Source: Saccharopolyspora gloriosae (lineage in GTDB: Bacteria; Actinomycetota; Actinomycetes; Mycobacteriales; Pseudonocardiaceae). Taken from it: a stretch of 64,000 nucleotides of DNA. Below the pieces are notes generated by a model, which searched no databases, was not told the DNA's origin, and saw only the letters and a list, made by a program, of their open reading frames with translations. The translations under genes and the position numbers were made by a program. The DNA lies in the NCBI RefSeq assembly GCF_022828475.1, contig NZ_CP059557.1:3705470-3769469 (forward strand), read 5' to 3'. Shown one piece after another: positions 1 through 64,000 of the stretch (position 1 is the first letter of the stretch; each line of letters opens with the position of its first letter).

Positions 1-990
1 CGGGTAGGCGAGCCTGCGGGCGGCGAACAGCGCATCGGCTTCGTGCTGGTCGGTGGAGGCGGCGCTGAACGTGGCACCGGCCTTCTCGAAGCATTCGACG
101 AGGGTCGCGACTTCCTGCTCACCGGCTTCACCGGGAGTGTCGGAACGGCCGAGCAGCAGTACTTCGGCTTCGTCGCTGAGCCCCATGTTCTTCCACTCGT
201 CCACCGCGCGCAGGCAGTGCCGGTCGAGCAGTTCCAAGGCGGAGGGCACCACTCCGGACGCCGCGACGGCGGCGACGGCCTCACCCGCGGCGACGAGCGA
301 GTCGAAGTAGCCGACCACGGTCCGTTCCGGTGCGCGGACACCGGGCAGCAGTTTTACGGTGATCTCGGTGATCACGCCGAGGGTGCCTTCGGAGCCGACG
401 AACAGTCCGCACAGGTCGTAGCCGGTGACGCCTTTCGCGGTGCGCCGCCCGAGGCGCACGACCTCGCCGTTGCCGACAACGGCTTCCAGCCCGAGCACGT
501 AGTCCCTGGTCACGCCGTACTTCACGCAGCACACGCCACCGGCGTTGGTGGCGACGTTGCCGCCGATCGTCGACCACGGGGAGCTCGCGGGATCCGGCGG
601 GTACCAGGCGCCGTGTTCCCGGCAGGCCGCGCGGAACTCGTCGTTGATCACGCCCGGCTGGGTCACGGCGAGCTGTTCCCGCGGGTTGATCTCCAACACG
701 GAGTTCATGTGTTCGAACGAGATCATCACGCAGCCGTCGAGCGCGTTCGCTCCGCCCGAGAGGCCGGTCCCCGCTCCGCGCGGCACCACCGGAACCCCCA
801 GTTCAGCGCAGACCTGGACGACGGCGACGACGTCCTCGGTGCGCACGGGTCGCACAACGGCGGCGGGCGTGCCGTGCGGCGCCCATTCGGCCTCGTCGTG
901 GGCGTAGCGTCCGACGGAGTCCGGGTCTGTCACCAGCAGCTGTTCCGGTACCCGCGCCCGCAGTGCCGCGAGCGTGCTCTCCGTGTCCAT
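1..990 (-). CDS. FAD-linked oxidase (GlcD/D-lactate dehydrogenase-like), C-terminus outside window
   Basis: The reading frame is open from an ATG at 988-990 to base 1, giving the first 330 residues of a flavoprotein of the vanillyl-alcohol-oxidase superfamily. The FAD-binding PCMH signature PRGAGTGLSGGA lies near residue 75, and further FAD-site segments (IGGNVATNAGG, then VTGYDLCGLFVGSEGTLGV) follow at about 145 and 190. This order matches glycolate oxidase GlcD and D-2-hydroxyacid dehydrogenases, which oxidise 2-hydroxyacids to 2-oxoacids. The substrate cannot be told from this part. The gene stands alone with no same-strand neighbour within 250 bp upstream. Confidence 0.85.
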   Translation of the reverse strand, partial: MDTESTLAALRARVPEQLLVTDPDSVGRYAHDEAEWAPHGTPAAVVRPVRTEDVVAVVQVCAELGVPVVPRGAGTGLSGGANALDGCVMISFEHMNSVLEINPREQLAVTQPGVINDEFRAACREHGAWYPPDPASSPWSTIGGNVATNAGGVCCVKYGVTRDYVLGLEAVVGNGEVVRLGRRTAKGVTGYDLCGLFVGSEGTLGVITEITVKLLPGVRAPERTVVGYFDSLVAAGEAVAAVAASGVVPSALELLDRHCLRAVDEWKNMGLSDEAEVLLLGRSDTPGEAGEQEVATLVECFEKAGATFSAASTDQHEADALFAARRLAYP

Positions 991-1252
991 GACGCCTCCG
1001 TTTCACCTGACTGCACACCACGTTAACGCGATGGCCCGCCGGCACCCAGCATCGTTCCGGAAACCGCGATCATGGCCTTCACCACTGGTTTCTCCGCATC
1101 GACGACCCGTTCGCGGCTCCCCACCGAGCGTGACGACACCGCGGCCCGCCCGGACGACGCCCGTTGGCCGGCCTCCCCCGCCCCAGCGTCCGGCTCGACG
1201 ACGTCCAGGGCGGGCGGCTCGCGGCGCTCGGGAACGGCCGTCCGAGCGCGCC
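991..1252. other. Intergenic, no gene seen
   Basis: This stretch separates the FAD oxidase start from the end of the DUF397 gene. Open frames here have no recognisable protein features. I see no repeat or RNA gene. Confidence 0.5.
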
Positions 1253-1471
1253 TCACCTTCTTGACCAGCGCGCCGAGGCGTCCCGGTGCCGACGCCAGTG
1301 ATCGGATTCGACCAGGAGCAGGAATCCGCGCCACCGCTCCGGGGACACGCTCAACCGAGCGCCGTGCGGCTGCTTGGAATCCCGGATGAGCGTCACTCCC
1401 GCACAGCGGGCGACTTCGACGCAGTTGCCCACGGAGCCGCTGCGGGTGCTTCTGTGCCACTTCTCGGACAT
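1253..1471 (-). CDS. DUF397 domain protein
   Basis: A 72-residue protein with the DUF397 pattern: a short basic N-terminus (KWHRSTRSGSVGNCVEVA), the RDSKQP motif near residue 30, and a Trp-containing C-terminal segment (SPERWRGFL). DUF397 genes are very common in actinomycetes and usually follow a DUF5753 XRE-type regulator, with which they are thought to form a regulatory or toxin-antitoxin-like pair. No DUF5753 partner lies directly upstream here, so it appears orphaned. The ATG at 1469-1471 was chosen because the domain begins there and the preceding bases contain GAGGGT as a plausible ribosome site. Longer in-frame extension upstream shows no conserved features. Confidence 0.75.
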   Translation of the reverse strand: MSEKWHRSTRSGSVGNCVEVARCAGVTLIRDSKQPHGARLSVSPERWRGFLLLVESDHWRRHRDASARWSRR

Positions 1472-1717
1472 GGCGACCCTCTCGTGTGGCGTCAGGGACC
1501 CTGTCCATCTTTCTTGTTCCCGGTACGGATTCCAGTGGTCAGCTGTCGTAACACCCTGCGCCCAACGCGCACGCGAATCCGTCCGATCGACATCCCCGAA
1601 CACCGCCACTCGCGGGCGCGGGGGCACCATCGGTCGACGACGTCCTCGCCATCTCCGGAAGAGGTTCGCCGTGCAATACCTCATTCGCCCCAGCATTGGG
1701 CGAACGGAGCACTCGGG

Positions 1718-2713
1718 TCAGGAATTCCGGGAAATCACCTCGTTGATCAGGTCGCCGCCGGGGAAATCCATCAGCACCACACCGGTTCGGGGGACGTCGT
1801 TACTCGCAAGGTGTTCCAGGGCGTGATCGTTGACGCCACGGGTGTCCCCGGTGCCGCAGGAAACGGTCTTCGGATTGGCGCCGAGGCTGGATCCGCTGCT
1901 GAAGTTCCAGAACATCTCACCGGAATCGGCGGAGTTCGTCTTGTCCCAGTGGTCGCGCACGTGGTTCCACTTGTCGTCGATGTCGCCGACCGTAGGCACG
2001 TTGTACTCGTCCTGCACGTACTCGCCCCAGTTGTCGTTGGTGAACTGGGAAAGCCCGTAACCGCCGACCAGGCCGCCCTTCGCTTCCTGCAGCGCGCCGA
2101 GCACGATTTTCCCGCGAGCGTCGCCGAGCGTCGGCATGCCGTCGGCCGCGGGGTTGTAGAGCCGCCCGCCGTTGGGGTCTTCGTCGGCGTAGCGGTCGAG
2201 GATGGTCGCGGTGTCCTGATCGCTGTTCTCGTCGGTGCAGGAGCCGATGTCCCCGGTGCATTCGGCCTTCAGCCGCAGCACGATGGTTTCGCCGGGGTGC
2301 GCGGCGAGGAAGGCGTCCGCTTTCGCCAGCACGTCGGCGAAGTTCGCGTTCTGGTAGAAGGTCCCGTGGTGGATGGTGAACTCGTTGTCCACCTTCCGGA
2401 CCCGGATATCGATGGCGCGCACGCCCGCGTCGAGCTGCGCGGTGAGCGTTTCCGCGCTGTCGCCGTGGTTCTCCTGGGTCTGGGTGATGTCCCCGCCGTG
2501 CAGCGACAACGTGTCGTGGGTGCCGGGCAGGGACAGCGCCGCGAGGCTCGTGTCATCGGGCAGACCGCCCAGCCAGTCCGGGTTGGAGGCCTCGGTGAGG
2601 CTTTCGCAGTAGGCGGTCGCCGCATTCGCGGTCCCGGCGGGAACGAGGGTCACCGCCAGCGCAGCGGCGAAGGTGACGGCGATCCGGGCAGTGGAGGAGG
2701 CGACTCCGGTCAT
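1718..2713 (-). CDS. Secreted phosphatidylinositol-specific phospholipase C family protein
   Basis: The product (331 residues from ATG 2713) begins with a signal peptide ending near PAGTANA, so it is exported. The PI-PLC X-domain is recognised from the catalytic segment LSLPGTHDTLSL (first catalytic His) and a second histidine segment HHGTFYQ about 50 residues later, in the spacing typical of bacterial PI-PLC TIM barrels. The family cleaves phosphatidylinositol or related phosphodiesters by general acid-base catalysis. A GTG start seven codons upstream is possible, but the ATG gives a cleaner signal sequence. It has no operon partner, and nothing in the sequence indicates its regulation. Confidence 0.85.
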   Translation of the reverse strand: MTGVASSTARIAVTFAAALAVTLVPAGTANAATAYCESLTEASNPDWLGGLPDDTSLAALSLPGTHDTLSLHGGDITQTQENHGDSAETLTAQLDAGVRAIDIRVRKVDNEFTIHHGTFYQNANFADVLAKADAFLAAHPGETIVLRLKAECTGDIGSCTDENSDQDTATILDRYADEDPNGGRLYNPAADGMPTLGDARGKIVLGALQEAKGGLVGGYGLSQFTNDNWGEYVQDEYNVPTVGDIDDKWNHVRDHWDKTNSADSGEMFWNFSSGSSLGANPKTVSCGTGDTRGVNDHALEHLASNDVPRTGVVLMDFPGGDLINEVISRNS

Positions 2714-3165
2714 GCGCCCATGATCTCCACCCACAGGTCACGACCGGGTCGCCCTGGCGTGATCCCGCCACGACGGAACGCCATCGGCAGCGACGGGGCC
2801 GGCCTGCCACACCGAATTCGGTCTTCGTGGCGCCCAGCGACCACCGCCCCGAGGAAGCTCCGCCACCACTCGGACGAGACCCGCAGCGACGCTTCGCCCG
2901 GCGCCTTTGAATCCCGGACCGCTATCTCCGTTACCGAGAACGCCACCTCCACACAATTGCCGTTGGACTCCTGGTGCCCTTGCGCCACACCTCGGTCATC
3001 TTCCAATTCCTCGCCGGCTTGCCCGATGAGCTCCGCCGAACGCGCTTCGCACAGCGCCTTCGCTTCGAGATCTTCTACTCCGTCGACGAACGGTTCAACG
3101 TCCTGGGGACGAGTCAGGAACAGACCTACTCGGCGTGCTTCCACGTCGACGTGGGGCTCACGCAC
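2710..3165 (-). pseudogene. Remnant of a DUF5753 regulator C-terminus fused by frameshift to DUF397
   Basis: Read on the minus strand, 3165-2990 encodes residues matching the end of a DUF5753 (Scr1-type XRE regulator) protein: a segment like RRVGLFLTRPQDV, then EAKALCEARSAELI. No HTH or DUF5753 N-terminal part exists upstream. A DUF397 start lies at 2997-2999 (MTEVWRKGTRS) in another frame. After about 11 codons the DUF397 frame switches by one base near 2965, giving SNGNCVEVA, VRDSKAPG and EWWRSFLGA. The single missing base fuses the two genes. I read it as a decayed regulator pair. A sequencing error could explain the frameshift but not the missing N-terminus. Confidence 0.65.
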
Positions 3166-3441
3166 AAGGTGAGCACAAAAGCACCATCAAGACCGGTGTG
3201 TACACCGGCGGAGCGTCACGACCTGGATCCGCACGTGCGAACCTCAGCGATCGGATGTTCTACCTGCACGAACTGATGCGGGCCGATCTCTCGGACGTCG
3301 CGGAAGGGCTGCAACCGACCTGGTGAGCGAACCGGCGGAGCCAGACCCGCTCGTACGGACGTCCGCATCAGGACGCCGGCTCGGCGTGCTCGGCCACTCC
3401 GACGGCAAGAGCGCGCGTTCGGGAGGGATTACCGTGCGGAT
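3166..3441. other. Intergenic, possible gene remnant
   Basis: A plus-strand frame ending at 3326 has a protein-like C-terminal tail (FYLHELMRADLSDVAEGLQ) without any recognisable start or domain. It may be the tail of a decayed gene. I cannot assign a function. Confidence 0.25.
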
Positions 3442-4383
3442 ATGAGCATTGCGGCGGAGGAGCTGTTCCGGGACGGGCCGCGAATACTGGACGGCGGGCT
3501 GGCCACGGAATTGGAAGCGCGGGGCGGAGATCTCTCCGGTGGCCTGTGGTCGGCCAAGTTCCTGCTCGATGCGCCGGAGAAGATCGTCGGTGCGCACGAG
3601 GCGTTCTTCTCGGCAGGTGCCGAAGTGGCGAAGTCCGCCGGATACCAGGCGAGCTTCGAAGGGTTCGCCGAACACGGAGTGGGACCCGAGCAGGCGACCG
3701 AGCTGATGCGCCGCAGCGTCGAACTCGCCGGGGAGGCCGCGCATCTGGCGCCGGTCCGGGAACAGGTCGCCAAGACCGCCGCGCACCGCACCGGCCGGCT
3801 CGTCGCCGCCTCCGTCGGCCCTTACGGCGCGATGCTCGCGGACGGTTCGGAGTACCGCGGGCGCTATGGGATCGGGCACCGGGCGCTGGTCGATTTCCAC
3901 CGGCCGCGGCTGGAGGCGTTCGCCGCGGCGGCACCGGACCTGTTCGCTTTGGAGACCGTTCCCGACGTGGACGAGGCCGTCGCGCTGCTCGACGCGCTCG
4001 ACGGGCTCGGCGTTTCCGCCTGGTTGTCGTTCACGATCTCCGGCGACCGCACCCGCGCCGGGCAGCCGCTGGAAGAGGCGTTCGCCGTCGCCGCCGACCG
4101 GGACGACGTCCTCGCCGTCGGCGTGAACTGCTGCTCCCCCGCCGACGCCACGCGCGCCGTGCCGATCGCGCGGGCGGTCAGCGGCAAACCGGTGGTCGTC
4201 TACCCGAACAGCGGCGAAAGCTGGGACGCCGAACGCCAGGTGTGGACCGGCCGCTCCGGCTTCGACGCCGCGCTCGTCACCCGCTGGGTCACCGACGGCG
4301 CCGGCCTCGTCGGCGGCTGCTGCCGAGTCGCCCCCGCCGACATAGCCGAACTCACCGCCCACCTCCACCGCCCGGACCAGTGA
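3442..4383 (+). CDS. mmuM: Homocysteine S-methyltransferase
   Basis: A 313-residue (beta/alpha)8 enzyme that transfers a methyl group from S-methylmethionine (or SAM) to homocysteine to make methionine. The N-terminal ILDGGLATELE motif, the zinc-ligand segment GVNCCSP at about residue 230 and the paired-cysteine GGCCR segment near residue 294 are the Hcy-binding and zinc sites of this family. Length is standard for MmuM. It is monocistronic, preceded by GGGAGGG about 15 bases before the ATG. It provides a cobalamin-independent route to methionine in addition to metH at 11762-15355. Confidence 0.9.
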   Translation: MSIAAEELFRDGPRILDGGLATELEARGGDLSGGLWSAKFLLDAPEKIVGAHEAFFSAGAEVAKSAGYQASFEGFAEHGVGPEQATELMRRSVELAGEAAHLAPVREQVAKTAAHRTGRLVAASVGPYGAMLADGSEYRGRYGIGHRALVDFHRPRLEAFAAAAPDLFALETVPDVDEAVALLDALDGLGVSAWLSFTISGDRTRAGQPLEEAFAVAADRDDVLAVGVNCCSPADATRAVPIARAVSGKPVVVYPNSGESWDAERQVWTGRSGFDAALVTRWVTDGAGLVGGCCRVAPADIAELTAHLHRPDQ

Positions 4384-4470
4384 CCCTTGGACCGTCAATC
4401 CAGCAGCAAGCCCTTCCCTTTCAACTCACTTCTCTGCACCAAGCAAGAGGGACACGCCGGGCTGGTCGGT

Positions 4471-4629
4471 TCAGATGCTCAAGGAGCCCGCTGTCTCGCC
4501 CCTCGCATCCGGTATGTCCGTGGTGCCGGACGGTCGCACAACGTCCTGTAATGCCGAGTAGCGGACGTCTTTCAGCGCGGTGCTGTCTGCTGCTGGGAAC
4601 CGCAGCGATATCGGGGCCGCGCTGGGCAT
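4471..4629 (-). CDS. Possible small protein, unrecognised
   Basis: A 52-codon frame from ATG 4629 lies just downstream of the F420-type oxidoreductase on the same strand. The sequence is not strongly biased and reads like protein (STALKDVRYSALQDVV in the middle), but I know no family and see no convincing ribosome site. It may be noise. Apart from this frame, 4384-4670 holds nothing I can name. Confidence 0.2.
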   Translation of the reverse strand: MPSAAPISLRFPAADSTALKDVRYSALQDVVRPSGTTDIPDARGETAGSLSI

Positions 4630-4670
4630 TTGCTGCCATGCGGGCCAGGATGTCGGCTCCCGCCGGCTGT

Positions 4671-5519
4671 TCAGGTGACGATGTCGGCGAGCCGGGTGAT
4701 CTCGTCGGGGTCGTCTGTGGCGGGAACGAAAATGATCTCGTCGACACCGAGGCCGGTGTAGACCGTGATGGTCTGCTCGATCGTCTCCCGGGTGGTGCAG
4801 AGCACCGCGTTGGTGGCAATGTCCTTGGGGGCCAGCCGGTAGAAGTCCTGGATGTTCGCCCGTCCGGCCTCGGTGTCGCCCAGTGCGAAGTAGGCGAGCA
4901 CGACGAGTTTCGGAGCGCCCTGGCGGCCTGCCTCCTGCCAGGCCCGCTTCGCCGCCTCGAAGCGCGGCGCCGTCATGGCCGACGGCAGCGAACCGCCGAT
5001 GTAGCCCTCGCCCCAGCGCACCATGCGGTCCAGCGCGCGAGCGGAGTACCCGCCGAACAGCACGGAGACTTGCCGGGTTCCCGATGGCACGGCTGGGTTC
5101 GGCCCGTTGCCGACCGGGGCGCCGGCCCAGACCTCGCGGTAGGTCGCCAGGTCGGATTCCAACCGCGCGCCGCGACCGTGCAGCTCGTGCCCGGGCACGG
5201 TGAATTCGTCCTCGCGCGAGCCGACGCCGACGCCGAGCGTGAGACGGCCGCCGGAGACACCGTCGATGCCCGCGATCTCCTTGGCCAGCAAGGCACCAGG
5301 CCACGTCGGGGCCAGCAGGACCGCGCTGAGCAGTCCGATCGTGGTGGTCGCCCCCGCCGCGGACGCGAGCGCGACGGTGTCACTCACACCCGGGTACGCG
5401 TAGCGCCCGGTCGTGGCGAGGGTGGAGAACTCCGCTTCCTCAGCCCGGGCCGCCCAGCGCGGAATGGTCGTTGCGGTGACATCACGCACCTGATTCGGAA
5501 GTCCGATGCCGATCTGCAC
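4671..5519 (-). CDS. LLM-class (F420-dependent type) oxidoreductase
   Basis: A 282-residue luciferase-like monooxygenase TIM-barrel protein. It starts at a GTG (5517-5519) with AGAGGAA six bases upstream, reading VQIGIGLPNQ. Family features are the N-terminal beta strand, the LTLGVGVGSREDEF segment near residue 105 and the C-terminal segment ending with the DEIIFVPATDD-type strand. Actinobacterial members generally use coenzyme F420, but that is inferred from family, not from a diagnostic residue. The gene follows the epoxide hydrolase by 35 bp and is probably co-transcribed, suggesting a shared role in oxidising or detoxifying a small hydrophobic compound. Confidence 0.8.
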   Translation of the reverse strand: MQIGIGLPNQVRDVTATTIPRWAARAEEAEFSTLATTGRYAYPGVSDTVALASAAGATTTIGLLSAVLLAPTWPGALLAKEIAGIDGVSGGRLTLGVGVGSREDEFTVPGHELHGRGARLESDLATYREVWAGAPVGNGPNPAVPSGTRQVSVLFGGYSARALDRMVRWGEGYIGGSLPSAMTAPRFEAAKRAWQEAGRQGAPKLVVLAYFALGDTEAGRANIQDFYRLAPKDIATNAVLCTTRETIEQTITVYTGLGVDEIIFVPATDDPDEITRLADIVT

Positions 5520-5554
5520 AGCGATTCCTCTCTGCGATTGGGTCGATCCGCCGG

Positions 5555-6708
5555 TCAGGGCGTGCCAGGAAGGGAGCGGAAGAATTCCCGGATGTCGGCG
5601 ATGAGCACCTCCGGTGCTTGCAGGGCGGGGAAGTGCCCGCCCTGGTCGTACTCCCGCCAGCGTGTGACCGCATTGGATAGTCGCGCCAGGTCCTGGATGG
5701 CGTTGTCCCCGGGGAAGTTCGCCACCGCCGTCGCAGCCGCCGATGGCGACGGCCTCCCTGCCGACAGCTCGGCTCCGGCCTCGAAGTAGAGACGTGCCGC
5801 CGATCCCGCGGTCCTGGTCAGCCAGAAGATAATGACGTTGGTCAGGATCGCGTCCCGGTCGACGGGGACCTGCTCGGTCTGCGCGGGGTCGTAGTCGACG
5901 AACCACTCCAGGTTCCAGGCCAGCTGCCCGACCGGCGAGTCGTTGAGCGCGTAGGCGATCGTCTGCGGGCGGGTGCTCATCTCGTGCATGTAGCCCGAAC
6001 GCCCGTACCACCACCGCTCGTGGTCGAGCGCCCGTTCGCGATCGGCTTCGCTGAGCAGTTCAAGTTCATCGGGGGACATGGGCCAGGCGGCGAAGGCCAA
6101 CGCGTTGACGTGGACCCCGATCACCCGTTCACCGGCCACCCGACCCAGCTCGGGTGCGATGAGACTGCCGAAATCCCCGCCCTGGACCGCGTAGCGCTCA
6201 TACCCCAGCCTGCTCATCAACTCAGCCCAAGCGCGGGCGGTGCGGTTGACACCCCAGCCGCGCTCGTGGGTCGGGCCGGAGAAGGCGTACCCCGGCAGCG
6301 AGGGAGCGACTATGTGAAAGGCGTCGGCAGGGTCGCCGCCGTGTGCGCGGGGATCGGTCAGCGGTCCGAGGATCGCGTGGAAGTCGGCGATCGTGCTGGG
6401 CCACCCGTGCGTGATGTTAAGGGCGTCGCGTCCGGCTCGGGCGAGCGGACGTGCAGGAAGTGGATGTTCTGCCCGTCGAGCTCGACGGTGAACTGCGGGT
6501 GCGCGTTCAGCGCGGCCTCGTGCGCTCGCCAGTCGTAGCCCTCGCGCCAGTGATCGGCCAGATCCCTCAGCCACGCCTTGTTGACGCCGTAGGACCAACC
6601 AACGCCGGGCAGCTCATCGGGCCAGCGGGTGCGGTCCAGTCGCTCCGCCAGGTCCACGAGGTCTTCTTCAGGGATGTTGATCCGGAATGGGCGAGGTTCG
6701 GATGCCAT
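5555..6708 (-). pseudogene. Epoxide hydrolase (EHN plus alpha/beta hydrolase) broken by a one-base frameshift
   Basis: The N-terminal 98 residues (6708 down to about 6420) carry the epoxide hydrolase N-terminal domain: [16 protein letters not shown], then [12 protein letters not shown]. At 6417-6420 the frame breaks inside the expected [13 protein letters not shown]-x-ITHGWP segment: the text reads CCCTTAACATC, where one more A restores the frame as PLNITHGWP. The remainder (to 5555) is intact, with the nucleophile segment VQGGDFGSLI and the catalytic His segment GGHFPALQ. Every other family residue is in place, so this is either a very recent pseudogene or a homopolymer sequencing error. It heads an operon with the F420-type oxidoreductase. 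Confidence 0.8.
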
Positions 6709-6958
6709 TCGACTCTCCTGGGTTGTGAAGTCCGCACTGCGGCGGCAAGCCGCGGACGGTGGTTTTAGGCACGCGGCAAAGGTTCGACCCTGCGCGTGGA
6801 GAATTCAGCGAAATGCGAACAGCGGGAAAACATGTCGAAGTGGTGAGATGCCGCGGCGATTCGACTGCCGGGTGGCCGTGCGGCGATGTGGTCGGCCGTC
6901 GGCCGCAGGTCTCGCTACTGGTGGGCGAGTCGGGTGGGGTCGGCCCGGCTGGTGGGGT

Positions 6959-7417
6959 TCAGGCGCCGTTCTCGACCAGTGCCTTGAGCCGCGGCAGGGT
7001 CTTCTCGATGCCCTCGGCGTTCCAGCGGGGCCACGGTGTGCGCACGAGTAGTCCGCGGACCGGCGAGGTGGTGAAGTCGCAGGTCTCGGTCACCCGCGTG
7101 CCGCCGTCGACCTCGTCGAGTTCGTAGCGCCAGCGGTGCTTGCCGGGGTGGCACCACGCGATGCGCCGATCGGCCTCGAACTCGACGACCGTGTTGACGA
7201 TCCGGTAGTGCACGCCGAACAGCCTCATGGCTGTCTTGAACGTGTCGCCCAGGCTCAGCCGGTCCGGGGCCTGGCCCGAGACCGTGTTCTTCACGGTGCC
7301 CGAACCGTCGAAATCGGCGTGGCGGTGCGGATCGGCGAGCGCGGAGAACACCGCCGAGGGTGGTGCGGCGATGATGATGTCGCGCGAGATCAGGAGTGGG
7401 CGGGGTGCGGATGGCAT
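6959..7417 (-). CDS. SRPBCC (START/polyketide cyclase-like) protein
   Basis: A 152-residue protein of the SRPBCC helix-grip fold, which binds hydrophobic ligands. The sequence opens with a beta strand (ISRDIIIAAPPSAVFSALADP) typical of the family and ends with a long C-terminal helix (GIEKTLPRLKALVENGA). The ATG at 7415-7417 is preceded by AAGGAGA and is preferred over an upstream ATG at 7468 that would overlap an operator palindrome. The gene is transcribed divergently from the MarR regulator, which probably controls it. The ligand is unknown. Confidence 0.75.
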   Translation of the reverse strand: MPSAPRPLLISRDIIIAAPPSAVFSALADPHRHADFDGSGTVKNTVSGQAPDRLSLGDTFKTAMRLFGVHYRIVNTVVEFEADRRIAWCHPGKHRWRYELDEVDGGTRVTETCDFTTSPVRGLLVRTPWPRWNAEGIEKTLPRLKALVENGA

Positions 7418-7460
7418 TCGGTTCTCCTTGTTCACCTGTTGCGAGCCGAAGCACTCACAT

Positions 7461-7474
7461 GACAACATATTGTC
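7461..7474. promoter_or_regulatory. Candidate MarR operator 1
   Basis: GACAACATATTGTC, with perfect five-base arms GACAA/TTGTC around four bases. It lies in the divergent promoter between the SRPBCC and MarR genes, immediately before the MarR GTG. Confidence 0.6.
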
Positions 7475-7957
7475 GTGTCCGACAAGCTAGCGAGACGACA
7501 ACATGTTGTCAAGAGTGGTGATCAAGCATGCGCTGCCTACGCCGCACTGATCGACCAGGTCGGTAGGCTCGCCGACGTCGTCGAGGCGGTCGGCAACGGC
7601 ATCGCCCGGCCCACCGGTCAGAGCTTGGCGCGTTGGCAGGTCCTGGCTGAGGTCGAGCACGAAGCCGCCCCTGTGGGGGCCATCGCCTCCCGGCTCGGCC
7701 ACACGCGCCAGGGCGTGCAGCGCGTCGCGGACCTGCTCGTCGAGGACGGCCTCGCTTGCTATCGGCCCAACCCCGCGCACCAGCGGGCCAAGCTGCTCGA
7801 AGTCACCCCCACCGGCCGCGCCGCACTGCACAGGATGCAGGCGGCCTACACCAATCTGGCCCTGCGCACCACCGAAGGCCTCGACCCGGAGAGGCTCGAC
7901 CTCGCACGCGAGACCCTCAGCGAACTGCAGCGCCGCCTCGAATCCGAACTGCCCTGA
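7475..7957 (+). CDS. MarR-family transcriptional regulator
   Basis: A 160-residue winged-helix regulator. The MarR core is visible as the helix LARWQVLAEVEH, the recognition region ASRLGHTRQGVQRVADLLVEDG (residues about 70-91) and the wing KLLEVTPTGRAAL. The only in-frame start compatible with the domain is the GTG at 7475. Two near-identical palindromes lie just before it and within codons 8-12, so it probably represses itself and the divergent SRPBCC gene, as MarR proteins usually do with neighbours. The inducer is unknown. A GC-rich hairpin follows the stop. Confidence 0.85.
   Translation: MSDKLARRQHVVKSGDQACAAYAALIDQVGRLADVVEAVGNGIARPTGQSLARWQVLAEVEHEAAPVGAIASRLGHTRQGVQRVADLLVEDGLACYRPNPAHQRAKLLEVTPTGRAALHRMQAAYTNLALRTTEGLDPERLDLARETLSELQRRLESELP
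7497..7510. promoter_or_regulatory. Candidate MarR operator 2
   Basis: GACAACATGTTGTC is a perfect 14-base palindrome, 36 bp centre to centre from operator 1 and inside the first codons of the MarR gene. The shared GACAACAT-TTGTC pattern makes a common regulator likely. Confidence 0.65.
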
Positions 7958-7964
7958 CCCGCCG

Positions 7965-7991
7965 GGTGGTCGTTCGCCTGCGGCGACCACC
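7965..7991 (+). terminator. Terminator hairpin after the MarR gene
   Basis: GGTGGTCG pairs with CGACCACC around a short GC-rich centre, directly after the MarR stop codon. Confidence 0.5.
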
Positions 7992-7999
7992 ACTCCGGC

Positions 8000-8621
8000 C
8001 GACGGGACGCGCGACGGCAAACACGTGGGCAGACCCTTCGGCGTGATCACGAAACCCACCTCAGGATGGGCATGGCGATCTCGGCAGGAAACAACCGTCC
8101 GCTTCTGCCGCTGACAGCGCGCTCGCCAGCTCGCAGGCGGATCGGCCCCACGGCTCAGCCGGCTGGGAGCGATCCGCCTGGCTCGTCCAGTGCCTCCGCC
8201 AATCCGCGGCTTTCCGTCCTTGCGGACGCGCACCGTCGCACGCCACTGGTCGTAGACCTCCGAGGCGATGTTGAAGTCCCGCTGGTCAGGTGCGATCTTC
8301 TCGATCTCGCTCCAGAACGACCCCGCGATGGCCCTCGCCGGCCCCTCGCGGGTGACGTAGTCGGCACGCCCTGGCCGCGCACGATGTAGTCGATGATCAG
8401 CTGCCAAACATCAGAGTCGCGGATGCCGTAGAAGTCGACCATCGCCTCTGGCGAGCGCTGCCCTTTGCAGATGCAGGTACGCAGGGCCGGAGGCGTCCCG
8501 GCGAAAAGTGGCCCATCCCGACCCGGCGGAGGTCCACCCGGCCATCCACGAGTTTCCTTCGCAGATCAGACATCCACCAAGTCCCTCCATAGTGGATTGC
8601 CGTCGTCTTGATCAACGGCAC
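8000..8621 (-). pseudogene. Degenerate coding-like region, unrecognised
   Basis: On the minus strand, overlapping frames contain protein-like segments that continue each other only if the frame shifts near 8370: first MVDFYGIRDSDVWQLIIDYIV (start 8442), then REGPARAIAGSFWSEIEKI and FNIASEVYDQWRATVRV in the next frame. No complete domain or clear start exists. I do not recognise the family. It is best read as a decayed gene in an accessory patch that also holds a repeat element. Confidence 0.3.
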
Positions 8622-8670
8622 TCGGTGCAGTCAACTGGACAGAGCCCCCACCTCCCGGCGAAGCCGAGTC

Positions 8671-8764
8671 CCCACGGCCGAAGGCCGTGCCTTGCGGCCG
8701 AAGACCGTGCCTTGCGGCGAAGCCGTGCCTTGCGGCGAAGCCGTGCCTTGCGGCGAAGCCGTGC
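8671..8764 (+). repeat. Short tandem array, 18-bp unit
   Basis: Three perfect copies of CTTGCGGCGAAGCCGTGC occupy 8711-8728, 8729-8746 and 8747-8764. They are preceded by a 20-bp variant (8691-8710) and a weaker copy (8671-8690). Each unit holds a mini-hairpin GGC-GAA-GCC. The array abuts dispersed element copy A. Single or double copies of the same unit occur beside copies D (51151-51188) and E (45697-45732). Confidence 0.8.
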
Positions 8765-8765
8765 C

Positions 8766-8910
8766 TGCATGTGCGAAGCACATAGCCCACGTCAAAAAGC
8801 CGACCACCCGCGGGTTCTCAGTGGCTTCCTCGCGAGGACAGCTTTTTCCCTCGTGGCTCCGCCACGAGGGAAAAAGATCCCGCAGCGAGGAAGCCACTGA
8901 GGTTCCGCCA
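8766..8910 (+). repeat. Dispersed palindromic element, copy A
   Basis: The outer arms are perfect 16-base inverted repeats, 8818-8833 and 8885-8900 (TCAGTGGCTTCCTCGC and its complement). Nested inside is a perfect 15-bp hairpin, 8843-8857 with 8861-8875, and a three-base loop. A small hairpin TGTGC-GAA-GCACA precedes the core. The same arrangement recurs at five other intergenic sites in this window. It codes for no protein I can identify. Confidence 0.85.
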
Positions 8911-8954
8911 CCCGGCCCCCAAAGCAAAACAACCCCAGCCCCCCCCAACAACAA

Positions 8955-8997
8955 GAACGGACCGTCCGGCTCAAGGGAGTAGCCGGACGGTCCGTTC
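8955..8997 (-). terminator. Terminator downstream of metF
   Basis: A perfect 17-bp inverted repeat (8955-8971 with 8981-8997, GAACGGACCGTCCGGCT and its complement) with a nine-base loop, 38 bp past the metF stop. On the minus strand it is followed by a T-rich run. Confidence 0.8.
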
Positions 8998-9035
8998 GGT
9001 GAAGGGCGATCCGTGATCGCCGGGTATCGCGTCGC

Positions 9036-9929
9036 TCAGGCCGCCTTGGGCGTCGGAGCCCAGTAATCGATCATCGCGGCGAACACGTCGAACGCGGGCT
9101 TGGAATACCCGTACGGCGCCTCCAAGTGCAGGCTCAGCGGGAAGCCGAGATCCACCACGCCGTCGATGACGCGCTTGTACAGGTCGAGCAGCTTCTGCTT
9201 GCGTTCCTCGAAGGTGAGGTCGGTGATGCCTGCGACGAACTTCTGCTCCGCCTCCACCACCGGGTTGCCGGGGTCTTGGATGAGCCAGTCGATGAGCTTG
9301 CGGCGCCCTTCGACGCCCGGCACGAAACCGAACGACAGCAGGATCTCCGGGCGGTGCGGCGTCTTCTCCGCGAATTCCTTCAGGAATCCGATGATGGCGT
9401 CCGAGTACAGCAGTTGCGTCATGCCGTACGTAGCGCCGCGCTCGCATTTGAAGTTGAACCGGCCGTGCTCACCCTCCCGAGTCGGGATGAGGATGGAGCC
9501 GCGGTTCGGGACGACGTCCTGGAACTGGCTCAGCGCGTCGGTCGGCGGTAAGCCGCCGCCTTCGCCGTCGGCCATGGTGCGCGGCACGCCGACGAACGCG
9601 ATGCCTTCCATGCCTGCCTTCTGCAGGTCCCGGACGCGGTCGGTGAGCTGCGGTTTGTCCATGAACGCGGTGACCTGGGTGCACAGGCCCTTCACGTCGC
9701 CGATCTCCGGGCGCACCGTGTTCCAGAAGTCGATGACGTCCATCTTCGGCTTCATCTCGATCGGACGGTCGTCGTCCTCGGCGATGATGCCGGGAATCAT
9801 CAGGTGCCCGATGCGGTCGGCGAGCCCGGCGGCGCGGCTGTTCTCGGCCACCTTGCGGCCTTCCTCCACGGCCTTCTCGTGTCCACCGTCGAGATCGGGC
9901 GGTGCCAGTTCGAGTGCGATCGTGTCCAT
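9036..9929 (-). CDS. metF: Methylenetetrahydrofolate reductase (actinobacterial type)
   Basis: A 297-residue protein related to the divergent MTHFR-like enzymes of actinomycetes rather than E. coli MetF. I recognise it from conserved segments: GRIGHL-type motif IGHLMIPGII near residue 40, MKPKMDVIDFW, GLCTQVTAF, VGVPRTM and NFKCERGATYGMTQLLYSD. It should reduce 5,10-methylene-THF to 5-methyl-THF, the methyl donor for MetH encoded nearby. ATG 9927-9929 is the start of the conserved sequence. It is followed by its own strong hairpin and is the last gene of the methyl-cycle cassette. That it is the reductase in vivo is inferred from family and context. Confidence 0.8.
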   Translation of the reverse strand: MDTIALELAPPDLDGGHEKAVEEGRKVAENSRAAGLADRIGHLMIPGIIAEDDDRPIEMKPKMDVIDFWNTVRPEIGDVKGLCTQVTAFMDKPQLTDRVRDLQKAGMEGIAFVGVPRTMADGEGGGLPPTDALSQFQDVVPNRGSILIPTREGEHGRFNFKCERGATYGMTQLLYSDAIIGFLKEFAEKTPHRPEILLSFGFVPGVEGRRKLIDWLIQDPGNPVVEAEQKFVAGITDLTFEERKQKLLDLYKRVIDGVVDLGFPLSLHLEAPYGYSKPAFDVFAAMIDYWAPTPKAA

Positions 9930-10102
9930 GTCGGCCTCAGGTTTTCCTTCCTCGCCGGTCGCCGCACAAGCTCGGCCGCTCCCGCGAACAGCCGTGAAAG
10001 CAGGGACCGTGCAACCGGAAATCGAATTCGAGGGGCTGGCGCGAATACGTGATCGAAGCGCGGATTCCCTCGACGGGTGTTCTCGATCGAAAACCGGGGG
10101 CC

Positions 10103-10136
10103 GCCACCGCCCGGACCGACCGGTCCGGGCGGTGGC
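10103..10136 (-). terminator. Terminator downstream of ahcY
   Basis: A perfect 15-bp stem (10103-10117 with 10122-10136, GCCACCGCCCGGACC and its complement) with a four-base loop, 44 bp past the ahcY stop. It separates ahcY from metF. Confidence 0.75.
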
Positions 10137-10179
10137 GCGCGACCACCGGTCGCTCATGCCGCTGAGCGTGCCGAGCGGA

Positions 10180-11640
<1,461 letters not shown>

Positions 11641-11713
11641 GATTTCCCTTCTAGATTTCCCTGCTCGGGTTTCGTCCCTGTCAGGGTGCTTTCCCTGCTC
11701 GGGTTTCCGCGGC

Positions 11714-11757
11714 ACGTGCGCGGGCCGCTGATGATCAACCTTACGGCCCGCGCACGT
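11714..11757 (-). terminator. Hairpin between metH and ahcY
   Basis: Perfect 14-bp arms (11714-11727 with 11744-11757) and a 16-base loop, starting five bases past the metH stop. The ahcY leader that follows contains two copies of GAAACCCGAGCAGGGAAA about 35 bp apart. The hairpin could be a terminator or an attenuator. Confidence 0.65.
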
Positions 11758-11761
11758 TGCC

Positions 11762-14700
11762 TCATGTGTTGAAGTACTTCGCCTCGGGGTGGTGGGCGAC
11801 GATCGCGTCCGTGGACTGCTCCGGGTGCAGCTGGTACTCCTCGGAGAGTTCCACGCCGATCCGCTCGCTCTCCAGCAGATCCACGATCTTCGCGCGGTCC
11901 TCGATCTCCGGGCAGGCGCCGTAGCCGAAGGAGTAGCGGGCACCGCGGTAGCCGAGCTTGAAGAACTCGGTCACGTCGTTCGGGTCTTCCTCGGCGACGG
12001 CCCGGCCGCTGGACCACAGCAGTTCCCGCCGGACCCGCCGGTGCCAGTATTCGGCGAGCGCCTCGGTGAGCTGCACGCCCACGCCGTGGATCTCGAGGTA
12101 GTCGCGGTAGAGGTTCTTCGCGAACAACTCGTTGGCGTAGTCGGCGATGGGCTGCCCCATCGTCACCATCTGCATCGGCAGCACGTCGACCTGGCCGGTC
12201 TCCTCAGCCTTCTTCCTGGTGCGGAAGAAGTCCGCGAGGCTGAGCCTGCGGTCGCGCTGCTGGCGCGGGAACGTGAACCGGGTGCGTTCCGGGGCGTCCG
12301 GCTCCTCCTTGTCCAGCACGATCACCGAGTTGCCCTCGGTGACGACCGGGAAGTAGCCGTACACCACCGCCGCGTGCTGCAGGATGCCCGCCGTGGCCAG
12401 CTCGTCCATCCAGTAGCGCAGCCGGGGTCGTCCCTCGGTCTCGACGAGCTCCTCGTAGGACGGTCCCTCGCCCTTCTTGGCACCGCGCAGGCCCCACTGG
12501 CCGAAGAACGTGGCGCGTTCGTCGAGCAGCGCCAGGTAGTCGGCGGTGGGCACGCCCTTGACGACCCGCGAGCCCCAGAACGGCGGCGTCGGCACCGGCG
12601 CGTCACCGTCCACGTCGGAGCGGATCGAGTCGTCGTAGAGGTCGGGCAGCGGCCCCTGCTCGGCCTTGCGCTTCTCGGCGATCCGCTTGGAACGCTCGTG
12701 GCGCTCCTTGCGCTCGGCCTTCTTCGCCTCTTCCGCCTCGTTCACCTCGGGGTTCTCGCCCCGTTTGATGGACATCAGCCGGTCCATCAGGTTCAGGCCT
12801 TCGAAGGCGTCCTTCGCGTAGCGCACATCGCCCTGGTAGACCTCGTCGAGGTCGTTCTCCACGAAGGAACGGGTCAGCGCGGCCCCGCCGAGCATCACCG
12901 GGTACTTCTCGGCGATGCCGCGGGAGTTCATCTCCTGCAGGTTGTCCTTCATGATCACCGTGGACTTCACCAGCAGGCCCGACATGCCGATCACGTCGAC
13001 CTTGTTCTCGTCCGCGGCGTCGAGGATCGCGTTCACCGGCTGCTTGATGCCGATGTTGACCACGTCGTAGCCGTTGTTGGACACGATGATGTCGACGAGG
13101 TTCTTGCCGATGTCGTGCACATCGCCCTTGACCGTCGCCAGCAGCAGCTTGCCCTTGCCGCCGGAGTCGTCCTTCTCCATGTGCGGTTCGAGCTGGGCCA
13201 CGGCGGCCTTCATCGTCTCCGCGGACTGCAGCACGAACGGCAGCTGCATCTGCCCGGAACCGAACAGGTCACCGACGACCTTCATGCCGGCCAGCAGGTG
13301 CTCGTTGACGATCTGCAGCGGCTTCTTCTCCTGCATGGCGGCTTCGAGGTCCTCCTCGAGGCCGTTGCGCTCGCCGTCGACGATGCGCTTCTCCAGCCGT
13401 TCGAACAGCGGCAGCTTCGCCAGTTCCTCCGCGCGGGAGGCACCGGTGGAGGACGCGGTCTTGCCCTCGAACAGCTGCATCAGCTTCTGCAGCGGGTCGT
13501 AGTCCTCGGTCCGGCGGTCGTAGACGAGGTCGAGGGCGACCTGGCGCTGCTCCTCCTCGATCTTGCTCATCGGCAGGATCTTGGAGGCGTTCAGGATCGC
13601 CGAGTCCAACCCGGCCTCGCGGCACTCGTTGAGGAACACCGAGTTCAGCACCTGGCGCGCGGCCGGGTTCAGGCCGAACGACACGTTGGACAGGCCGAGC
13701 GTGGTGTTCACCCGCGGGTGACGGCGTTTGAGCTCCCGGATGGCCTCGATGGTCTCGATGCCGTCCTTGCGGACCTCTTCCTGACCGGTGGTGATCGGGA
13801 AGACGAGGCAGTCGATGATGATCGCGGACTCGTCCAGGCCCCAGGTGCCGGTGATCTCGTCGATGAGGCGCTCCGCGATCCGAAGCTTCCACTCGGCGGT
13901 CCGCGCCTGGCCCTCTTCGTCGATGCACAGCGCGACGACGGTGGCGCCGTGCTCGCGCACCATCGCCATCACCTTCTGGAACCGCGAGTCCGGCCCGTCG
14001 CCGTCCTCGTAGTTCACCGAGTTCACCGCGCAACGCCCGCCGAGGTGCTCCAGGCCCGCCTGCAGGACACCGGCCTCAGTGGAGTCGACCATGATCGGCA
14101 GCGTGGACGCGGTGGCCAGCCGGCTGGCCAGCTCCCGCATGTCGTCGGCGCCGTCCCGGCCCACGTAGTCCACGCACAGGTCGAGCATGTGCGCGCCCTC
14201 GCGGGTCTGGGCCTTGGCGATCTCGACGCAGTCGTCGTAGCGCCCTTCGAGCATCGCCTCGCGGAACTTCTTCGAACCGTTGGTGTTGGTCCGCTCGCCG
14301 ACGTTGAGGATGCTCGCGTCCTGCTTGAACGGAACCGCCTGGTACACCGAGGACACCGACGGAACGATCTCCGGCTCACGTGCCTGCGGCGTCAGCGCCG
14401 CGACGCCCTCGGAGACCGCGCGCACGTGCTCACCGGTGGTGCCGCAGCAACCGCCGACCAGCCGCGCGCCGAAGTCGTTGACGAAGCCGACCAGCGCCTC
14501 CGCCAGCTCGTCCGCCTGCAGCGGGTACACCGCGCCGTTCGGTCCGAGCTCGGGAAGGCCCGCGTTCGGCATCACCGAGATCGGCACCGTCGAGTGCTGC
14601 GCGAGGACCCGCAGGTGCTCGCTCATCTCGGCGGGACCGGTCGCGCAGTTCATGCCGATCAGGTCGATGCCCAGCGGCTCCAGCGCGGTCAGCGCCGCGC

Positions 14701-15355
14701 CGATCTCGGAGCCGACCAGCATCGTGCCGGTCTGCTCCACCGTGACCTGCGCGATGATCGGCAGCCAGCGGCCCGTCTGCTCCATCGCGCGCTTAGCGGC
14801 CACGATCGCCGCCTTGGTCTGCAACAGGTCCTGGGAGGTCTCCACCAGGACCACGTCGATGCCGCCGTCGATCATGCCGAGCACGTTCTCGACGTAGGCG
14901 TCCCGCAGGTCCGCGTACGGCGCGTGACCCAGCGTGGGCAGCTTGGTGCCCGGCCCCATCGAGCCCAGCACGAACCGCGGCTTGTCCTTCGTGGAGAACT
15001 CGTCGGCGGCCTCCCGAGCCAGCCGGGCGCCCTTCTCCGCCAGGTCCCGGATGCGCTCCGGGATCCCGTACTCACCGAGGTTGGCCAGGTTGGTGCCGAA
15101 GGTGTTCGACTCGATCGCGTCCGAACCGGCCTCCAGGAAGCTCCGGTACACCCCGGAGACCACGTCCGGCCGGGTCTCGTTGAGGATCTCGTTGCAGCCC
15201 TCGAGGTTGGCGAAGTCGTCCAACGACAGGTCGTAGGCCTGCAACGCGGTACCCATGCCGCCGTCCGCGACGAGCACGCGCTCGTTGAGCGCGGTCAAGA
15301 ACCCGCTCGGATCACGCCCCGAGCCGGTGTCGCCGTTCGTGTTGACCCCATTCAT
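11762..15355 (-). CDS. metH: Cobalamin-dependent methionine synthase
   Basis: A 1197-residue multidomain enzyme that moves the methyl of 5-methyl-THF through cobalamin to homocysteine. Domains in order: homocysteine domain with zinc ligands in GMNCATGP (about residue 235) and GGCCGTT (about 300); pterin domain with [14 protein letters not shown] (about 360); cobalamin cap and B12-binding domain with DVHDIGKN (about 745); C-terminal activation domain with [15 protein letters not shown] and the terminal [12 protein letters not shown] 15353-15355 was chosen because GGAAGAGG sits seven bases upstream; a start six codons earlier is less likely. It supplies methionine for metK in the same cassette. 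Confidence 0.97.
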
Positions 15356-15410
15356 GTCGCTGCCTCTTCCCACGCTTACCTACGCCACGCCCGAACCCCA
15401 AGTGTGCTCG

Positions 15411-15454
15411 CCGGGGGCGGCACCGGGGTGTCGTGTCCCCGGTGCCGCCCCCGG
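15411..15454 (-). terminator. Strong terminator between the adenosine kinase gene and metH
   Basis: A perfect 18-bp GC-rich stem (15411-15428 with 15437-15454) and an eight-base loop, directly after the kinase stop at 15458. Confidence 0.85.
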
Positions 15455-15457
15455 AAC

Positions 15458-16432
15458 TCAGCGCAGCTTCGAACCGATCTCCGCGGCGGCGGTGTCGCCG
15501 TATGCCTCACCGATACGCGCGAGGAACGACTCGCGCTCGACGTCGTACTCCTGCGGCCCGTCGGTCTCCAGCGAGACGGTCGCCAGCGTGCAGCCGAGCT
15601 GCAAGGCCCGCTCCACGCTCAGCTCGCCGGACAGACCGCCGAGGAATCCGGCGCGCAGTGCGTCGCCGACCCCGGTCGGGTCGCCCTTCTGCTTCTCCTT
15701 GGGCGGCTGGATCTCGAAGGTCGGGGCCGAGGCCGACTCGACCTTGAGGCCCTTCGCGCCCAGCGAGGTGACCCAGCTGCCGACCTCGGCCAGCACCTCG
15801 GCGTGGCTCCAGCCGGTGCTCTGCAGCAGCAGGCTCTGCTCGTATTCGTTCGTGAACAAGTACTCCGCGCCTCGGACGAGTTCGCGGACCGACTCGCCGT
15901 CCATCCGGGCCAGCTGCTGGCCGGGGTCGGCGAGGAACTTGTAACCGCGGTCCCGGCACTCCTTGGTGTACTTCACCATCGCGTCCGGGTCGTTCGCCGA
16001 GATCACCACGAGGTCGAGTCCGCCCACGCGGTCGGCGACCGGCTTGAGCTCGATCTCCGAGGCCTCGGACATGGCGCCCGGGTAGAACGAGGCGATCTGG
16101 TTGAAGTCCAGGTCGGTGGTGCACAAGAACCGGGACGTGTGCTTGGTCTCCGAGACGCGCACCGAAGCGGTGTCCACGCCGTGACGCTCCAGCCACGTCC
16201 GGTATTCCTCGAAGTCCTGCCCGACTGCGCCCACCAGCAGCGAGGTGACGCCGAGCTTGCCGAGGCCGAAGGTGATGTTCGCCGCGACCCCGCCGCGACG
16301 CACCTCCAGCTCATCGACGAGGAACGACAGCGACACCGACTCGAGCTGATCGGCGATCAGCTGTTCGGCGATCCTGCCCGGGAAGGACATCAGGTGGTCG
16401 GTGGCGATCGACCCGGTCACCGCAATCCGCAC
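15458..16432 (-). CDS. PfkB-family sugar kinase, probable adenosine kinase
   Basis: A 324-residue ribokinase-fold kinase. The N-terminal RRGGVAANITFGLGKLG (substrate side) and the C-terminal GDPTGVGDALRAGF with the catalytic Asp and anion hole are the two PfkB signatures. Sequence and length resemble mycobacterial AdoK. In this cassette it would phosphorylate the adenosine released by AhcY to AMP, pulling SAH hydrolysis forward. That assignment rests on context as well as family; another nucleoside or sugar substrate is not excluded. It lies between metK and metH, with its own terminator downstream. Confidence 0.8.
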   Translation of the reverse strand: MRIAVTGSIATDHLMSFPGRIAEQLIADQLESVSLSFLVDELEVRRGGVAANITFGLGKLGVTSLLVGAVGQDFEEYRTWLERHGVDTASVRVSETKHTSRFLCTTDLDFNQIASFYPGAMSEASEIELKPVADRVGGLDLVVISANDPDAMVKYTKECRDRGYKFLADPGQQLARMDGESVRELVRGAEYLFTNEYEQSLLLQSTGWSHAEVLAEVGSWVTSLGAKGLKVESASAPTFEIQPPKEKQKGDPTGVGDALRAGFLGGLSGELSVERALQLGCTLATVSLETDGPQEYDVERESFLARIGEAYGDTAAAEIGSKLR

Positions 16433-16514
16433 TACAACAACTCCTTATCGGCCGGCCGGCGACATCGTCGGCCACCGGCCCCAAGAACTTCTGAATACCT
16501 GGCCCGCACCGGGC

Positions 16515-16543
16515 CGCGGGGCGTGGCCGTGCCACGCCCCGCG
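16515..16543 (-). terminator. Terminator downstream of metK
   Basis: Perfect 13-bp arms (16515-16527 with 16531-16543, CGCGGGGCGTGGC and its complement) closing a three-base loop, 32 bp past the metK stop. Confidence 0.75.
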
Positions 16544-16574
16544 ACAGCCCGTGCGAACGTCCGCATGTGCTCGA

Positions 16575-17777
<1,203 letters not shown>

Positions 17778-17909
17778 GGCTCAACCTCACCTCTCAGCTT
17801 CTTTGGCGGCTTCGATCCTTGCGCACTGGCGACTGGGATGTAATGAGTGTCCACTCACTGGCACCCCGCCAACCGGACCATCAGGACCGGCCGTACGCAT
17901 TACTGATGA

Positions 17910-19619
17910 TCATGCACGGGCGTGGATGATGCCCCATGCCAGGCTTCCGCCGTTACCGGACTCCACCCAGGCACGCAGGCCACGCTTCATCTTGCTGCGA
18001 TATTCCTCACTGATCCGGTCGGAGAGTTCGGACTCGCGTGCTTCCAGCACCTCGAGCACCCGCTGGTAGTGCACCGGCAGGTACGAGCTGAGGTCCTCGA
18101 AGTCGATCGTCTGCAGGCCCAGTCGGGCCAGTTCGCGCCGGTAGAAGCCGGGCGAACCCATAGTGTCCAGGTTCAGCCGCTCCAGGATCGGCCCCAGGTC
18201 CTGCTTGCGGGCGGTGTCGGCGGCCATCGGGTCGGTGAACACGAACGAACCGCCCTTGCTCAGGACTCGCGTCACCTCTTCCAGCACCCGCTCGCGGTCC
18301 CCGCTGTGCAGGATGGCGTCCTGCGACCAGACCAGGTCGAACGCGTTGTCCTGGAACGGGATGTCCTCGAAGGAACCGTCCTTGACCTCGATCAGGTGGT
18401 CGAGGCCCGCGGCGCGGTTGAACTCGACGTTGCGGGCGTTCTCGACCTCGCTGAGGTTCAGGCAGGCGACCTTGCAGCCGTAGGTCTTGGCCAGGTAGCG
18501 AGCCGCACCGCCGTAGCCGGCCCCGATGTCCAGGATCCGGGTCTCCGGCGTGATCTCGACCTTCGCCGTCATGCGCTCGACGGTGCGCCGCGAGGCGGCG
18601 TCGATGTCCTCGTCCGGGGTGTTGTAGAGACCGACGTGAATGTCGTTGCCGCCCCAGACGTGGTAGTAGAAATTGTCCGCGTCTTCGGAGTTGTAGTAGT
18701 CGCGAGCAGTGTGCACCGCCGTCGAGTAGACGTCGGACAGCTCGTCCTCGGTGCGGTAATTCTTCTCCGCGACGTGGATGTAGAAGTCCGGGTCCTGGTC
18801 GGCGTACGTTTCCTGGAAATCGCCGTAGGTGTCGATTCGCTGGAATCCGACCTCACGCAACAGCCGACGGACGTAATTCTTCCGCAACGGGTACATGTTG
18901 AGGAAGAATTCGCTCTTGTCCGGGAAGGTGTATTTGAATCGGGCCAAGCCCTCGTCCACGTGGTCCGGCTCCGCGGACACGTCTTCACCGGCGTAGTAGT
19001 ACGTGTGCTTGCTGGAGAATCCGTCGTCCAGGATCGCGTCGTAGTTGCGCTGGTCGATGATCAATACGCCGTCGTGCTTGAGCATGGCGTAGAACTCGGC
19101 CAGGGTCTTGCGCCGGTCCCGCTCGGAGAACAGGTGCGTGAACGAGTTGCCCAGGCAGATGATGGCGTCGTACTCGCCGTGCACGTCGCGGTTGAGCCAG
19201 CGCCAGTCGGCGTGCACGACGCGCAGGATGTGCCCGCCGTAGGTCAGGCCGTTGCGGAAGGCCTGGGCCAGCATCTGCGGGCTGCCGTCGGCGCTGACTG
19301 TCTCGAAGCCCTCTTCGAGCAGCCGCACGGAGTGGAAACCGGTACCGGTGGCCACGTCCAGGACGGACTCCACACCACGGGCTTTGAGCTGGTCGATGAA
19401 GAACCGGCCCTCGCTCTCGTAGCGCTTCTTCCAGTCGATCAGGTCGTCCCATTTATCGACGAATCCACCGACGTACTCGTGCGTGTAATGATCGGATTCG
19501 CGCACGTCCAACGGGTTGTCGCCGAAGACCTGCTCCTCACGGGCGACCAGTTCGGCCGCGTCCTCGGCCACACCGTTGCGTGCTCCGTGCTGCGCCAGGT
19601 CGTCCACGCTCTTGGCCAT
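17910..19619 (-). CDS. Fused glycine/sarcosine and sarcosine/dimethylglycine N-methyltransferase (betaine synthesis)
   Basis: A 569-residue protein with two SAM-methyltransferase domains. The N-terminal domain (about 40-290, motif VLDVATGTGF at 86-95) corresponds to GSMT, which methylates glycine to sarcosine and dimethylglycine. The C-terminal domain (about 300-569, motif ILDIGAGYGG at 362-371) corresponds to SDMT, which completes dimethylglycine to betaine. In Ectothiorhodospira these are separate proteins; the fused form is known from the halophile Actinopolyspora halophila. Together they convert glycine to the osmolyte betaine in the cytoplasm using three SAM. The gene heads the SAM-cycle cassette and has a 1.1-kb upstream non-coding region with a CRP-type palindrome. 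Confidence 0.93.
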   Translation of the reverse strand: MAKSVDDLAQHGARNGVAEDAAELVAREEQVFGDNPLDVRESDHYTHEYVGGFVDKWDDLIDWKKRYESEGRFFIDQLKARGVESVLDVATGTGFHSVRLLEEGFETVSADGSPQMLAQAFRNGLTYGGHILRVVHADWRWLNRDVHGEYDAIICLGNSFTHLFSERDRRKTLAEFYAMLKHDGVLIIDQRNYDAILDDGFSSKHTYYYAGEDVSAEPDHVDEGLARFKYTFPDKSEFFLNMYPLRKNYVRRLLREVGFQRIDTYGDFQETYADQDPDFYIHVAEKNYRTEDELSDVYSTAVHTARDYYNSEDADNFYYHVWGGNDIHVGLYNTPDEDIDAASRRTVERMTAKVEITPETRILDIGAGYGGAARYLAKTYGCKVACLNLSEVENARNVEFNRAAGLDHLIEVKDGSFEDIPFQDNAFDLVWSQDAILHSGDRERVLEEVTRVLSKGGSFVFTDPMAADTARKQDLGPILERLNLDTMGSPGFYRRELARLGLQTIDFEDLSSYLPVHYQRVLEVLEARESELSDRISEEYRSKMKRGLRAWVESGNGGSLAWGIIHARA

Positions 19620-19886
19620 ACTTCACTCCCACCACTCGCGTTGGTCATGCGCCTCATGCACCACTCAGGTCCGCGCGAATCCGCCCCGAGATCAACTCGC
19701 GGTCGTGCGGGGTCGCCGCTCGAATAAGGCGACACCTCCGCACCGGTGTGGGCGGCCGCGAAATTCAGGCCGCGCACCTGCACCAGTGCTCGCACTCAGT
19801 CAGCCCCATTGCCGACCGGGTTCGACGCGAAATCGTGCGTCGAGTAACCAAACTATTCGAATGAGTTGCCGAAGCAAGCGTGCGCC

Positions 19887-19906
19887 GCTGTGACACTGAT
19901 CACAGC
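19887..19906. promoter_or_regulatory. CRP-type palindrome upstream of the betaine gene
   Basis: GCTGTGA-CACTGA-TCACAGC has perfect seven-base arms containing the TGTGA-N6-TCACA core of Crp-family sites, 268 bp before the ATG. Actinomycete Crp proteins bind this core. A role in osmotic or carbon control of the cassette is an inference. Confidence 0.5.
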
Positions 19907-20488
19907 AATGGGATATTTGCGTGATTCGTATCGTCACCCTGGGTGAAAAAATGCGCGCCCACCAGCGCCTTTTCCGTGCCTTTTTCAGGCATGTCACGAT
20001 CACATAAGTGCACCCCAGCGCCGATGTGTGTATGATCGCGTACGCAGCACTTACCATGACAACATTGAATAGCGCAACCGCGAATACCTACAAAACTGCT
20101 CACAGGGGGCTCGCGGGGTGATACCGATTTCCCTTTTTCGCCTGGGAGATCGATTCGGGGGCTCAGGATGTTACGATGCCCGCCCCCGCTGCGCCAGCCC
20201 CGGCGGGAAATTCCCGGGGAGATCCCCAGTGGACGGCCTTCCTACCAGGTCGATCCGGCACCCCCGCACCCCGCGTGCGCTGCCCGCGCCAGGACGCCGA
20301 GCGCCCGCGCCGACCTGCACCGGGCTCCGACCGGAATTCTCCAATCGGATTTCCACATAGTGCGACAACGCGCGAATGACTGAATTAATTCCGCCATTTC
20401 ATCAACGCCGATTGGTCGAACCGTCCGATACGGCCTGCGGGATGGAGCGCTCGTCGATCATCGCGGTGCCGAGGGCTCCCCACCGCGG

Positions 20489-20528
20489 CGTTCGTGGCGC
20501 GGAGACAAGTGTCACCGCGCCACGAACG
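20489..20528 (-). terminator. Terminator-like hairpin downstream of the PPOX gene
   Basis: Perfect 14-bp arms (20489-20502 with 20515-20528, CGTTCGTGGCGCGG and its complement) around a 12-base loop, about 240 bp past the PPOX stop. Confidence 0.5.
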
Positions 20529-20765
20529 TCAACCGGAGGATCGACCCACCGTTCTGATCCGGTTCCCCGCCGTGACCGCATGCGAGCCGCGTCCACGCGC
20601 TCCGCGCTCGCCGAGGAGCCGCGACGGGGCGCCGGGGTGAGCATCGCCACCGCACCGTCCGAGCTCACGCACCCGGCGGCTCGCGGCGCCCGGCGGGCGC
20701 ACGTGGCGCACCGCCGTCCGCGCCTTCCGAGCGGCCGGGGCGTCGCCTGGGATCGGCGTCCGGGA

Positions 20766-21404
20766 TCAGTACTTGCGGAAGCGCGCGTCCAGCTTCAGAG
20801 CGGCGTTGAGGACCTTCTCCGGCATCTTCGTGCCCGCCTGGCTCTTCGCGATGCGGCCGGCGCTGGGAACCGATTCCCGGTCCGGCCAGCCCGCCGGGTC
20901 CCACAACGAGGAGCGCAGGAACGCCTTCGCGCAGTGCAGGAACAGCTCGTCGATCCGCACCGAGACGGCCAGATCCGGCCGCTTGCCCTCGACCACGAGG
21001 CGCTCGAAGTACGGCGCCTCCCGCACGATCGTCGCCGTGCCGTTCACCCGGATCGTGTCGTTGGAGCCGGGGACCATGAACAGCATCGCCACCTGCGGGT
21101 GCCGCACGATGTTGCGCAGGCTGTCCAGCCGCCGGTTCCCCGGGCGGTCGGCGAACACCAGAGTCCGGCCGTCGTCCTCCACCAGCACCGAGCCCGGCGG
21201 GTCGCCGCGCGGTGACACGTCCAGCGAACCGTCCGAGGACGTGGTCGCCAGCAGGAAGAACGGCGAGGCCGCCAGGAATCGGCGGGATTCCTCGTCCACC
21301 CGGTCGATCGCCTTCTCCGCGATCATCGGGTGCGGCTCTTTGACCAGTTCGCGCAACTCGGCGTCCGAAGTCACCGTGCCGATCTCAACCGTCTCGTCGC
21401 GCAC
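20766..21404 (-). CDS. FMN-dependent PPOX-type flavoprotein (MSMEG_1061-like)
   Basis: A 212-residue protein of the pyridoxamine-5'-phosphate oxidase split-barrel fold. I recognise the segment FLAASPFFLLATTSSDGSLD near residue 43, followed by SPRGDPPGSV, the FADRPGNRRLDSLRNI flavin-binding stretch and IRVNGTATIV. These match the MSMEG_1061 subfamily found in actinomycetes, whose substrates are mostly unknown. The gene is monocistronic. An iron-box-like palindrome lies 34 bp upstream of the start, so iron-dependent control is possible. Confidence 0.8.
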   Translation of the reverse strand: MRDETVEIGTVTSDAELRELVKEPHPMIAEKAIDRVDEESRRFLAASPFFLLATTSSDGSLDVSPRGDPPGSVLVEDDGRTLVFADRPGNRRLDSLRNIVRHPQVAMLFMVPGSNDTIRVNGTATIVREAPYFERLVVEGKRPDLAVSVRIDELFLHCAKAFLRSSLWDPAGWPDRESVPSAGRIAKSQAGTKMPEKVLNAALKLDARFRKY

Positions 21405-21437
21405 GCGCCCCCACCGTCCTGATTCGATCGCCGACTC

Positions 21438-21456
21438 GTTGATTAGGCTACCCTAA
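21438..21456. promoter_or_regulatory. IdeR/DmdR-type iron box candidate
   Basis: GTTGATTAGGCTACCCTAA matches 15 of 19 positions of the consensus TTAGGTTAGGCTAACCTAA, with intact TTAGG and CCTAA arms. It lies 34-52 bp before the PPOX start codon, in promoter position. Confidence 0.5.
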
Positions 21457-21503
21457 CTGCGCTGGAGAGGTCGACTTCGACGGTCGTATGGTGCCCTCGC
21501 GAA

Positions 21504-21546
21504 GAACGGACCGGCCGCCCGGAGTGAGAGGGCGATCGGTCCGTTC
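21504..21546 (-). terminator. Terminator-like hairpin after the acyl-CoA synthetase gene
   Basis: GAACGGACCG (21504-21513) pairs with CGGTCCGTTC (21537-21546), 47 bp past the synthetase stop. Confidence 0.45.
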
Positions 21547-21592
21547 GGCACCAGAAGATCCGTGCGGGGTGCGCCCGGGCCGGAACGGTCGG

Positions 21593-23317
21593 TCAGGATT
21601 TGAGGTCGGGGAAGTCCTCCTCGCGATACTCGCCGGCCGGAGCCGGATCCTCGTGGATCTCCACTTCCCGAGTGCGGAGTTGGACCCGGCGAATCTTGCC
21701 GGAGATCGTCTTGGGCAGATCGGCGAACTCGAGCCGCCGGATCCGCTTGTAGGGCGCCAGGTGTTCCCGCGCGAACCGCAGGATCGCCAGCGCCGTGTCA
21801 CCGGACGGTTCCCAGCCCTGCGCGAGCACCACGTACGCCTTCGGCACCGCGAGCCTGATCGGGTCCGGCGAGGGCACCACCGCGGCCTCCACGACCGCCT
21901 CGTGCTCCAGCAGCACGCTCTCCAGCTCGAACGGCGAGATCCGGTAGTCCGAGGCCTTGAACACGTCGTCGGTACGGCCGACGTAGGTGATGTAGCCGTT
22001 CTCGTCGACCGAACCGACGTCACCGGTGTGGTAGTAGCCGCCGCGCATGACCTCGGCGTTGCGCTCGGCGTCGTCGGCGTAACCGGTCATCAGCCCGACC
22101 GGTCGCGGGTCGACGCGCAGGCAGATCTCACCCTCGGACGCCTCCTGCCCGCTGGCCGGATCGACCAGGGCCACCTCGAATCCGGGCAGCGCCCGGCCCA
22201 TCGAACCGGTCTTGAGTTCCTGGCCGGGGGTGTTGGCGACCTGGACGCTGGTCTCGGTCTGGCCGAAGCCGTCCCGGATGGTGACGCCCCACGCCCGGCG
22301 CACCTGCTCGACGATCTCCGGGTTGAGCGGTTCGCCCGCGCCCACGACCTTGCGCGGCGGTGTCGGCAACCCGGTGAGGTCGGCCTGGATGAGCATCCGC
22401 CAGACCGTCGGCGGCGCGCAGAAGCTCGTCACCGCGCACCGTCGCATCTCGCGCATCAGGGCGTTCGCGTCGAAGCGCTCGTAGTTGTAGATGAACACCG
22501 TCGCCTCGGCGTTCCACGGCGCGAACACGTTGCTCCACGCGTGCTTCGCCCAGCCCGGCGACGAGATGTTCAGGTGCACGTCGCCCGGTTCCAGCCCGAT
22601 CCAGTACATCGTGGACAGATGGCCGATCGGATAGGAGACGTGGGTGTGCTCGACCAGCTTGGGCTGCGCGGTCGTGCCCGAGGTGAAGTAGAGCAGCAGC
22701 GGGTCCTCGGCCCGGGTGGCCGCGTCGGGCGCGAACTCCGCCGCGGCGTCCGCACTGTCCTCATAGGACTTCCAGCCGTCCGCACCGCCCACGGCGATCC
22801 GGGTGTAGTCGCCGGGCACGTCCTCGAACTTGGCGGTGTGCGCGGAGGAGGTGACGACGTGGCGGGCTGCGCCGCGATCCACCCGGTCGCGCAGGTCGGC
22901 GGGTCCGAGCAACGGCGTCGCGGGGATAACGACCGCACCGAGCTTCATCGCCGCGAGGATCGTCTCCCACAGCTCCACCTGGTTGCCGAGCATCAGGATC
23001 AGCCGGTCGCCGCGGGACACCCCGAGCCCGCGCAGCCAGTTCGCGACCTGGTTCGAGCGGCGCGTGAGGTCCCCGAACGTCAGCTTCTGCTCGCTGCCGT
23101 CGGCTTCCACGATCCACAGCGCGATCCGGTCCTGCCGGGCCGCGATGGTGTCGAACCAGTCCAGCGCCCAGTTGAACTCGGGCGGGCGCGGCCAGCGGAA
23201 CTCCGCGCGGGCGGCGGCGTAGTCCTCCCGCCTGCTCAGCAGCAGATCTCGCGCCGCCAGGAACTCGGCTCCACCGGGTCCCGCCGTCACTCGACCGCTG
23301 TCCGCTTGCTGGGCCAT
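21593..23317 (-). CDS. Acyl-CoA synthetase (acetyl-/medium-chain type AMP-forming)
   Basis: A 574-residue ANL-superfamily ligase that activates a carboxylic acid as acyl-AMP and then acyl-CoA. The P-loop LLYFTSGTTAQPK lies near residue 200, the A5 motif DGFGQTETS near 340, YHTGDVG near 425 and the catalytic lysine in KTISGKIRR near 530. The sequence resembles the acetyl-CoA synthetase-like/medium-chain acyl-CoA ligases (ACSM type) rather than FadD. The ATG at 23315-23317 has GGAGGA upstream and is preferred to a start 32 codons earlier. It is transcribed alone. Confidence 0.85.
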   Translation of the reverse strand: MAQQADSGRVTAGPGGAEFLAARDLLLSRREDYAAARAEFRWPRPPEFNWALDWFDTIAARQDRIALWIVEADGSEQKLTFGDLTRRSNQVANWLRGLGVSRGDRLILMLGNQVELWETILAAMKLGAVVIPATPLLGPADLRDRVDRGAARHVVTSSAHTAKFEDVPGDYTRIAVGGADGWKSYEDSADAAAEFAPDAATRAEDPLLLYFTSGTTAQPKLVEHTHVSYPIGHLSTMYWIGLEPGDVHLNISSPGWAKHAWSNVFAPWNAEATVFIYNYERFDANALMREMRRCAVTSFCAPPTVWRMLIQADLTGLPTPPRKVVGAGEPLNPEIVEQVRRAWGVTIRDGFGQTETSVQVANTPGQELKTGSMGRALPGFEVALVDPASGQEASEGEICLRVDPRPVGLMTGYADDAERNAEVMRGGYYHTGDVGSVDENGYITYVGRTDDVFKASDYRISPFELESVLLEHEAVVEAAVVPSPDPIRLAVPKAYVVLAQGWEPSGDTALAILRFAREHLAPYKRIRRLEFADLPKTISGKIRRVQLRTREVEIHEDPAPAGEYREEDFPDLKS

Positions 23318-23643
23318 GTCCGCGTCCTCCTCGACTCCGGCGGCGGTGGTAGGTCGCGTCGCGCACCGTCCCGTTCGGACCGTCCGCAACGCCCGGACAA
23401 ACCTAACCGGCACACCCGAACAGATCCATGGCGTTGCTCCGATGCGCGGGCATTCGCGTGGTGCCGTTGACTTCGCGTGTGTTTGTGGTCACTGTTGTTG
23501 CTTGTTGTGGTTTCGCTTTCGTCCTGATTTCCCGGGGTCGCTGCCGGGAAGTCCTGATCATCAGCACTGGGGATGGCGTTGACCTGCGGCAAGCGGCTCG
23601 GCGCCTGCTCCGTCCCACTGGTTCGAATCCACCAGGAGGCCAC
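23318..23643. other. Divergent promoter region, no gene seen
   Basis: This region separates the acyl-CoA synthetase and GH2 genes, which are transcribed divergently. It contains an unusually T/G-rich run (about 23470-23520) and a small hairpin TTCCCGG/CCGGGAA near 23530. No protein features are visible before the GH2 signal peptide. Confidence 0.4.
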
Positions 23644-25470
23644 GTGCACCGACGCGCGTTGACCCGCCGCCCACTACTCCGATTCCGTGTCGGTGCTCTG
23701 ATCGGCGCCGCATCGCTCGCTACCGTGACCGGCATGCCCGCACAGGCGTCGCCGTCCGCATGGGAACCGAAGGATCCACCGCTGGCGACCCGGTGGACCG
23801 ACCAGGTCGGCCCCGACAACGCCCTGCCCGAGTACCCGCGCCCGCAGCTGACCCGCGAACGCTGGCAGAACCTCAACGGGCTCTGGGATTTCGCCGGTGC
23901 CGCCACTCCCCCGGCCGAGACCTCCGAGCAGATCCTCGTGCCGTATCCGCCGGAATCCGGGCTCTCCGGAATCCAGCGCCACGACGACCACCTGCGCTAC
24001 GAGCGCAGCTTCGAGGTGCCCGCCGACTGGTCCGGGCAGCGGTTGCTGCTGCACTTCGGCGCGGTCGACCAGAAGGCGACGGTCAGCGTCAACGGCCAGG
24101 AGGTCGCCACCCACGAAGGCGGGTTCACCGCATTCAGCGCGGACATCACCGACGCCGTCACCGGCAGCGGCCCGCAGCAGCTGACCGTCGCCGTCGAGGA
24201 CCGCAACGACGCGAACCCCTACCCGGTCGGCAAGCAGCGCAACGATCCCAGCGGGATCTTCTACACCGGCGGTTCCGGCATCTGGCAGACCGTCTGGCTG
24301 GAGCCGGTTCCGGAGTCGCACATCACCAACGTGCGCTCCACCCCGGACCTGGCCTCGAGCAGCCTCACCGTGAACGCCGCCTCCTCGCAGGGCGGCCAGG
24401 TCGAAGCCGTGCTCAGCGAACCGGGCGGCGCCGAGGTCGCGCGCGCCACCGGGGCCGCCGACGAGGACCTGCGCCTGGACGTGCCGGACCCGCACCTGTG
24501 GTCACCGGACGACCCGTTCCTCTACGACCTGACGGTTCGGCTGCTCGACGCCGATGGTCGACCGGTCGACGAGGTCGGCAGCTACGCGGGGATGCGTTCC
24601 ATCGGGCTCATCGATGACGAGCAGGGCAGGCCGCGGCTGGCGCTCAACGGCGAGATCCTCTTCCAGCACGGCCCACTGGACCAGGGCTACTGGCCCGACG
24701 GCATCCTCACCGCGCCGACCGATGAGGCACTGCGGTTCGACCTGGAGCAGACCAAGGAACTCGGCTTCAACATGGTCCGCAAGCACATCAAGGTGGAACC
24801 GGCCCGCTGGTACCACCACGCGGATCAGCTCGGGCTGCTGGTGTGGCAGGACATGCCCGCACTGGTCAACGGCGAGACTCCCGGTGACGAGGCGAAGGCG
24901 AACTTCGAGGCGGAGGCCGCCGAGATGATCGATCAGCTCGGCAGCTCGCCGTCGATCGTGACGTGGGTGCCGTTCAACGAGGGCTGGGGCGAGTTCGACA
25001 CCGCCCGCGTCGCCGAGCAGGTCGAGGCGCAGGACCCGTCCCGGCTGGTCAACGCGGCCAGCGGGGTGAACTGCTGCGATTCGTTGCCGGACACCGGAGC
25101 CGGGCACATCTACGACGACCACACCTACGTCGGTCCCGGCGCCCCGGACGTCACCGGGGATCGGGCGTCGGTGGACGGCGAGTACGGCGGGCTCGGGCTC
25201 ATCGAGGACGGCCACCTGTGGCCCGGTGAGCCCTCGTCGTACGAGATCGTCGAGACCCGCGAGGACCTGACCCGCCGCTACCAGGAGGTGCACGACGACC
25301 TGGTGCGCATCATCGGCGAGAAGGGCATCTCCGCCTCGGTCTACACCCAGACGACCGATGTGGAGAACGAGGTGAACGGTTTCTTCACCTACGACCGCGA
25401 GATCCTCAAGCCCGATCTCGCCTCGGTCCGCGCGGCGAACGAAGCCGTGATCGACGCGGGCACCCCGTAA
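23644..25470 (+). CDS. Secreted glycoside hydrolase family 2 protein
   Basis: A 608-residue exported enzyme. GTG 23644 follows AGGAGG and gives a basic N-terminus and signal sequence ending near MPAQA. Domains in order: sugar-binding jelly roll (LNGLWDF, YERSFEVP; about 50-200), an immunoglobulin-like domain (about 210-320) and a TIM barrel (about 330-600). The acid/base Glu is in WVPFNEGWGEF (about 446) and the nucleophile Glu probably in VDGEYGGLG (about 512). GH2 enzymes include beta-galactosidases, mannosidases and glucuronidases; I cannot fix the substrate. It is followed by a terminator and then an exported aldose epimerase, suggesting joint use of an extracellular sugar. Confidence 0.88.
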   Translation: MHRRALTRRPLLRFRVGALIGAASLATVTGMPAQASPSAWEPKDPPLATRWTDQVGPDNALPEYPRPQLTRERWQNLNGLWDFAGAATPPAETSEQILVPYPPESGLSGIQRHDDHLRYERSFEVPADWSGQRLLLHFGAVDQKATVSVNGQEVATHEGGFTAFSADITDAVTGSGPQQLTVAVEDRNDANPYPVGKQRNDPSGIFYTGGSGIWQTVWLEPVPESHITNVRSTPDLASSSLTVNAASSQGGQVEAVLSEPGGAEVARATGAADEDLRLDVPDPHLWSPDDPFLYDLTVRLLDADGRPVDEVGSYAGMRSIGLIDDEQGRPRLALNGEILFQHGPLDQGYWPDGILTAPTDEALRFDLEQTKELGFNMVRKHIKVEPARWYHHADQLGLLVWQDMPALVNGETPGDEAKANFEAEAAEMIDQLGSSPSIVTWVPFNEGWGEFDTARVAEQVEAQDPSRLVNAASGVNCCDSLPDTGAGHIYDDHTYVGPGAPDVTGDRASVDGEYGGLGLIEDGHLWPGEPSSYEIVETREDLTRRYQEVHDDLVRIIGEKGISASVYTQTTDVENEVNGFFTYDREILKPDLASVRAANEAVIDAGTP

Positions 25471-25479
25471 TCCGCACCG

Positions 25480-25508
25480 ACCCCGGCCGGTCCCGCACCG
25501 GCCGGGGT
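25480..25508 (+). terminator. Terminator after the GH2 gene
   Basis: A perfect 12-bp stem (25480-25491 with 25497-25508, ACCCCGGCCGGT and its complement) and a five-base loop, followed by TTCGTT. Confidence 0.8.
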
Positions 25509-25551
25509 TTCGTTCCGCCGCAACAGGTTTCCCGCAACTAGGAGGACAACG

Positions 25552-26607
25552 ATGTCCGGTGAGCACGGCTCGTCCCGCAAGTGGAGCAGGCGAACACTAG
25601 GTGGGGCGGCACTTGCCGCCGCGGGGACGGCCGGGCTCACCGCCGCCGGCATGTCCGTGACCGGGCAGCGGCGGGCGATGGCGGAGCCTGCCGGCGGCTC
25701 GCTGCACGGCAGGCTCTACGAGCTGCGCTCCGGCCGCCACAGCGCCGTGGTGGCCGGAGTCGCGGCGACCTTGCTGTCCTGGCAGGTCGACGGCACCGAG
25801 ATGCTGCTGACGCACGCGGCCGACGAGCTCGGCGAGGGCTGGCAGGGGAAAACCCTGCTGCCGTGGGCGAATCGCATCGATCAGGGGCAGTACGAGTTCG
25901 GCGGCGAACAGCTGCAGGTGCCGATCAACGAGCCGTCCAGAGAGTCTGCGCTACACGGCCTGATGGGCTTCACCGAGTGGACGCCGGTGGAGCACCGGGG
26001 CGACCGGGTCGTGCTGGAACACGTGCTGCACCCGCATTACGGCTACCCGTTCCAGCTGGCGTTCCGAATCGAATTCGCGTTGGAGGGCAACGGAATTCGC
26101 AGCACGCTCTCGGCCCGCAACATCGGCTCGAAGGACGCTCCGTTCGCCACCGCGAACCACACCTACCTCGCCGCGGGCACGGGCAGCATCAACGACATCG
26201 TCTTCGAACTGCCCGCGAGCACCTACTACGTGACCAACGACCGGCTGATCCCGACCGGCACCGCCTCGGTCGAGGGCGGCGAGTTCGACTACCGCACCGC
26301 CCGGCCGATCGGGACGACCGTCATGGACACCGCGTTCACCGACCTCGCCCGGGACTCCGAAGGCATTTCGACCGTCCGATTCGGACGCTCCGACGGGAGC
26401 CGGGTGGAGCTCTGGGTGGACCGCACCCAGGGCTATCTGCAGGTGTACACGGACGACACTCCGGAAGCGGACCGCCCGGCCCGCTCCGGCATCACCGTGG
26501 AACCGATGACCTGCGCTCCCAACGCTTTCGTCACTGGTGACGGATTGATCGTGCTCCGCCCCGGCGACATTCACGAGGGAACCTGGGGCTACCGCCTCGC
26601 GGAGTAA
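25552..26607 (+). CDS. Tat-exported aldose 1-epimerase
   Basis: A 351-residue protein beginning with a twin-arginine signal (RKWSRRTLGGAALAAAG, about residues 9-25). The mature part is a galactose-mutarotase-type beta sandwich: LLPWANRIDQGQYEFGGE contains the conserved NRI, ALHGLMGF the first catalytic His, ANHTYLAAG the second His, and ITVEPMTCAPNAF the catalytic Glu region. It should interconvert sugar anomers outside the cytoplasm. ATG 25552 follows AGGAGGACAACG. The upstream GH2 gene probably supplies its substrate. Confidence 0.9.
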   Translation: MSGEHGSSRKWSRRTLGGAALAAAGTAGLTAAGMSVTGQRRAMAEPAGGSLHGRLYELRSGRHSAVVAGVAATLLSWQVDGTEMLLTHAADELGEGWQGKTLLPWANRIDQGQYEFGGEQLQVPINEPSRESALHGLMGFTEWTPVEHRGDRVVLEHVLHPHYGYPFQLAFRIEFALEGNGIRSTLSARNIGSKDAPFATANHTYLAAGTGSINDIVFELPASTYYVTNDRLIPTGTASVEGGEFDYRTARPIGTTVMDTAFTDLARDSEGISTVRFGRSDGSRVELWVDRTQGYLQVYTDDTPEADRPARSGITVEPMTCAPNAFVTGDGLIVLRPGDIHEGTWGYRLAE

Positions 26608-26675
26608 CCCCACGCCGACCAGGTCCGCCCGAACCGTCGAGCACCCCGGCCGGTCGCGGGCTCTAAAGTGCGGGG

Positions 26676-27514
26676 GTGGCCGATTACATTGAGATTCCCA
26701 CAGCCGCAGGCACCTTCGACGCGCTGAGCGCAGGTGCCGAAGGCGACCGCCCGGTCCTGCTGCTGCACGGTTTCCCGCAGGCCGCCATCGAGTGGCGGGA
26801 GCAGCTCGCGGTGCTCGGCGGCGCCCGATGTCACGCGGTCGCCCCCGATCAGCGCGGCTACTCCCCCGCGTGCGCCCGACCGAGGTCGCCGACTACCGGA
26901 TGGAGGCGCTGGTCGCCGACGTGCTCGCGATCGCGGACCACCTCGGCTGGGCACGGTTCGACCTGGTGGGCCACGACTGGGGTGCCGCCGTCGCCTGGGC
27001 GGTCGCGGCGGCGCACCCGGATCGGATCAAGTCGCTCGCCGCGGTCTCCACGCCGCACCTGGACGCGTTCGCCCGCGCGCTGCGCGAGGACGAGGACCAG
27101 CAGCGGCGCTCGGAGTACATGCAGGTGTTCCGCCGATCCGGCTCCGACAAGCTGCTGCTGGAGGACGGGGCGCGGCGGCTGCGACGCTTGTTCGAACACA
27201 AGATCCCCGAGACGCACGTCGAAGAGTACGTCCAGCGGTTCAGCGAGCCGGGCGCGCTGGACGCCGCGCTGAACTGGTACCGGGCGTCGAAGTTGAACGA
27301 CGCGATCGGCCCGATCCGAGTGCCGACGCTGTACGCGTGGAGCACCGAGGACGCCGCCCTCGGCTCGACCGCCGCACTGGCCACCGGCGACCACGTCACC
27401 GCCGACTACCGGTTCGAGATGATCGAGGACGTCTCGCACTGGGTCCCGGAGCAGGCCGCGGAGGAGCTGACCCGCCTGCTCCTGGAACACCTGATCGCCC
27501 ACCAGGACGCCTGA
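26676..27514 (+). pseudogene. Alpha/beta hydrolase (epoxide hydrolase-like) with a one-base frameshift
   Basis: Reading from GTG 26676, the first 64 codons give an intact N-terminus with the oxyanion segment LLLHGFPQAAIEWREQ and APDQRGYSP. At the C-run 26863-26867 the frame breaks: adding one C restores RVRPTEVADYRMEAL and the rest of the fold. The rest includes the nucleophile segment VGHDWGAAVAW, the acid region STEDAALGS and the catalytic His in VSHWVPEQ, ending at 27514. All catalytic elements remain. As with the epoxide hydrolase at 5555-6708, a homopolymer error in the assembly is as likely as a true mutation. Confidence 0.8.
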
Positions 27515-27560
27515 GTTCGTCACCCGGCCCGCCACGCGGAACCATTCGGGTAGCGACCTC

Positions 27561-28091
27561 TCAGTCCAGGTCTCCGGGGCGGATGCGGTAGACGTGCAGC
27601 GGGCGGTCGTAGTACTTCGTGGTCTCGCCGACCCAATCCATGCCCAGTCGTTCGGCCGTGCGATGTGCACGGTCGTTGAGCGGGTCGACGACCGCGAACA
27701 GCTCCACCGCTTCGTGCGCGAACGCCCAGCGGATCAGTGCCCCGGTGGCTTCCTTCGCGTAGCCCTGCCCCCACGAGTTCGGGCGCAGATGCCAGGCGAC
27801 CTCGACGTCCTCGTAGTGCGGCGGCAGCAGCCGCAGCTCAGCGCCGCCGATGACCTCACCGCTCTCCCGGTGTTCGAACGCCCACCGGCCCAGCGGCGGC
27901 GTCGTCTCGCGCTGCTCCTCGATCCACTGGGCCAGCACTCGGCGCATCGCGGCCAGGTCGGCGACGCTCGGCATCGACGGCACCAGCCAGTCGGTGACGG
28001 TGGCGGTGCCGTACACGGCGAACGCACCGTCGACGTCGTCGGGAGCCCACTCCCGCAGCGCGACTCGCTCGGTGACCGGCATCGGGACCAT
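27561..28091 (-). CDS. GNAT acetyltransferase, RimJ/RimL type
   Basis: A 176-residue N-acetyltransferase. The N-terminal ERVALREWAPDDVDGAFAVYG and the acetyl-CoA pyrophosphate-binding segment WGQGYAKEATGALIRWAF (residues about 108-125) with the Q/RxxGxG/A pattern are clear. The C-terminal NDRAHRTAERLGM is also typical. Such proteins acetylate protein N-termini, antibiotics or small amines; the substrate here is unknown. A second ATG three codons in is equally possible. It is convergent with the alpha/beta hydrolase. Confidence 0.85.
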   Translation of the reverse strand: MVPMPVTERVALREWAPDDVDGAFAVYGTATVTDWLVPSMPSVADLAAMRRVLAQWIEEQRETTPPLGRWAFEHRESGEVIGGAELRLLPPHYEDVEVAWHLRPNSWGQGYAKEATGALIRWAFAHEAVELFAVVDPLNDRAHRTAERLGMDWVGETTKYYDRPLHVYRIRPGDLD

Positions 28092-28250
28092 GGGGAAACG
28101 TTAGCCGCCGTCGCAGGCGGTGGCAGATTGGATGTTCCCGCGTCCGGCATCCCGAGGCGTCCCGGTCGGCCTGGTCGCGCCGCACGGTGAACCGCGGCTG
28201 ACGCGAAAAGGATTGCCCGCTCCCGTGCGGAGCGTGGCAGGGTCAGTGCG

Positions 28251-28802
28251 GTGTCCACTTCGCGCCCAGAGCTGCTGCGCTGGCAGTTCGAACTGACCTG
28301 GTCGTTGTTCGAGTACCACCTGGAACGGCTGGACGAAGCCGACTTCCGGTGGGAACCCACGCCGTACTGCTGGACGTTGCGCCAGGGCGCCGACGGCGGG
28401 TGGGCGCCGGATTTCGCCGAGGTCGAGCCCGATCCCGTTCCGGTACCGACGATCGCCTGGGTCGCCTGGCACATCGGCTGGTGGTGGAGCGTGACACTCG
28501 ATCACCTCCAGGGCGAGCCACCGCGCGACCACGCGGACATCGCCTGGCCCGGCGATGGCGAACCGGCGCTCACCTGGCTGCGAAGCCTGCGCTCCGACTG
28601 GCTGCTCGTGCTGGATCGGCTCACCGAGCGAGACCTCGACGACCCGGCGCCGTTCCCTTGGCAGAACGATCCGGCGATGACGATCGCGCACCTGGCCGGC
28701 TGGGTGAACGCCGAGCTGATGAAGAACGCCGCCGAGATCGGCCAGCTCCGCATGCTGCGCGCCGCCGCCGGTCGAGGCCGCACCGGTGATCAGGTGTCGT
28801 AG
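28251..28802 (+). CDS. DinB-superfamily protein
   Basis: A 183-residue four-helix-bundle protein with the DinB/YfiT layout: an N-terminal helix (LRWQFELTWSLFEYHLERL), a first metal-ligand helix with AWHIGWWW near residue 73 and a later helix with IAHLAGWVNAELMK near 145. Family members bind a divalent metal and some are thiol-dependent transferases. The function here is unknown. GTG 28251 is the start. Its stop overlaps the end of paaE on the other strand by 13 bp. Confidence 0.8.
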   Translation: MSTSRPELLRWQFELTWSLFEYHLERLDEADFRWEPTPYCWTLRQGADGGWAPDFAEVEPDPVPVPTIAWVAWHIGWWWSVTLDHLQGEPPRDHADIAWPGDGEPALTWLRSLRSDWLLVLDRLTERDLDDPAPFPWQNDPAMTIAHLAGWVNAELMKNAAEIGQLRMLRAAAGRGRTGDQVS

Positions 28803-29884
28803 TCGACCGTGAGTTGATCGGTGGTGGGCAGGGATTGGCAGGTGAGCACGAAACCTGCGTCCACTTCGGACCGTTCGAGGGCGAAGTTGCGGCGCATCGC
28901 CACCTCGCCGGAGGTGACCTTGGCCCGGCAGGTGCCGCAGACGCCGCCCTTGCAGGCGAACGGCAGGTCCGGGCGGGCGCGCTGCGCTCCGTCGAGCACC
29001 GGAACGTCGCGCGGCAGCGACAGCGTGCTCGTGCGGCCGTCGAGCACCACGGTGACCTCGCTGCGCGCACCCGGCGGCGGGGCGTCCTCGGGGCGGATCG
29101 GGTTCGGCAGGGGTTCGTCGACGTAGAACAACTCCTGGTGCACCTGATCGGGGGCGACGCCGAGCCCGGTGAGCACGTCCTGCGCGCCGGTGACCAAGCC
29201 GTACGGCCCGCACAGCCACCAGTGCGCGTCCCCGTCCACCGGCACCAGCGCACCGAGCAGTGCCCGCAGCTTCGCGGCGTCGAGGCGTCCGGACACCAGT
29301 TCCGACTCGCGCGGCTCGCGGGAGAGCACGTGCACCAGATCCAGCCTGGCCGGGTAGCGGTCCTTGAGGTCGGCGAGTTCGTCGGCGAACATCACCGTGT
29401 CGCTGCGCCGGTTGCCGTACACCAAGGTCACTTCCGAGCCGCTCTCCCGCAGCAGGCTCGCCGCGATCGAGAGCACCGGCGTGATGCCCGAGCCCGCCGC
29501 GATCAGCACGTGCCTGCCGGGAGCGCTCAGGTCGGGCGTGAACGATCCGGACGGCGGCTGCACCTCGATCAGGTCACCGGGGCGGACCTCGTGGACCAGC
29601 CACGCGGAGAACACGCCGTCCGGCACCAGCCGCACTCCGATGCGCGGGCGCTCCCCCACCGGCGCGCAGATCGAGTACGAGCGCCGGTGTTCACCGTCGG
29701 CGCCGGTGCGCCGCAGCGTGAGCGACTGGCCGGGGCGGAACGCGAACTCCGCTGCGAGTTCCGGCGGCACGTCGAAGGTGACCGCGGCCGCGTCCTCGCA
29801 CAGCCGGTCCACCTCGGCCACCCGAAGCGCGTGGAAGCCGGTGCGGCGGCGGGACGCCACCGATCCGTCCATTGTGGATGTCAC
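28790..29884 (-). CDS. paaE: Phenylacetyl-CoA epoxidase reductase subunit
   Basis: A 364-residue electron-transfer protein. Residues 1-115 form an FAD-binding barrel (FRPGQSLTLRR, then RSYSICAP), about 120-240 an NAD(P)H-binding domain (LIAAGSGITPVLSIA), and the C-terminus a plant-type 2Fe-2S ferredoxin with CKGGVCGTC and a later Cys in FVLTCQSLP. It passes electrons from NADPH to the PaaABC epoxidase. It is the last gene of paaABCDE, two bases after the paaD stop. Confidence 0.95.
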   Translation of the reverse strand: MTSTMDGSVASRRRTGFHALRVAEVDRLCEDAAAVTFDVPPELAAEFAFRPGQSLTLRRTGADGEHRRSYSICAPVGERPRIGVRLVPDGVFSAWLVHEVRPGDLIEVQPPSGSFTPDLSAPGRHVLIAAGSGITPVLSIAASLLRESGSEVTLVYGNRRSDTVMFADELADLKDRYPARLDLVHVLSREPRESELVSGRLDAAKLRALLGALVPVDGDAHWWLCGPYGLVTGAQDVLTGLGVAPDQVHQELFYVDEPLPNPIRPEDAPPPGARSEVTVVLDGRTSTLSLPRDVPVLDGAQRARPDLPFACKGGVCGTCRAKVTSGEVAMRRNFALERSEVDAGFVLTCQSLPTTDQLTVDYDT

Positions 29885-29886
29885 GG

Positions 29887-30399
29887 TCAGATCTCCTTGA
29901 CGTGTTCAAAAGGTTCGGCGCAATCGGTGCAGCGGCGCAGTGCCTTGCAGGCGGTGGCGCTGAACCGCGACAGCTCCTCGGTGCGCGACGAATCGCAGCG
30001 GGGACAGCGGATCCGCGCTCGCGGCGGTTCCAGTTCCAGCGGCACCGGAGCACTGCGCACCGGCGCCGCCCCGGGCGGGGCGATGCCGTGCTCGGCCAGC
30101 CGCCGCCTGCCGCGCGGACTGATCCAGTCCGTGGTCCACGGCGGGTCCAGCGCGGTCCGCACCCGCACCTGCGCAAAGCCGTCGGCGGTGAGGCTTCGGT
30201 GCACGTCGGCGCGCATCTCGGCCATCGCCGGGCATCCCGAGTACGTCGGGGTGAGCGTCACGACGACGGTGCCTTCGGCGGTGATCTCCACGTCGCGCAG
30301 CACACCGAGGTCGGCCAAGGTGAGCATCGGCAGCTCGGGATCGGTCACCGATTCGGCGATCTCCCGTGCGCGCGCCAGTCCGGTCGTCGTCATCACCAT
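29887..30399 (-). CDS. paaD: Phenylacetate pathway protein PaaD (MIP18-like)
   Basis: A 170-residue protein with an N-terminal DUF59/MIP18 domain (VTDPELPMLTLADLGVL, TPTYSGCPAM with the conserved Cys) and a C-terminal zinc-ribbon-like part (CPRCDSSRTEELS, then CTDC). PaaD is thought to help assemble iron centres of the epoxidase system. ATG 30397-30399 is preceded by GGAGG and overlaps the end of paaC by seven bases, so translation is coupled. Confidence 0.93.
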   Translation of the reverse strand: MVMTTTGLARAREIAESVTDPELPMLTLADLGVLRDVEITAEGTVVVTLTPTYSGCPAMAEMRADVHRSLTADGFAQVRVRTALDPPWTTDWISPRGRRRLAEHGIAPPGAAPVRSAPVPLELEPPRARIRCPRCDSSRTEELSRFSATACKALRRCTDCAEPFEHVKEI

Positions 30400-31265
30400 G
30401 TCGCCTCCGGGTGAGCTCGGGCGACGCCTTGGAGTTCCGCGAGCAACGTGTCGAGGTGCGCGGTGTGCGACCCGACTCGCCCGGACACCTGGGGGCCGGG
30501 TGCGATGCGCGGGCAATCCACGGTGGCGGCGGTGCAGACCTGTTCCAGCACGGCCGTCACCTCCTCCAGCGTCGCGGCCGGATCCACGCCGACGCTCTGC
30601 GCGGCCGCGTCGCGTTCGACGTCGCTCACCGCGAACAGCTCCGCGACATGGGGCTGCACCTGGTCGAACCCGGTGCGCATGCGGCGGTGCGATTCGGTGG
30701 TGCCGTCGCCGAGCCGCACCACCCACTGCGCCGCGTAATCCCGGTGGTACGCGAGTTCCTTCGCGCCCTTGGCGGCGATCGCGGCCAGCACCGGATCCTT
30801 CGACGCCGTCAAGCGGGTGAACAGCGCGAGCCGCCAGCTCGACAGCACCAGCAACCTGGCCACCGTTTCGGCGAAGTCGCCGTGCGGCTGCTCGACGAGC
30901 AGCACGTTGCGGAATTCGTGCGAGTCCCGGAAGTACGCCAGCTCGTCCTCGCTGCGCACCGAATCCCCCGCCTGACCGGAACGCGCCAGCAGGAGCCGCG
31001 CCTGGCCGAGCAGATCGAGCGCGATGTTCGCCAGCGCCACCTCGTCCTCCAGCTCCGGAGCACGGGTGACCCACTCCCCGAGCCGTTGCGAGGCGATCAG
31101 CGCGTCGTCGGCCAACATCAGGCAATAGCCGGACAGCACGTGCTCGTCGACTCCCGGTGGCACCGCGGTGTCCACCCCGGCGAGCGGGTCGTCGAAGCCG
31201 GTGCCGAACGCCCACCTCGTGTCGTTCTGCTCGGTGAGCGCCTCGTAGGCGTTGTCGAAGGACAT
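30393..31265 (-). CDS. paaC: Phenylacetyl-CoA epoxidase structural subunit
   Basis: A 290-residue all-helical ferritin-like protein that pairs with PaaA in the 1,2-phenylacetyl-CoA epoxidase. It retains the family segments IALDLLGQARLLL, FRNVLLVEQPHGDFAETVAR and GAKELAYHRDYAAQW. PaaC is the structural partner without a functional diiron site. It begins seven bases after the paaB stop and overlaps the paaD start. Confidence 0.95.
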   Translation of the reverse strand: MSFDNAYEALTEQNDTRWAFGTGFDDPLAGVDTAVPPGVDEHVLSGYCLMLADDALIASQRLGEWVTRAPELEDEVALANIALDLLGQARLLLARSGQAGDSVRSEDELAYFRDSHEFRNVLLVEQPHGDFAETVARLLVLSSWRLALFTRLTASKDPVLAAIAAKGAKELAYHRDYAAQWVVRLGDGTTESHRRMRTGFDQVQPHVAELFAVSDVERDAAAQSVGVDPAATLEEVTAVLEQVCTAATVDCPRIAPGPQVSGRVGSHTAHLDTLLAELQGVARAHPEATW

Positions 31266-31272
31266 GGCGACC

Positions 31273-31575
31273 TCACATGTGCGGAACGTCGTCGGGGATG
31301 TCGTAGAACGTGGGGTGCCGGTAGACCTTGTCGCCGCTGGGCGCGAAGAACGGGTCCTTCTCGTCCGGACTGGACGCGGTGATCGCGGCGGCGGGCACCA
31401 CCCAGATGCTCACGCCCTCGTTGCGGCGGGTGTAGAGATTCCTGGCGTTGTGCAACGCCATCTGCTCGTCGGCGGCGTGCAGCGAACCGACGTGCACGTG
31501 GTTGAGGCCGCGCTTGCCGCGCACGAAGACCTCGTACAGCGGCCACGTGGACCGCGCCTGTTCGGACCCGCTCAT
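31273..31575 (-). CDS. paaB: Phenylacetyl-CoA epoxidase subunit B
   Basis: A 100-residue small subunit of the epoxidase. It is recognised from [20 protein letters not shown] at the N-terminus and [20 protein letters not shown] in the middle, both nearly invariant in PaaB. It bridges PaaAC heterodimers. Its ATG overlaps the paaA stop by four bases. Confidence 0.96.
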
Positions 31576-32573
31576 GCCGTCGCCTCCTGTCGCGCGGCGC
31601 GTTTCGCGGCGTGCGCCGCGGCCGCCTCACGCACCCATTCGCCCTGCTCGTGGGCGGCCTTGCGGCACTCCACCCGTTCGGTGTTGCACAGTCCGTCGCC
31701 GCTGATGACGCGCTTGAGCTCCGACCAGTCGGGCTCACCGAAGTCGTGCATGCCGCGTTCGGCGTTCCAGGCGAGCTCCGGATCCGGGAGCGTGACGCCC
31801 AGCGCGTCGGCCTGCGGCACCGTCATGTCCACGAACTTCTGGCGCAGCTCGTCGTTGGTGTGGCGCTTGACCTTCCAGGCCATCGACTGCCGCGTGTTCG
31901 GCGAGTCCCCGTCCGGCGGGCCGAACATCATCAGCGACGGCCACCACCAGCGGTTCACCGCGTCCCGCACCATGTCCCGCTGCGCCTCGGTGCCGCGCAT
32001 CATCGTCAGCAGCAGTTCGTAGCCCTGCCGCTGGTGGAACGACTCCTCCTTGCAGATCCGCACCATCGCCCGCGCGTACGGGCCGTACGAACTCCGGCAC
32101 AGCGGCACCTGGTTGCAGATGGCGGCCCCGTCGACGAGCCAGCCGATCACGCCGATGTCGGCGAAGTTCAACGTCGGATAGTTGAAGATCGACGAGTACT
32201 TCTGCCGCCCCGAGATCAGCTTCGCGGTGAGGTCGGCGCGGTCGGCTCCCAGCGTCTCGGCGGCCGAGTACAGGTAGAGCCCGTGGCCGGCCTCGTCCTG
32301 CACCTTCGCCAGCAGGATCGCCTTGCGCCGCAACGAAGGCGCCCGCGAGATCCAGGCGCCTTCGGGCTGCATCCCGATGATCTCGGAGTGGGCGTGCTGA
32401 GCGACCTGGCGAACCAGGGTCTTGCGATAGCCCTCGGGCATCCAGTCCCGCGGTTCGATGCGCTGATCGCGTTCGATCGTGGCCTCGAACTCCCGCTCCG
32501 GGCCGGTCACCTCCGCCCCCACGCTGATCGCCACTTGCACCACCTCCACCTCTCCGGTCCGTTTCGAGACCAT
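31572..32573 (-). CDS. paaA: Phenylacetyl-CoA epoxidase catalytic diiron subunit
   Basis: Up to 333 residues. The diiron ligands are visible in [16 protein letters not shown] and in [15 protein letters not shown]. The core [25 protein letters not shown] is typical of PaaA and starts near residue 28. It inserts oxygen into the ring of phenylacetyl-CoA. The ATG at 32573 is the most upstream start, but the PaaR-like operator ends only four bases before it. GTG codons at 32540 or 32534, with GGTGGAG upstream, may be the real start. It is the first gene of paaABCDE. Confidence 0.95.
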
Positions 32574-32576
32574 TCG

Positions 32577-32597
32577 AACCGACCATTCGGTCAGTAA
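32577..32597. promoter_or_regulatory. PaaR operator candidate at paaA
   Basis: AACCGACCATTCGGTCAGTAA lies directly before paaA. It shares 18 of its first 20 positions with the site at 35022-35041 in front of paaI/paaZ, including TTCGGTCAGTA. The inverted CCGA/TCGG halves fit a TetR-type site, and paaR is encoded at 36828-37430. Confidence 0.65.
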
Positions 32598-32675
32598 ATT
32601 TTCCCGCTCCCCACCTCGGAAAGCAAGGAATCCGAGCTCCGTCCTCAGCCGCCTAGCGGAATGATCTTTGTTCTC

Positions 32676-32860
32676 GTCTTGTCAGCGGCGAAGCCGATGA
32701 GCAGTGACCAGCTAGAGCAACCGGCACCGCGGCGGGTTCTCAGGTGCTTCCTCACGAGGACAGCGTTTTCCCTCGTGGCGGAATCCACTCGGGAAAATGA
32801 TCCCGCAGCGAGGAAGCCACTGAGGTTCCGCTGAGCGACCCCCTACGCAGGTCACTCCGA
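32676..32860 (+). repeat. Dispersed palindromic element, copy B
   Basis: About 185 bp between the paaA promoter and the paaZ stop. It shares its left flank (GTCTTGTCAGCGGCGAAGCC), the GGCGGGTTCTC junction, the nested palindrome core and the right flank (CTACGCAGGTCACTCCGA) with copy C at 43147-43329. The inner hairpin is GTTTTCCCTCGTGG against CCACTCGGGAAAA. It contains no gene. Confidence 0.85.
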
Positions 32861-32873
32861 AAGAGCCCCGGTG

Positions 32874-34919
32874 TCAGCCGGACTTGGCGACGAGGGTGAG
32901 GACGTCGTACTTGGCCACCGAGGCTCCGTCCTGGTTCGTGACGTCGGCGTCCCAGCGGACCTCGCCGTAGTCGGCGTTCTGGCGCGGGGTGAGCTGCTTC
33001 GCCGTCAACGTCACCGTGATCTCGTCGCCGGGGTAGGTGGGCGTGAGGAACCGCAGGTTCTCGAGCCCGTAGTTCGCCAGCACCGGCCCGGGTTCAGGGG
33101 AGACGAACAGTCCGGCGGCGAACGACACCACCAGGTAGCCGTGCGCGACCCGGCCGCCGAAGAACGGGTTGGCGCGGGCCGCTTCCTCGTCGGTGTGGGC
33201 GTAGAAGGTGTCCCCGGTGAACTCGGCGAAGTGCGCCACGTCCTCGGCGGTGACGGTGCGCGGGCCGGCGACGACGGTGTCGCCCGGGCGCAGTTGTTCG
33301 AGGTGCTTGCGGAACGGGTGCTCGTCGGTGACGGTGCGTTCGCTGCCGGGCAGCCATTGCCCGGTGACGGCGGTGAGCGTCTGCGGGTCGCCCTGCACGG
33401 CGGTGCGTTGCATGTGGTGCAGCACGCTGCGGATCCCGCCGAGTTCCTCGCCGCCGCCCGCGCGCCCGGGGCCGCCGTGGACGAGTTGCGGCAGCGGTGA
33501 GCCGTGCCCGGTGGATTCGGCGGCGTTGTGCCGGTTGAGCACGAGCAGCCGCCCGTGCCGGGAGGCGGCGCCGAGCACCACTTCGCGGGCGAACTCGGCA
33601 TCGGCGGTCACCACCGAACCGACCAGGCTGCCCTTGCCCAGTCGGGCGAGGTGCACGGCGTGCTCGGTGTCCTCGTACGGCAGCAGGGTGCTGACCGGGC
33701 CGAACGCCTCCACTTCGTGCGGCTGCGGCTGTTCCGGATCGTCGCAGCGCAGCAGGATCGGCCCGAGGAACGCGCCGCGTTCGGCATCGGCTCCGACCGG
33801 TTCCACCGAGTTCGGGTCGCCGTGCACGACACGCGCGACCTCCAGCAAGGATTTCAACGAGCGCCGCACTTCGTCCCGCTGGTCCAGGCCGGCCAGCGCG
33901 CCCATCCGTACGCCCTCGGCACCGGGAGCTCCGACGGTGATCTCGGCCAGCTTCGCCGAGACCGCCGCGGCCACCTCGTCGATGCGCCGCGCGGGCACCA
34001 GCGCCCGGCGGATCGCGGTGCACTTCTGCCCGGCCTTCACCGTCATCTCGGTGACGAGCTGGTCGACGAACAGGTCGAACTCCGCGGTGCCCGCCTCGGC
34101 GTCCGGACCGAGGATCGAGCAGTTCAGCGAGTCCGCCTCGGCGGTGAACCGCACCGAGTTCGCCGCCACCACCGGGTGCGTGCGCAGCCGCTGCGCCGTG
34201 GCGGCCGAACCGGTGAACGACACCAGGTCCTGGTCGGTGAGGTGATCCAGCAGATCGCCCGCGCTACCGCTGACCAGCTGCACGGAACCTTCCGGCAACA
34301 ACCCGGATTCGACGATGAGCTCGACCAGCCGGTGCGTCAGGTACGCCGTGCGGCTCGCCGGTTTGATCAGGCTCGGCACGCCCGCGAGGAAGGCGGGCGC
34401 GAGCTTCTCCAACGGCCCCCACACCGGGAAGTTGAACGCGTTGATCTGCACCGCGACGCCCTGCAACGGAGTGCACAGGTGCTGGGCGACGAAAGTACCG
34501 CCCTTGCCCAGCGGCTCCACGGAGCCGTCGAGGTAGACGTTGCCGTCGGGCAGTTCCCGACGGCCCTTGCTGGAGTAGGTGAACAGCACGCCGATGCCGC
34601 CGTCCACGTCGAATTTCGAGTCGCCCCGCGTCGCCCCGGTGCGCGCGGACAACGCGTACAGCTCCTCGCGGTGCTCCCGCAGGTACGACCCGAGCGATTT
34701 GAGCAGTGCCGCCCGCTGGTGGAAGGTCAGCTCCCGCAGCGCCGCCCCGCCGACACGGCGACCGTGGTCGAGCGCGGCGCCCATGTCGACGCCGGCCGAG
34801 GAGATCCGCGCGACCGGTTCCCCGGTGACCGCGTCCGGCAGCACCTCGCCCTCGTCCGCCGGGGAGTGCCATCGTCCTTGCACGTAGCTGGGCAGAACCT
34901 GCACCGACGAACTGCTCAT
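32874..34919 (-). CDS. paaZ: Oxepin-CoA hydrolase / 3-oxo-5,6-dehydrosuberyl-CoA semialdehyde dehydrogenase
   Basis: A 681-residue fusion. The N-terminal aldehyde dehydrogenase domain (about 1-520) has AVQINAFNFPVWGPLEK, the nucleotide-site FTGSAATAQRL and the catalytic Cys in VKAGQKCTAIRRA. The C-terminal MaoC-type hydratase (about 540-681) has the FTGDTFYAHTDEEAA segment and RVAHGYLVV. The hydratase opens the oxepin ring and the dehydrogenase oxidises the resulting semialdehyde. It is divergent from paaI, sharing a promoter region with a PaaR-like operator. Confidence 0.96.
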   Translation of the reverse strand: MSSSSVQVLPSYVQGRWHSPADEGEVLPDAVTGEPVARISSAGVDMGAALDHGRRVGGAALRELTFHQRAALLKSLGSYLREHREELYALSARTGATRGDSKFDVDGGIGVLFTYSSKGRRELPDGNVYLDGSVEPLGKGGTFVAQHLCTPLQGVAVQINAFNFPVWGPLEKLAPAFLAGVPSLIKPASRTAYLTHRLVELIVESGLLPEGSVQLVSGSAGDLLDHLTDQDLVSFTGSAATAQRLRTHPVVAANSVRFTAEADSLNCSILGPDAEAGTAEFDLFVDQLVTEMTVKAGQKCTAIRRALVPARRIDEVAAAVSAKLAEITVGAPGAEGVRMGALAGLDQRDEVRRSLKSLLEVARVVHGDPNSVEPVGADAERGAFLGPILLRCDDPEQPQPHEVEAFGPVSTLLPYEDTEHAVHLARLGKGSLVGSVVTADAEFAREVVLGAASRHGRLLVLNRHNAAESTGHGSPLPQLVHGGPGRAGGGEELGGIRSVLHHMQRTAVQGDPQTLTAVTGQWLPGSERTVTDEHPFRKHLEQLRPGDTVVAGPRTVTAEDVAHFAEFTGDTFYAHTDEEAARANPFFGGRVAHGYLVVSFAAGLFVSPEPGPVLANYGLENLRFLTPTYPGDEITVTLTAKQLTPRQNADYGEVRWDADVTNQDGASVAKYDVLTLVAKSG

Positions 34920-35021
34920 GGGGCCGCCGACCTCCTCGTGACCGGCTGCGGCGCCGGTCGGATGGGAACGGATTCGCGGCGGGTTGACATCGTGACCGCC
35001 GCCACCAACACTGCAATTATT

Positions 35022-35041
35022 AACCGACTGTTCGGTCAGTA
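35022..35041. promoter_or_regulatory. PaaR operator candidate between paaZ and paaI
   Basis: AACCGACTGTTCGGTCAGTA in the 128-bp divergent region, beside an AT-rich CAATTATTAA that could be a -10 element. It is nearly the same sequence as the site before paaA. Confidence 0.7.
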
Positions 35042-35047
35042 CGCAAG

Positions 35048-35494
35048 GTGGTGGAGCCGTTGAGCACGGCTGAATACGTGGCGAGCGCGGCGAGAACGAT
35101 GTTCGACGAGGACGACGCGTCCCGTGCGCTCGGCATCGAACTGCGGACGGCGGCCGACGGGCGAGCCACCGCCCGCATGACCGTCACCTCGGCGATGGTC
35201 AACGGCCACGGCATCGCGCACGGCGGTTACGTGTTCCTGCTCGCCGACACCGCGTTCGCCTGCGCCTGCAACAGCCACGGCCCGGTGACCGTCGCGGCGA
35301 GCGCCGAGATCACCTTCGTCGCACCCGCCTACTCCGGCGACGACCTGCACGCCGAGGCCGCCGAGCGCACCCGCTTCGGGCGCAGCGGCATCTACGACAT
35401 CACCGTGCGCCGCGGCGCGGCGCCGGACGCGCCGGTGATCGCCGAATTCCGCGGCCACAGCAGGACTTTCAACGGCGGGAAGGAGCGGTCATGA
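35048..35494 (+). CDS. paaI: Hydroxyphenylacetyl-CoA thioesterase
   Basis: A 148-residue hot-dog-fold thioesterase. The catalytic segment NGHGIAHGGYVFLLADTAFA (residues about 51-70) is characteristic of PaaI, which frees CoA from dead-end intermediates of phenylacetate degradation. GTG 35048 is the longest start; a TTG at 35060 preceded by GGTGGAG gives the more usual N-terminus LSTAEYV and may be correct. Its stop overlaps the paaK start by four bases. Confidence 0.93.
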   Translation: MVEPLSTAEYVASAARTMFDEDDASRALGIELRTAADGRATARMTVTSAMVNGHGIAHGGYVFLLADTAFACACNSHGPVTVAASAEITFVAPAYSGDDLHAEAAERTRFGRSGIYDITVRRGAAPDAPVIAEFRGHSRTFNGGKERS

Positions 35495-36831
35495 CCGGGA
35501 CGACAACGAAGTCGCCCGCCGCGCCCGACGACTCCGCGCGGATCGGCCAGGACGAACTGCGCGCCAGGCAGCTCGAACGTCTCCAGTGGACGCTTGAGCA
35601 CGCGTACCGCAACGTTCCCCTCTACCGCGCCAAATTCGACGCCGCCGGAGTGCACCCGAGCGACTGCCGGAGCCTGGCCGACCTCGCGAAGTTCCCCGCC
35701 ACCACCAAGGACGACCTGCGGGCGAACTACCCCTTCGGCGCCTTCGCCGTCCCGCGCGAGCGGGTCAGCCGGATCCACGCCTCCAGCGGCACCACCGGGC
35801 AGCCCACCGTCGTCGGCTACACCCGCCACGACCTGGAGGTGTGGGGCGAGGTCGTGGCCCGCTCCATCCGGGCCGCGGGGGGCGTCCCCGGTGACCTGGT
35901 GCACATCTCCTACGGCTACGGCCTGTTCACCGGCGGGCTCGGTGCGCACTACGGGGCCGAACGCCTCGGCTGCACCGTGGTGCCCGCCTCCGGCGGGATG
36001 ACCGCACGCCAAGCTCAGCTGATCCGCGACTTCCGGCCGGACCTGATCATGGTCACGCCCAGCTACATGCTCACCCTGATCGACGAGCTGCGGCGCCAGG
36101 GCGTAGACCCGCGAAAGACGGGGCTGCGAGCGGGGATCTTCGGTGCGGAACCGTGGACCGAGGACATGCGCGGCGAGATCGAGCAGGCTCTCGGCATCAA
36201 CGCCGTCGACATCTACGGCTTGTCGGAAGTGATGGGTCCCGGCGTCGCCGCCGAGTTCGCCGAGACCAAGGACGGCCTGCACATCTGGGAGGACCACTTC
36301 TACCCCGAAGTGGTCGACCCCGTCCTCGGCGACCCGCTGCCCGACGGGGAGTCCGGTGAGCTGCTGTTCACCTCGTTGACCAAGGAGGCCCTGCCGATCA
36401 TCCGGTACCGCACGCGGGACCTCACCCGGCTGCTGCCGGGCACCGCGCGCCCGGCGATGCGGCGGATGGAGCGGATCACCGGCCGCAGCGACGACCTGAT
36501 CATCCTGCGCGGCGTCAACGTGTTCCCCACCCAGATCGAGGAACTCGTGCTGCGCGCCGACGGCCTGTCGCCCCACTTCCAGATCACCCTGTCCCGCCGC
36601 GAGCGGATGGACCACATGACGATCCGCGTCGAAGCACTCGACGACACCACCGCGCAGCAACGGCAGGCCGCGCCGGAGTCGCTGACCAGAGCCGTCAAGG
36701 ACGCGGTCGGCATCACGGCCGAGGTCGCCGTCGTTGATCCCGGCACGCTCGAACGTTCGGTGGGCAAGCTCCGCCGGGTGCTCGACCGGCGTGACCCAGA
36801 CCGGGCGGCCCCGGGGCAGGCAGGTTCATGA
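35491..36831 (+). CDS. paaK: Phenylacetate-CoA ligase
   Basis: A 446-residue AMP-forming ligase that makes phenylacetyl-CoA, the entry step of the pathway. Diagnostic segments: FPATTKDDLRANYPFG, the P-loop HASSGTTGQPTVVGYT near residue 92 and VDIYGLSEVMGPGVA near 237. The C-terminal domain includes GRSDDLIILRGVNVFP and the lysine segment ERSVGKLRRV. It overlaps paaI (4 bp) and paaR (4 bp), so the three are translationally coupled. Confidence 0.96.
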   Translation: MTGTTTKSPAAPDDSARIGQDELRARQLERLQWTLEHAYRNVPLYRAKFDAAGVHPSDCRSLADLAKFPATTKDDLRANYPFGAFAVPRERVSRIHASSGTTGQPTVVGYTRHDLEVWGEVVARSIRAAGGVPGDLVHISYGYGLFTGGLGAHYGAERLGCTVVPASGGMTARQAQLIRDFRPDLIMVTPSYMLTLIDELRRQGVDPRKTGLRAGIFGAEPWTEDMRGEIEQALGINAVDIYGLSEVMGPGVAAEFAETKDGLHIWEDHFYPEVVDPVLGDPLPDGESGELLFTSLTKEALPIIRYRTRDLTRLLPGTARPAMRRMERITGRSDDLIILRGVNVFPTQIEELVLRADGLSPHFQITLSRRERMDHMTIRVEALDDTTAQQRQAAPESLTRAVKDAVGITAEVAVVDPGTLERSVGKLRRVLDRRDPDRAAPGQAGS

Positions 36832-37430
36832 CGAGCACCGCGCGCGGACGCGGCCGGCCGGGCCACGACCTCGACTCGCTGCTGCACGTCGCTGCCGTCG
36901 TGTTCCACGAACGCGGCTACGACGGCACCAGCATGGAGGAACTGGCCAAACGCCTCGGCATCACCAAATCCGCGATCTACCACCACGTGTCCGGCAAGCA
37001 AGAGCTGCTGCGGCGCACCGTGGATCGCGCGCTCGACGCGCTGCTGGCCGTGACCGCCGAACCGGAATCCCGGCGGGGACCGGCGATCCACCGCCTCCGC
37101 CACGTGGTGCGGCGCAGTGTGCACGTGCTCGTCGAGGAACAGCCGTTCGTGACGGTGCTGCTGCGAGTGCGCGGCAACAGCGAGGTGGAACGCGCCGCGC
37201 TCACCCGGCGACGGGAGATCGACGCGTTCCTCGGTGCGCTGGTGGCCGAGGCGGAACGGGACGGCAACCTGCGACCCGATCTTGATCCGGCGCTGACCAG
37301 CCGGTTGCTGTTCGGGACCGTGAACTCGATCATCGAGTGGTACCGCCCGCAGCCCGGGCTGGACGCCGACGCGCTGGCCGACGCGATCACCAAACTCACC
37401 TTCGAGGGCCTGGAACACGCACCGTCCTAG
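36828..37430 (+). CDS. paaR: TetR-family regulator, probable PaaR
   Basis: A 200-residue TetR regulator with the N-terminal HTH AAVVFHERGYDGTSMEELAKRLGITKSAIYHHVSGK (recognition helix near residues 45-58; segments given in part) and a C-terminal ligand domain. Its position at the end of paaI-paaK and the two matching operators in front of paaA and paaZ/paaI make it the likely phenylacetyl-CoA-responsive repressor, as in other actinobacteria. The first ATG overlaps the paaK stop. Confidence 0.88.
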   Translation: MTSTARGRGRPGHDLDSLLHVAAVVFHERGYDGTSMEELAKRLGITKSAIYHHVSGKQELLRRTVDRALDALLAVTAEPESRRGPAIHRLRHVVRRSVHVLVEEQPFVTVLLRVRGNSEVERAALTRRREIDAFLGALVAEAERDGNLRPDLDPALTSRLLFGTVNSIIEWYRPQPGLDADALADAITKLTFEGLEHAPS

Positions 37431-37440
37431 ACCTCGGCGG

Positions 37441-37879
37441 TCAGCCGAGCCCCGCGGCTCGCCCTGCGCGACCGGACAGCTCGGCGAAGGCGGCGCGCGG
37501 GGAGCTCGGCCGATGACCTCGATCTCGGTGTCGAAACGTGCCAGCGTCGCCGCGAGCGCGCTCCAGGACCAGGAACCGATCAGCAGTCTGGTCCGGGCAG
37601 GGCCGATCTCTTCGGCGACGAACGGAGCCACCTGCGCGACCGGGAGGTCGAGGATCACTTCGCCGCGGCACGGCCAGCTGTTCGCGCTATCCGAGCCTGT
37701 GAACCGGGACCGCGTGGACGGGGTCCGAGCTCGCGCAGGCGATCGACGTCGCGACGCACCGTGCGTTCACTGACTCGCCGCCGGGCGAGCAGCTCCCCCG
37801 GTTGATCACGGCGGCCCTGCAACAAGGACAGGAGTGAGAGCAGACGACCGGAGGTCACCATCGAGGAGGCGGTCGGCAT
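37441..37879 (-). pseudogene. Remnant of a WYL/DeoR-type (YafY-like) regulator
   Basis: From ATG 37879 on the minus strand the product starts as a normal HTH regulator (MVTSGRLLSLLSLLQGRR, then RRRVSERTVRRDVDRLRELG). The central WYL domain is then missing. A C-terminal piece resumes at about 37660 in another frame (APFVAEEIGPARTRLLIGSW, then ALAATLARFDTEIEVIG), and a further shift gives the expected ending RAAFAELSGRAGR. An internal deletion plus frameshifts inactivate the gene. It lies divergent to the VOC gene, a common pairing for this regulator type. Confidence 0.7.
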
Positions 37880-37993
37880 GGTCACCAGACCGCCACGAGT
37901 AGCGGCCGTTCCCTGACCGGTACTGGTGACAAAGTCGCTCTCGTCGTCGGAAACCTCCGGCGGCGAGAACCACTCGTGAAGGACCGGATCACC

Positions 37994-38461
37994 ATGTCGG
38001 TAAACGCTGTCGCCCACCTGAACTTCCACGGTCAGGCCCGTGCGGCACTGGAGTTCTACCAGTCGGTGTTCGGCGGGCAGATCGTCGTCGCCACCTACGG
38101 CGACTTCGGAATGCCCGCCGAGTCACCCGACGCCACCAAAGTCGTGTTCGGTCAGGTGATCGCCGACAACGGCTTCCGGGTCATGGCCTACGACGTGCCC
38201 GGCGAAGACGCACCGGCCGCCCAGGGTGCGCCCACCACCCGCCGTGAGAACGGCGCCACCGTCACCTCGGAATCGTTCTTCCTCTCCGTGCGCGGCGAGA
38301 CCGTCGAAGAGGTCGGCGCGTTGTGGGAGGGCCTGGCGGACGGCGCGACGATCATCGAGCCCTTCGGACCGGCCCAGTGGGCACCCGCCTTCGGGATGCT
38401 GACCGATCGCTTCGGCACCACCTGGATCGTCGACGTCGCGGCCGATCACGCTCAGGTCTGA
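37994..38461 (+). CDS. VOC-family protein (PhnB-like)
   Basis: A 155-residue protein of the glyoxalase/bleomycin-resistance fold, PhnB/3-demethylubiquinone-methyltransferase-like branch. It shows HLNFHGQARAALEFYQSVFGG at the N-terminus, GFRVMAYDVPGED mid-sequence and FGMLTDRFGTTWIVDV at the C-terminus. The function is unknown. ATG 37994 is preferred; a GTG six codons upstream is in frame. A decayed WYL regulator is divergent, and a strong terminator follows. Confidence 0.82.
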   Translation: MSVNAVAHLNFHGQARAALEFYQSVFGGQIVVATYGDFGMPAESPDATKVVFGQVIADNGFRVMAYDVPGEDAPAAQGAPTTRRENGATVTSESFFLSVRGETVEEVGALWEGLADGATIIEPFGPAQWAPAFGMLTDRFGTTWIVDVAADHAQV

Positions 38462-38483
38462 GGCTTTTCCTCCACCGCAGTTC

Positions 38484-38513
38484 CGGGGTGCGGCCGGGTC
38501 CGGCCGCACCCCG
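38484..38513 (+). terminator. Terminator after the VOC gene
   Basis: A perfect 14-bp stem (38484-38497 with 38500-38513, CGGGGTGCGGCCGG and its complement), 23 bp past the stop. Confidence 0.8.
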
Positions 38514-38565
38514 TCCCATCGTCCCGGCGGACCGCCGGTCGCGAACACCACGCAGGAGAAACCCC

Positions 38566-39603
38566 ATGCACACCCGTCCCCTCGGACGCACCGGCATCCA
38601 GGTCAGCCCCTACGCCCTGGGCACCATGAAGTTCGGGCGAGCGGGCAACCCCGACCACAACGACTGCGTCCGCGTCGTCCACCGCGCGCTCGACGGCGGG
38701 ATCAACCTCATCGACACCGCCGACGTGTACGGCGGCGAGGGCGAATCCGAGCAGATCGTCGGGAAGGCGTTGCGCGGCCGCCGGGACGACGTCGTCCTCG
38801 CCACCAAGGTCAACGGCCCGATGGGACCGGGACCCAACCAGCGTGGCAACTCCCGCCGCTGGATCGTCTCCGCCGTCGAAGCGTCCCTGCGCCGCCTCGG
38901 TGTCGACCACATCGATCTGTACCAGGTGCACCACCCCGATCCGGCCACCGACATCGAGGAAACCCTGAGCGCGCTGACCGATCTGCTCCGCTCGGGCAAG
39001 GTGCGGGCCATCGGCCACTCCAACCTGCCGCCCTCGGAGATCGTCGAAGCCCAATGGGTGTCCGAACGGCGTGGGCTGGCCCGGTTCCGCTCCGAGCAGC
39101 CGCACTACTCGATCCTCAACCGAGGGGTCGAGCGTGAGATCTTCCCGGTCTGCCAGCGCTACGGCCTGGGCACCTTGGTGTGGAGCCCGCTGTCGCTGGG
39201 GTTGCTCACCGGTCGCTTCCGCAAGCGCGGCGGAGAAGCGGTCTCGGCCGCCAACCTGAACTGGGTACCTCGGCACATGACCGATGAGCGCAAGCTCGAC
39301 GCCGTCGAGGCGCTCCTGCCGGTCGCCGAGCAGGCCGGGCTGCCGATGGCCCACTTAGCGCTGGCGTTCGTCGTCGCCCACCCCGCGGTCACCTCGGCGA
39401 TCATCGGACCCCGCACCGTGGAGCAGCTGGACGACCTGCTTGCGGGAGCAGGCACCTCCCTGGATGACGACCTCCTCGATCGCATCGACGACATCGTGCC
39501 GCCGGGAACCGACGTGGGTCCGGTCGACGTGGCGTACGTACCGCCGCAGCTCCACCGGCCGGAGCTGCGCCGCCGCGCCGCGAACGACCGAGCCGCCGCA
39601 TGA
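38566..39603 (+). CDS. Aldo/keto reductase
   Basis: A 345-residue NADPH-dependent oxidoreductase of the AKR TIM-barrel superfamily. Catalytic residues are visible: Asp and Tyr in NLIDTADVYGGE (about residue 48-58), Lys in VVLATKVNG (about 86) and His in LYQVHHPDP (about 125). The cofactor segment AIIGPRTVEQLDDLL lies near the C-terminus. ATG 38566 is preceded by CAGGAGA. It is monocistronic, with no clear physiological partner. A degenerate repeat (copy F) follows. Confidence 0.9.
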   Translation: MHTRPLGRTGIQVSPYALGTMKFGRAGNPDHNDCVRVVHRALDGGINLIDTADVYGGEGESEQIVGKALRGRRDDVVLATKVNGPMGPGPNQRGNSRRWIVSAVEASLRRLGVDHIDLYQVHHPDPATDIEETLSALTDLLRSGKVRAIGHSNLPPSEIVEAQWVSERRGLARFRSEQPHYSILNRGVEREIFPVCQRYGLGTLVWSPLSLGLLTGRFRKRGGEAVSAANLNWVPRHMTDERKLDAVEALLPVAEQAGLPMAHLALAFVVAHPAVTSAIIGPRTVEQLDDLLAGAGTSLDDDLLDRIDDIVPPGTDVGPVDVAYVPPQLHRPELRRRAANDRAAA

Positions 39604-39611
39604 CGATCAGA

Positions 39612-39725
39612 TCGTCGCCAGGACAGCGGTTTCGCCGAGCAGGTGGGCCAGGTCAGAAAATGATCCCGCAGCGAGCAGGCCGCTGATGTTCGGTCACCCG
39701 CACCACTACGCGATTCACTCCGCAA
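39612..39725 (+). repeat. Dispersed palindromic element, degenerate copy F
   Basis: It matches the central and right part of copies B and C: CCAGGACAGCGGTTT, then AAAATGATCCCGCAGCGAG, GATGTTCGGT and CACTACGC-ATTCACTCCGC. The left arm and inner hairpin are lost. Its end runs into the last codons of the PucR-type gene on the opposite strand. Confidence 0.55.
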
Positions 39726-41268
39726 GATCGGGCTCGATGGCGCCGTCGTCGTGCAGGCGTATTGCGAAGTGCAGCTCGTAGCGCACCGAGGGTCCGTGCA
39801 GCAGGGATCGTTCGAGCAGGCGCTCGATGCGCACGATCCGCTTGCGCACTGCCGGAACCGACAGCTCCAGGGTCCGCGCCGCCGCTTCCAGCCGGGCGCC
39901 GCCGTCCAGCCACGCCCGCAGCGTGTCGAGCAGGTGCTCCTCGGCGGTGTGCAGGGGTTCGAGCTGACGCGTCATCCACGCCCGCACCTCACTGGTTCCC
40001 AGCAGATCCGGCAGCTCCGGACCTGCCGAGTCCGCCTCTGCCGACTCCACACCCGCCGGTTGCGCGCCCGCTTGTTGCGCGTTCGGTTCCGCCGACCGGG
40101 CCGCCAGGTGCAACGCCAGGTGCAACCGGGCCTGGGTGGGCAGATCTCGCACATCGCAGTCCAAGATGCGTTCGAGCTGCGCAATCCTGGACGTCAGCGT
40201 GTTGCGGTGGATCTTGAGCTGGCGGGCCGCACCGGTGCCGAAGTTCAGCCACGACCCCAGCGTGAGCTCCAGCGCCTCCGCGTCCGGGTCCTGCGTGCGG
40301 GCGGGTTCGAACGCCCGCAACGGCGCCAGGATCCGCGTGGCCCAGCTCTCCCCCGCCGGTCCGACGATCGCGGCGAGGCTCTCCTGGAAGGCGAACATCT
40401 CGAACGAACCGGTCCCGCCCCGAGCCGCCGCCAGCGCGTGGAACGCCTGCTCGTAGCCGACCGCCACCTCGCGCAGGGCCACGACCTGGCTCGCGCCGAC
40501 GCGAATCCGGTCCGGCCCCGCCACGACCTTGCGCACCAGTTCCTCGACGGCGTCGGCGAGGCGGTGATGCTCGTGCTCGCCCGCGGGCACCAGCACGATC
40601 AGGTGCTTGACGTACACCGGGCAGTGCACGATCCACGCCCGGTCGCCGGTGATCCGCGAGATCCGCGCCGCCAGCGAGTCCCGGTCCACCTTGCCCGCCT
40701 GGACCACGTACACCGTCAGGAAGGTCGGCAGCCGCGGGGTGAGGGTGCTCGCGACCCGCTGCGCGCTGTCCGGATGGCCCAGCATCAGCAGGTGCATCAC
40801 CACCTCGCGGATGGCGGTGGCGGCCTGGCCGACGCGCTGCGCCGACCGCAGTGCTTCGTCGGCTCGCCAGCGCATCCACAGCAGGCGTGCCACGTCCGCG
40901 ATGAGCCGATCGACGCCCTGGTACGCCGCCGCGCGTGCCGAGATCAGCAGGATCGGTGCGACCGGATCCGTGTCGATGGTCTGCACGGACACCATCCGAT
41001 CACCGTGGTGCACGGCTGCGGAGCGCGCCTGGCCGGCACGGATCCGGTTCAGGTCGGTTTCGATCGCCGCCAGCTCGGCCGCGTCCACCTGGGTGTCCGC
41101 CGGTGTCAGGGCACCTTCGGCGTCGACCAGCGCCACCCTTCCGCGCACGGCGTCGGCGACCCGGCGGATCAGCAACCGCGTGCCGTCCGGGCTCATCGCG
41201 TCGTGATGCAGACGGCGGAGCCGTTCAGCGTCGTTGTCCGGTTCGGTGAGTGAGTTCCGCTGCGGCAC
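39715..41268 (-). CDS. PucR/CdaR-type regulator with two C-terminal HTH domains
   Basis: A 517-residue regulator. A GGDEF-like middle domain (about 160-310) leads to a PucR-type HTH (about 345-400: LTLGSWLNFGTGAARQLKIHRNTL, in part, then RIAQLERILDCDV). After a linker rich in Ala and Gln a second, similar HTH follows (about 440-500: LLDTLRAWLDGGARLEAAARTL, in part, then VPAVRKRIVRIERLL). Most family members have one. It may control the CitMHS transporter gene next upstream on the same strand or a distant target. No ligand can be inferred. Confidence 0.8.
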   Translation of the reverse strand: MPQRNSLTEPDNDAERLRRLHHDAMSPDGTRLLIRRVADAVRGRVALVDAEGALTPADTQVDAAELAAIETDLNRIRAGQARSAAVHHGDRMVSVQTIDTDPVAPILLISARAAAYQGVDRLIADVARLLWMRWRADEALRSAQRVGQAATAIREVVMHLLMLGHPDSAQRVASTLTPRLPTFLTVYVVQAGKVDRDSLAARISRITGDRAWIVHCPVYVKHLIVLVPAGEHEHHRLADAVEELVRKVVAGPDRIRVGASQVVALREVAVGYEQAFHALAAARGGTGSFEMFAFQESLAAIVGPAGESWATRILAPLRAFEPARTQDPDAEALELTLGSWLNFGTGAARQLKIHRNTLTSRIAQLERILDCDVRDLPTQARLHLALHLAARSAEPNAQQAGAQPAGVESAEADSAGPELPDLLGTSEVRAWMTRQLEPLHTAEEHLLDTLRAWLDGGARLEAAARTLELSVPAVRKRIVRIERLLERSLLHGPSVRYELHFAIRLHDDGAIEPDLAE

Positions 41269-41464
41269 GGGGAACGACCTTATCGGCCGCGCTCGCGGCG
41301 TAGCGCGATCGGCCCTGGACAGCGCAGTACACCGCTGGCATATTCCAGCTGCCGCGAGCGCTCAGCCACGCAGCAATTTCTTACCAGCGACTCCGCTGAC
41401 TGGGCGAGATGAAACTTCCCCGGCTAGTGGATCAAGCTCTAGCCTTGGTTCTTCGCGGGGGCAT

Positions 41465-41497
41465 CGAGTTCGGGCGACCTGGGGGCGCCCGAACTCG
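41465..41497 (-). terminator. Second hairpin downstream of the CitMHS gene
   Basis: A perfect 12-bp stem (41465-41476 with 41486-41497, CGAGTTCGGGCG and its complement). It lies between the transporter terminator and the PucR-type gene. Confidence 0.55.
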
Positions 41498-41538
41498 GTC
41501 AGCACGGCCGCGCTTCTCCCGTGAGCGCGCCAGTACTT

Positions 41539-41580
41539 CACGCGGCAGGCGGGATCCTCCCCGGACTCGCCTGCCGCGTG
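41539..41580 (-). terminator. Terminator of the CitMHS gene
   Basis: Perfect 13-bp arms (41539-41551 with 41568-41580, CACGCGGCAGGCG and its complement), beginning four bases past the stop codon. The region 41269-41584 holds only these two hairpins and the PucR-type promoter. Confidence 0.75.
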
Positions 41581-41584
41581 GAGA

Positions 41585-42952
41585 TCAATGCACCGCGATC
41601 AGGCCCAGCGCCAGCCCGGCCGCGATGACGACCAGCGACACCAGCAACGCCCACTTGATCGCGAACCGGTGCTGGTCGCCGAGATCCACCTTCGCCAGCC
41701 CGATCAGCACGTACATCGCAGGCACCAGCGGGCTGAGCATGTGGATCGGCTGCCCCAGCAGCGAGGCCCGCGCCACCTCCATCGCCGAGATCCCGTGCTG
41801 CGCCGCCGTTTCCGCGAGGATCGGCACCACGCCGAAGTAGAAGGCGTCGTTGCTCATGAAGAACGTGAACGGAATGCTCAGCACCGCGATCACGATGCTG
41901 AAGTACGGGAACAGCGCATCCGGCATGCCGTGCAGCAGGTACTGCGCCATCTCCTCGATCATCCCGGTGCCCGAGAGCACCCCGGTGAACACCGCCGCGG
42001 CGAACACCATCGACACCACGGCGACCACGCTGTCCGCGTGCGAGGCGATGCGGGCCGTCTGCTCCTTGATGCTCGGGTAGTTCACGATCAGCGCGATCCC
42101 GGTCCCGATCATGAACAGCACCGCGATGGGCAGCACCCCGGAGATCAACGCGATCAGCAGCGCCACGGTCAGCGCCGTGTTGAACCAGATCAGCTTCGGC
42201 CGCAGGCTGTCGCGATCCGGTGCCAGCACGTCGAAATCTCCGCCGGAGCCCGGCGCGTCGCCGGTGCCAGCGGACCCCGTCGTTCCCAGGTCCGCGCCGG
42301 CCGCGCCCACTCCGGCCAGCGCCGGTTCGGCGATGCGGGACCGCAGCTTCGCCCGCTCCCGCAACCCGAGCACGTAGGCGATCACGAACACCGTCACCAG
42401 GCCTGCGGCCAGCGCCGGGATCATCGGCACGAACATCTCCTGCGGATCCAGGCGCAGCACGCTCGCCGCCCGCGCGGCCGGACCGCCCCACGGCACGACG
42501 TTGAGGATCGCGTTCGTCATGCAGGCCAAGCCCGTCATCAGCACCGGGCTGACTTCCAGCTTGCGGTAGATCGGCAGCAACGCCGAAACGGTGATCATGA
42601 ACGTCGTGGTGCCGTCGCCGTCGAGCGAGACCACGGCGACCAGGGCCACCGTTCCCATGATCAGCTTCAACGGGTCGTTGCCGGTGAGCCGGACGACCAC
42701 CCGAGCCACCGGGTCGAACAACCCCGCGTCGATCATGATCCCGAAGTAGAGGATGGCGAACATCAGCATCGCCGCGGTCGGCGCCAGCGAGGTGATGCCC
42801 TCGGTGACCATGTCGCCCAGATCAGGGGCGAAACCGGCTATCACCGCGAACATCGCGGGAATGACGATCAACGCGACCATCGGAGCCAGCCGCTTGCTCA
42901 TCACCAGATAGAGAAAGACCGACACCATTGCCAAGCCGAGCAACGCGATCAA
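41585..42952 (-). CDS. CitMHS-family metal-citrate/proton symporter
   Basis: A 455-residue membrane transporter with about 11-12 hydrophobic segments. It resembles CitM/CitH, which import citrate complexed with divalent metals. Family segments: VSLDGDGTTTFMITVSALLP near residue 95 and NAILNVVPWGGPAARAASVL near 130. A hydrophilic Gly/Ser/Asp-rich loop sits mid-protein (about 215-245). TTG 42952 is chosen because GGGGGG lies eight bases upstream and the N-terminus LIALLGLAMVSVFLYLVMSK is the usual start of the family. The divergent two-component system is of the citrate-sensing type. Confidence 0.88.
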   Translation of the reverse strand: MIALLGLAMVSVFLYLVMSKRLAPMVALIVIPAMFAVIAGFAPDLGDMVTEGITSLAPTAAMLMFAILYFGIMIDAGLFDPVARVVVRLTGNDPLKLIMGTVALVAVVSLDGDGTTTFMITVSALLPIYRKLEVSPVLMTGLACMTNAILNVVPWGGPAARAASVLRLDPQEMFVPMIPALAAGLVTVFVIAYVLGLRERAKLRSRIAEPALAGVGAAGADLGTTGSAGTGDAPGSGGDFDVLAPDRDSLRPKLIWFNTALTVALLIALISGVLPIAVLFMIGTGIALIVNYPSIKEQTARIASHADSVVAVVSMVFAAAVFTGVLSGTGMIEEMAQYLLHGMPDALFPYFSIVIAVLSIPFTFFMSNDAFYFGVVPILAETAAQHGISAMEVARASLLGQPIHMLSPLVPAMYVLIGLAKVDLGDQHRFAIKWALLVSLVVIAAGLALGLIAVH

Positions 42953-43022
42953 CGCACTACCCCCCTTCGAACCACGACGTGGCCCACGTAACACCGTTGT
43001 TCCATTTCGCGGAACCGTAGGT

Positions 43023-43038
43023 GTTGCACGCCTGCAAC
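43023..43038. promoter_or_regulatory. Inverted repeat in the CitMHS promoter
   Basis: GTTGCA-CGCC-TGCAAC has perfect six-base arms, 71 bp before the transporter start. It is a plausible site for the CitB-type regulator encoded at 44967-45635, but no consensus is known to me for this host. Confidence 0.35.
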
Positions 43039-43146
43039 GGGAGGGTTGCTGACCTTGTACACCTATTCCGCATTCGGCACGTTCTGCTCGTTCTGCTCAC
43101 CGACCGACCCGCGCATCGGCGAGCCACCGCGATGATCTTGTGATGT

Positions 43147-43329
43147 GTCTTGTCAGCGGCGAAGCCGCTGAGCAGCGACCAGCTCGAGCAAAAACACCAC
43201 CGGCGGGTTCTCGGCGTCTTCCTCGCGAGGACGGCTTTTCCCTCGTGGCGGAGCCACTCGGGAAAAGATCCCGCAGCGAGGAAGGCGCTGAGGTTCCACT
43301 ACCCGACCCACTACGCAGGTCATTCCGAC
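43147..43329 (+). repeat. Dispersed palindromic element, copy C
   Basis: About 183 bp inside the divergent region between CitMHS and its sensor kinase. Flanks match copy B. Its outer arms differ from copy A at the same positions on both sides (GGCGTCTTCCTCGC against GCGAGGAAGGCGC), so pairing is largely preserved although the sequence changed. The rest of 42953-43350 is promoter sequence. Confidence 0.85.
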
Positions 43330-43350
43330 GAAGCTGGTTAAAGTCGGTGC

Positions 43351-44970
43351 ATGTCGCGCCGTCCCATGCGGTTCGCGAGACAAGTGCTGGCGTTGCAGAT
43401 CGGACTGATCGTCCTGGTCACCGGCATCGGTTTCGGAGTCGCCGCCGCACTGCTCGATCGTGGTCTCGTCGACCAGTACGGGCAGCGCGCGCTCGGCGTG
43501 GCCCGCGCGGTCGCGGCCGACGACCAGCTCGCCCGCGCGGTCACCGATCCCGCGCTGCGACCGCTGGTCGCGGACAAGGCCGAACGCGCCCGGGCCGCCA
43601 CCGGCGCCCTGTTCATCGTCGTCACCGACGACCGCGGCGTCCGCCTCTCGCACCCCGTCGCCGAGGAGATCGGCGACCCCGTCAGCACCGACCCCTCCCA
43701 GGCCCTCGCCGGACGCGAGGTGATCAACGTGCAGCGCGGGACGCTCGGCTGGTCCGCGCGCGGCAAGGTCCCGCTGCGCGCCGCCGACGACGACGTCGTC
43801 GGCCAGGTCAGCGTCGGATTCGACGCGCGCGAGATCGACACCTCGTTCCTGCGCCTGCTCGGCACCTCCGCCGCGCTGGCCGCCGGCGCGCTGCTGCTCG
43901 GCATCGCCGGGTCCGCACTGCTCACCCGTCTGCTCAAACGGCGCACGCTCGGCCTCGAACCGCACGAACTCGCGGAACTACTGCGGCAACGGGAGGCAGT
44001 GCTCTACGGAATCGGCGAAGGCGTGCTCGCCATGGACGCCGCGGAGCGGATCACGGTGTGCAACGGGGAAACCGAGCGGCTGCTGGGCCGGCGCGTCGAA
44101 CCGGGCACCTCGGTCCGGGATCTCGACCTGCCACCGCGGCTGCTCTCGGCATTGCTGGCGCAACACCCGGTCGACAACCTGATCACGGTGACCGCGGACC
44201 GGGTGCTCGTGGTGCACCACCGCCCGGTGCGGCGCGACGGCATCGACCTCGGCGCGGTCGTCACCCTGCGCGACCGCACCGACCTGGACAAGCTCACCCG
44301 CGAGCTGGAGTCGGTGCGCGGCACCGCCGACGTGCTGCGGGCACAGCGCCACGAATTCACCAACCGGCTGCACGCGCTGTCCGGACTGTTGCAGACCGGA
44401 CACCGCCAAGAAGCAGAGGACTACCTGCAAGCCCTGTTCAGCGGTTCGATCGCCGGGCTGGGACCGGCGGCCGACGCGGTGCGGGACTCCTACCTCGTGT
44501 CCTTCCTCGGTGCGAAGAAGGCCGCAGCCGCGGAAAAGGACGTGGCGCTGGAACTCGGAGAGACCAGCTGGGTCGCCACCGGCGTGATCGCGCCCGTCGA
44601 GGTGACCACCGTGCTCGGGAACCTGGTCGACAACGCCTGCGACGCCGCCCGGTCCGGCGACCGCCGCCCGGCTCGGGTCGAAGTCGACCTGCTCTCGGAC
44701 GGCACGACCCTGCACCTGTCGGTTCTCGACACCGGAGCCGGTGTGCCCGACGCGCTGCGCGAGGAGGTGTTCACCGAAGGAACGTCCACAAAGGATGATG
44801 AGGGGCACGGCATCGGGCTGGCGCTGGCCCGGCAGGCCGCGCACAGCCTCGGCGGCGAAGTCCGGCTCGCCGACCCCGGCGGCGGAACGACCGGCCACGG
44901 GGCGGTGTTCGTGGCCCGGCTGCCCGGAGCGCTCGCAGCGGCGAACGAAGAACAGGAGACGAAACGATGA
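43351..44970 (+). CDS. Sensor histidine kinase, CitA/DcuS type
   Basis: A 539-residue membrane kinase. The first transmembrane helix is at about 14-34 and the second at about 170-192, flanking an extracytoplasmic PAS-like sensor domain (ALFIVVTDDRGVRLSHP) that binds citrate or dicarboxylates in this family. A cytoplasmic PAS domain (about 210-310) follows, then the phosphoacceptor box QRHEFTNRLHALSGLLQ (His near 333) and the HATPase domain (LVDNACDAAR, DTGAGVP, GHGIGLALARQ). The stop overlaps the response regulator start by four bases. It probably controls the divergent CitMHS transporter. Confidence 0.9.
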   Translation: MSRRPMRFARQVLALQIGLIVLVTGIGFGVAAALLDRGLVDQYGQRALGVARAVAADDQLARAVTDPALRPLVADKAERARAATGALFIVVTDDRGVRLSHPVAEEIGDPVSTDPSQALAGREVINVQRGTLGWSARGKVPLRAADDDVVGQVSVGFDAREIDTSFLRLLGTSAALAAGALLLGIAGSALLTRLLKRRTLGLEPHELAELLRQREAVLYGIGEGVLAMDAAERITVCNGETERLLGRRVEPGTSVRDLDLPPRLLSALLAQHPVDNLITVTADRVLVVHHRPVRRDGIDLGAVVTLRDRTDLDKLTRELESVRGTADVLRAQRHEFTNRLHALSGLLQTGHRQEAEDYLQALFSGSIAGLGPAADAVRDSYLVSFLGAKKAAAAEKDVALELGETSWVATGVIAPVEVTTVLGNLVDNACDAARSGDRRPARVEVDLLSDGTTLHLSVLDTGAGVPDALREEVFTEGTSTKDDEGHGIGLALARQAAHSLGGEVRLADPGGGTTGHGAVFVARLPGALAAANEEQETKR

Positions 44971-45635
44971 TCCGGGTACTCGTGGTCGAAGACGACTTCC
45001 GCGTGGCGCAGGTGCATGCCGAATTCACCGATCGGGTGCGCGGATTCCACACCGTCGGCATCGCGCACTCGGCCGCCGAGGCCCGCGATCTCATCGCCGA
45101 GCACCGTCCCGAACTGATCCTGCTCGACAACTACCTGCCGGACGGCCCGGGCATCGCACTGCTCGCCGAGCTCGACATCGACACGATCATGCTCACCGCC
45201 GCGTCCGACCCTGCGTCGGTGCGCGCCGCGCTCGCGGCCGGAGCGTTGAACTACCTGGTCAAGCCGTTCACCGCACACCAGTTGAAGGACCGGCTGACCG
45301 CCTACGCGCACTACCGGTCACGGCTGCCCGCGACCGACGGCACGGTCGACCAGGAGGAAATCGACCGGGCCATGCGGTCGCTGCGCGAAGGAGATCGGCC
45401 CGGTTCGCCCAAAGGCCAGTCCAACATCACCACCAAACTCATCACCGATGCGCTGCGCGCCGCCGACGCACCGAGATCCGCCGCCGAGATCGCCGACGAG
45501 CTGGGCATCGCCCGCGCCACCGCCCAGCGCTACCTCGCCGGACTCGCCCAAGACGGCAAGGTGACCATGACCTTGCGCTACGGAGCCAGCGGACGACCTG
45601 AACATCAGTACTCGTGGGCGTATCCCGCAGAATGA
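44967..45635 (+). CDS. Response regulator, CitB/DpiA type
   Basis: A 222-residue regulator. The receiver domain (1-120) has VVEDDFRVAQVH, the phosphoacceptor Asp near 54 in LILLDNYLPDGPG and the Lys in NYLVKPF. The C-terminal HTH region (about 150-205) includes AAEIADELGIARATAQRYL. This layout is typical of regulators of citrate and C4-dicarboxylate genes. It is coupled to the sensor kinase by a four-base overlap. Confidence 0.9.
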   Translation: MIRVLVVEDDFRVAQVHAEFTDRVRGFHTVGIAHSAAEARDLIAEHRPELILLDNYLPDGPGIALLAELDIDTIMLTAASDPASVRAALAAGALNYLVKPFTAHQLKDRLTAYAHYRSRLPATDGTVDQEEIDRAMRSLREGDRPGSPKGQSNITTKLITDALRAADAPRSAAEIADELGIARATAQRYLAGLAQDGKVTMTLRYGASGRPEHQYSWAYPAE

Positions 45636-45649
45636 TCTGCGTGGTGGGT

Positions 45650-45745
45650 CGGGTGGCGGGTTCTTGACGTGGGCTATGCGCTTCGCGCATACAAGCACGG
45701 CTACGCCGCAAGGCACGGCTCCGCCGCCAGGATTCGGTTTTGCCG
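45650..45745 (-). repeat. Dispersed palindromic element, partial copy E
   Basis: It holds the flank but not the nested core: GGCGGGTTCTTGACGTGGGC, a TATGCGC-TTC-GCGCATA hairpin and two of the GGCACGGCT-CGCCGC units, in the same order as in copy D (51001-51190). It lies between two convergent genes. Confidence 0.65.
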
Positions 45746-45780
45746 CCGGCACGATCACAAGATCGTTCCGCGTGGGGCCG

Positions 45781-46206
45781 TTAGGGGCTGGTGGAGGCTC
45801 CGGCGAGGTGGTAGTCGCGCAGCACGTGGAGCATGGCTTGCAGCGAGAGCTCGTCGGGGTTGCGGAGGCGGGCCTTTTCGGATGCGCGCAGGGACGCTGC
45901 CGGGTTCATGCCCAGGGCGCGCATCCACCGGGCGAAGTCCGGGTGGGACATGGTTCCTCGTGCCGCATGGGGGCTCAGGTCCAGCAGCGCCGTCAGCACC
46001 GGCGTGAGCAACCGGTTGAAGGCGGCCTCACCCTGCTCGAAAAGCAAATTCTCACATGCCTCGTGAAATCGATCCCGGCTGATCGTCGACCCCGCAGCGG
46101 CCGTCAGCGCGATGTACTCGAATAACCAACACAACGAGTTTCGCAATCTGTTCATGTCCAGCGGCGCACCGGCTCGAAATTCGCGGACCACTCGTTCCGC
46201 TTCCAT
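45781..46206 (-). CDS. Degenerate calerythrin-like EF-hand paralogue
   Basis: A 141-residue protein aligning over most of its length with the calerythrin at 50388-50921: WLFEYIALTAAAGSTISRD against GLFEYLANAGG, then LLFEQGEAAFNRLLTPVL against LIFEDGEAEFNKVLGPLV, FARWMRALGM against FASWLNAVGL and VLRDYHLA at the end. None of the Ca2+-binding loops keeps its acidic ligands, so it probably no longer binds calcium. The start is uncertain: ATG 46206, or GTG 46227 behind AAAAGGAGC, which would add a remnant of the first EF-hand. The function is unknown. Confidence 0.65.
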   Translation of the reverse strand: MEAERVVREFRAGAPLDMNRLRNSLCWLFEYIALTAAAGSTISRDRFHEACENLLFEQGEAAFNRLLTPVLTALLDLSPHAARGTMSHPDFARWMRALGMNPAASLRASEKARLRNPDELSLQAMLHVLRDYHLAGASTSP

Positions 46207-46351
46207 CGTCCAGTCGCAACGTTGCACCGCTCCTTTTCCTGCCGGCCTCCGCACCGTGGCCCGCGGCTCACATCTGCGGCCCATCACGACATGCACCATG
46301 ACCCCCACCTATTTCTTCCCCTGCATTCGGACCGGCGACGGAACCCTCGAA

Positions 46352-47128
46352 TCAGCCGACCTGGTGCGAGCCTCCGGGCAGCGCTTCCAAGAACGTGCGG
46401 AACGAATCCGGATCGACACCGAACGGTCCTTGCAATGGCTGCATGAGTTGCACCGAAAGGTAAATGGTGAGCCCGAGCGTCAGCGTGAGCAGCGCCATGG
46501 TGGCCACGTTCGCCGGACGGGCGCTGAGCCCGACCAGCAACGGGAACACGATCATCAGCACCGCACCGAGGACGCTCCCCACGAGCAGCACCGCGTTGAA
46601 GCTCTGGTCGTCGGTGGCCACGTCGACCCGTTCCCGGTGTCCCTCGTCGATCTGGCGCACATCGGCGAGCACCTGCTCCCGCGCCGACTTCAGCACCTCC
46701 GTGTCGGCGGGCAGCGCGATCGCCTCCGCCCGCAGCCCGACGAGCAGCCGGCCCGTCTCCGCGTCGGCCTGCCCCTGGCTCAGCGCACTCCACTCGTGCT
46801 CGGCGACCCGGTGGGCGTACTGCTGAGTCAGCGAGCGAATGGACTCGGCCTGCTCAGCGGGCACCGCGGCCACCTGCCAGTACGCGTCGTTGAGCGCGTT
46901 GACCTCTTGCTGTGCCGCCTTGTCGATGTCGTCGCCGTTCTGCCACGCGAACACGATGTAGAACGCGAGCAGCACGGTGAACAGCGCGTTGAGCACGCCG
47001 CCGACGAACGACTGCGAATCGGAGTCGGAGTCGCCCGCGGCGACCGCTTCGCGACGAGCGCTCAGCAACGTGACCGCGGCTACGCCCGCGGTGATCAATA
47101 CGAGCACCAGAAAGATTAGGAAGATCAC
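46352..47128 (-). CDS. DUF4239 (bestrophin-like) membrane protein
   Basis: A 258-residue integral membrane protein. An N-terminal helix (VIFLIFLVLVLITAGVAAV) and a second near residue 47-65 (GVLNALFTVLLAFYIVFAW) are followed by a soluble helical part. Two C-terminal helices (AVLLVGSVLGAVLMIVFPLL, then MALLTLTLGLTIYLSVQLM) complete it. This 2+2 arrangement and the NALNDAYWQVA segment match DUF4239 proteins, which are of unknown function. GTG 47128 with AGGAA seven bases upstream is chosen; longer frames add only non-conserved residues. Confidence 0.75.
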   Translation of the reverse strand: MIFLIFLVLVLITAGVAAVTLLSARREAVAAGDSDSDSQSFVGGVLNALFTVLLAFYIVFAWQNGDDIDKAAQQEVNALNDAYWQVAAVPAEQAESIRSLTQQYAHRVAEHEWSALSQGQADAETGRLLVGLRAEAIALPADTEVLKSAREQVLADVRQIDEGHRERVDVATDDQSFNAVLLVGSVLGAVLMIVFPLLVGLSARPANVATMALLTLTLGLTIYLSVQLMQPLQGPFGVDPDSFRTFLEALPGGSHQVG

Positions 47129-47587
47129 GAAATATCCGTTCCTGACGGCGACCGGCCGCCAACGCCGGTCGAACACGACCGGGCGACGTCGGCTTGTGCT
47201 GTGGGATGACCGGGACGAACCACTCGAAATGGCGCGGACCAAGCGGAGCCGGCTCTGGAGGCCGACTGGATATCTCCGGTCCACCGCGCAGAAGCCTACC
47301 TACCACGCTCCGTTCAAAGGAGGAACTTTCCAAGCGTCAGCCGCAAAATTCACCGAATAGGGTGATCTTGAACGATTGCCGAAACTGTTTGCCGAGCTAG
47401 CCGATTCCACTTACCGCAGCAGAGTGAAGACATCTTCGCTGGCCAACAAGTCCATTAGACCTAAGTGGACTTTCACTGAAGAGTGATCGAGCCTCGGATT
47501 TCGAGGTGCTACGGTTTTTACCGGTGCCGGATAAGACCGTGCCATCTCCGGCGATTCCAACGTTTTGCGCAACCCCGAGGGGGTGAG
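47129..47587. other. Divergent intergenic region, nothing recognised
   Basis: This stretch between the DUF4239 gene and the exported repeat-domain protein is less GC-rich from about 47290 to 47500 and presumably holds both promoters. I see no convincing operator, RNA or repeat. Confidence 0.4.
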
Positions 47588-48550
47588 ATGTTGCGGCGGC
47601 AATCCATTCTGAACCGACGTTCCGCGGTGCTGGCGTGCTGCGGGTTCACGCTGCTGATCCCGCTGCTGACATCCGCGTACATCCCGCCTCAGCCGGCCCC
47701 GCCCGCTCCCGCCCGCGACGGGCAGGACATCGGCTGGCCGTTCGAACATCCCGCGCTGTCCCTGCGCACCGAAGTCCAACCCGCTGCGGCGCGGCCGGGC
47801 GACCCGATCACGCAGACCGCGGTCATCGGCAACACCGGCGACACCAAGCTCGCCGGAATCGCCGTGACACTGGATTCGGGTCCGTGCCACGAAGTTCTCG
47901 GTCCACTCCGGCCGAACACGACGCGGTCGGTCTCGTGCTCCGGCACCGCACCCGCGGATGGCCGGGTGTCCGCACGTGCGGTCGGCATGACCCACAGCGG
48001 CATGTCGGCGATCGCGCACGCAGCCACGAAGATCGCCGAACCTCCCGCTCCCGAACTGCCGTCCGTCTCGCTGGAGATCCTGCCCGCCCGGGCGGGAACG
48101 GTTCCGGTACGAGTGCGCAACACCTCGAACGTCCCATTGCTGGAAGTCCAGGTCACGGGTGAACCACCGGCGTGCCGACGCGAGCTCGGCACGCTGGAGC
48201 CCGGCCGCTCGGTGACCTACACGTGCGAGGCACGGCCCGGTGAGACGGTCGGCCTCGCGGTCTCCGCTCGCTCGCTCGCAGGCGAGACCACCGCGGCGGA
48301 CGCACTCATGGTCATGCCCGTGCCACCGCCGCCCGCCGCCGCCGAAGCTTCCCCACCGGCCGAAAAAGAGCCACCGCCCGCGGCGCGGCCCGTTCCACCT
48401 CCCGTCGAACACACCGACGTGAAACTCGCGGATTCCAGCGGGCCACGGGAATCCCCCGCCCAGACCGCCGGATTCATCGCGGTGCTCGGCGTGCTCGTGA
48501 TGATGGTCAGCGTCGGTGCGCTGTCCACCGCCACCAGGCCGGGCCGATGA
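47588..48550 (+). CDS. Exported, membrane-anchored protein with Ig-like domains, unknown function
   Basis: A 320-residue protein with a signal or anchor helix (RRSAVLACCGFTLLIPLLTS). Two extracytoplasmic beta-rich domains of CARDB/DUF11-like character follow, each holding a cysteine pair (SGPCHEVLG with SVSCSGTA; PPACRREL with VTYTCEAR). A Pro/Ala/Glu-rich stalk (about 235-290) leads to a C-terminal transmembrane helix (TAGFIAVLGVLVMMVSVGAL) and a short basic tail. It looks like a wall-spanning surface protein. ATG 47588 follows GAGGGGGTGAG. A small exported protein is encoded 94 bp downstream. Confidence 0.6.
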   Translation: MLRRQSILNRRSAVLACCGFTLLIPLLTSAYIPPQPAPPAPARDGQDIGWPFEHPALSLRTEVQPAAARPGDPITQTAVIGNTGDTKLAGIAVTLDSGPCHEVLGPLRPNTTRSVSCSGTAPADGRVSARAVGMTHSGMSAIAHAATKIAEPPAPELPSVSLEILPARAGTVPVRVRNTSNVPLLEVQVTGEPPACRRELGTLEPGRSVTYTCEARPGETVGLAVSARSLAGETTAADALMVMPVPPPPAAAEASPPAEKEPPPAARPVPPPVEHTDVKLADSSGPRESPAQTAGFIAVLGVLVMMVSVGALSTATRPGR

Positions 48551-48644
48551 CCCGAGTCCGAGCCGGAAACAGCGCCGAGTCCGGAATCGCCGGCGCTCCC
48601 GGGATCGCCGGGCGGATCCTCCGACACAGAACAGGAATGACAGC

Positions 48645-48953
48645 ATGCGACTGACCGCACGGCTGCTGCTGGCAGTGACCGCCGCAGCCCTCACCGTCGG
48701 ATTCCCCACGGCCGCCGCGAGCGCCGCCGACACCGGCCAGGTCCTGATCTTCAGCACCGAGCTCGAACCGGTGGCGACCTACGACTCGTCCAGCGGGTGC
48801 GAGAAGGCCCCGGCGACCGCGCACGTACTGATCAACGACACCGATGACCCCGTGCGGATCTACGCCGACCCGTTCTGCGTGACGCCGTCACTCGTCATCG
48901 CCCCCGGTCACGGCGCGCACATCCCGCCGGGCACCGGCAGCTTCTCGGCCTGA
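48645..48953 (+). CDS. Small secreted protein, unknown function
   Basis: A 102-residue protein with a clear Sec signal peptide (LLLAVTAAALTVGFPTAAASA). The mature part of about 75 residues has two cysteines that could form one disulphide. I recognise no family. ATG 48645 is preceded by ACAGGAAT. It may be co-transcribed with the upstream membrane-anchored protein. Confidence 0.65.
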   Translation: MRLTARLLLAVTAAALTVGFPTAAASAADTGQVLIFSTELEPVATYDSSSGCEKAPATAHVLINDTDDPVRIYADPFCVTPSLVIAPGHGAHIPPGTGSFSA

Positions 48954-48991
48954 CGCAGCGGTACTGGAACCACCATCGGCCGAGGAGTCGG

Positions 48992-50254
48992 ATGATGTCT
49001 GTTGATCTCGTTGTGGTCGGACTCGGCTACGTCGGCTTACCACTGGCGTCCGCCGCTTGCACCGCCGAACTGCGCACGGTCGGATTGGACGTTTCCGACG
49101 AGGTCGTGGCCGGGCTGAACGCGGGCCGGTCGCACGTCGGAGACGTGCCGCACGAGGCCGTGGCGGAGATGGTCGCAGCCGGGTTCACCGCCACCACCGA
49201 CCCGGCCGTGCTGGGCACGGCGGACACCATCGTCCTCTGCGTCCCCACCGGGCTGTCCCCGGCGGGAGAACCGGATCTCAGCGCGGTGCGGAGAGCGGCG
49301 GAGACCGTCGCCGCCCGGCTGCGGACCGGAACCCTGGTCGTCCTGGAATCAACCAGCCACCCCGGCACCACCGAGGAGGTCGTGCGGCCGATCTTGGAGC
49401 GTGCCAGCGGGCTGCGGGTCGGCGAGGACTTCCACTTGGTGTACTCGCCGGAGCGGATCGATCCGGGCAACGAGCGGTTCTCGATGCACAACACTCCGAA
49501 GATCATCAGTGGTTGCACGCCGCTGTGCGCCAAGTACGGTGTCGCCTTCTACGGGAGGTTCGTCGAATCCCTGGTGGTCTCCCGCGGAACCAGGGAAGCC
49601 GAGATGGCGAAGCTCCTGGAGAACAGCTACCGCTACGTGAACATCGCGCTGGTGAACGAAGTCGCGCTGTTCTGCGACCGGATGGGCATCGACGTGTGGG
49701 ACGTGCTGCACTGCGCAGGCACGAAACCGTTCGGATTCGCCCCGTTCCAGCCCGGCCCCGGCGTCGGTGGCCACTGCATCCCCGTCGACCCGCGCTATCT
49801 GGAGAGCAAGGCGCGCAGCGCGGGGTTCACCTTCGACACGTTGTCCGCCGCCCGCGCGGTCAACGAACGGATGCCCTCGCACGTGGTGCTGCGCGCGGCC
49901 GAACTGCTCGCCGCACGAGCCAGGACGCTCGCCGGATCGAAGATCCTGCTGCTGGGCGTCGCGTACAAGCGCGACGTCGCCGACACCCGGGAATCACCCG
50001 CGTACCCGGTCGCCGAAGAACTGCTCACCCGCGGGGCCGACGTCTCGTTCCACGATCCCGAAGTAGCCGAGTTCGAAGTGGACGGTCATCGGGTCCGCAA
50101 AGAACAACGGCTTCCGGAGGCGTTGTCCGACGCGGATCTGGTGGTCCTGCTCCAGGCCCACTCCTGCTACGACCTCGTCGAGATATCCAACTCCGGTTGC
50201 ACGCTGCTCGACACCCGCGGCAAGTCCGCGGGTGGCGCGGTGACCCTGCTTTGA
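48992..50254 (+). CDS. UDP-sugar dehydrogenase (UDP-glucose/UDP-ManNAc 6-dehydrogenase family)
   Basis: A 420-residue nucleotide-sugar dehydrogenase that oxidises the sugar C6 alcohol to a carboxylate using two NAD. The N-terminal Rossmann motif VVGLGYVGLPLA, the substrate segment VYSPERIDPGN, the lysine helix EAEMAKLLENSYRYVNIAL and the catalytic Cys in GVGGHCIPVDP (about residue 260) are intact. The C-terminal domain has LLGVAYKRDVADTRESPA. The sequence is closer to WecC-type than to Ugd-type enzymes. It stands alone between an exported protein and calerythrin and could feed a UDP-uronate to the sugar-modifying genes beyond 51 kb; that link is speculative. Confidence 0.85.
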   Translation: MMSVDLVVVGLGYVGLPLASAACTAELRTVGLDVSDEVVAGLNAGRSHVGDVPHEAVAEMVAAGFTATTDPAVLGTADTIVLCVPTGLSPAGEPDLSAVRRAAETVAARLRTGTLVVLESTSHPGTTEEVVRPILERASGLRVGEDFHLVYSPERIDPGNERFSMHNTPKIISGCTPLCAKYGVAFYGRFVESLVVSRGTREAEMAKLLENSYRYVNIALVNEVALFCDRMGIDVWDVLHCAGTKPFGFAPFQPGPGVGGHCIPVDPRYLESKARSAGFTFDTLSAARAVNERMPSHVVLRAAELLAARARTLAGSKILLLGVAYKRDVADTRESPAYPVAEELLTRGADVSFHDPEVAEFEVDGHRVRKEQRLPEALSDADLVVLLQAHSCYDLVEISNSGCTLLDTRGKSAGGAVTLL

Positions 50255-50292
50255 CCCGCCGCACCGATTCGCACCCGAATCGGGACCGATCT

Positions 50293-50314
50293 TGCGCGGA
50301 GCCAGGACTCCGCG
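50293..50314 (+). terminator. Hairpin after the nucleotide-sugar dehydrogenase gene
   Basis: GCGCGGAG (50293-50300) pairs with CTCCGCGC (50307-50314). A second inverted pair, CCGCCCAC with GTGGGCGG, follows to about 50348 in the calerythrin leader. Confidence 0.5.
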
Positions 50315-50387
50315 CGGGCCGCCCACACCGTTCCGACAGGCGTGGGCGGAGCACCTGTTCAACAACGATTCATCAAGGAGGATGGCC

Positions 50388-50921
50388 ATGACTGCGGCTA
50401 TCGCGAATGACCGCCTGCGCAAGCGCTTCGCCAAGTGGGACCTGGACGGCAGCGGCCGTCTGGAGCGCGCGGACTTCGAAAAGGAAGCCGTGCAGATCGC
50501 CCAGGCCTTCGGCAAGGACGTCGAGAGCGCCGAGGCGCAGGCGGTCCGGGACGCGCTCACCGGTCTGTTCGAGTACCTGGCGAACGCCGGCGGCCTGACC
50601 GCGGGCGGGGCGCTGTCGGAGGACGAGTTCCTCCGCATCACCCAGAAGCTCATCTTCGAGGACGGCGAAGCCGAATTCAACAAGGTGCTCGGTCCCTTGG
50701 TGCGCAGCATCATCGGCCTGTGCGACAAGAACGCCGACGGCAAGATCGACGCCGAGGAGTTCGCCTCTTGGCTCAACGCCGTCGGCTTGGACCGCGCCCA
50801 CGCGGCGCAAGCGTTCGTCGACGTGGACACCGACTCCAACGGTGAGCTCACCGCGGACGAACTGCTCGCCGCCGTGCGGGAGTTCCACTTCGGTCGCCTC
50901 GACGTCGAACTGCTGGGCTGA
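50388..50921 (+). CDS. Calerythrin, EF-hand calcium-binding protein
   Basis: A 177-residue four-EF-hand protein, equal in length to S. erythraea calerythrin and, from memory, very similar throughout, including the end FHFGRLDVELLG. Canonical Ca2+ loops are at residues 18-29 (DLDGSGRLERAD), 113-124 (DKNADGKIDAEE) and 147-158 (DTDSNGELTADE). The second hand (about 65-85) lacks the acidic ligands, as in calerythrin. It is a cytoplasmic calcium buffer or signal protein with unknown partners. ATG 50388 follows AAGGAGG; an ATG two codons earlier lies too close to it. A degenerate paralogue is encoded at 45781-46206. Confidence 0.95.
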   Translation: MTAAIANDRLRKRFAKWDLDGSGRLERADFEKEAVQIAQAFGKDVESAEAQAVRDALTGLFEYLANAGGLTAGGALSEDEFLRITQKLIFEDGEAEFNKVLGPLVRSIIGLCDKNADGKIDAEEFASWLNAVGLDRAHAAQAFVDVDTDSNGELTADELLAAVREFHFGRLDVELLG

Positions 50922-50936
50922 CCGGAAACCATGCCC

Positions 50937-50976
50937 AACGGCCGGTGAACTTCCTGCGGGAAGGTCACCGGCCGTT
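50937..50976 (+). terminator. Terminator after calerythrin
   Basis: A perfect 12-bp stem (50937-50948 with 50965-50976, AACGGCCGGTGA and its complement), with an inner CTTCC/GGAAG pairing in the loop. Confidence 0.8.
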
Positions 50977-50998
50977 GTCGTCGGAGGCCCGCGTGGGT

Positions 50999-51190
50999 GT
51001 CCCGTGGCGGAACCTCAGTGGCTTCCTCGCTGCGGGATCTTTTTCCCGAGTGACTTCCACCACGAGGGGAAAAGCCGTCCTCGCGAGGAAGCCACTGAGA
51101 ACCCGCCGGTGGTCACCTTGCTTGCGTGGGCTGTGCGCTTCGCGCATCCAGGCACGGCTTCGCCGCAAGGCACCGCTCCGCCGCGAGGAT
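50999..51190 (-). repeat. Dispersed palindromic element, copy D (inverted)
   Basis: It reads on the minus strand in the same order as copy A: two 18-bp-type units, a GCGC-GAA-GCGC hairpin, GGCGGGTTCTC and the nested palindrome. The outer arms 51015-51030 and 51083-51098 are perfect 16-mers. It fills the 336-bp gap between two convergent genes. Confidence 0.85.
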
Positions 51191-51257
51191 CGGGCTCGCC
51201 GATGGCTAGGCTACCGACGGGTCGTCTTCCGCGGAGCCGCTTCGAAACGTTCCGCCG

Positions 51258-51674
51258 TCATGCGCGGGTCGGCGCCTGGTCGAATGCGATGGGTGTTTCC
51301 GGTATGAGGCCGATCTCCTCGCCGGTGCACGGGATCTCGGTGCGTACCAGGATGTTGTAGTGGTTCGGGTAGTGGCATGCGTCGAATCCGAGCACGGTAC
51401 CGATGAGCCGGTCGCCGATGCGGAGTTCGTCGCCGCGGTCGAGGACGCCGGCGCCGCCGAACTCGGCGAAGCCGAGGAACCCGACCCGGTCGATGCGGGA
51501 CCCGGTGGCGGTGTCGCAGTGGTCGGTGGTGACCAGCTCATGCACCTCACCCGCTCGGATGCAGCGGCTCGCATGCGGTTCGAGCGACATGCCCCGATCC
51601 TCCCGGCGGTGCCGCAGCACCTTCACGACGGTGGCGCGCAGACCGCGTTTGCGGCCGTCCTCGTGCGGGTTCAT
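51258..51674 (-). CDS. Small conserved protein of unknown function (DUF6917-like?)
   Basis: A 138-residue protein without signal or membrane segment. A basic N-terminus (about 1-28) precedes a compact, probably beta-rich domain with EVHELVTTDHCDTATGSRID, RIGDRLIGTVLGFDACHYPN and RTEIPCTGEEIGLIPETPI. The last motif recalls small beta-barrel proteins. I associate it loosely with DUF6917 but cannot verify that. It is the last gene of a six-gene operon and overlaps the upstream oxidoreductase by four bases, so it belongs to the pathway. It could bind a metal through Cys/His or act as an accessory enzyme. Confidence 0.6.
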   Translation of the reverse strand: MNPHEDGRKRGLRATVVKVLRHRREDRGMSLEPHASRCIRAGEVHELVTTDHCDTATGSRIDRVGFLGFAEFGGAGVLDRGDELRIGDRLIGTVLGFDACHYPNHYNILVRTEIPCTGEEIGLIPETPIAFDQAPTRA

Positions 51675-52630
51675 GCCAAGCCCTCCCATTCCGGTGCGGT
51701 GTCGAGGAATTCGACTCGGTAGACCGCGTCGACCAGTTCCAGCGCGGCGAGCCCGCCATCGGGCCGCCGGGCCGCGTCCTCGTGCCGCGCGTCGAGCACG
51801 GCGCCGAAGTCGGTGAGGATCCCGACGTACTCGTGCCACAGAGAGGCCTTGAAACCCTGGTGGCCGTGCAGCATGTCCGCGTAGTGGACCGTGCCGTCGG
51901 TGCACCGGACCTCGACGTCCTTGGTCTCACCGAGATGGGACCAGTCGAGTTCGACGACGGCGGGCACCCCGGTCGCGGAACGCAGCTCGACCACGGCCTG
52001 CCGGTCGGTCCCGTTCTCGTCTCTGCTGATGGTCACGCCCGCCGATTCGACGTCGCCGAGGAACAGCCGCACCAGGTCGAAGGCGTTCGGGCCGTTGTCG
52101 GCCACGCAGCCGCCGCCGCAACGGCCCGAGTCGAGGTACCAGGTGTCGCCGCCGATGTGCTCCTCGATGCGTTCCAGGTAGCGCACCGTCATCGACTCGA
52201 CCGGACCGCGACCCTGCAGTTCTTCCCGCAACCGGAGCACGTTGTCGTTGTAGCGGCGGTGGAACGCGGTGAACAGCGGGGTGTCCTCGGTGATGAACTC
52301 GGTGAGCGCCCTGGCCTCGTCGAGGTCGACCGCGAGGGGTTTCTCCACGCACACCGGCACGCCCGCCTCCAGCGCGTCGCGGCAGATCGTCGCGTGCACA
52401 TCGTTGGGCACCACCACGATCACGGCGTCCAGCGCGACGGTCGCGAGCAGGTCGCGGTGATCCCGGAAACCGGGAACGTGACCGCGGTGCACGGCCAACG
52501 CGGACCCGCGCACATCGCACACGGCGACGAGTTCCCAGTCGGAGAGTTCGTCGACGGCCGCCAGGTAGTACTTCGAAATCGTGCCGAGGCCGATCACGGC
52601 CACCCGGCGAGGCTTCTCCGGTGTCGTCAA
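51671..52630 (-). CDS. Gfo/Idh/MocA-family oxidoreductase (2)
   Basis: A 319-residue NAD(P)-dependent dehydrogenase. The Rossmann motif VAVIGLGTISKYYL is at the N-terminus and the EKP motif with its catalytic lysine in PVCVEKPLAVDLDEA near residue 95. The usual GGG...H..D catalytic helix appears as CGGGCVADNGPNAFDLVR, with Asn where a His is common, so the active site may be unusual. Family members oxidise or reduce hydroxyls of sugars, inositols or nucleotide sugars. It overlaps its neighbours by four bases at both ends. Confidence 0.85.
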   Translation of the reverse strand: MTTPEKPRRVAVIGLGTISKYYLAAVDELSDWELVAVCDVRGSALAVHRGHVPGFRDHRDLLATVALDAVIVVVPNDVHATICRDALEAGVPVCVEKPLAVDLDEARALTEFITEDTPLFTAFHRRYNDNVLRLREELQGRGPVESMTVRYLERIEEHIGGDTWYLDSGRCGGGCVADNGPNAFDLVRLFLGDVESAGVTISRDENGTDRQAVVELRSATGVPAVVELDWSHLGETKDVEVRCTDGTVHYADMLHGHQGFKASLWHEYVGILTDFGAVLDARHEDAARRPDGGLAALELVDAVYRVEFLDTAPEWEGLA

Positions 52631-53751
52631 CGCGCACCTCCGGTTCCGGCGGAGGGCAGGCCCAGCTCGACCAGTTCACGGTGCACGTGCTCGCGCAGCG
52701 GCACGCCTTCGCTCCGGCGGCGCGCGGCCAGTTCCGCCTCGTGCCAGCCCGGATAGCCGACCGTGTCGCCCGGTGCGCTCGGCGGGCAGTTCAGCAGTGT
52801 GCCGAACAGGTTCCGCGCGCCGTCGGCGAATTCGCCTTGGGGGCGCAGCAGGTCCGGGGCGATCGCCAGCACGAAGTAGCCGATGTCGTCGTCGCGGCCG
52901 TGCGGACCGCCGTCGCCGTGCAGCGCTTCCGGGGCCGGACCGAGCCCGGCTCCCGGCAGCAACGCGGACAGCAGTTCCACGACGAGCCCGAGCCCGAACC
53001 CCTTGTGCGCGCCGGTGTCCGGGTCGCCGCCCAGCCAGCGCAGGTGCGCGTTGCCGCGGTCGAACTCGGCCGGGTCGGTGACGGTCGCGCCGGAGTCGTC
53101 GGCGAGCCATCCCGCCGGTACCCGTTCACCGCTGCTCGCGGCGACACGAACCTTTCCGGTGGGGACCACGGTGGTGCTCATGTCCAGCACGAAGGGGTGG
53201 CCGTCGACGGCGGGGGCGGCGACGCTGATGGGATTGGTGCCCAGCATGGTCAACGCCCCCAGCGGTGGGCGGGCTATTCGCTGGCCTCCGCAGTTGCTCG
53301 CGACGATCCCGATCAGGCCGGCTTCGGCGGCGCGGGCGGCGTGGAAACCGGCGCAGCCGAAGTGCGTGCCGCCTCGGACCGACACCATCCCGATGCCGTG
53401 CTCGGCGGCGCGGGCCACCGCGGAGTCCGTCGCCTCGACGGCGGCCCACAGGCCGAGCGCGCGGCGAGCGTCCACGGTGGCGCAGGCACCGAGGTCGGTG
53501 AGCACTCGGGGTTCCGCGGCGGGATCGATGCGTCCGGATCGCAGCAGCGGCAGGTACAGCCGGGTGAGGTTGAACAGGCCGTGCGAGTCGAATCCGCACA
53601 GATCGCCGTAGCACAGCGCGTCGGCCGCGAGGTGCGCTCGGCGATCAGGTATCCCGTGCTCGGCGAACACGCCTGCGGTGAACGCGTGCAGGTCCGCGTG
53701 GGACACCGTGAGACGTTGCCCGGAGTGTGCGATCTCCGGCAGCAGTGTCAT
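52627..53751 (-). CDS. LDH2/malate dehydrogenase-family oxidoreductase
   Basis: A 374-residue protein of the type 2 malate/L-lactate dehydrogenase family, which reduces 2-oxo acids or cyclic imines with NAD(P)H. Recognised by GDLCGFDSHGLFNLTRLYLP near residue 50, VRGGTHFGCAGFHAARA near 128, SNCGGQRIARPPLGA and LGTNPISVAAP near 170, and GAHKGFGLGLVVELLSALL near 250. The family has its own fold, unrelated to classical LDH. In biosynthetic settings such enzymes act on keto-acid or imine intermediates. ATG 53751 overlaps the M20 gene's stop. Confidence 0.88.
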   Translation of the reverse strand: MTLLPEIAHSGQRLTVSHADLHAFTAGVFAEHGIPDRRAHLAADALCYGDLCGFDSHGLFNLTRLYLPLLRSGRIDPAAEPRVLTDLGACATVDARRALGLWAAVEATDSAVARAAEHGIGMVSVRGGTHFGCAGFHAARAAEAGLIGIVASNCGGQRIARPPLGALTMLGTNPISVAAPAVDGHPFVLDMSTTVVPTGKVRVAASSGERVPAGWLADDSGATVTDPAEFDRGNAHLRWLGGDPDTGAHKGFGLGLVVELLSALLPGAGLGPAPEALHGDGGPHGRDDDIGYFVLAIAPDLLRPQGEFADGARNLFGTLLNCPPSAPGDTVGYPGWHEAELAARRRSEGVPLREHVHRELVELGLPSAGTGGAR

Positions 53752-55043
53752 CAGGTGGTCTCCTTCCTGGCACCGTCGTGGTGCCGCTCGGTGAACTCGG
53801 TGAGCAACGACGTGACCGCGCGGGCGAAGTCCCGCAGTTCGGCGACGTCGGCGTATTCGCCTTCGGCGTGCGCGTGATTGGTCTCCAGCGAGCCCGGCCC
53901 CAGCACTGCCGTGGCGGTGTCCGGGATCCCGTGCATCCAGATGGCGTCGCAGGTGAACGCGGGCAGCGTGTCCGGCCACCGCTTGATGCCCGCGGCGGCG
54001 AACAGGTCCTGCGCCCACGTCGGGGCGGCGTCGAGGCAGGGCAGGCCGCGTTTGAGCCAGTCCACCCGCAGGATCTCGGCCGCGTGCGCGGCGGTGCGGG
54101 CGAATTCCCTGGTGCGGTCGAAGATCTCGGCGAACTCGCGCACCCCGGAGCGCACCGCCGCCAACAGCGCGCGTTCGGCCTCGGCTCCTTCGCGCGCGGT
54201 GGCGTAGGACAGGTTCAGCAACAGGCTTCCGCTGCCGTAGACCCGGTTGTGCTGCGCTCCGGTGTGCAGACCGGCGACGCAGCAGCGGCCGGGCCGGTCC
54301 CGGGGGTCGAGGTGCCGCGCGAGGTGCTGGGCGAGGAATCCCAGCAGCACCGACGCGTTGTGCCCGGCCGCCGGTTCGTCGTCGATGGCGCCGTGCCCGT
54401 CGACCCGGATCCGCGCGGTCATCGACGCGGTGGCGCGGGTCAGGTATCGCAGTCCGGTCGGTTCGCAGAACACGTTGAGCCGCCCGAAGAATCCGGCCTC
54501 GACCAGCGGACGGGTCCCGTAGGTGCCCATCGCGCCGCCTTCCTCACCGGACACGATCTGCACCAGCACTCCGACGTCGCGGCCCAGCGCGGGGTTCGCC
54601 GCGACCGCCGCGCGGATGCCCGCCAGCAGGGCCACCGCCGGGCCTTTCGCGTCGATCGCACCGCGTCCGGTGATCCGGTCTCCGGCGCAGGACACGGGTT
54701 CGACGCCCGCCACGGTGTCCAGGTGCGCGTTGAACATCACCGTGCGCTCCGGCGGCAGTTCCGGGCCGAGCCGCAGCACCAGGTTCGGCTGCTCGGCGAG
54801 GAAGTCCGCGGTGGCGACGTCCCGCACGGTGCGGGGCACGTCGTCGCGCTCCAGCACAGCGGGCTCCGGCGGGGCGTGGTGGGCGATGTCGAATCCGATC
54901 GACTCCGCCGCGCGGGCGTAGGTGCGCTGGGCCTGCCACATCCGGGCGGGCGGCTCCGACGATTCCAGCGGGTTCACCGTCGGCAGCAGCAGCAGTTCCC
55001 GCAGCAGATTCCGGTCCGCCGAGCCGAACGGGTCGCCGGACAT
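53751..55043 (-). CDS. M20-family metallopeptidase/deacylase
   Basis: A 430-residue zinc hydrolase of the ArgE/DapE/carboxypeptidase G2 type. Metal-site motifs are visible: MFNAHLDTVAG near residue 105, GRGAIDAKGP with the bridging Asp near 131, SGEEGGAMG with the general-base Glu near 165 and a late His in LETNHAHAEGEY near 390. A dimerisation domain sits between. Such enzymes cleave amide bonds, for example to remove an N-acyl or amino-acid protecting group. In an amine-forming pathway it could deprotect an intermediate. Its ATG shares one base with the upstream gene's TGA. Confidence 0.87.
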   Translation of the reverse strand: MSGDPFGSADRNLLRELLLLPTVNPLESSEPPARMWQAQRTYARAAESIGFDIAHHAPPEPAVLERDDVPRTVRDVATADFLAEQPNLVLRLGPELPPERTVMFNAHLDTVAGVEPVSCAGDRITGRGAIDAKGPAVALLAGIRAAVAANPALGRDVGVLVQIVSGEEGGAMGTYGTRPLVEAGFFGRLNVFCEPTGLRYLTRATASMTARIRVDGHGAIDDEPAAGHNASVLLGFLAQHLARHLDPRDRPGRCCVAGLHTGAQHNRVYGSGSLLLNLSYATAREGAEAERALLAAVRSGVREFAEIFDRTREFARTAAHAAEILRVDWLKRGLPCLDAAPTWAQDLFAAAGIKRWPDTLPAFTCDAIWMHGIPDTATAVLGPGSLETNHAHAEGEYADVAELRDFARAVTSLLTEFTERHHDGARKETT

Positions 55044-55921
55044 CAGGACCGGCCGTGCGCCGGGGTGCCTGCCGCGTACGGCGCGAGCAGCTCCCGCAAC
55101 GTCCGCTCCAGGTTCCGGCCCGCGTCGACGAACCGGTCGGCGGCGGACTCGTCGGCGCTCACGCCGTCGTGCGGACGGGTCACCAGGTGCGGCTCCAGCG
55201 AGAAGGTGCCCGCGTAACCGGAGTTGAGCAGCAACCGCAGGCACTCCACCACCCGCGCGTTCCCGTCACCCGGACGCACGTAGGTCGCCGCTCCGGGTGA
55301 GCCGGTCGCGTCTTTGACGTGCACGTGGGCCACGTGGCCCGCGATGGGACGCAGCAGGTCGAGGGCCTCGTAGCCGTGGTCGATGCCGTTGCCGGTGTCG
55401 AACAGCAGCCGCAGCGACGGGGCCGCCGCCAGCAGCCGCGACATCCGATCGGCGTCGGTGGCGGCCCAGCCCGCGCAATTTTCGTGCAGCAGCGTGATCC
55501 CGTGCTCCACGGCGCGTTCGGCGAGCAGCGCGACGCGTTCCCGCGCACGAGCTCCCCATTCGGGTTCGCCGAGTCCGTCGTTGGGATACGACATGATCCG
55601 CACGTAGCGGGTGCCGAATTCGCCGCACTGCTCGGCGAGCGCGTCGAGTTCGCGCAGGTCCGCGTCGAACGGGGCCGTGATCGGGCGTTCCCAGTTCCCG
55701 ATTCGCGAGGCCAGGCACACCACGTCGAGTTCCGCGGCCCGCACCTGCCGGACCGTGCGCCGCAGGTCGTCCGCGGTCAGGTCCGCCAGCGCGACACCGT
55801 CCACGGTGCGCAGTTCGATGCCGGACCAGCCGAGCCTGCGAATCGCGGCGAGCTGCCCGGTCAGGTCCACGGCGGCCTCATCGCCGATACCGGCGAGCTT
55901 CGGCCGCAAGTCACCCTGCAT
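55043..55921 (-). CDS. Sugar phosphate isomerase/epimerase-like TIM-barrel protein
   Basis: A 292-residue protein of the xylose-isomerase-like/AP-endonuclease-2 TIM-barrel family. Candidate metal ligands lie at strand ends: Glu in LLHENCAGW (about 148), Asp in LLFDTGNGID (about 178), His in VHVKDATG (about 203) and Glu in FSLEPHLV (about 242). Members isomerise or epimerise keto sugars, inosose or hydroxypyruvate. Its neighbours suggest epimerisation or isomerisation of a sugar or cyclitol intermediate. It is coupled to both neighbours. Confidence 0.85.
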   Translation of the reverse strand: MQGDLRPKLAGIGDEAAVDLTGQLAAIRRLGWSGIELRTVDGVALADLTADDLRRTVRQVRAAELDVVCLASRIGNWERPITAPFDADLRELDALAEQCGEFGTRYVRIMSYPNDGLGEPEWGARARERVALLAERAVEHGITLLHENCAGWAATDADRMSRLLAAAPSLRLLFDTGNGIDHGYEALDLLRPIAGHVAHVHVKDATGSPGAATYVRPGDGNARVVECLRLLLNSGYAGTFSLEPHLVTRPHDGVSADESAADRFVDAGRNLERTLRELLAPYAAGTPAHGRS

Positions 55922-56951
55922 GATCTGAGGTCCTCCTCCACTGTGGAGCGGGGCCGGTCCAGCCCCGGCAGTGCTGTTTCGCCGCTGACAGCAGGCGAAT
56001 CACTTCGCACTGCAGCGCGAAGCGGTCGTCGGCGGCGGAGTCGGGGGCCGGTCCGATGGCGTTGAACCGGCGGTAGGTGCGCAGCGTGAACTCGGTGAGC
56101 GCGTCGTCCGGGAACACCGACCACTGCTCGTCGGGACCGTGCACGCTCAGCTGCGCGTGGTGGTCCTGGTCGCTGAGCGGGTAGTGCCCGACCGCCCGTC
56201 CGCGCTCGAATACGAGCTCGACACGACGTTCCCGCACGGGGGCGGTCAGGTCGGAGCTGATGTCGGTGCGCACCCCTTGGTGGTGGCGCAGCGCGAGCCG
56301 GGCGCCGCCCATCCCGGGCAGCACCAGGTCCGCGAAGCGCATGTCGGTGCTGCCCGCGTCGAGCAGCTCGGCGGAGCCCGCCAGGCGCAGCGCCGCGCCG
56401 AGCGCGTGCGGGATCTCCACGTCGAAGGCCGTCGGGTGACCGTGGGTGGAGATCGAGTGCGTGAACCGGGGTTTGTGCTGGTGGAACGAGATCGACCGCA
56501 GTTGCCCCAGGGTTCGCCGGTCGACGAGCTCGGCGAGCCTGCGGGTGAGCTCCGCGTCCAGCCAGTGCGCCACCACCGCCAGCCGCATCCCGTACCGGCT
56601 GCGGAGCCGGTTGATCTCCGCCAGTCCCGCGAGGTCCGAAGCCAACGGCTTTTCCACGATGACCTGGCGGAATCCGAGCTCGGCGAGCTCGGTGAGCAGC
56701 GCGGGCCGGTCGACCGGTGGCGTGCACAGGTGGACCACGGTGCGCGCCGGGGACACGAGTTCGGCGGCGGCGCGCACCGATTCCGCCACGATCACCCCGG
56801 TCAGGGCGCGGCGGGCGCGGGGCGCCGGGTCGCAGGCGATGATCGCGCCGGGGCGGAACAGGTCGCGGTCGAGTTCCCGTGCCTGCGCCAGCACGCGCAG
56901 GTGCAGGCCCGCACCGGCGCGTCCGAGGCCGACCACGAGTGAGTGCAGCAT
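55911..56951 (-). CDS. Gfo/Idh/MocA-family oxidoreductase (1)
   Basis: A 346-residue NAD(P)-dependent dehydrogenase and first gene of the minus-strand operon. It has an N-terminal SLVVGLGRAGAGLHLRVL nucleotide motif, an EKP motif in QVIVEKPLASDLAGL near residue 100 and a C-terminal beta-sheet domain. The catalytic helix region reads FDVEIPHALGAALRL. It is distinct from the second copy at 51671-52630, so the two probably act on different steps. The stop lies 11 bases inside the next gene. It diverges from the aminotransferase operon across a 379-bp region. Confidence 0.82.
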   Translation of the reverse strand: MLHSLVVGLGRAGAGLHLRVLAQARELDRDLFRPGAIIACDPAPRARRALTGVIVAESVRAAAELVSPARTVVHLCTPPVDRPALLTELAELGFRQVIVEKPLASDLAGLAEINRLRSRYGMRLAVVAHWLDAELTRRLAELVDRRTLGQLRSISFHQHKPRFTHSISTHGHPTAFDVEIPHALGAALRLAGSAELLDAGSTDMRFADLVLPGMGGARLALRHHQGVRTDISSDLTAPVRERRVELVFERGRAVGHYPLSDQDHHAQLSVHGPDEQWSVFPDDALTEFTLRTYRRFNAIGPAPDSAADDRFALQCEVIRLLSAAKQHCRGWTGPAPQWRRTSDHAG

Positions 56952-57330
56952 CGTGCTCCGTTGCTCTGTGAGGGTGTGCTGTGGTGACAGTTCCGCGAGG
57001 AGGTGTTTCCGCCGTTGTTCGCACGGACCGGTCAGCGGAATCGTGGTGATTCAGTCCTTTGAGGACGGATTCCGGTCGGAAACCCGACGGATTCGGGCAA
57101 TGGCCGTGCCCGCACTGGAATGAACTTCGGCGAACGCGCCCGGCTGCCCGAACTCCCAGGCTATCGATTTCCCCGAACCCCTTCGGATCCGGGTCCGCAA
57201 CCACTGGTCAGCTGATCACCAGAAAGGGTGAAAAATCGTCACGCCCCTTCAATGCACTTCCGGTTCGATACGGCATTGGGCTAGGTTCTCCAGCCGAATA
57301 CCTCGCCCCCTTATTCAGGAGTTGACCATC
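56952..57330. promoter_or_regulatory. Divergent promoter region of the candidate biosynthetic locus
   Basis: It separates the minus-strand oxidoreductase operon from the plus-strand aminotransferase operon and contains no gene. At 57204-57222, CTGGTCAGCTGATCACCAG has matching CTGGT/ACCAG ends and a perfect TCAGCTGA centre, a candidate operator for joint control. Confidence 0.45.
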
Positions 57331-58545
57331 GTGTCCCGCGGTGCGAACGACGCCGGGACGCGGGAATTATCGAGCCTGCCGGATTCATCCGCGCCCGTTC
57401 CATTCTTCTCGCAAGCCCGCACTTTCGACCGGCTCTGGCCGGCCATCAGCGCCCGTGTCGAGGAGGTCTTCGACAACGGCAAGTTCTCCCACGGCAAGCA
57501 GGTCGGCGAGCTCGAACGGTGCATCGGCGACTACACCGGAGCCCGGTTCGTCATCGGCGTCAACAGCGGCACCGACGCGCTGGTCCTGCTGCTGCGCGCG
57601 CTCGGCCTGCGGCCCGGCGACGAGGTCATCGTCCCCGCCTACTCCTTCGTGGCCACCGCCAGTTCGGTGGTCCTCGCCGGTGGCACGCCGGTGTTCGCCG
57701 ACATCGACCCGGTCACCTACGCGCTCGACCCGGCCGAAGTGGATCGGGTCGCAGGCCCGCACACCAGGTTCGTGATGCCGACGCACCTGTTCAGCCAGAT
57801 GGCCGACATGAGCGCGCTCTCCAGAGTGGCGGCCCGGCGCGGCCTGACGGTGCTGGAGGACAGCGCCGAGGCCATCGGGATGCGCCAGGTCGGGGTGCAC
57901 GCCGGCCTGCACGGGGCGGGTGGCGTGCTCTCGTTCTTCCCGACCAAGACGCTCGGCGCGATCGGCGACGCGGGCGCCGTGATCACCGATGATCCACGGG
58001 TGGCCGAGGTCGTGTCCGGGCTGCGCCACCACGGCCGGTTCGGCCACACCCTGGATCACTTCCCCGGCATCTCCACCGAGACCGCGCGGCCCGGCACGAA
58101 CAGCAAGATGGACGACATCCAGGCCGCGGTCCTGCTCGCGAAGCTGCCCGGCCTGGACGAGGAGATCGCCCGGCGCGCACAGCTGGCCGAGGCCTACCGG
58201 GAGCGCCTCTCCGGCATTCCCGGCCTCGTGCGGCTGCCGCAGGTGGTCGATCGCGGACCGGGCTCGGCGGGAGTGTTCTACGTCTACCTGATCGAGGTCG
58301 AACGCCGCGACGAACTGGTCGAATGGCTGGCCCGCGCGGAAATCGGAACCGAGACCTATTACCCCATTCCATTGCATCGGCAACCGTGCTTCAGCGGACT
58401 GGATTCCGCCCGCACTTCGCTGCCCCACGCCGAGGCGGCCGCGCGCGGCGCGCTCGCCCTTCCGCTGTACCCGGACCTCACCCTCGGACAGCTCGATCGG
58501 GTGTGCTCCGCGGTGCGCGCTTTCTATTCCGGGAGGACCGCGTGA
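57331..58545 (+). CDS. DegT/DnrJ/EryC1/StrS aminotransferase (1)
   Basis: A 404-residue PLP enzyme that transfers an amino group, usually from Glu or Gln, to a keto sugar or keto cyclitol. The PLP-phosphate segment is GVNSGTDALVLLLRALGL (about 76-93), the conserved acidic residue is in VLEDSAEAIGM (Asp 177) and the internal-aldimine lysine is Lys 206 in FFPTKTLGAIGDAG. GTG 57331 has AGGAG nine bases upstream; a TTG at 57322 touches the ribosome site and is unlikely. It opens the plus-strand operon and shares one base with the next gene (TGATG). Confidence 0.9.
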   Translation: MSRGANDAGTRELSSLPDSSAPVPFFSQARTFDRLWPAISARVEEVFDNGKFSHGKQVGELERCIGDYTGARFVIGVNSGTDALVLLLRALGLRPGDEVIVPAYSFVATASSVVLAGGTPVFADIDPVTYALDPAEVDRVAGPHTRFVMPTHLFSQMADMSALSRVAARRGLTVLEDSAEAIGMRQVGVHAGLHGAGGVLSFFPTKTLGAIGDAGAVITDDPRVAEVVSGLRHHGRFGHTLDHFPGISTETARPGTNSKMDDIQAAVLLAKLPGLDEEIARRAQLAEAYRERLSGIPGLVRLPQVVDRGPGSAGVFYVYLIEVERRDELVEWLARAEIGTETYYPIPLHRQPCFSGLDSARTSLPHAEAAARGALALPLYPDLTLGQLDRVCSAVRAFYSGRTA

Positions 58546-59693
58546 TGCGCACCGAGATTCCGTTCTTCCCGCCGGATCTCTTCGAACACGATCGCAAGAT
58601 CATGTTGGACGCGCTCCAGGATATCGGTCGGGATCCTCGACAAAAGTTCATCCTGGGCGAGCAAACCGCGGAGTTCGAGGAAATGCTGCGCGCCGATCTG
58701 GGCGCGGCGGACGTGGTCGCCTGCGGCAGCGGCACCTCGGCGCTCGGACTGGTGCTGCGCGCGATGGACATCGGTCCCGGCGACGAGGTCGTCGTGCCCG
58801 CGTTCGGCTGCGCACCGCTGGCCGCCTCCGTGGTCGACGTGGGCGCCACGCCGGTGTTCGCCGACATCGACTCCCGCACCCTGGTGCTGGACCCGGAGTC
58901 GGCGCGGCGGCACATCACCCACCGCACCAAGGCGATCATGCCCGCGCACATGTTCTCGATCATGGCCGACATGCCCAGGTTCACCGAGCTGACCGCGAGC
59001 CGGGATCTGCGGCTGATCGAGGACTCCGCGGTGGCGCAGGGCGGCGTGCTCAACGGCACTCCCGCCGGACTGTGGGGCGAGGCGGGCGTGTACTCGTTCG
59101 TCCAGGTCAAATCATTCGGCATGCCCGGCGAGGGCGGCGCCGTGGTGACCCGTGATCCGGCGCTGGGCCGTCGGCTGCGGATGCTGCGCAACCACGGTCA
59201 GCAGGAACGCTTCGTGCACCAGATCATCGGTGCGAACAGCAGGTTCGACGAGATCCAGGCCGCGTTCCAACGCCACCGGTACGCGGGCTTTCCCGGCAGG
59301 CTCGAGCGGCGCGCGGAGATCGCCGAGCACTACACCGAGCGCTTCGCTCCGCTGGCCGACCAGGGCCTCGTCCCACCGCCACCGGGCCGCAACGGCCGGT
59401 GCCACTACGTGTACTGCGTGCTCGCCGAGGAACGCGACGTGCTGCGGGAGTACCTCGCCGAGCACGGCATCGGCTCGCACGTGTACTACCCGCTCGCGCT
59501 GCCGTACCAGTCGGCGTTCCTGCCCTACGCCCCGGCGGACGAACGCTGGCCGAACGCCGAGCGATCCAGCGCTCGCATCCTGGCGCTGCCGATCTACCCG
59601 CATCTCAGCGACTCCGAGGTGACCCGGGTCGCCGATGCCGTCTGCGAGTTCGTCCGCCACCGCCCGCGCGTCTCGGCGCCGGGCACCCCCTGA
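58545..59693 (+). CDS. DegT/DnrJ/EryC1/StrS aminotransferase (2)
   Basis: A 382-residue PLP enzyme of the same superfamily as its upstream neighbour but clearly diverged. ACGSGTSALGLVLRAMDIG (about 60-78) binds PLP phosphate, Asp 160 lies in LIEDSAVAQGG, and the Schiff-base lysine is Lys 189 in SFVQVKSFGMPGEGGAV. All catalytic residues are present, so it should be active. Two aminotransferases in tandem suggest a diamino product or an AHBA-synthase-like division of labour. ATG 58545; an adjacent GTG at 58542 is also in frame behind GGGAGGA. Confidence 0.9.
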   Translation: MRTEIPFFPPDLFEHDRKIMLDALQDIGRDPRQKFILGEQTAEFEEMLRADLGAADVVACGSGTSALGLVLRAMDIGPGDEVVVPAFGCAPLAASVVDVGATPVFADIDSRTLVLDPESARRHITHRTKAIMPAHMFSIMADMPRFTELTASRDLRLIEDSAVAQGGVLNGTPAGLWGEAGVYSFVQVKSFGMPGEGGAVVTRDPALGRRLRMLRNHGQQERFVHQIIGANSRFDEIQAAFQRHRYAGFPGRLERRAEIAEHYTERFAPLADQGLVPPPPGRNGRCHYVYCVLAEERDVLREYLAEHGIGSHVYYPLALPYQSAFLPYAPADERWPNAERSSARILALPIYPHLSDSEVTRVADAVCEFVRHRPRVSAPGTP

Positions 59694-59719
59694 TCCCGAA
59701 CGAGGAGCGTCTCGACACG

Positions 59720-60694
59720 ATGACCAGTGACCTGCACGCCGCGCCGAAGCACCTCGGCGCCGGCAGGCCGGAGAGCAAGGCCCGCAGCTACACGAGGCTG
59801 GGCAAGCTCGACGTCTACGACTACTACCTGAGCATCCTGGTGGTCGCCGCCGCCGTGCTGCCCCTCGCCGCGGTCGGGGCCGGGTCGCTGCCGATGCTGC
59901 TGCTGTTTCTGGCCGGTGAGGTCTGCGTGCTCGTCGCACTGGTCTCGTTCGACGACGTGACGGGATTCCGCGACGGCAGCGACATCGCCAACTACGGGCC
60001 GAACGATCCGCTGCGCAAGAAGCTGCGCAAGCCGCTGGTCGCGGGCACGCTCTCCGAACGGGAGGCGGTGCGCTTCGGCTGGGCCGCCGCGGCCGCCGGG
60101 GCGGCCCTGTGGGGTGCGGCCATCGCACTCGCCCCGAACCGTCCGATGTGGACTCTGATGGTGATCGCGGTGACCTACGTGATCGGCTTGCAGTACTCCT
60201 ACGGGCTCAAGCTCAGCTATCACGGGTTGCAGGAGGCGTTCATCGCCGCGCTCGGCGTTGCCCTGGTCCTCGCCCCGTACGGATTGGCGACCGGGGAATT
60301 CTCCGGTTTTGTGCTGGTGCAGGCGGTGCTGTTCGGTTTCGGGCCACTGATGTTCGGGGTGTACTCCAACACCAACGACGTCGAGGGCGACCGCGGTGTC
60401 GGGCGCCCGACGGTGGCCGCGCTGACCACTCCGCGCGGCAACGCCCTGTTCATCGGCGCGTTGTCGCTGGGCGAGTTCCTGCTCGTCCTCGGCGCCTCGC
60501 TCACCGGTGTGGCGCCGTGGTGGTTCGTGGTGCTGCTGCTGCCCGCGAGCGCGCTGCGCGCCCGGCAGTACCAGCTCGGGTTCGGTGCGGGCGACATCAT
60601 GCGCGCGCGCAAGCTCGGGTTCCGGGTGCACCGCCTGTACGTGCTGCTGCTGATCGTGGCGAACCTGCTGGTGGCTTTGGGGATCGCCCGATGA
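59720..60694 (+). CDS. UbiA-family prenyltransferase
   Basis: A 324-residue membrane protein with about eight to nine hydrophobic helices. The second Asp-rich motif is canonical: YSNTNDVEGDRGVGRPT (about 215-231). The first is atypical: VSFDDVTGFRDGSD (about 75-88) instead of NDxxDxxxD. UbiA enzymes transfer prenyl groups to aromatic or other acceptors, and some are terpene cyclases or decaprenyl-phosphate sugar synthases. The acceptor may be the product of the surrounding amino/keto-forming enzymes. It overlaps the next gene by four bases. Confidence 0.87.
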   Translation: MTSDLHAAPKHLGAGRPESKARSYTRLGKLDVYDYYLSILVVAAAVLPLAAVGAGSLPMLLLFLAGEVCVLVALVSFDDVTGFRDGSDIANYGPNDPLRKKLRKPLVAGTLSEREAVRFGWAAAAAGAALWGAAIALAPNRPMWTLMVIAVTYVIGLQYSYGLKLSYHGLQEAFIAALGVALVLAPYGLATGEFSGFVLVQAVLFGFGPLMFGVYSNTNDVEGDRGVGRPTVAALTTPRGNALFIGALSLGEFLLVLGASLTGVAPWWFVVLLLPASALRARQYQLGFGAGDIMRARKLGFRVHRLYVLLLIVANLLVALGIAR

Positions 60695-62061
60695 GCGCCG
60701 AACTCGACGTCGCCGTGGTCGGGGCGGGCATGGCGGGGCTCACCGCCGCGACCGAACTGACCCGCGCCGGGCTCGACGTCCGGGTGTACGAGTCGTCCGA
60801 CCACGTCGGCGGCCGGACCGCAAGCGTCCGCGTGGACGGCTACACGATCGACGCCGGGGCCGAGCAGCTCTCCCCGCACGGCTACCGCGCGACGTGGGAA
60901 TTGCTGGCCAGGCTGGGGATTCCCGAGTCAGCGGTGCCGTTGATCGGCGGCCCCATCGCGATGTGGCGGGACGGCAGGGCGCACGCCGGAGTCGCCGAGC
61001 CGCGCGGTCTGCTCACCGGGGCGGGGCTTTCCCCACTGGCCAGAGTGGACCTGGTCAAGTTCCAGATGTGGCTGGCGCAGCGGCGCGGTGAGTTCGACAC
61101 CGACGACCCGGACCGCACCTGTCTGGCCGATACGACGGTGGCCGAGTTCGCCCGCCGCTACCACCCCGACGTGCACGACTACCTGTTGCAGCCGGTCGCG
61201 GGCACCTTCTTCGGCTGGGACACCGAGCGGTCCTCGGCGGCGACGATGCTGTCGCTGCTGCTGGCCGTCGGAGACGCCTCCAGCTGGCGGACCTACTGCG
61301 GCGGCATGGACACCTTGGCCCGGCGGCTCGCAGCCGGGCTCGACGTGCGGACCGGGCAGGAAGTGCAGCAGGTCGTCTCCACCGGGCAGGGCGCCCGATT
61401 GCAGATCGGTTCGGAGACCGTGACCGCGCGTTCGGTGCTGTTGTGCGTGCCCGCCCCGGTGGCGGCCCGGTTGCATCCGGGAGCTCCGGAGCCCGAGGGC
61501 GAGTTCCTGCGCGCGTGCTCGTTCACCCCGGCGCTGAAAGTGAGCTGCCTGCTGGACCGGCCGCTGGCACCTGCGCGCGGTGTCCCGCCGTACGTGCTGC
61601 TCACCTCGCAGGCCGAGGACGACGTGCTTTCGGCGATCCTGTTCGACCACCAGAAGCACCCGGATCGAGCGCCCGCGGGGGCGGGACTGCTCACCCTGAT
61701 GCCGAATGCCGCGACCACCTCGGATCTGCTCGGACTGCCCGACGCGGAGATCATCGCGCGGCTCACCGACGCCGCCGCCCGGTACCTCCCGGGGTTCACC
61801 GTCGCGAACCGCCGCAACTTCGTGCACCGCCATGCGCACGGCCTGCCGGAGGCCACGCCCGCGGCGCTGGCGCTGCGCTCCAGGTTCATGGCCCGCCGTC
61901 TCCGCCCCATCGACTACGCCGGGGACTGGGTGATGTTGCGCCCGGCCAGCGAGGGCGCCGTGCGCGCCGGCGCGCTGGCCGCCTCCCGCGTGCTGAGCAG
62001 GCTGCGCGCACCGCTGAGCATCCCGACCCAGGCTAGGAGCCGACGCGTTGAAACCGCATGA
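60691..62061 (+). CDS. FAD-dependent amine oxidase / protoporphyrinogen oxidase-like protein
   Basis: A 456-residue flavoprotein. The dinucleotide motif VAVVGAGMAGLTAATELTRAG is at the N-terminus (given here in part as a family mark), followed by VYESSDHVGGRTAS and a C-terminal FAD segment GDWVMLRPASEGAVRAGALA. The fold is that of monoamine, protoporphyrinogen and phytoene-type oxidases. Directly behind a UbiA gene it may oxidise or desaturate the prenylated intermediate or an isoprenoid chain. It overlaps the upstream gene by four bases and the next by 14. Confidence 0.85.
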   Translation: MSAELDVAVVGAGMAGLTAATELTRAGLDVRVYESSDHVGGRTASVRVDGYTIDAGAEQLSPHGYRATWELLARLGIPESAVPLIGGPIAMWRDGRAHAGVAEPRGLLTGAGLSPLARVDLVKFQMWLAQRRGEFDTDDPDRTCLADTTVAEFARRYHPDVHDYLLQPVAGTFFGWDTERSSAATMLSLLLAVGDASSWRTYCGGMDTLARRLAAGLDVRTGQEVQQVVSTGQGARLQIGSETVTARSVLLCVPAPVAARLHPGAPEPEGEFLRACSFTPALKVSCLLDRPLAPARGVPPYVLLTSQAEDDVLSAILFDHQKHPDRAPAGAGLLTLMPNAATTSDLLGLPDAEIIARLTDAAARYLPGFTVANRRNFVHRHAHGLPEATPAALALRSRFMARRLRPIDYAGDWVMLRPASEGAVRAGALAASRVLSRLRAPLSIPTQARSRRVETA

Positions 62062-63637
62062 CATGGGTGTCCTGTTCGACGAATCCGCGCGGCGGCACGC
62101 CACGACCACGGTCCGCCTGGACCGGCCGTTCGACATCGCCCCCGACGGCGGTTCGACGTACGGCGTCGACGAGCTGGCGGAACTGGTGCGCACGGCGGCC
62201 GGCTGGCTGACGGCGGCCGGTGCCTGCCGGGGCGACCGGGTGGTGATCGTGAAGGACAACCACTGGGACTACGACCTGCTCGCGTGTGCGGCGGTGCGCA
62301 TCGGAGCGATTCCCGCGCAGCTCTCGGCGGAACTGTCCACGGCCGCCTTGGAGCAGCTGCTCAAGCGGCTGGACGCGGCGGTGCTCGTCACCTCCGGCGG
62401 GTTGGCCGAGCGCTGCGCGGAGGACGGACTGGACCTGGTCTCCACGGCTCGCGCCACGTTGCTGCTGGACGGTTACTCGCCGGGCGCGCTGTCCCTGGAC
62501 GACGTGCGCGGGCAGGCCGCTCCCGCTCCCCGGCTGCGCCCGGACGACGAACCGCTGGTGATCAACCACACCTCCGGGACGACGGGGGTCCCGAAGCTCG
62601 TCGTGCACTCCACTCGCACCATCATCGGGCAGCTGGCGCGTTTCGAGTCCACCCGGCTGCCGCGGATCGGGGTGCGCCCGGACGACACCGTCGTCAACGC
62701 GAGCGGTTACGCGCACGGGCGGACGTTCTGCTGGACGGCGGTGGCGCTGAGCATGGCGCCGCAGGATCTGGTCATCCTCAGCAAGCCGGACCCGGATCTG
62801 GCCGATCCGATGCTGCGCGCGCACCCGCCGACGATCATCGAGGCGCTGCCCTCGACCTACGTGCGGTTCCGGCCGTTGACCGAGCGGCTGGACAACCCGT
62901 TCCGCCGGGTGCGGCTGTTCATCAGCACCTACGACGCGGTGCATCCGCCCACCGTCCGGACCTACCTGAACGCCTCCGCATTGCGGAGTCCACTGTGGAT
63001 GCAAGGCTGGGGCCAGACGGAGACCGGGCCGCTGACGTTCCGCTTCCACACCCGGCGTTCGCTGAACGGTGCGGCAAGCTCCTCCGCGCGACACCTGGGC
63101 CGGCCGATCCCGGGACGGACCCGGCTGCGGGTGGTCGATCCGGACACCTTCGAGCCGGTCCGGCGTGGTCAGCCGGGCCTGGTGTTCGTGCGCACCTCCG
63201 CGCGCTGCCTGGACTACCTCGGGGAATCCGAGCGCTGGGCGGCGAAGCGGCGCGGCGAGTGGTGGAACACCGGTGACATCGGCGTGCACCACCGCGATGG
63301 CCACGTGTCGCTGCTCGACCGCGAGGTGGACGCGACGCCGAAGCTGAGCTGCCTGGAGACCGAGGACGTCCTGGAGGACCGGCTGCCCCAGGCGCAGGAG
63401 TGCGTGGTGCTCGGCCGCCCGGGTGAGCCGCCGCTACCGGTCGTGGTGACGGCCGACGGCGAGCTCACCACCAGCGCGTGGCGCCGGGCGATTCGCGGAC
63501 TGCCCGCCATGCAGGAGCCGGTTTCGCTGACCTGGGACCAGATTCCGCGCACCGGCACCGGAAAGGTGCGGCGAGCGCTGCTTCTGGAACAACTCACCGG
63601 CAGCACCGACACTCCCGGGTCGGGTCGATGGACCTGA
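62048..63637 (+). CDS. AMP-forming acyl/aryl-CoA ligase-like protein
   Basis: A 529-residue ANL-superfamily adenylating enzyme. The P-loop NHTSGTTGVPKLVVHS (about 176-191), the A5 segment GWGQTETGPLTF (about 320), the A7 region EWWNTGDIG (about 405) and the C-terminal lysine in RTGTGKVRRALL (about 512) are present, so it should be active. The closest resemblance is to medium-chain or aryl acid CoA ligases. TTG 62048 is supported by AGGAG eight bases upstream. It may activate an acid that acylates an amine made by the aminotransferases. Confidence 0.85.
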   Translation: MKPHDMGVLFDESARRHATTTVRLDRPFDIAPDGGSTYGVDELAELVRTAAGWLTAAGACRGDRVVIVKDNHWDYDLLACAAVRIGAIPAQLSAELSTAALEQLLKRLDAAVLVTSGGLAERCAEDGLDLVSTARATLLLDGYSPGALSLDDVRGQAAPAPRLRPDDEPLVINHTSGTTGVPKLVVHSTRTIIGQLARFESTRLPRIGVRPDDTVVNASGYAHGRTFCWTAVALSMAPQDLVILSKPDPDLADPMLRAHPPTIIEALPSTYVRFRPLTERLDNPFRRVRLFISTYDAVHPPTVRTYLNASALRSPLWMQGWGQTETGPLTFRFHTRRSLNGAASSSARHLGRPIPGRTRLRVVDPDTFEPVRRGQPGLVFVRTSARCLDYLGESERWAAKRRGEWWNTGDIGVHHRDGHVSLLDREVDATPKLSCLETEDVLEDRLPQAQECVVLGRPGEPPLPVVVTADGELTTSAWRRAIRGLPAMQEPVSLTWDQIPRTGTGKVRRALLLEQLTGSTDTPGSGRWT

Positions 63638-63704
63638 GATCTCGTCGCTGTGCGGATCGGGCCGGACGGAGAAGGGCTGCACTGATGGAGAAATGGGGTC
63701 GGTC

Positions 63705-64000
63705 GTGACCGGCACCGGCGTCGTCGAGGATCAGCAGGGCCGGAGGGAGGACTGGCATCACGATCTGAGTGCGGCACACGATCCGCTCACGTTGCGGCGG
63801 CTGGCCGAGACCGGGGTGGGCGGCGGCTGGCACTGCCTCGAAGTCGGCGCGGGGGCCGGTGACATCGCGTGCTGGCTCGCGGATCGGGTCGGACCGTCCG
63901 GCAGCGTGCTGGCCACCGATCTGCTGCCGATACCGGCGGCACGACCGAACCTGCGGGTGCGCGAGCACAACATCGTCACCGAGCCGCTGCCCGCGGAGAG
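63705..64000 (+). CDS. SAM-dependent methyltransferase, truncated by window end
   Basis: The first 98 residues of a class I methyltransferase. After WHHDLSAAHDPLTLRRLAE the SAM-binding motif LEVGAGAGDIACWLADRVG appears near residue 45, followed by the acidic end of strand 2 in GSVLATDLLP. GTG 63705 is the likely start. A seven-codon ATG frame at 63684 just before it leads nowhere. It is 67 bp behind the ligase gene and probably in the same operon. The rest of the gene and any further pathway genes lie beyond the window. Confidence 0.8.
   Translation, partial: MTGTGVVEDQQGRREDWHHDLSAAHDPLTLRRLAETGVGGGWHCLEVGAGAGDIACWLADRVGPSGSVLATDLLPIPAARPNLRVREHNIVTEPLPAE

What the first reader, a model, noticed from the sequence alone, without database searches (positions are those of the whole stretch)
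51258..64000. Possible undescribed biosynthetic locus: two divergent coupled operons combining amino-sugar, prenyl and acyl chemistry
Seen directly: six minus-strand genes (51258-56951) joined by overlaps of 1, 4 or 11 bases, and at least six plus-strand genes (57331-64000), mostly also overlapping. The encoded families are two Gfo/Idh, a TIM-barrel isomerase, M20 hydrolase, LDH2 dehydrogenase, a small orphan protein, two DegT aminotransferases, UbiA prenyltransferase, FAD oxidase, adenylating ligase and methyltransferase. Gfo/Idh plus DegT pairs normally make aminated sugars or cyclitols (for example kanosamine or AHBA-type precursors). UbiA plus an FAD oxidase points to a prenyl modification, the ligase to acylation and the M20 enzyme to removal of a protecting group. 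No PKS or NRPS core is present, so standard cluster finders may miss it. I know of no described pathway with this set. The plus operon runs off the window, so its extent is unknown. The minus operon could instead be catabolic.
Basis: partly seen in the sequence, partly recalled or inferred. Interest (0 to 1): 0.85.

Follow-up and report, generated by a model that had tools for sequence, protein, structure and literature searches.

The report
Prenylated-aromatic gene cluster, new precursor cassette
A set of about seventeen neighbouring bacterial genes, kept together in many antibiotic-producing soil bacteria, looks like an assembly line for a small molecule with an isoprenoid tail, and nine of the genes form a reusable unit that may make an anthranilate-like building block by an undescribed route.

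Summary
DUF6917 and UbiA occur together in 75 of 297 sampled family genomes, within 20 kb in 71. The locus is also common in Streptomyces.

Relatives split it into two modules. Block-1 has nine genes: NDP-sugar dehydrogenase, two Gfo/Idh, two DegT, TIM barrel, M20, LDH2, DUF6917. Block-2 is UbiA, FAD enzyme, ligase and others. In four genomes block-1 is combined with trpDCBA and trpF, in three without trpE/trpG in the stretches held; those four TrpDs read KAGN where 43 of 43 other copies keep the histidine. Five of five UbiA relatives without block-1 that I followed up have a PhzD-like gene within 35 kb.

My reading: block-1 supplies an anthranilate-like aromatic acid that block-2 prenylates and activates. 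Product and ring chemistry are unproven.

The parts
48645..48953 (+). small secreted protein (102 aa), conserved next to the NDP-sugar dehydrogenase in several relatives
   Evidence: tblastn hits in 18 of the loci held, some of them the same genome twice (7 of 68 named full-flank loci; many loci end before this position)
48992..50254 (+). Q: NDP-sugar 6-dehydrogenase, member of block-1
   Evidence: TIGR03026 413 bits over cut-off 189.8; same position in relatives and inside the trp-type loci
50382..50921 (+). R: EF-hand protein (calerythrin-like, name recalled)
   Evidence: EF-hand_7 and EF-hand_1 over cut-off; present in 53 of 68 named full-flank loci
51258..51674 (-). A: DUF6917, small all-beta protein, 138 aa
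   Evidence: PF21891 178 bits over 27; AF2 model pLDDT 92.8, no PDB match at E<=0.001
51671..52630 (-). B: Gfo/Idh oxidoreductase 2 (sugar 3-dehydrogenase-like)
   Evidence: PF01408, PF22725; best NCBIfam UDP-GlcNAc 3-dehydrogenase, far below cut-off
52627..53751 (-). C: LDH2-family dehydrogenase
   Evidence: PF02615 E 5e-98
53751..55043 (-). D: M20-family hydrolase
   Evidence: PF01546 E 1e-15; only PDB hit at 1e-5 is [LysW]-lysine hydrolase
55043..55921 (-). E: xylose-isomerase-like TIM barrel
55911..56951 (-). F: divergent Gfo/Idh oxidoreductase 1
   Evidence: PF01408 E 2e-6; no PDB sequence relative at E<=0.1
57331..58545 (+). G: DegT aminotransferase 1
   Evidence: PF01041 E 1e-101; nearest solved chains include WbpE and NtdA
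58545..59693 (+). H: DegT aminotransferase 2
   Evidence: PF01041 E 2e-86
59720..60694 (+). I: UbiA-type membrane prenyltransferase, block-2
   Evidence: PF01040 over cut-off; Asp-rich motifs invariant in 18 sequences
60691..62061 (+). J: FAD amine-oxidase/phytoene-desaturase-like enzyme, block-2
   Evidence: PF01593 E 1e-48
62048..63637 (+). K: AMP-forming acid ligase, block-2
   Evidence: PF00501 E 3e-46; benzoate-CoA-ligase family among hits below cut-off
63693..64000 (+). L: SAM methyltransferase, continues to 64490; followed outside the window by CoA_transf_3 (64487-66172), AMP ligase (66169-67802) and CMD/AhpD (67799-68260)

Best explanation
The locus is a biosynthetic gene cluster for a prenylated aromatic (meroterpenoid-type) metabolite, built from two modules. 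Block-1 (Q, F, G, H, E, D, C, B, A) makes an aromatic acid carrying an amino group next to its carboxylate, an anthranilate-like building block, without chorismate and probably from a nucleotide sugar: Q oxidises the sugar to a uronate, the two Gfo/Idh and the LDH2 enzyme do redox steps, the two DegT enzymes bring in nitrogen, the TIM barrel isomerises or dehydrates, M20 removes an N-acyl group, DUF6917 does an unknown step. Block-2 then attaches an isoprenoid to the ring (UbiA), activates the carboxylate (K) and tailors the product (J, L, M, N, O). Shown: gene content, conservation, modularity, exchange of genomic partners. Inferred: that block-1 gives an ortho-amino aromatic acid. Conjecture: the order of steps, the sugar as starting material, and the ring.
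For: 1) Block-1 is a unit: all nine genes recur without UbiA in the second locus of G268, in G852, G864 and G1015, and in G010 and G293. 2) In G268 one strand runs Q-trpD-trpC-trpB-trpA-F-G-H-E-D-C-B-A; in G852, G864 and G1015 it runs Q-trpD-C-B-A, two DegT, E-D-C-B-A, with F about 7 kb upstream of Q; a TrpF-like gene lies nearby in 4 of 4. No TrpE/TrpG was found by tblastn in the 30.7-41.9 kb held around the locus in 3 of 4. For the G268 copies TrpD, TrpB and TrpA are over NCBIfam cut-offs, TrpC is within 1 bit, TrpF is below. 3) Those TrpDs have KAGN in 4 of 4, against His at that place in 9 of 9 other TrpDs of the same set of genomes, in 30 of 30 given as loci from the phylum sample, the best-scoring of 51, and in 4 of 4 further Streptomycetaceae copies. 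KHGN is called the conserved anthranilate-binding motif in PMC5537072 (passages). TrpC keeps its catalytic residues (assignment recalled) but shows shared changes beside them in 4 of 4. 4) UbiA relatives without block-1: one locus each in G147, G009 and G065 and two in G027 have a PhzD-like gene 9-35 kb away on the same contig (5 of 5 followed up; G027 holds 4 PhzD-like genes in 11.8 Mb, so chance proximity is about 2% per locus, my estimate); G147 and G009 also have DAHPS and PhzE-like genes. PhzE/PhzD/MxcC-like enzymes are suggested to give 3-hydroxyanthranilate in diazepinomicin biosynthesis (PMC3871700, one passage). 5) Isoprenoid supply: of 29 loci tested, DXS lies directly beside DUF6917, or fused to it, in 8, IspH is near in 6, IspG in 3, a polyprenyl synthase of 54-60% identity in 4; the fusion is shown by Pfam in L193 and by the reading frame in L216. 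6) By eye the DegT lysines, Gfo EKP, dehydrogenase Cys and UbiA Asp motifs are intact.
Against: No product, transcript or enzyme assay is known. The four trp-type loci may descend from one event, so KAGN is not four independent observations; they are rare (3 of 394 genomes with the G852 TrpD at over 70% identity; that search scored 5 candidates per genome). PMC5537072 itself says that within KHGN the lysine binds anthranilate and HGN binds PRPP, so the changed His need not touch the acceptor; Asn and Arg reported to bind anthranilate (PMC9835598) are kept. G864 carries a TrpE piece and TrpG about 1 kb past the B3/4 gene, so anthranilate could come from chorismate there. UbiA proteins of the PhzD-type loci are only 32-49% identical to ours; K-like is 37% and FAD 26% in G147; distances reach 31-34 kb in G065 and G027, and I chose these genomes for the PhzD search after seeing part of their context. 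PhzD-like is my reading; NCBIfam gives only a general hydrolase hit. UbiA-like Mpz10 with phzBCDEFG prenylates a phenazine (PMC4044012, passages), so PhzD/E beside UbiA need not mean 3-hydroxyanthranilate; I saw no PhzF/B/G by eye in the ORF lists, which were filtered. Four more UbiA relatives (G223, G214:C2, G031:C28, G066:C17) showed neither block-1 nor PhzD in the 20 kb held. No isoprenoid-supply gene was seen in the window locus itself. How a C6 sugar would give the ring is unexplained.
Confidence: 0.5

Rival explanations
1. Block-1 makes an amino sugar or aminocyclitol (for example a diamino-uronate by a WbpA/WbpB/WbpE-like route) that is not aromatic; UbiA prenylates something else and the sugar unit is joined to it by the ligases. 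The trp genes in some loci only raise tryptophan supply for a conjugate.
For: Q is a full NDP-sugar dehydrogenase; B resembles UDP-GlcNAc 3-dehydrogenase (far below cut-off) and G resembles WbpE and NtdA. An ATP-grasp gene in three of the four trp-type loci could join amino acids.
Against: No glycosyltransferase among the scanned genes of the locus; a supply cassette without trpE/trpG would miss the regulated entry step (recalled); KAGN in 4 of 4 cluster TrpDs; block-1 is absent where the PhzD-type loci occur.
Confidence: 0.3
2. Block-1 works on a carbocyclic C7 acid from the shikimate pathway rather than on a nucleotide sugar: Gfo and DegT act on ring hydroxyls as AHBA synthase does, and the TIM barrel aromatises it as AsbF aromatises 3-dehydroshikimate.
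Against: The NDP-sugar dehydrogenase travels with block-1 in all four trp-type loci and would have no obvious role; the AsbF match is tied with many others.
Confidence: 0.15
3. Two independent operons, the minus one catabolic (inositol or sugar breakdown), adjacent by chance.
For: TIM barrel has a weak IolE hit (30 bits against cut-off 290) and B a weak IolG hit (72 against 355).
Against: 75 of 79 DUF6917 genomes have UbiA, 71 within 20 kb; order conserved in Pseudonocardiaceae and Streptomyces.
Confidence: 0.03

Closest known systems
Mpz10 prenylated phenazine cluster (PMC4044012, passages seen)
   Same: UbiA-like membrane prenyltransferase in a Streptomyces cluster with isoprenoid-supply genes and its own aromatic precursor genes
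   Different: Aromatic part from PhzBCDEFG (chorismate); mevalonate genes; no DegT, Gfo/Idh, NDP-sugar dehydrogenase or DUF6917 in the part of its gene table that I saw
Diazepinomicin cluster (PMC3871700, abstract start and one passage seen)
   Same: 3-hydroxyanthranilate unit and a farnesyl chain; PhzE/PhzD-like genes as in the block-1-free UbiA loci
   Different: ABBA-superfamily prenyltransferase, not UbiA; no block-1 mentioned in the passage
WbpA/WbpB/WbpE diamino-uronate pathway (recalled; WbpE)
   Same: NDP-sugar 6-dehydrogenase, Gfo/Idh 3-dehydrogenase and DegT aminotransferase together
   Different: No acetyltransferase or epimerase domain in the scanned genes; block-1 adds LDH2, M20, TIM barrel, second Gfo and DegT, and DUF6917
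Kanosamine/AHBA supply genes (recalled)
   Same: Gfo/Idh plus DegT
   Different: No aminoDHQ-synthase-like, kinase or phosphatase domain in the scanned genes of the window locus

Membership tests
UbiA-type aromatic prenyltransferase cluster | UbiA family membership | tested here: met
   PF01040 67 bits over 34.2
UbiA-type aromatic prenyltransferase cluster | two Asp-rich motifs conserved | tested here: met
   D78 D79 D85 D88 and N217 D220 D224 invariant in 18 sequences
UbiA-type aromatic prenyltransferase cluster | aromatic acceptor | tested here: inconclusive
   trp and phz contexts in relatives only; no assay
UbiA-type aromatic prenyltransferase cluster | isoprenoid-supply genes in the locus | tested here: inconclusive
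   none seen in the window locus; DXS beside DUF6917 in 8 of 29 relative loci tested
WbpA/B/E diamino-uronate pathway | NDP-sugar 6-dehydrogenase | tested here: met
   TIGR03026 over cut-off
WbpA/B/E diamino-uronate pathway | curated equivalog score of the Gfo 3-dehydrogenase | tested here: not met
   73 bits against 450 for the archaeal UDP-GlcNAc 3-dehydrogenase model
Kanosamine/AHBA pathway | aminoDHQ-synthase-like cyclase in the locus | tested here: not met
   no such domain in the scanned genes
myo-inositol catabolism (iol) | IolE and IolG equivalogs | tested here: not met
   30 of 290 bits and 72 of 355 bits
Dgp/Car C-glycoside cleavage (Gfo + TIM barrel + small beta subunit; recalled) | small subunit of the DgpB/CarB fold | tested here: inconclusive
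Prenylated-metabolite clusters in MIBiG | close match of the whole gene set | not testable with these tools
   MIBiG not available; listings showed no such cluster by title or abstract start

The most novel reading that the evidence does not exclude
Block-1 is a chorismate-independent route from a nucleotide sugar to an ortho-amino heteroaromatic acid. A hexuronate has exactly the six carbons of a pyridine-carboxylate and the two DegT enzymes would supply exactly its two nitrogens, giving an aminopicolinate-type aza-anthranilate. Nature then plugs this unit into two pathways: altered TrpD-F-C-B-A to make a tryptophan analogue (with a B3/4 editing domain beside it, perhaps as self-protection), and UbiA to make a prenylated, quinone-like compound. 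Only the carbon and nitrogen count and the gene partners support the pyridine detail.
Probability: 0.2. Interest if true: 0.93.

Novelty: new variant of a known kind. Interest (0 to 1): 0.74.

Why it matters
DUF6917, the marker of the locus, is in 79 of 297 sampled genomes of the window's family and 52 of 345 sampled from what I take to be Streptomycetaceae, yet the paper searches listed here found no description. The locus has no PKS or NRPS core. If block-1 does stand in for TrpE/TrpG and PhzE/PhzD, it is a second way to make an anthranilate-like unit and a portable cassette for new tryptophan analogues and prenylated compounds. The altered TrpD gives a direct, cheap test.

Tried and rejected
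One search used a query in the wrong frame and found nothing; the second genome-contig scan used an alignment. DUF6917: no paper, no PDB sequence relative better than E 0.76, no confident fold; DgpB/CarB-type small subunits were not listed there, which excludes nothing. The TIM-barrel fold search did not separate isomerase, epimerase and dehydratase. Self-resistance by duplicated quinone enzymes (QcrB in L253, SdhCAB on NZ_CP107870.1) was considered; QcrB copy number is 1-3 in the 9 genomes tested whatever their locus, so this is only a hint. Rejected: catabolic minus operon, kanosamine/AHBA. The DXS fusion as a clue to DUF6917's own reaction was left open, because the window locus has no TPP enzyme. 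Searches for a published description: (no paper; 12 papers; 1; 7; 1), none relevant to this gene set by title or abstract start. Searches (none; 2 papers, passages read) sought TrpD motif literature; two searches gave background.
Full report
WHAT IS THERE. The window lies at G000:C1:3705470-3769469 of a single-contig 6.88 Mb genome. HMM scans confirm the families. The small protein is DUF6917. Reading on into the same contig shows the plus operon continuing with a CoA_transf_3 protein, a second AMP ligase and an AhpD/CMD protein, to about 68.26 kb in window coordinates.

CONSERVATION. PF21891 was found in 79 of 297 genomes of the family, over its cut-off in all 79, a few as fragments. The UbiA query found 85 of 297 at E<=1e-20. 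Both: 75 genomes; within 20 kb: 71. The other four have them on different contigs: in G136, G045 and G178 block-1 itself is split, in G169 both lie on short contigs. Fisher's test gives 9.5e-54, not corrected for relatedness. In a wide phylum sample only the window genome rang (1 of 396). In the family of G319, 52 of 345 genomes have it; I take that family to be Streptomycetaceae because G704 has a contig of 182644 bases, as has a Kitasatospora record. A scan of named genomes gave 80 loci, the best of 182, mostly Streptomyces, Saccharopolyspora, Amycolatopsis, Lentzea and Saccharothrix. In the 68 of them with full flanks G, H, I, J, K and L were found in 68, F in 66, D and E in 64, C in 58, N in 55-56, M in 55, R in 53, B in 52, A and Q in 51, O in 11; loci were centred on UbiA, so genes further off are missed. 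In 20 family loci that I had chosen for carrying A and I, all of A to I are in 20 of 20, Q in 9, R in 12, O in 10, many loci ending before Q.

TWO MODULES. Block-1 (Q, A-H) is found without UbiA in G010, G293, G268 (second locus), G852, G864 and G1015. Block-2 varies: L091, L092 and L094 (genera g28 and g23) show I and L but no J, K or M at the threshold used.

TRYPTOPHAN-LINKED LOCI. In G268, Q, trpD, trpC, trpB, trpA, F, G, H, E, D, C, B and A run in one direction with overlaps or gaps of at most about 120 bases in tblastn coordinates, followed by a B3/4-domain gene; a TrpF-like gene is close by. In G852, G864 and G1015 the order is Q-trpD-C-B-A, two DegT, E-D-C-B-A, B3/4, with F, an ATP-grasp gene, an MFS transporter, trpF and a MocR-type regulator upstream. 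TrpE or TrpG were not found by tblastn in 41.9, 31.0 and 30.7 kb held for G268, G852 and G1015; G864 has a TrpE piece and TrpG after the B3/4 gene. The motif KHGN reads KAGN in all four cluster TrpDs. It has His in the 9 other TrpDs from the same set of genomes (8 KHGN, 1 KHGG), in the 30 TrpDs given as loci from 60 phylum genomes, the best-scoring of 51 with a match, and in 4 further copies: 43 of 43. PMC5537072 (passages) calls KHGN the conserved anthranilate-binding motif, but gives anthranilate to the lysine and PRPP to HGN. PMC9835598 (passages) places N138 of the same loop and R193 at the anthranilate; both seem kept here. So the change lies in the substrate site but does not prove another acceptor.

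CHORISMATE-LINKED LOCI. Ten genomes have a UbiA relative without a DUF6917 hit. Of these, G059, G214 (C13), G259 and G278 still show from one to five block-1 genes and G011 is a 3 kb contig. G147 has DXS, IspG, IspH, polyprenyl synthase, UbiA, DAHPS, PhzD-like, PhzE-like, a J-like and a K-like gene within about 20 kb. G009 has DAHPS, an SDR, PhzD-like, K-like and a PhzE-like hit at the edge of the stretch, about 17 kb from UbiA. G027 (two UbiA loci) and G065 have PhzD-like genes 16-34 kb away. G223, and second UbiA copies in G214, G031 and G066, showed neither block-1 nor PhzD in 20 kb. PhzD-like is my reading of the sequence; NCBIfam gives only a general hydrolase hit at 3e-12.

ISOPRENOID SUPPLY. 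Of 29 relative loci tested by tblastn, DXS lies next to or fused with DUF6917 in 8 (L211, L216, L228, L229, L193, L091, L092, L094), IspH is near in 6 (L211, L216, L228, L091, L092, L094), IspG in 3 (L216, L228, L229) and a polyprenyl synthase of 54-60% identity in 4 (L211, L216, L227, L228). UbiA is seen beside block-1 in L091, L092, L094 and L229 and on the same plasmid as L193. This fits UbiA as a true prenyltransferase. The 80 named loci were not tested for these genes, and the window locus shows none.

MECHANISM. These partner swaps are most simply read as: block-1, TrpE/TrpG and PhzE/PhzD are alternative sources of an anthranilate-type acid. UbiA and K would act on it. For block-1 the NDP-sugar dehydrogenase suggests a sugar start. 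Nothing here shows the intermediates. DUF6917 is a confident all-beta model with many invariant polar residues and no confident structural relative. Distant copies lie beside a TPP enzyme in Thermomicrobium and, by eye, in a contig that matches S. spinosa by length.

LITERATURE. Seen only in listings or passages as marked. No paper in the listings describes this gene set by title or abstract start; only open-licence PubMed Central papers were searched, and MIBiG was not available, so a characterised cluster may exist.

VERDICT. Observation confirmed; a widespread conserved cluster; probable prenylated aromatic product; the proposed role of block-1 is about even odds.

Noticed in passing
L198, L220, L221, L222 with L244-L246: Rare block-1 + trpDCBA loci with a TrpF-like gene and a free-standing B3/4 editing domain (and ATP-grasp and MFS in three of four): look like a cluster for a tryptophan analogue or its dipeptide.
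   Followed up: partly
L193:15031-17358 and L216:7888-10251: DUF6917 fused to the N-terminus of 1-deoxy-D-xylulose-5-phosphate synthase; DXS directly beside DUF6917 in six more loci.
   Followed up: partly
L006:2639-4272 (window about 66169-67802): The second AMP ligase is split between two reading frames in this genome but is one open frame in relative G120; real break or sequencing error not resolved.
   Followed up: partly
L200:672-10627: Distant DUF6917 copy (42%) beside what look by eye like a TPP enzyme, a threonine-synthase-like protein and two ATP-grasp genes, in a contig that matches S. spinosa by length; a similar TPP/LysX/racemase neighbourhood in Thermomicrobium (L194).
   Followed up: no
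L089, L090, L187: Family-2 encapsulin shell genes with polyprenyl synthase or a terpene cyclase beside some copies of the locus (read by eye).
   Followed up: no
L253:3813-5612; NZ_CP107870.1 203660-207026: Extra QcrB (cytochrome bc1) and SdhCAB genes near two block-1 loci; perhaps protection against a quinone-like product.
   Followed up: partly
window 50382-50921: An EF-hand calcium-binding protein travels with the locus (53 of 68 named full-flank loci; two copies in several Streptomyces loci), unusual for a biosynthetic cluster.
   Followed up: partly
window 48645-48953: A conserved 102-aa secreted protein precedes the NDP-sugar dehydrogenase in several relatives.
   Followed up: partly
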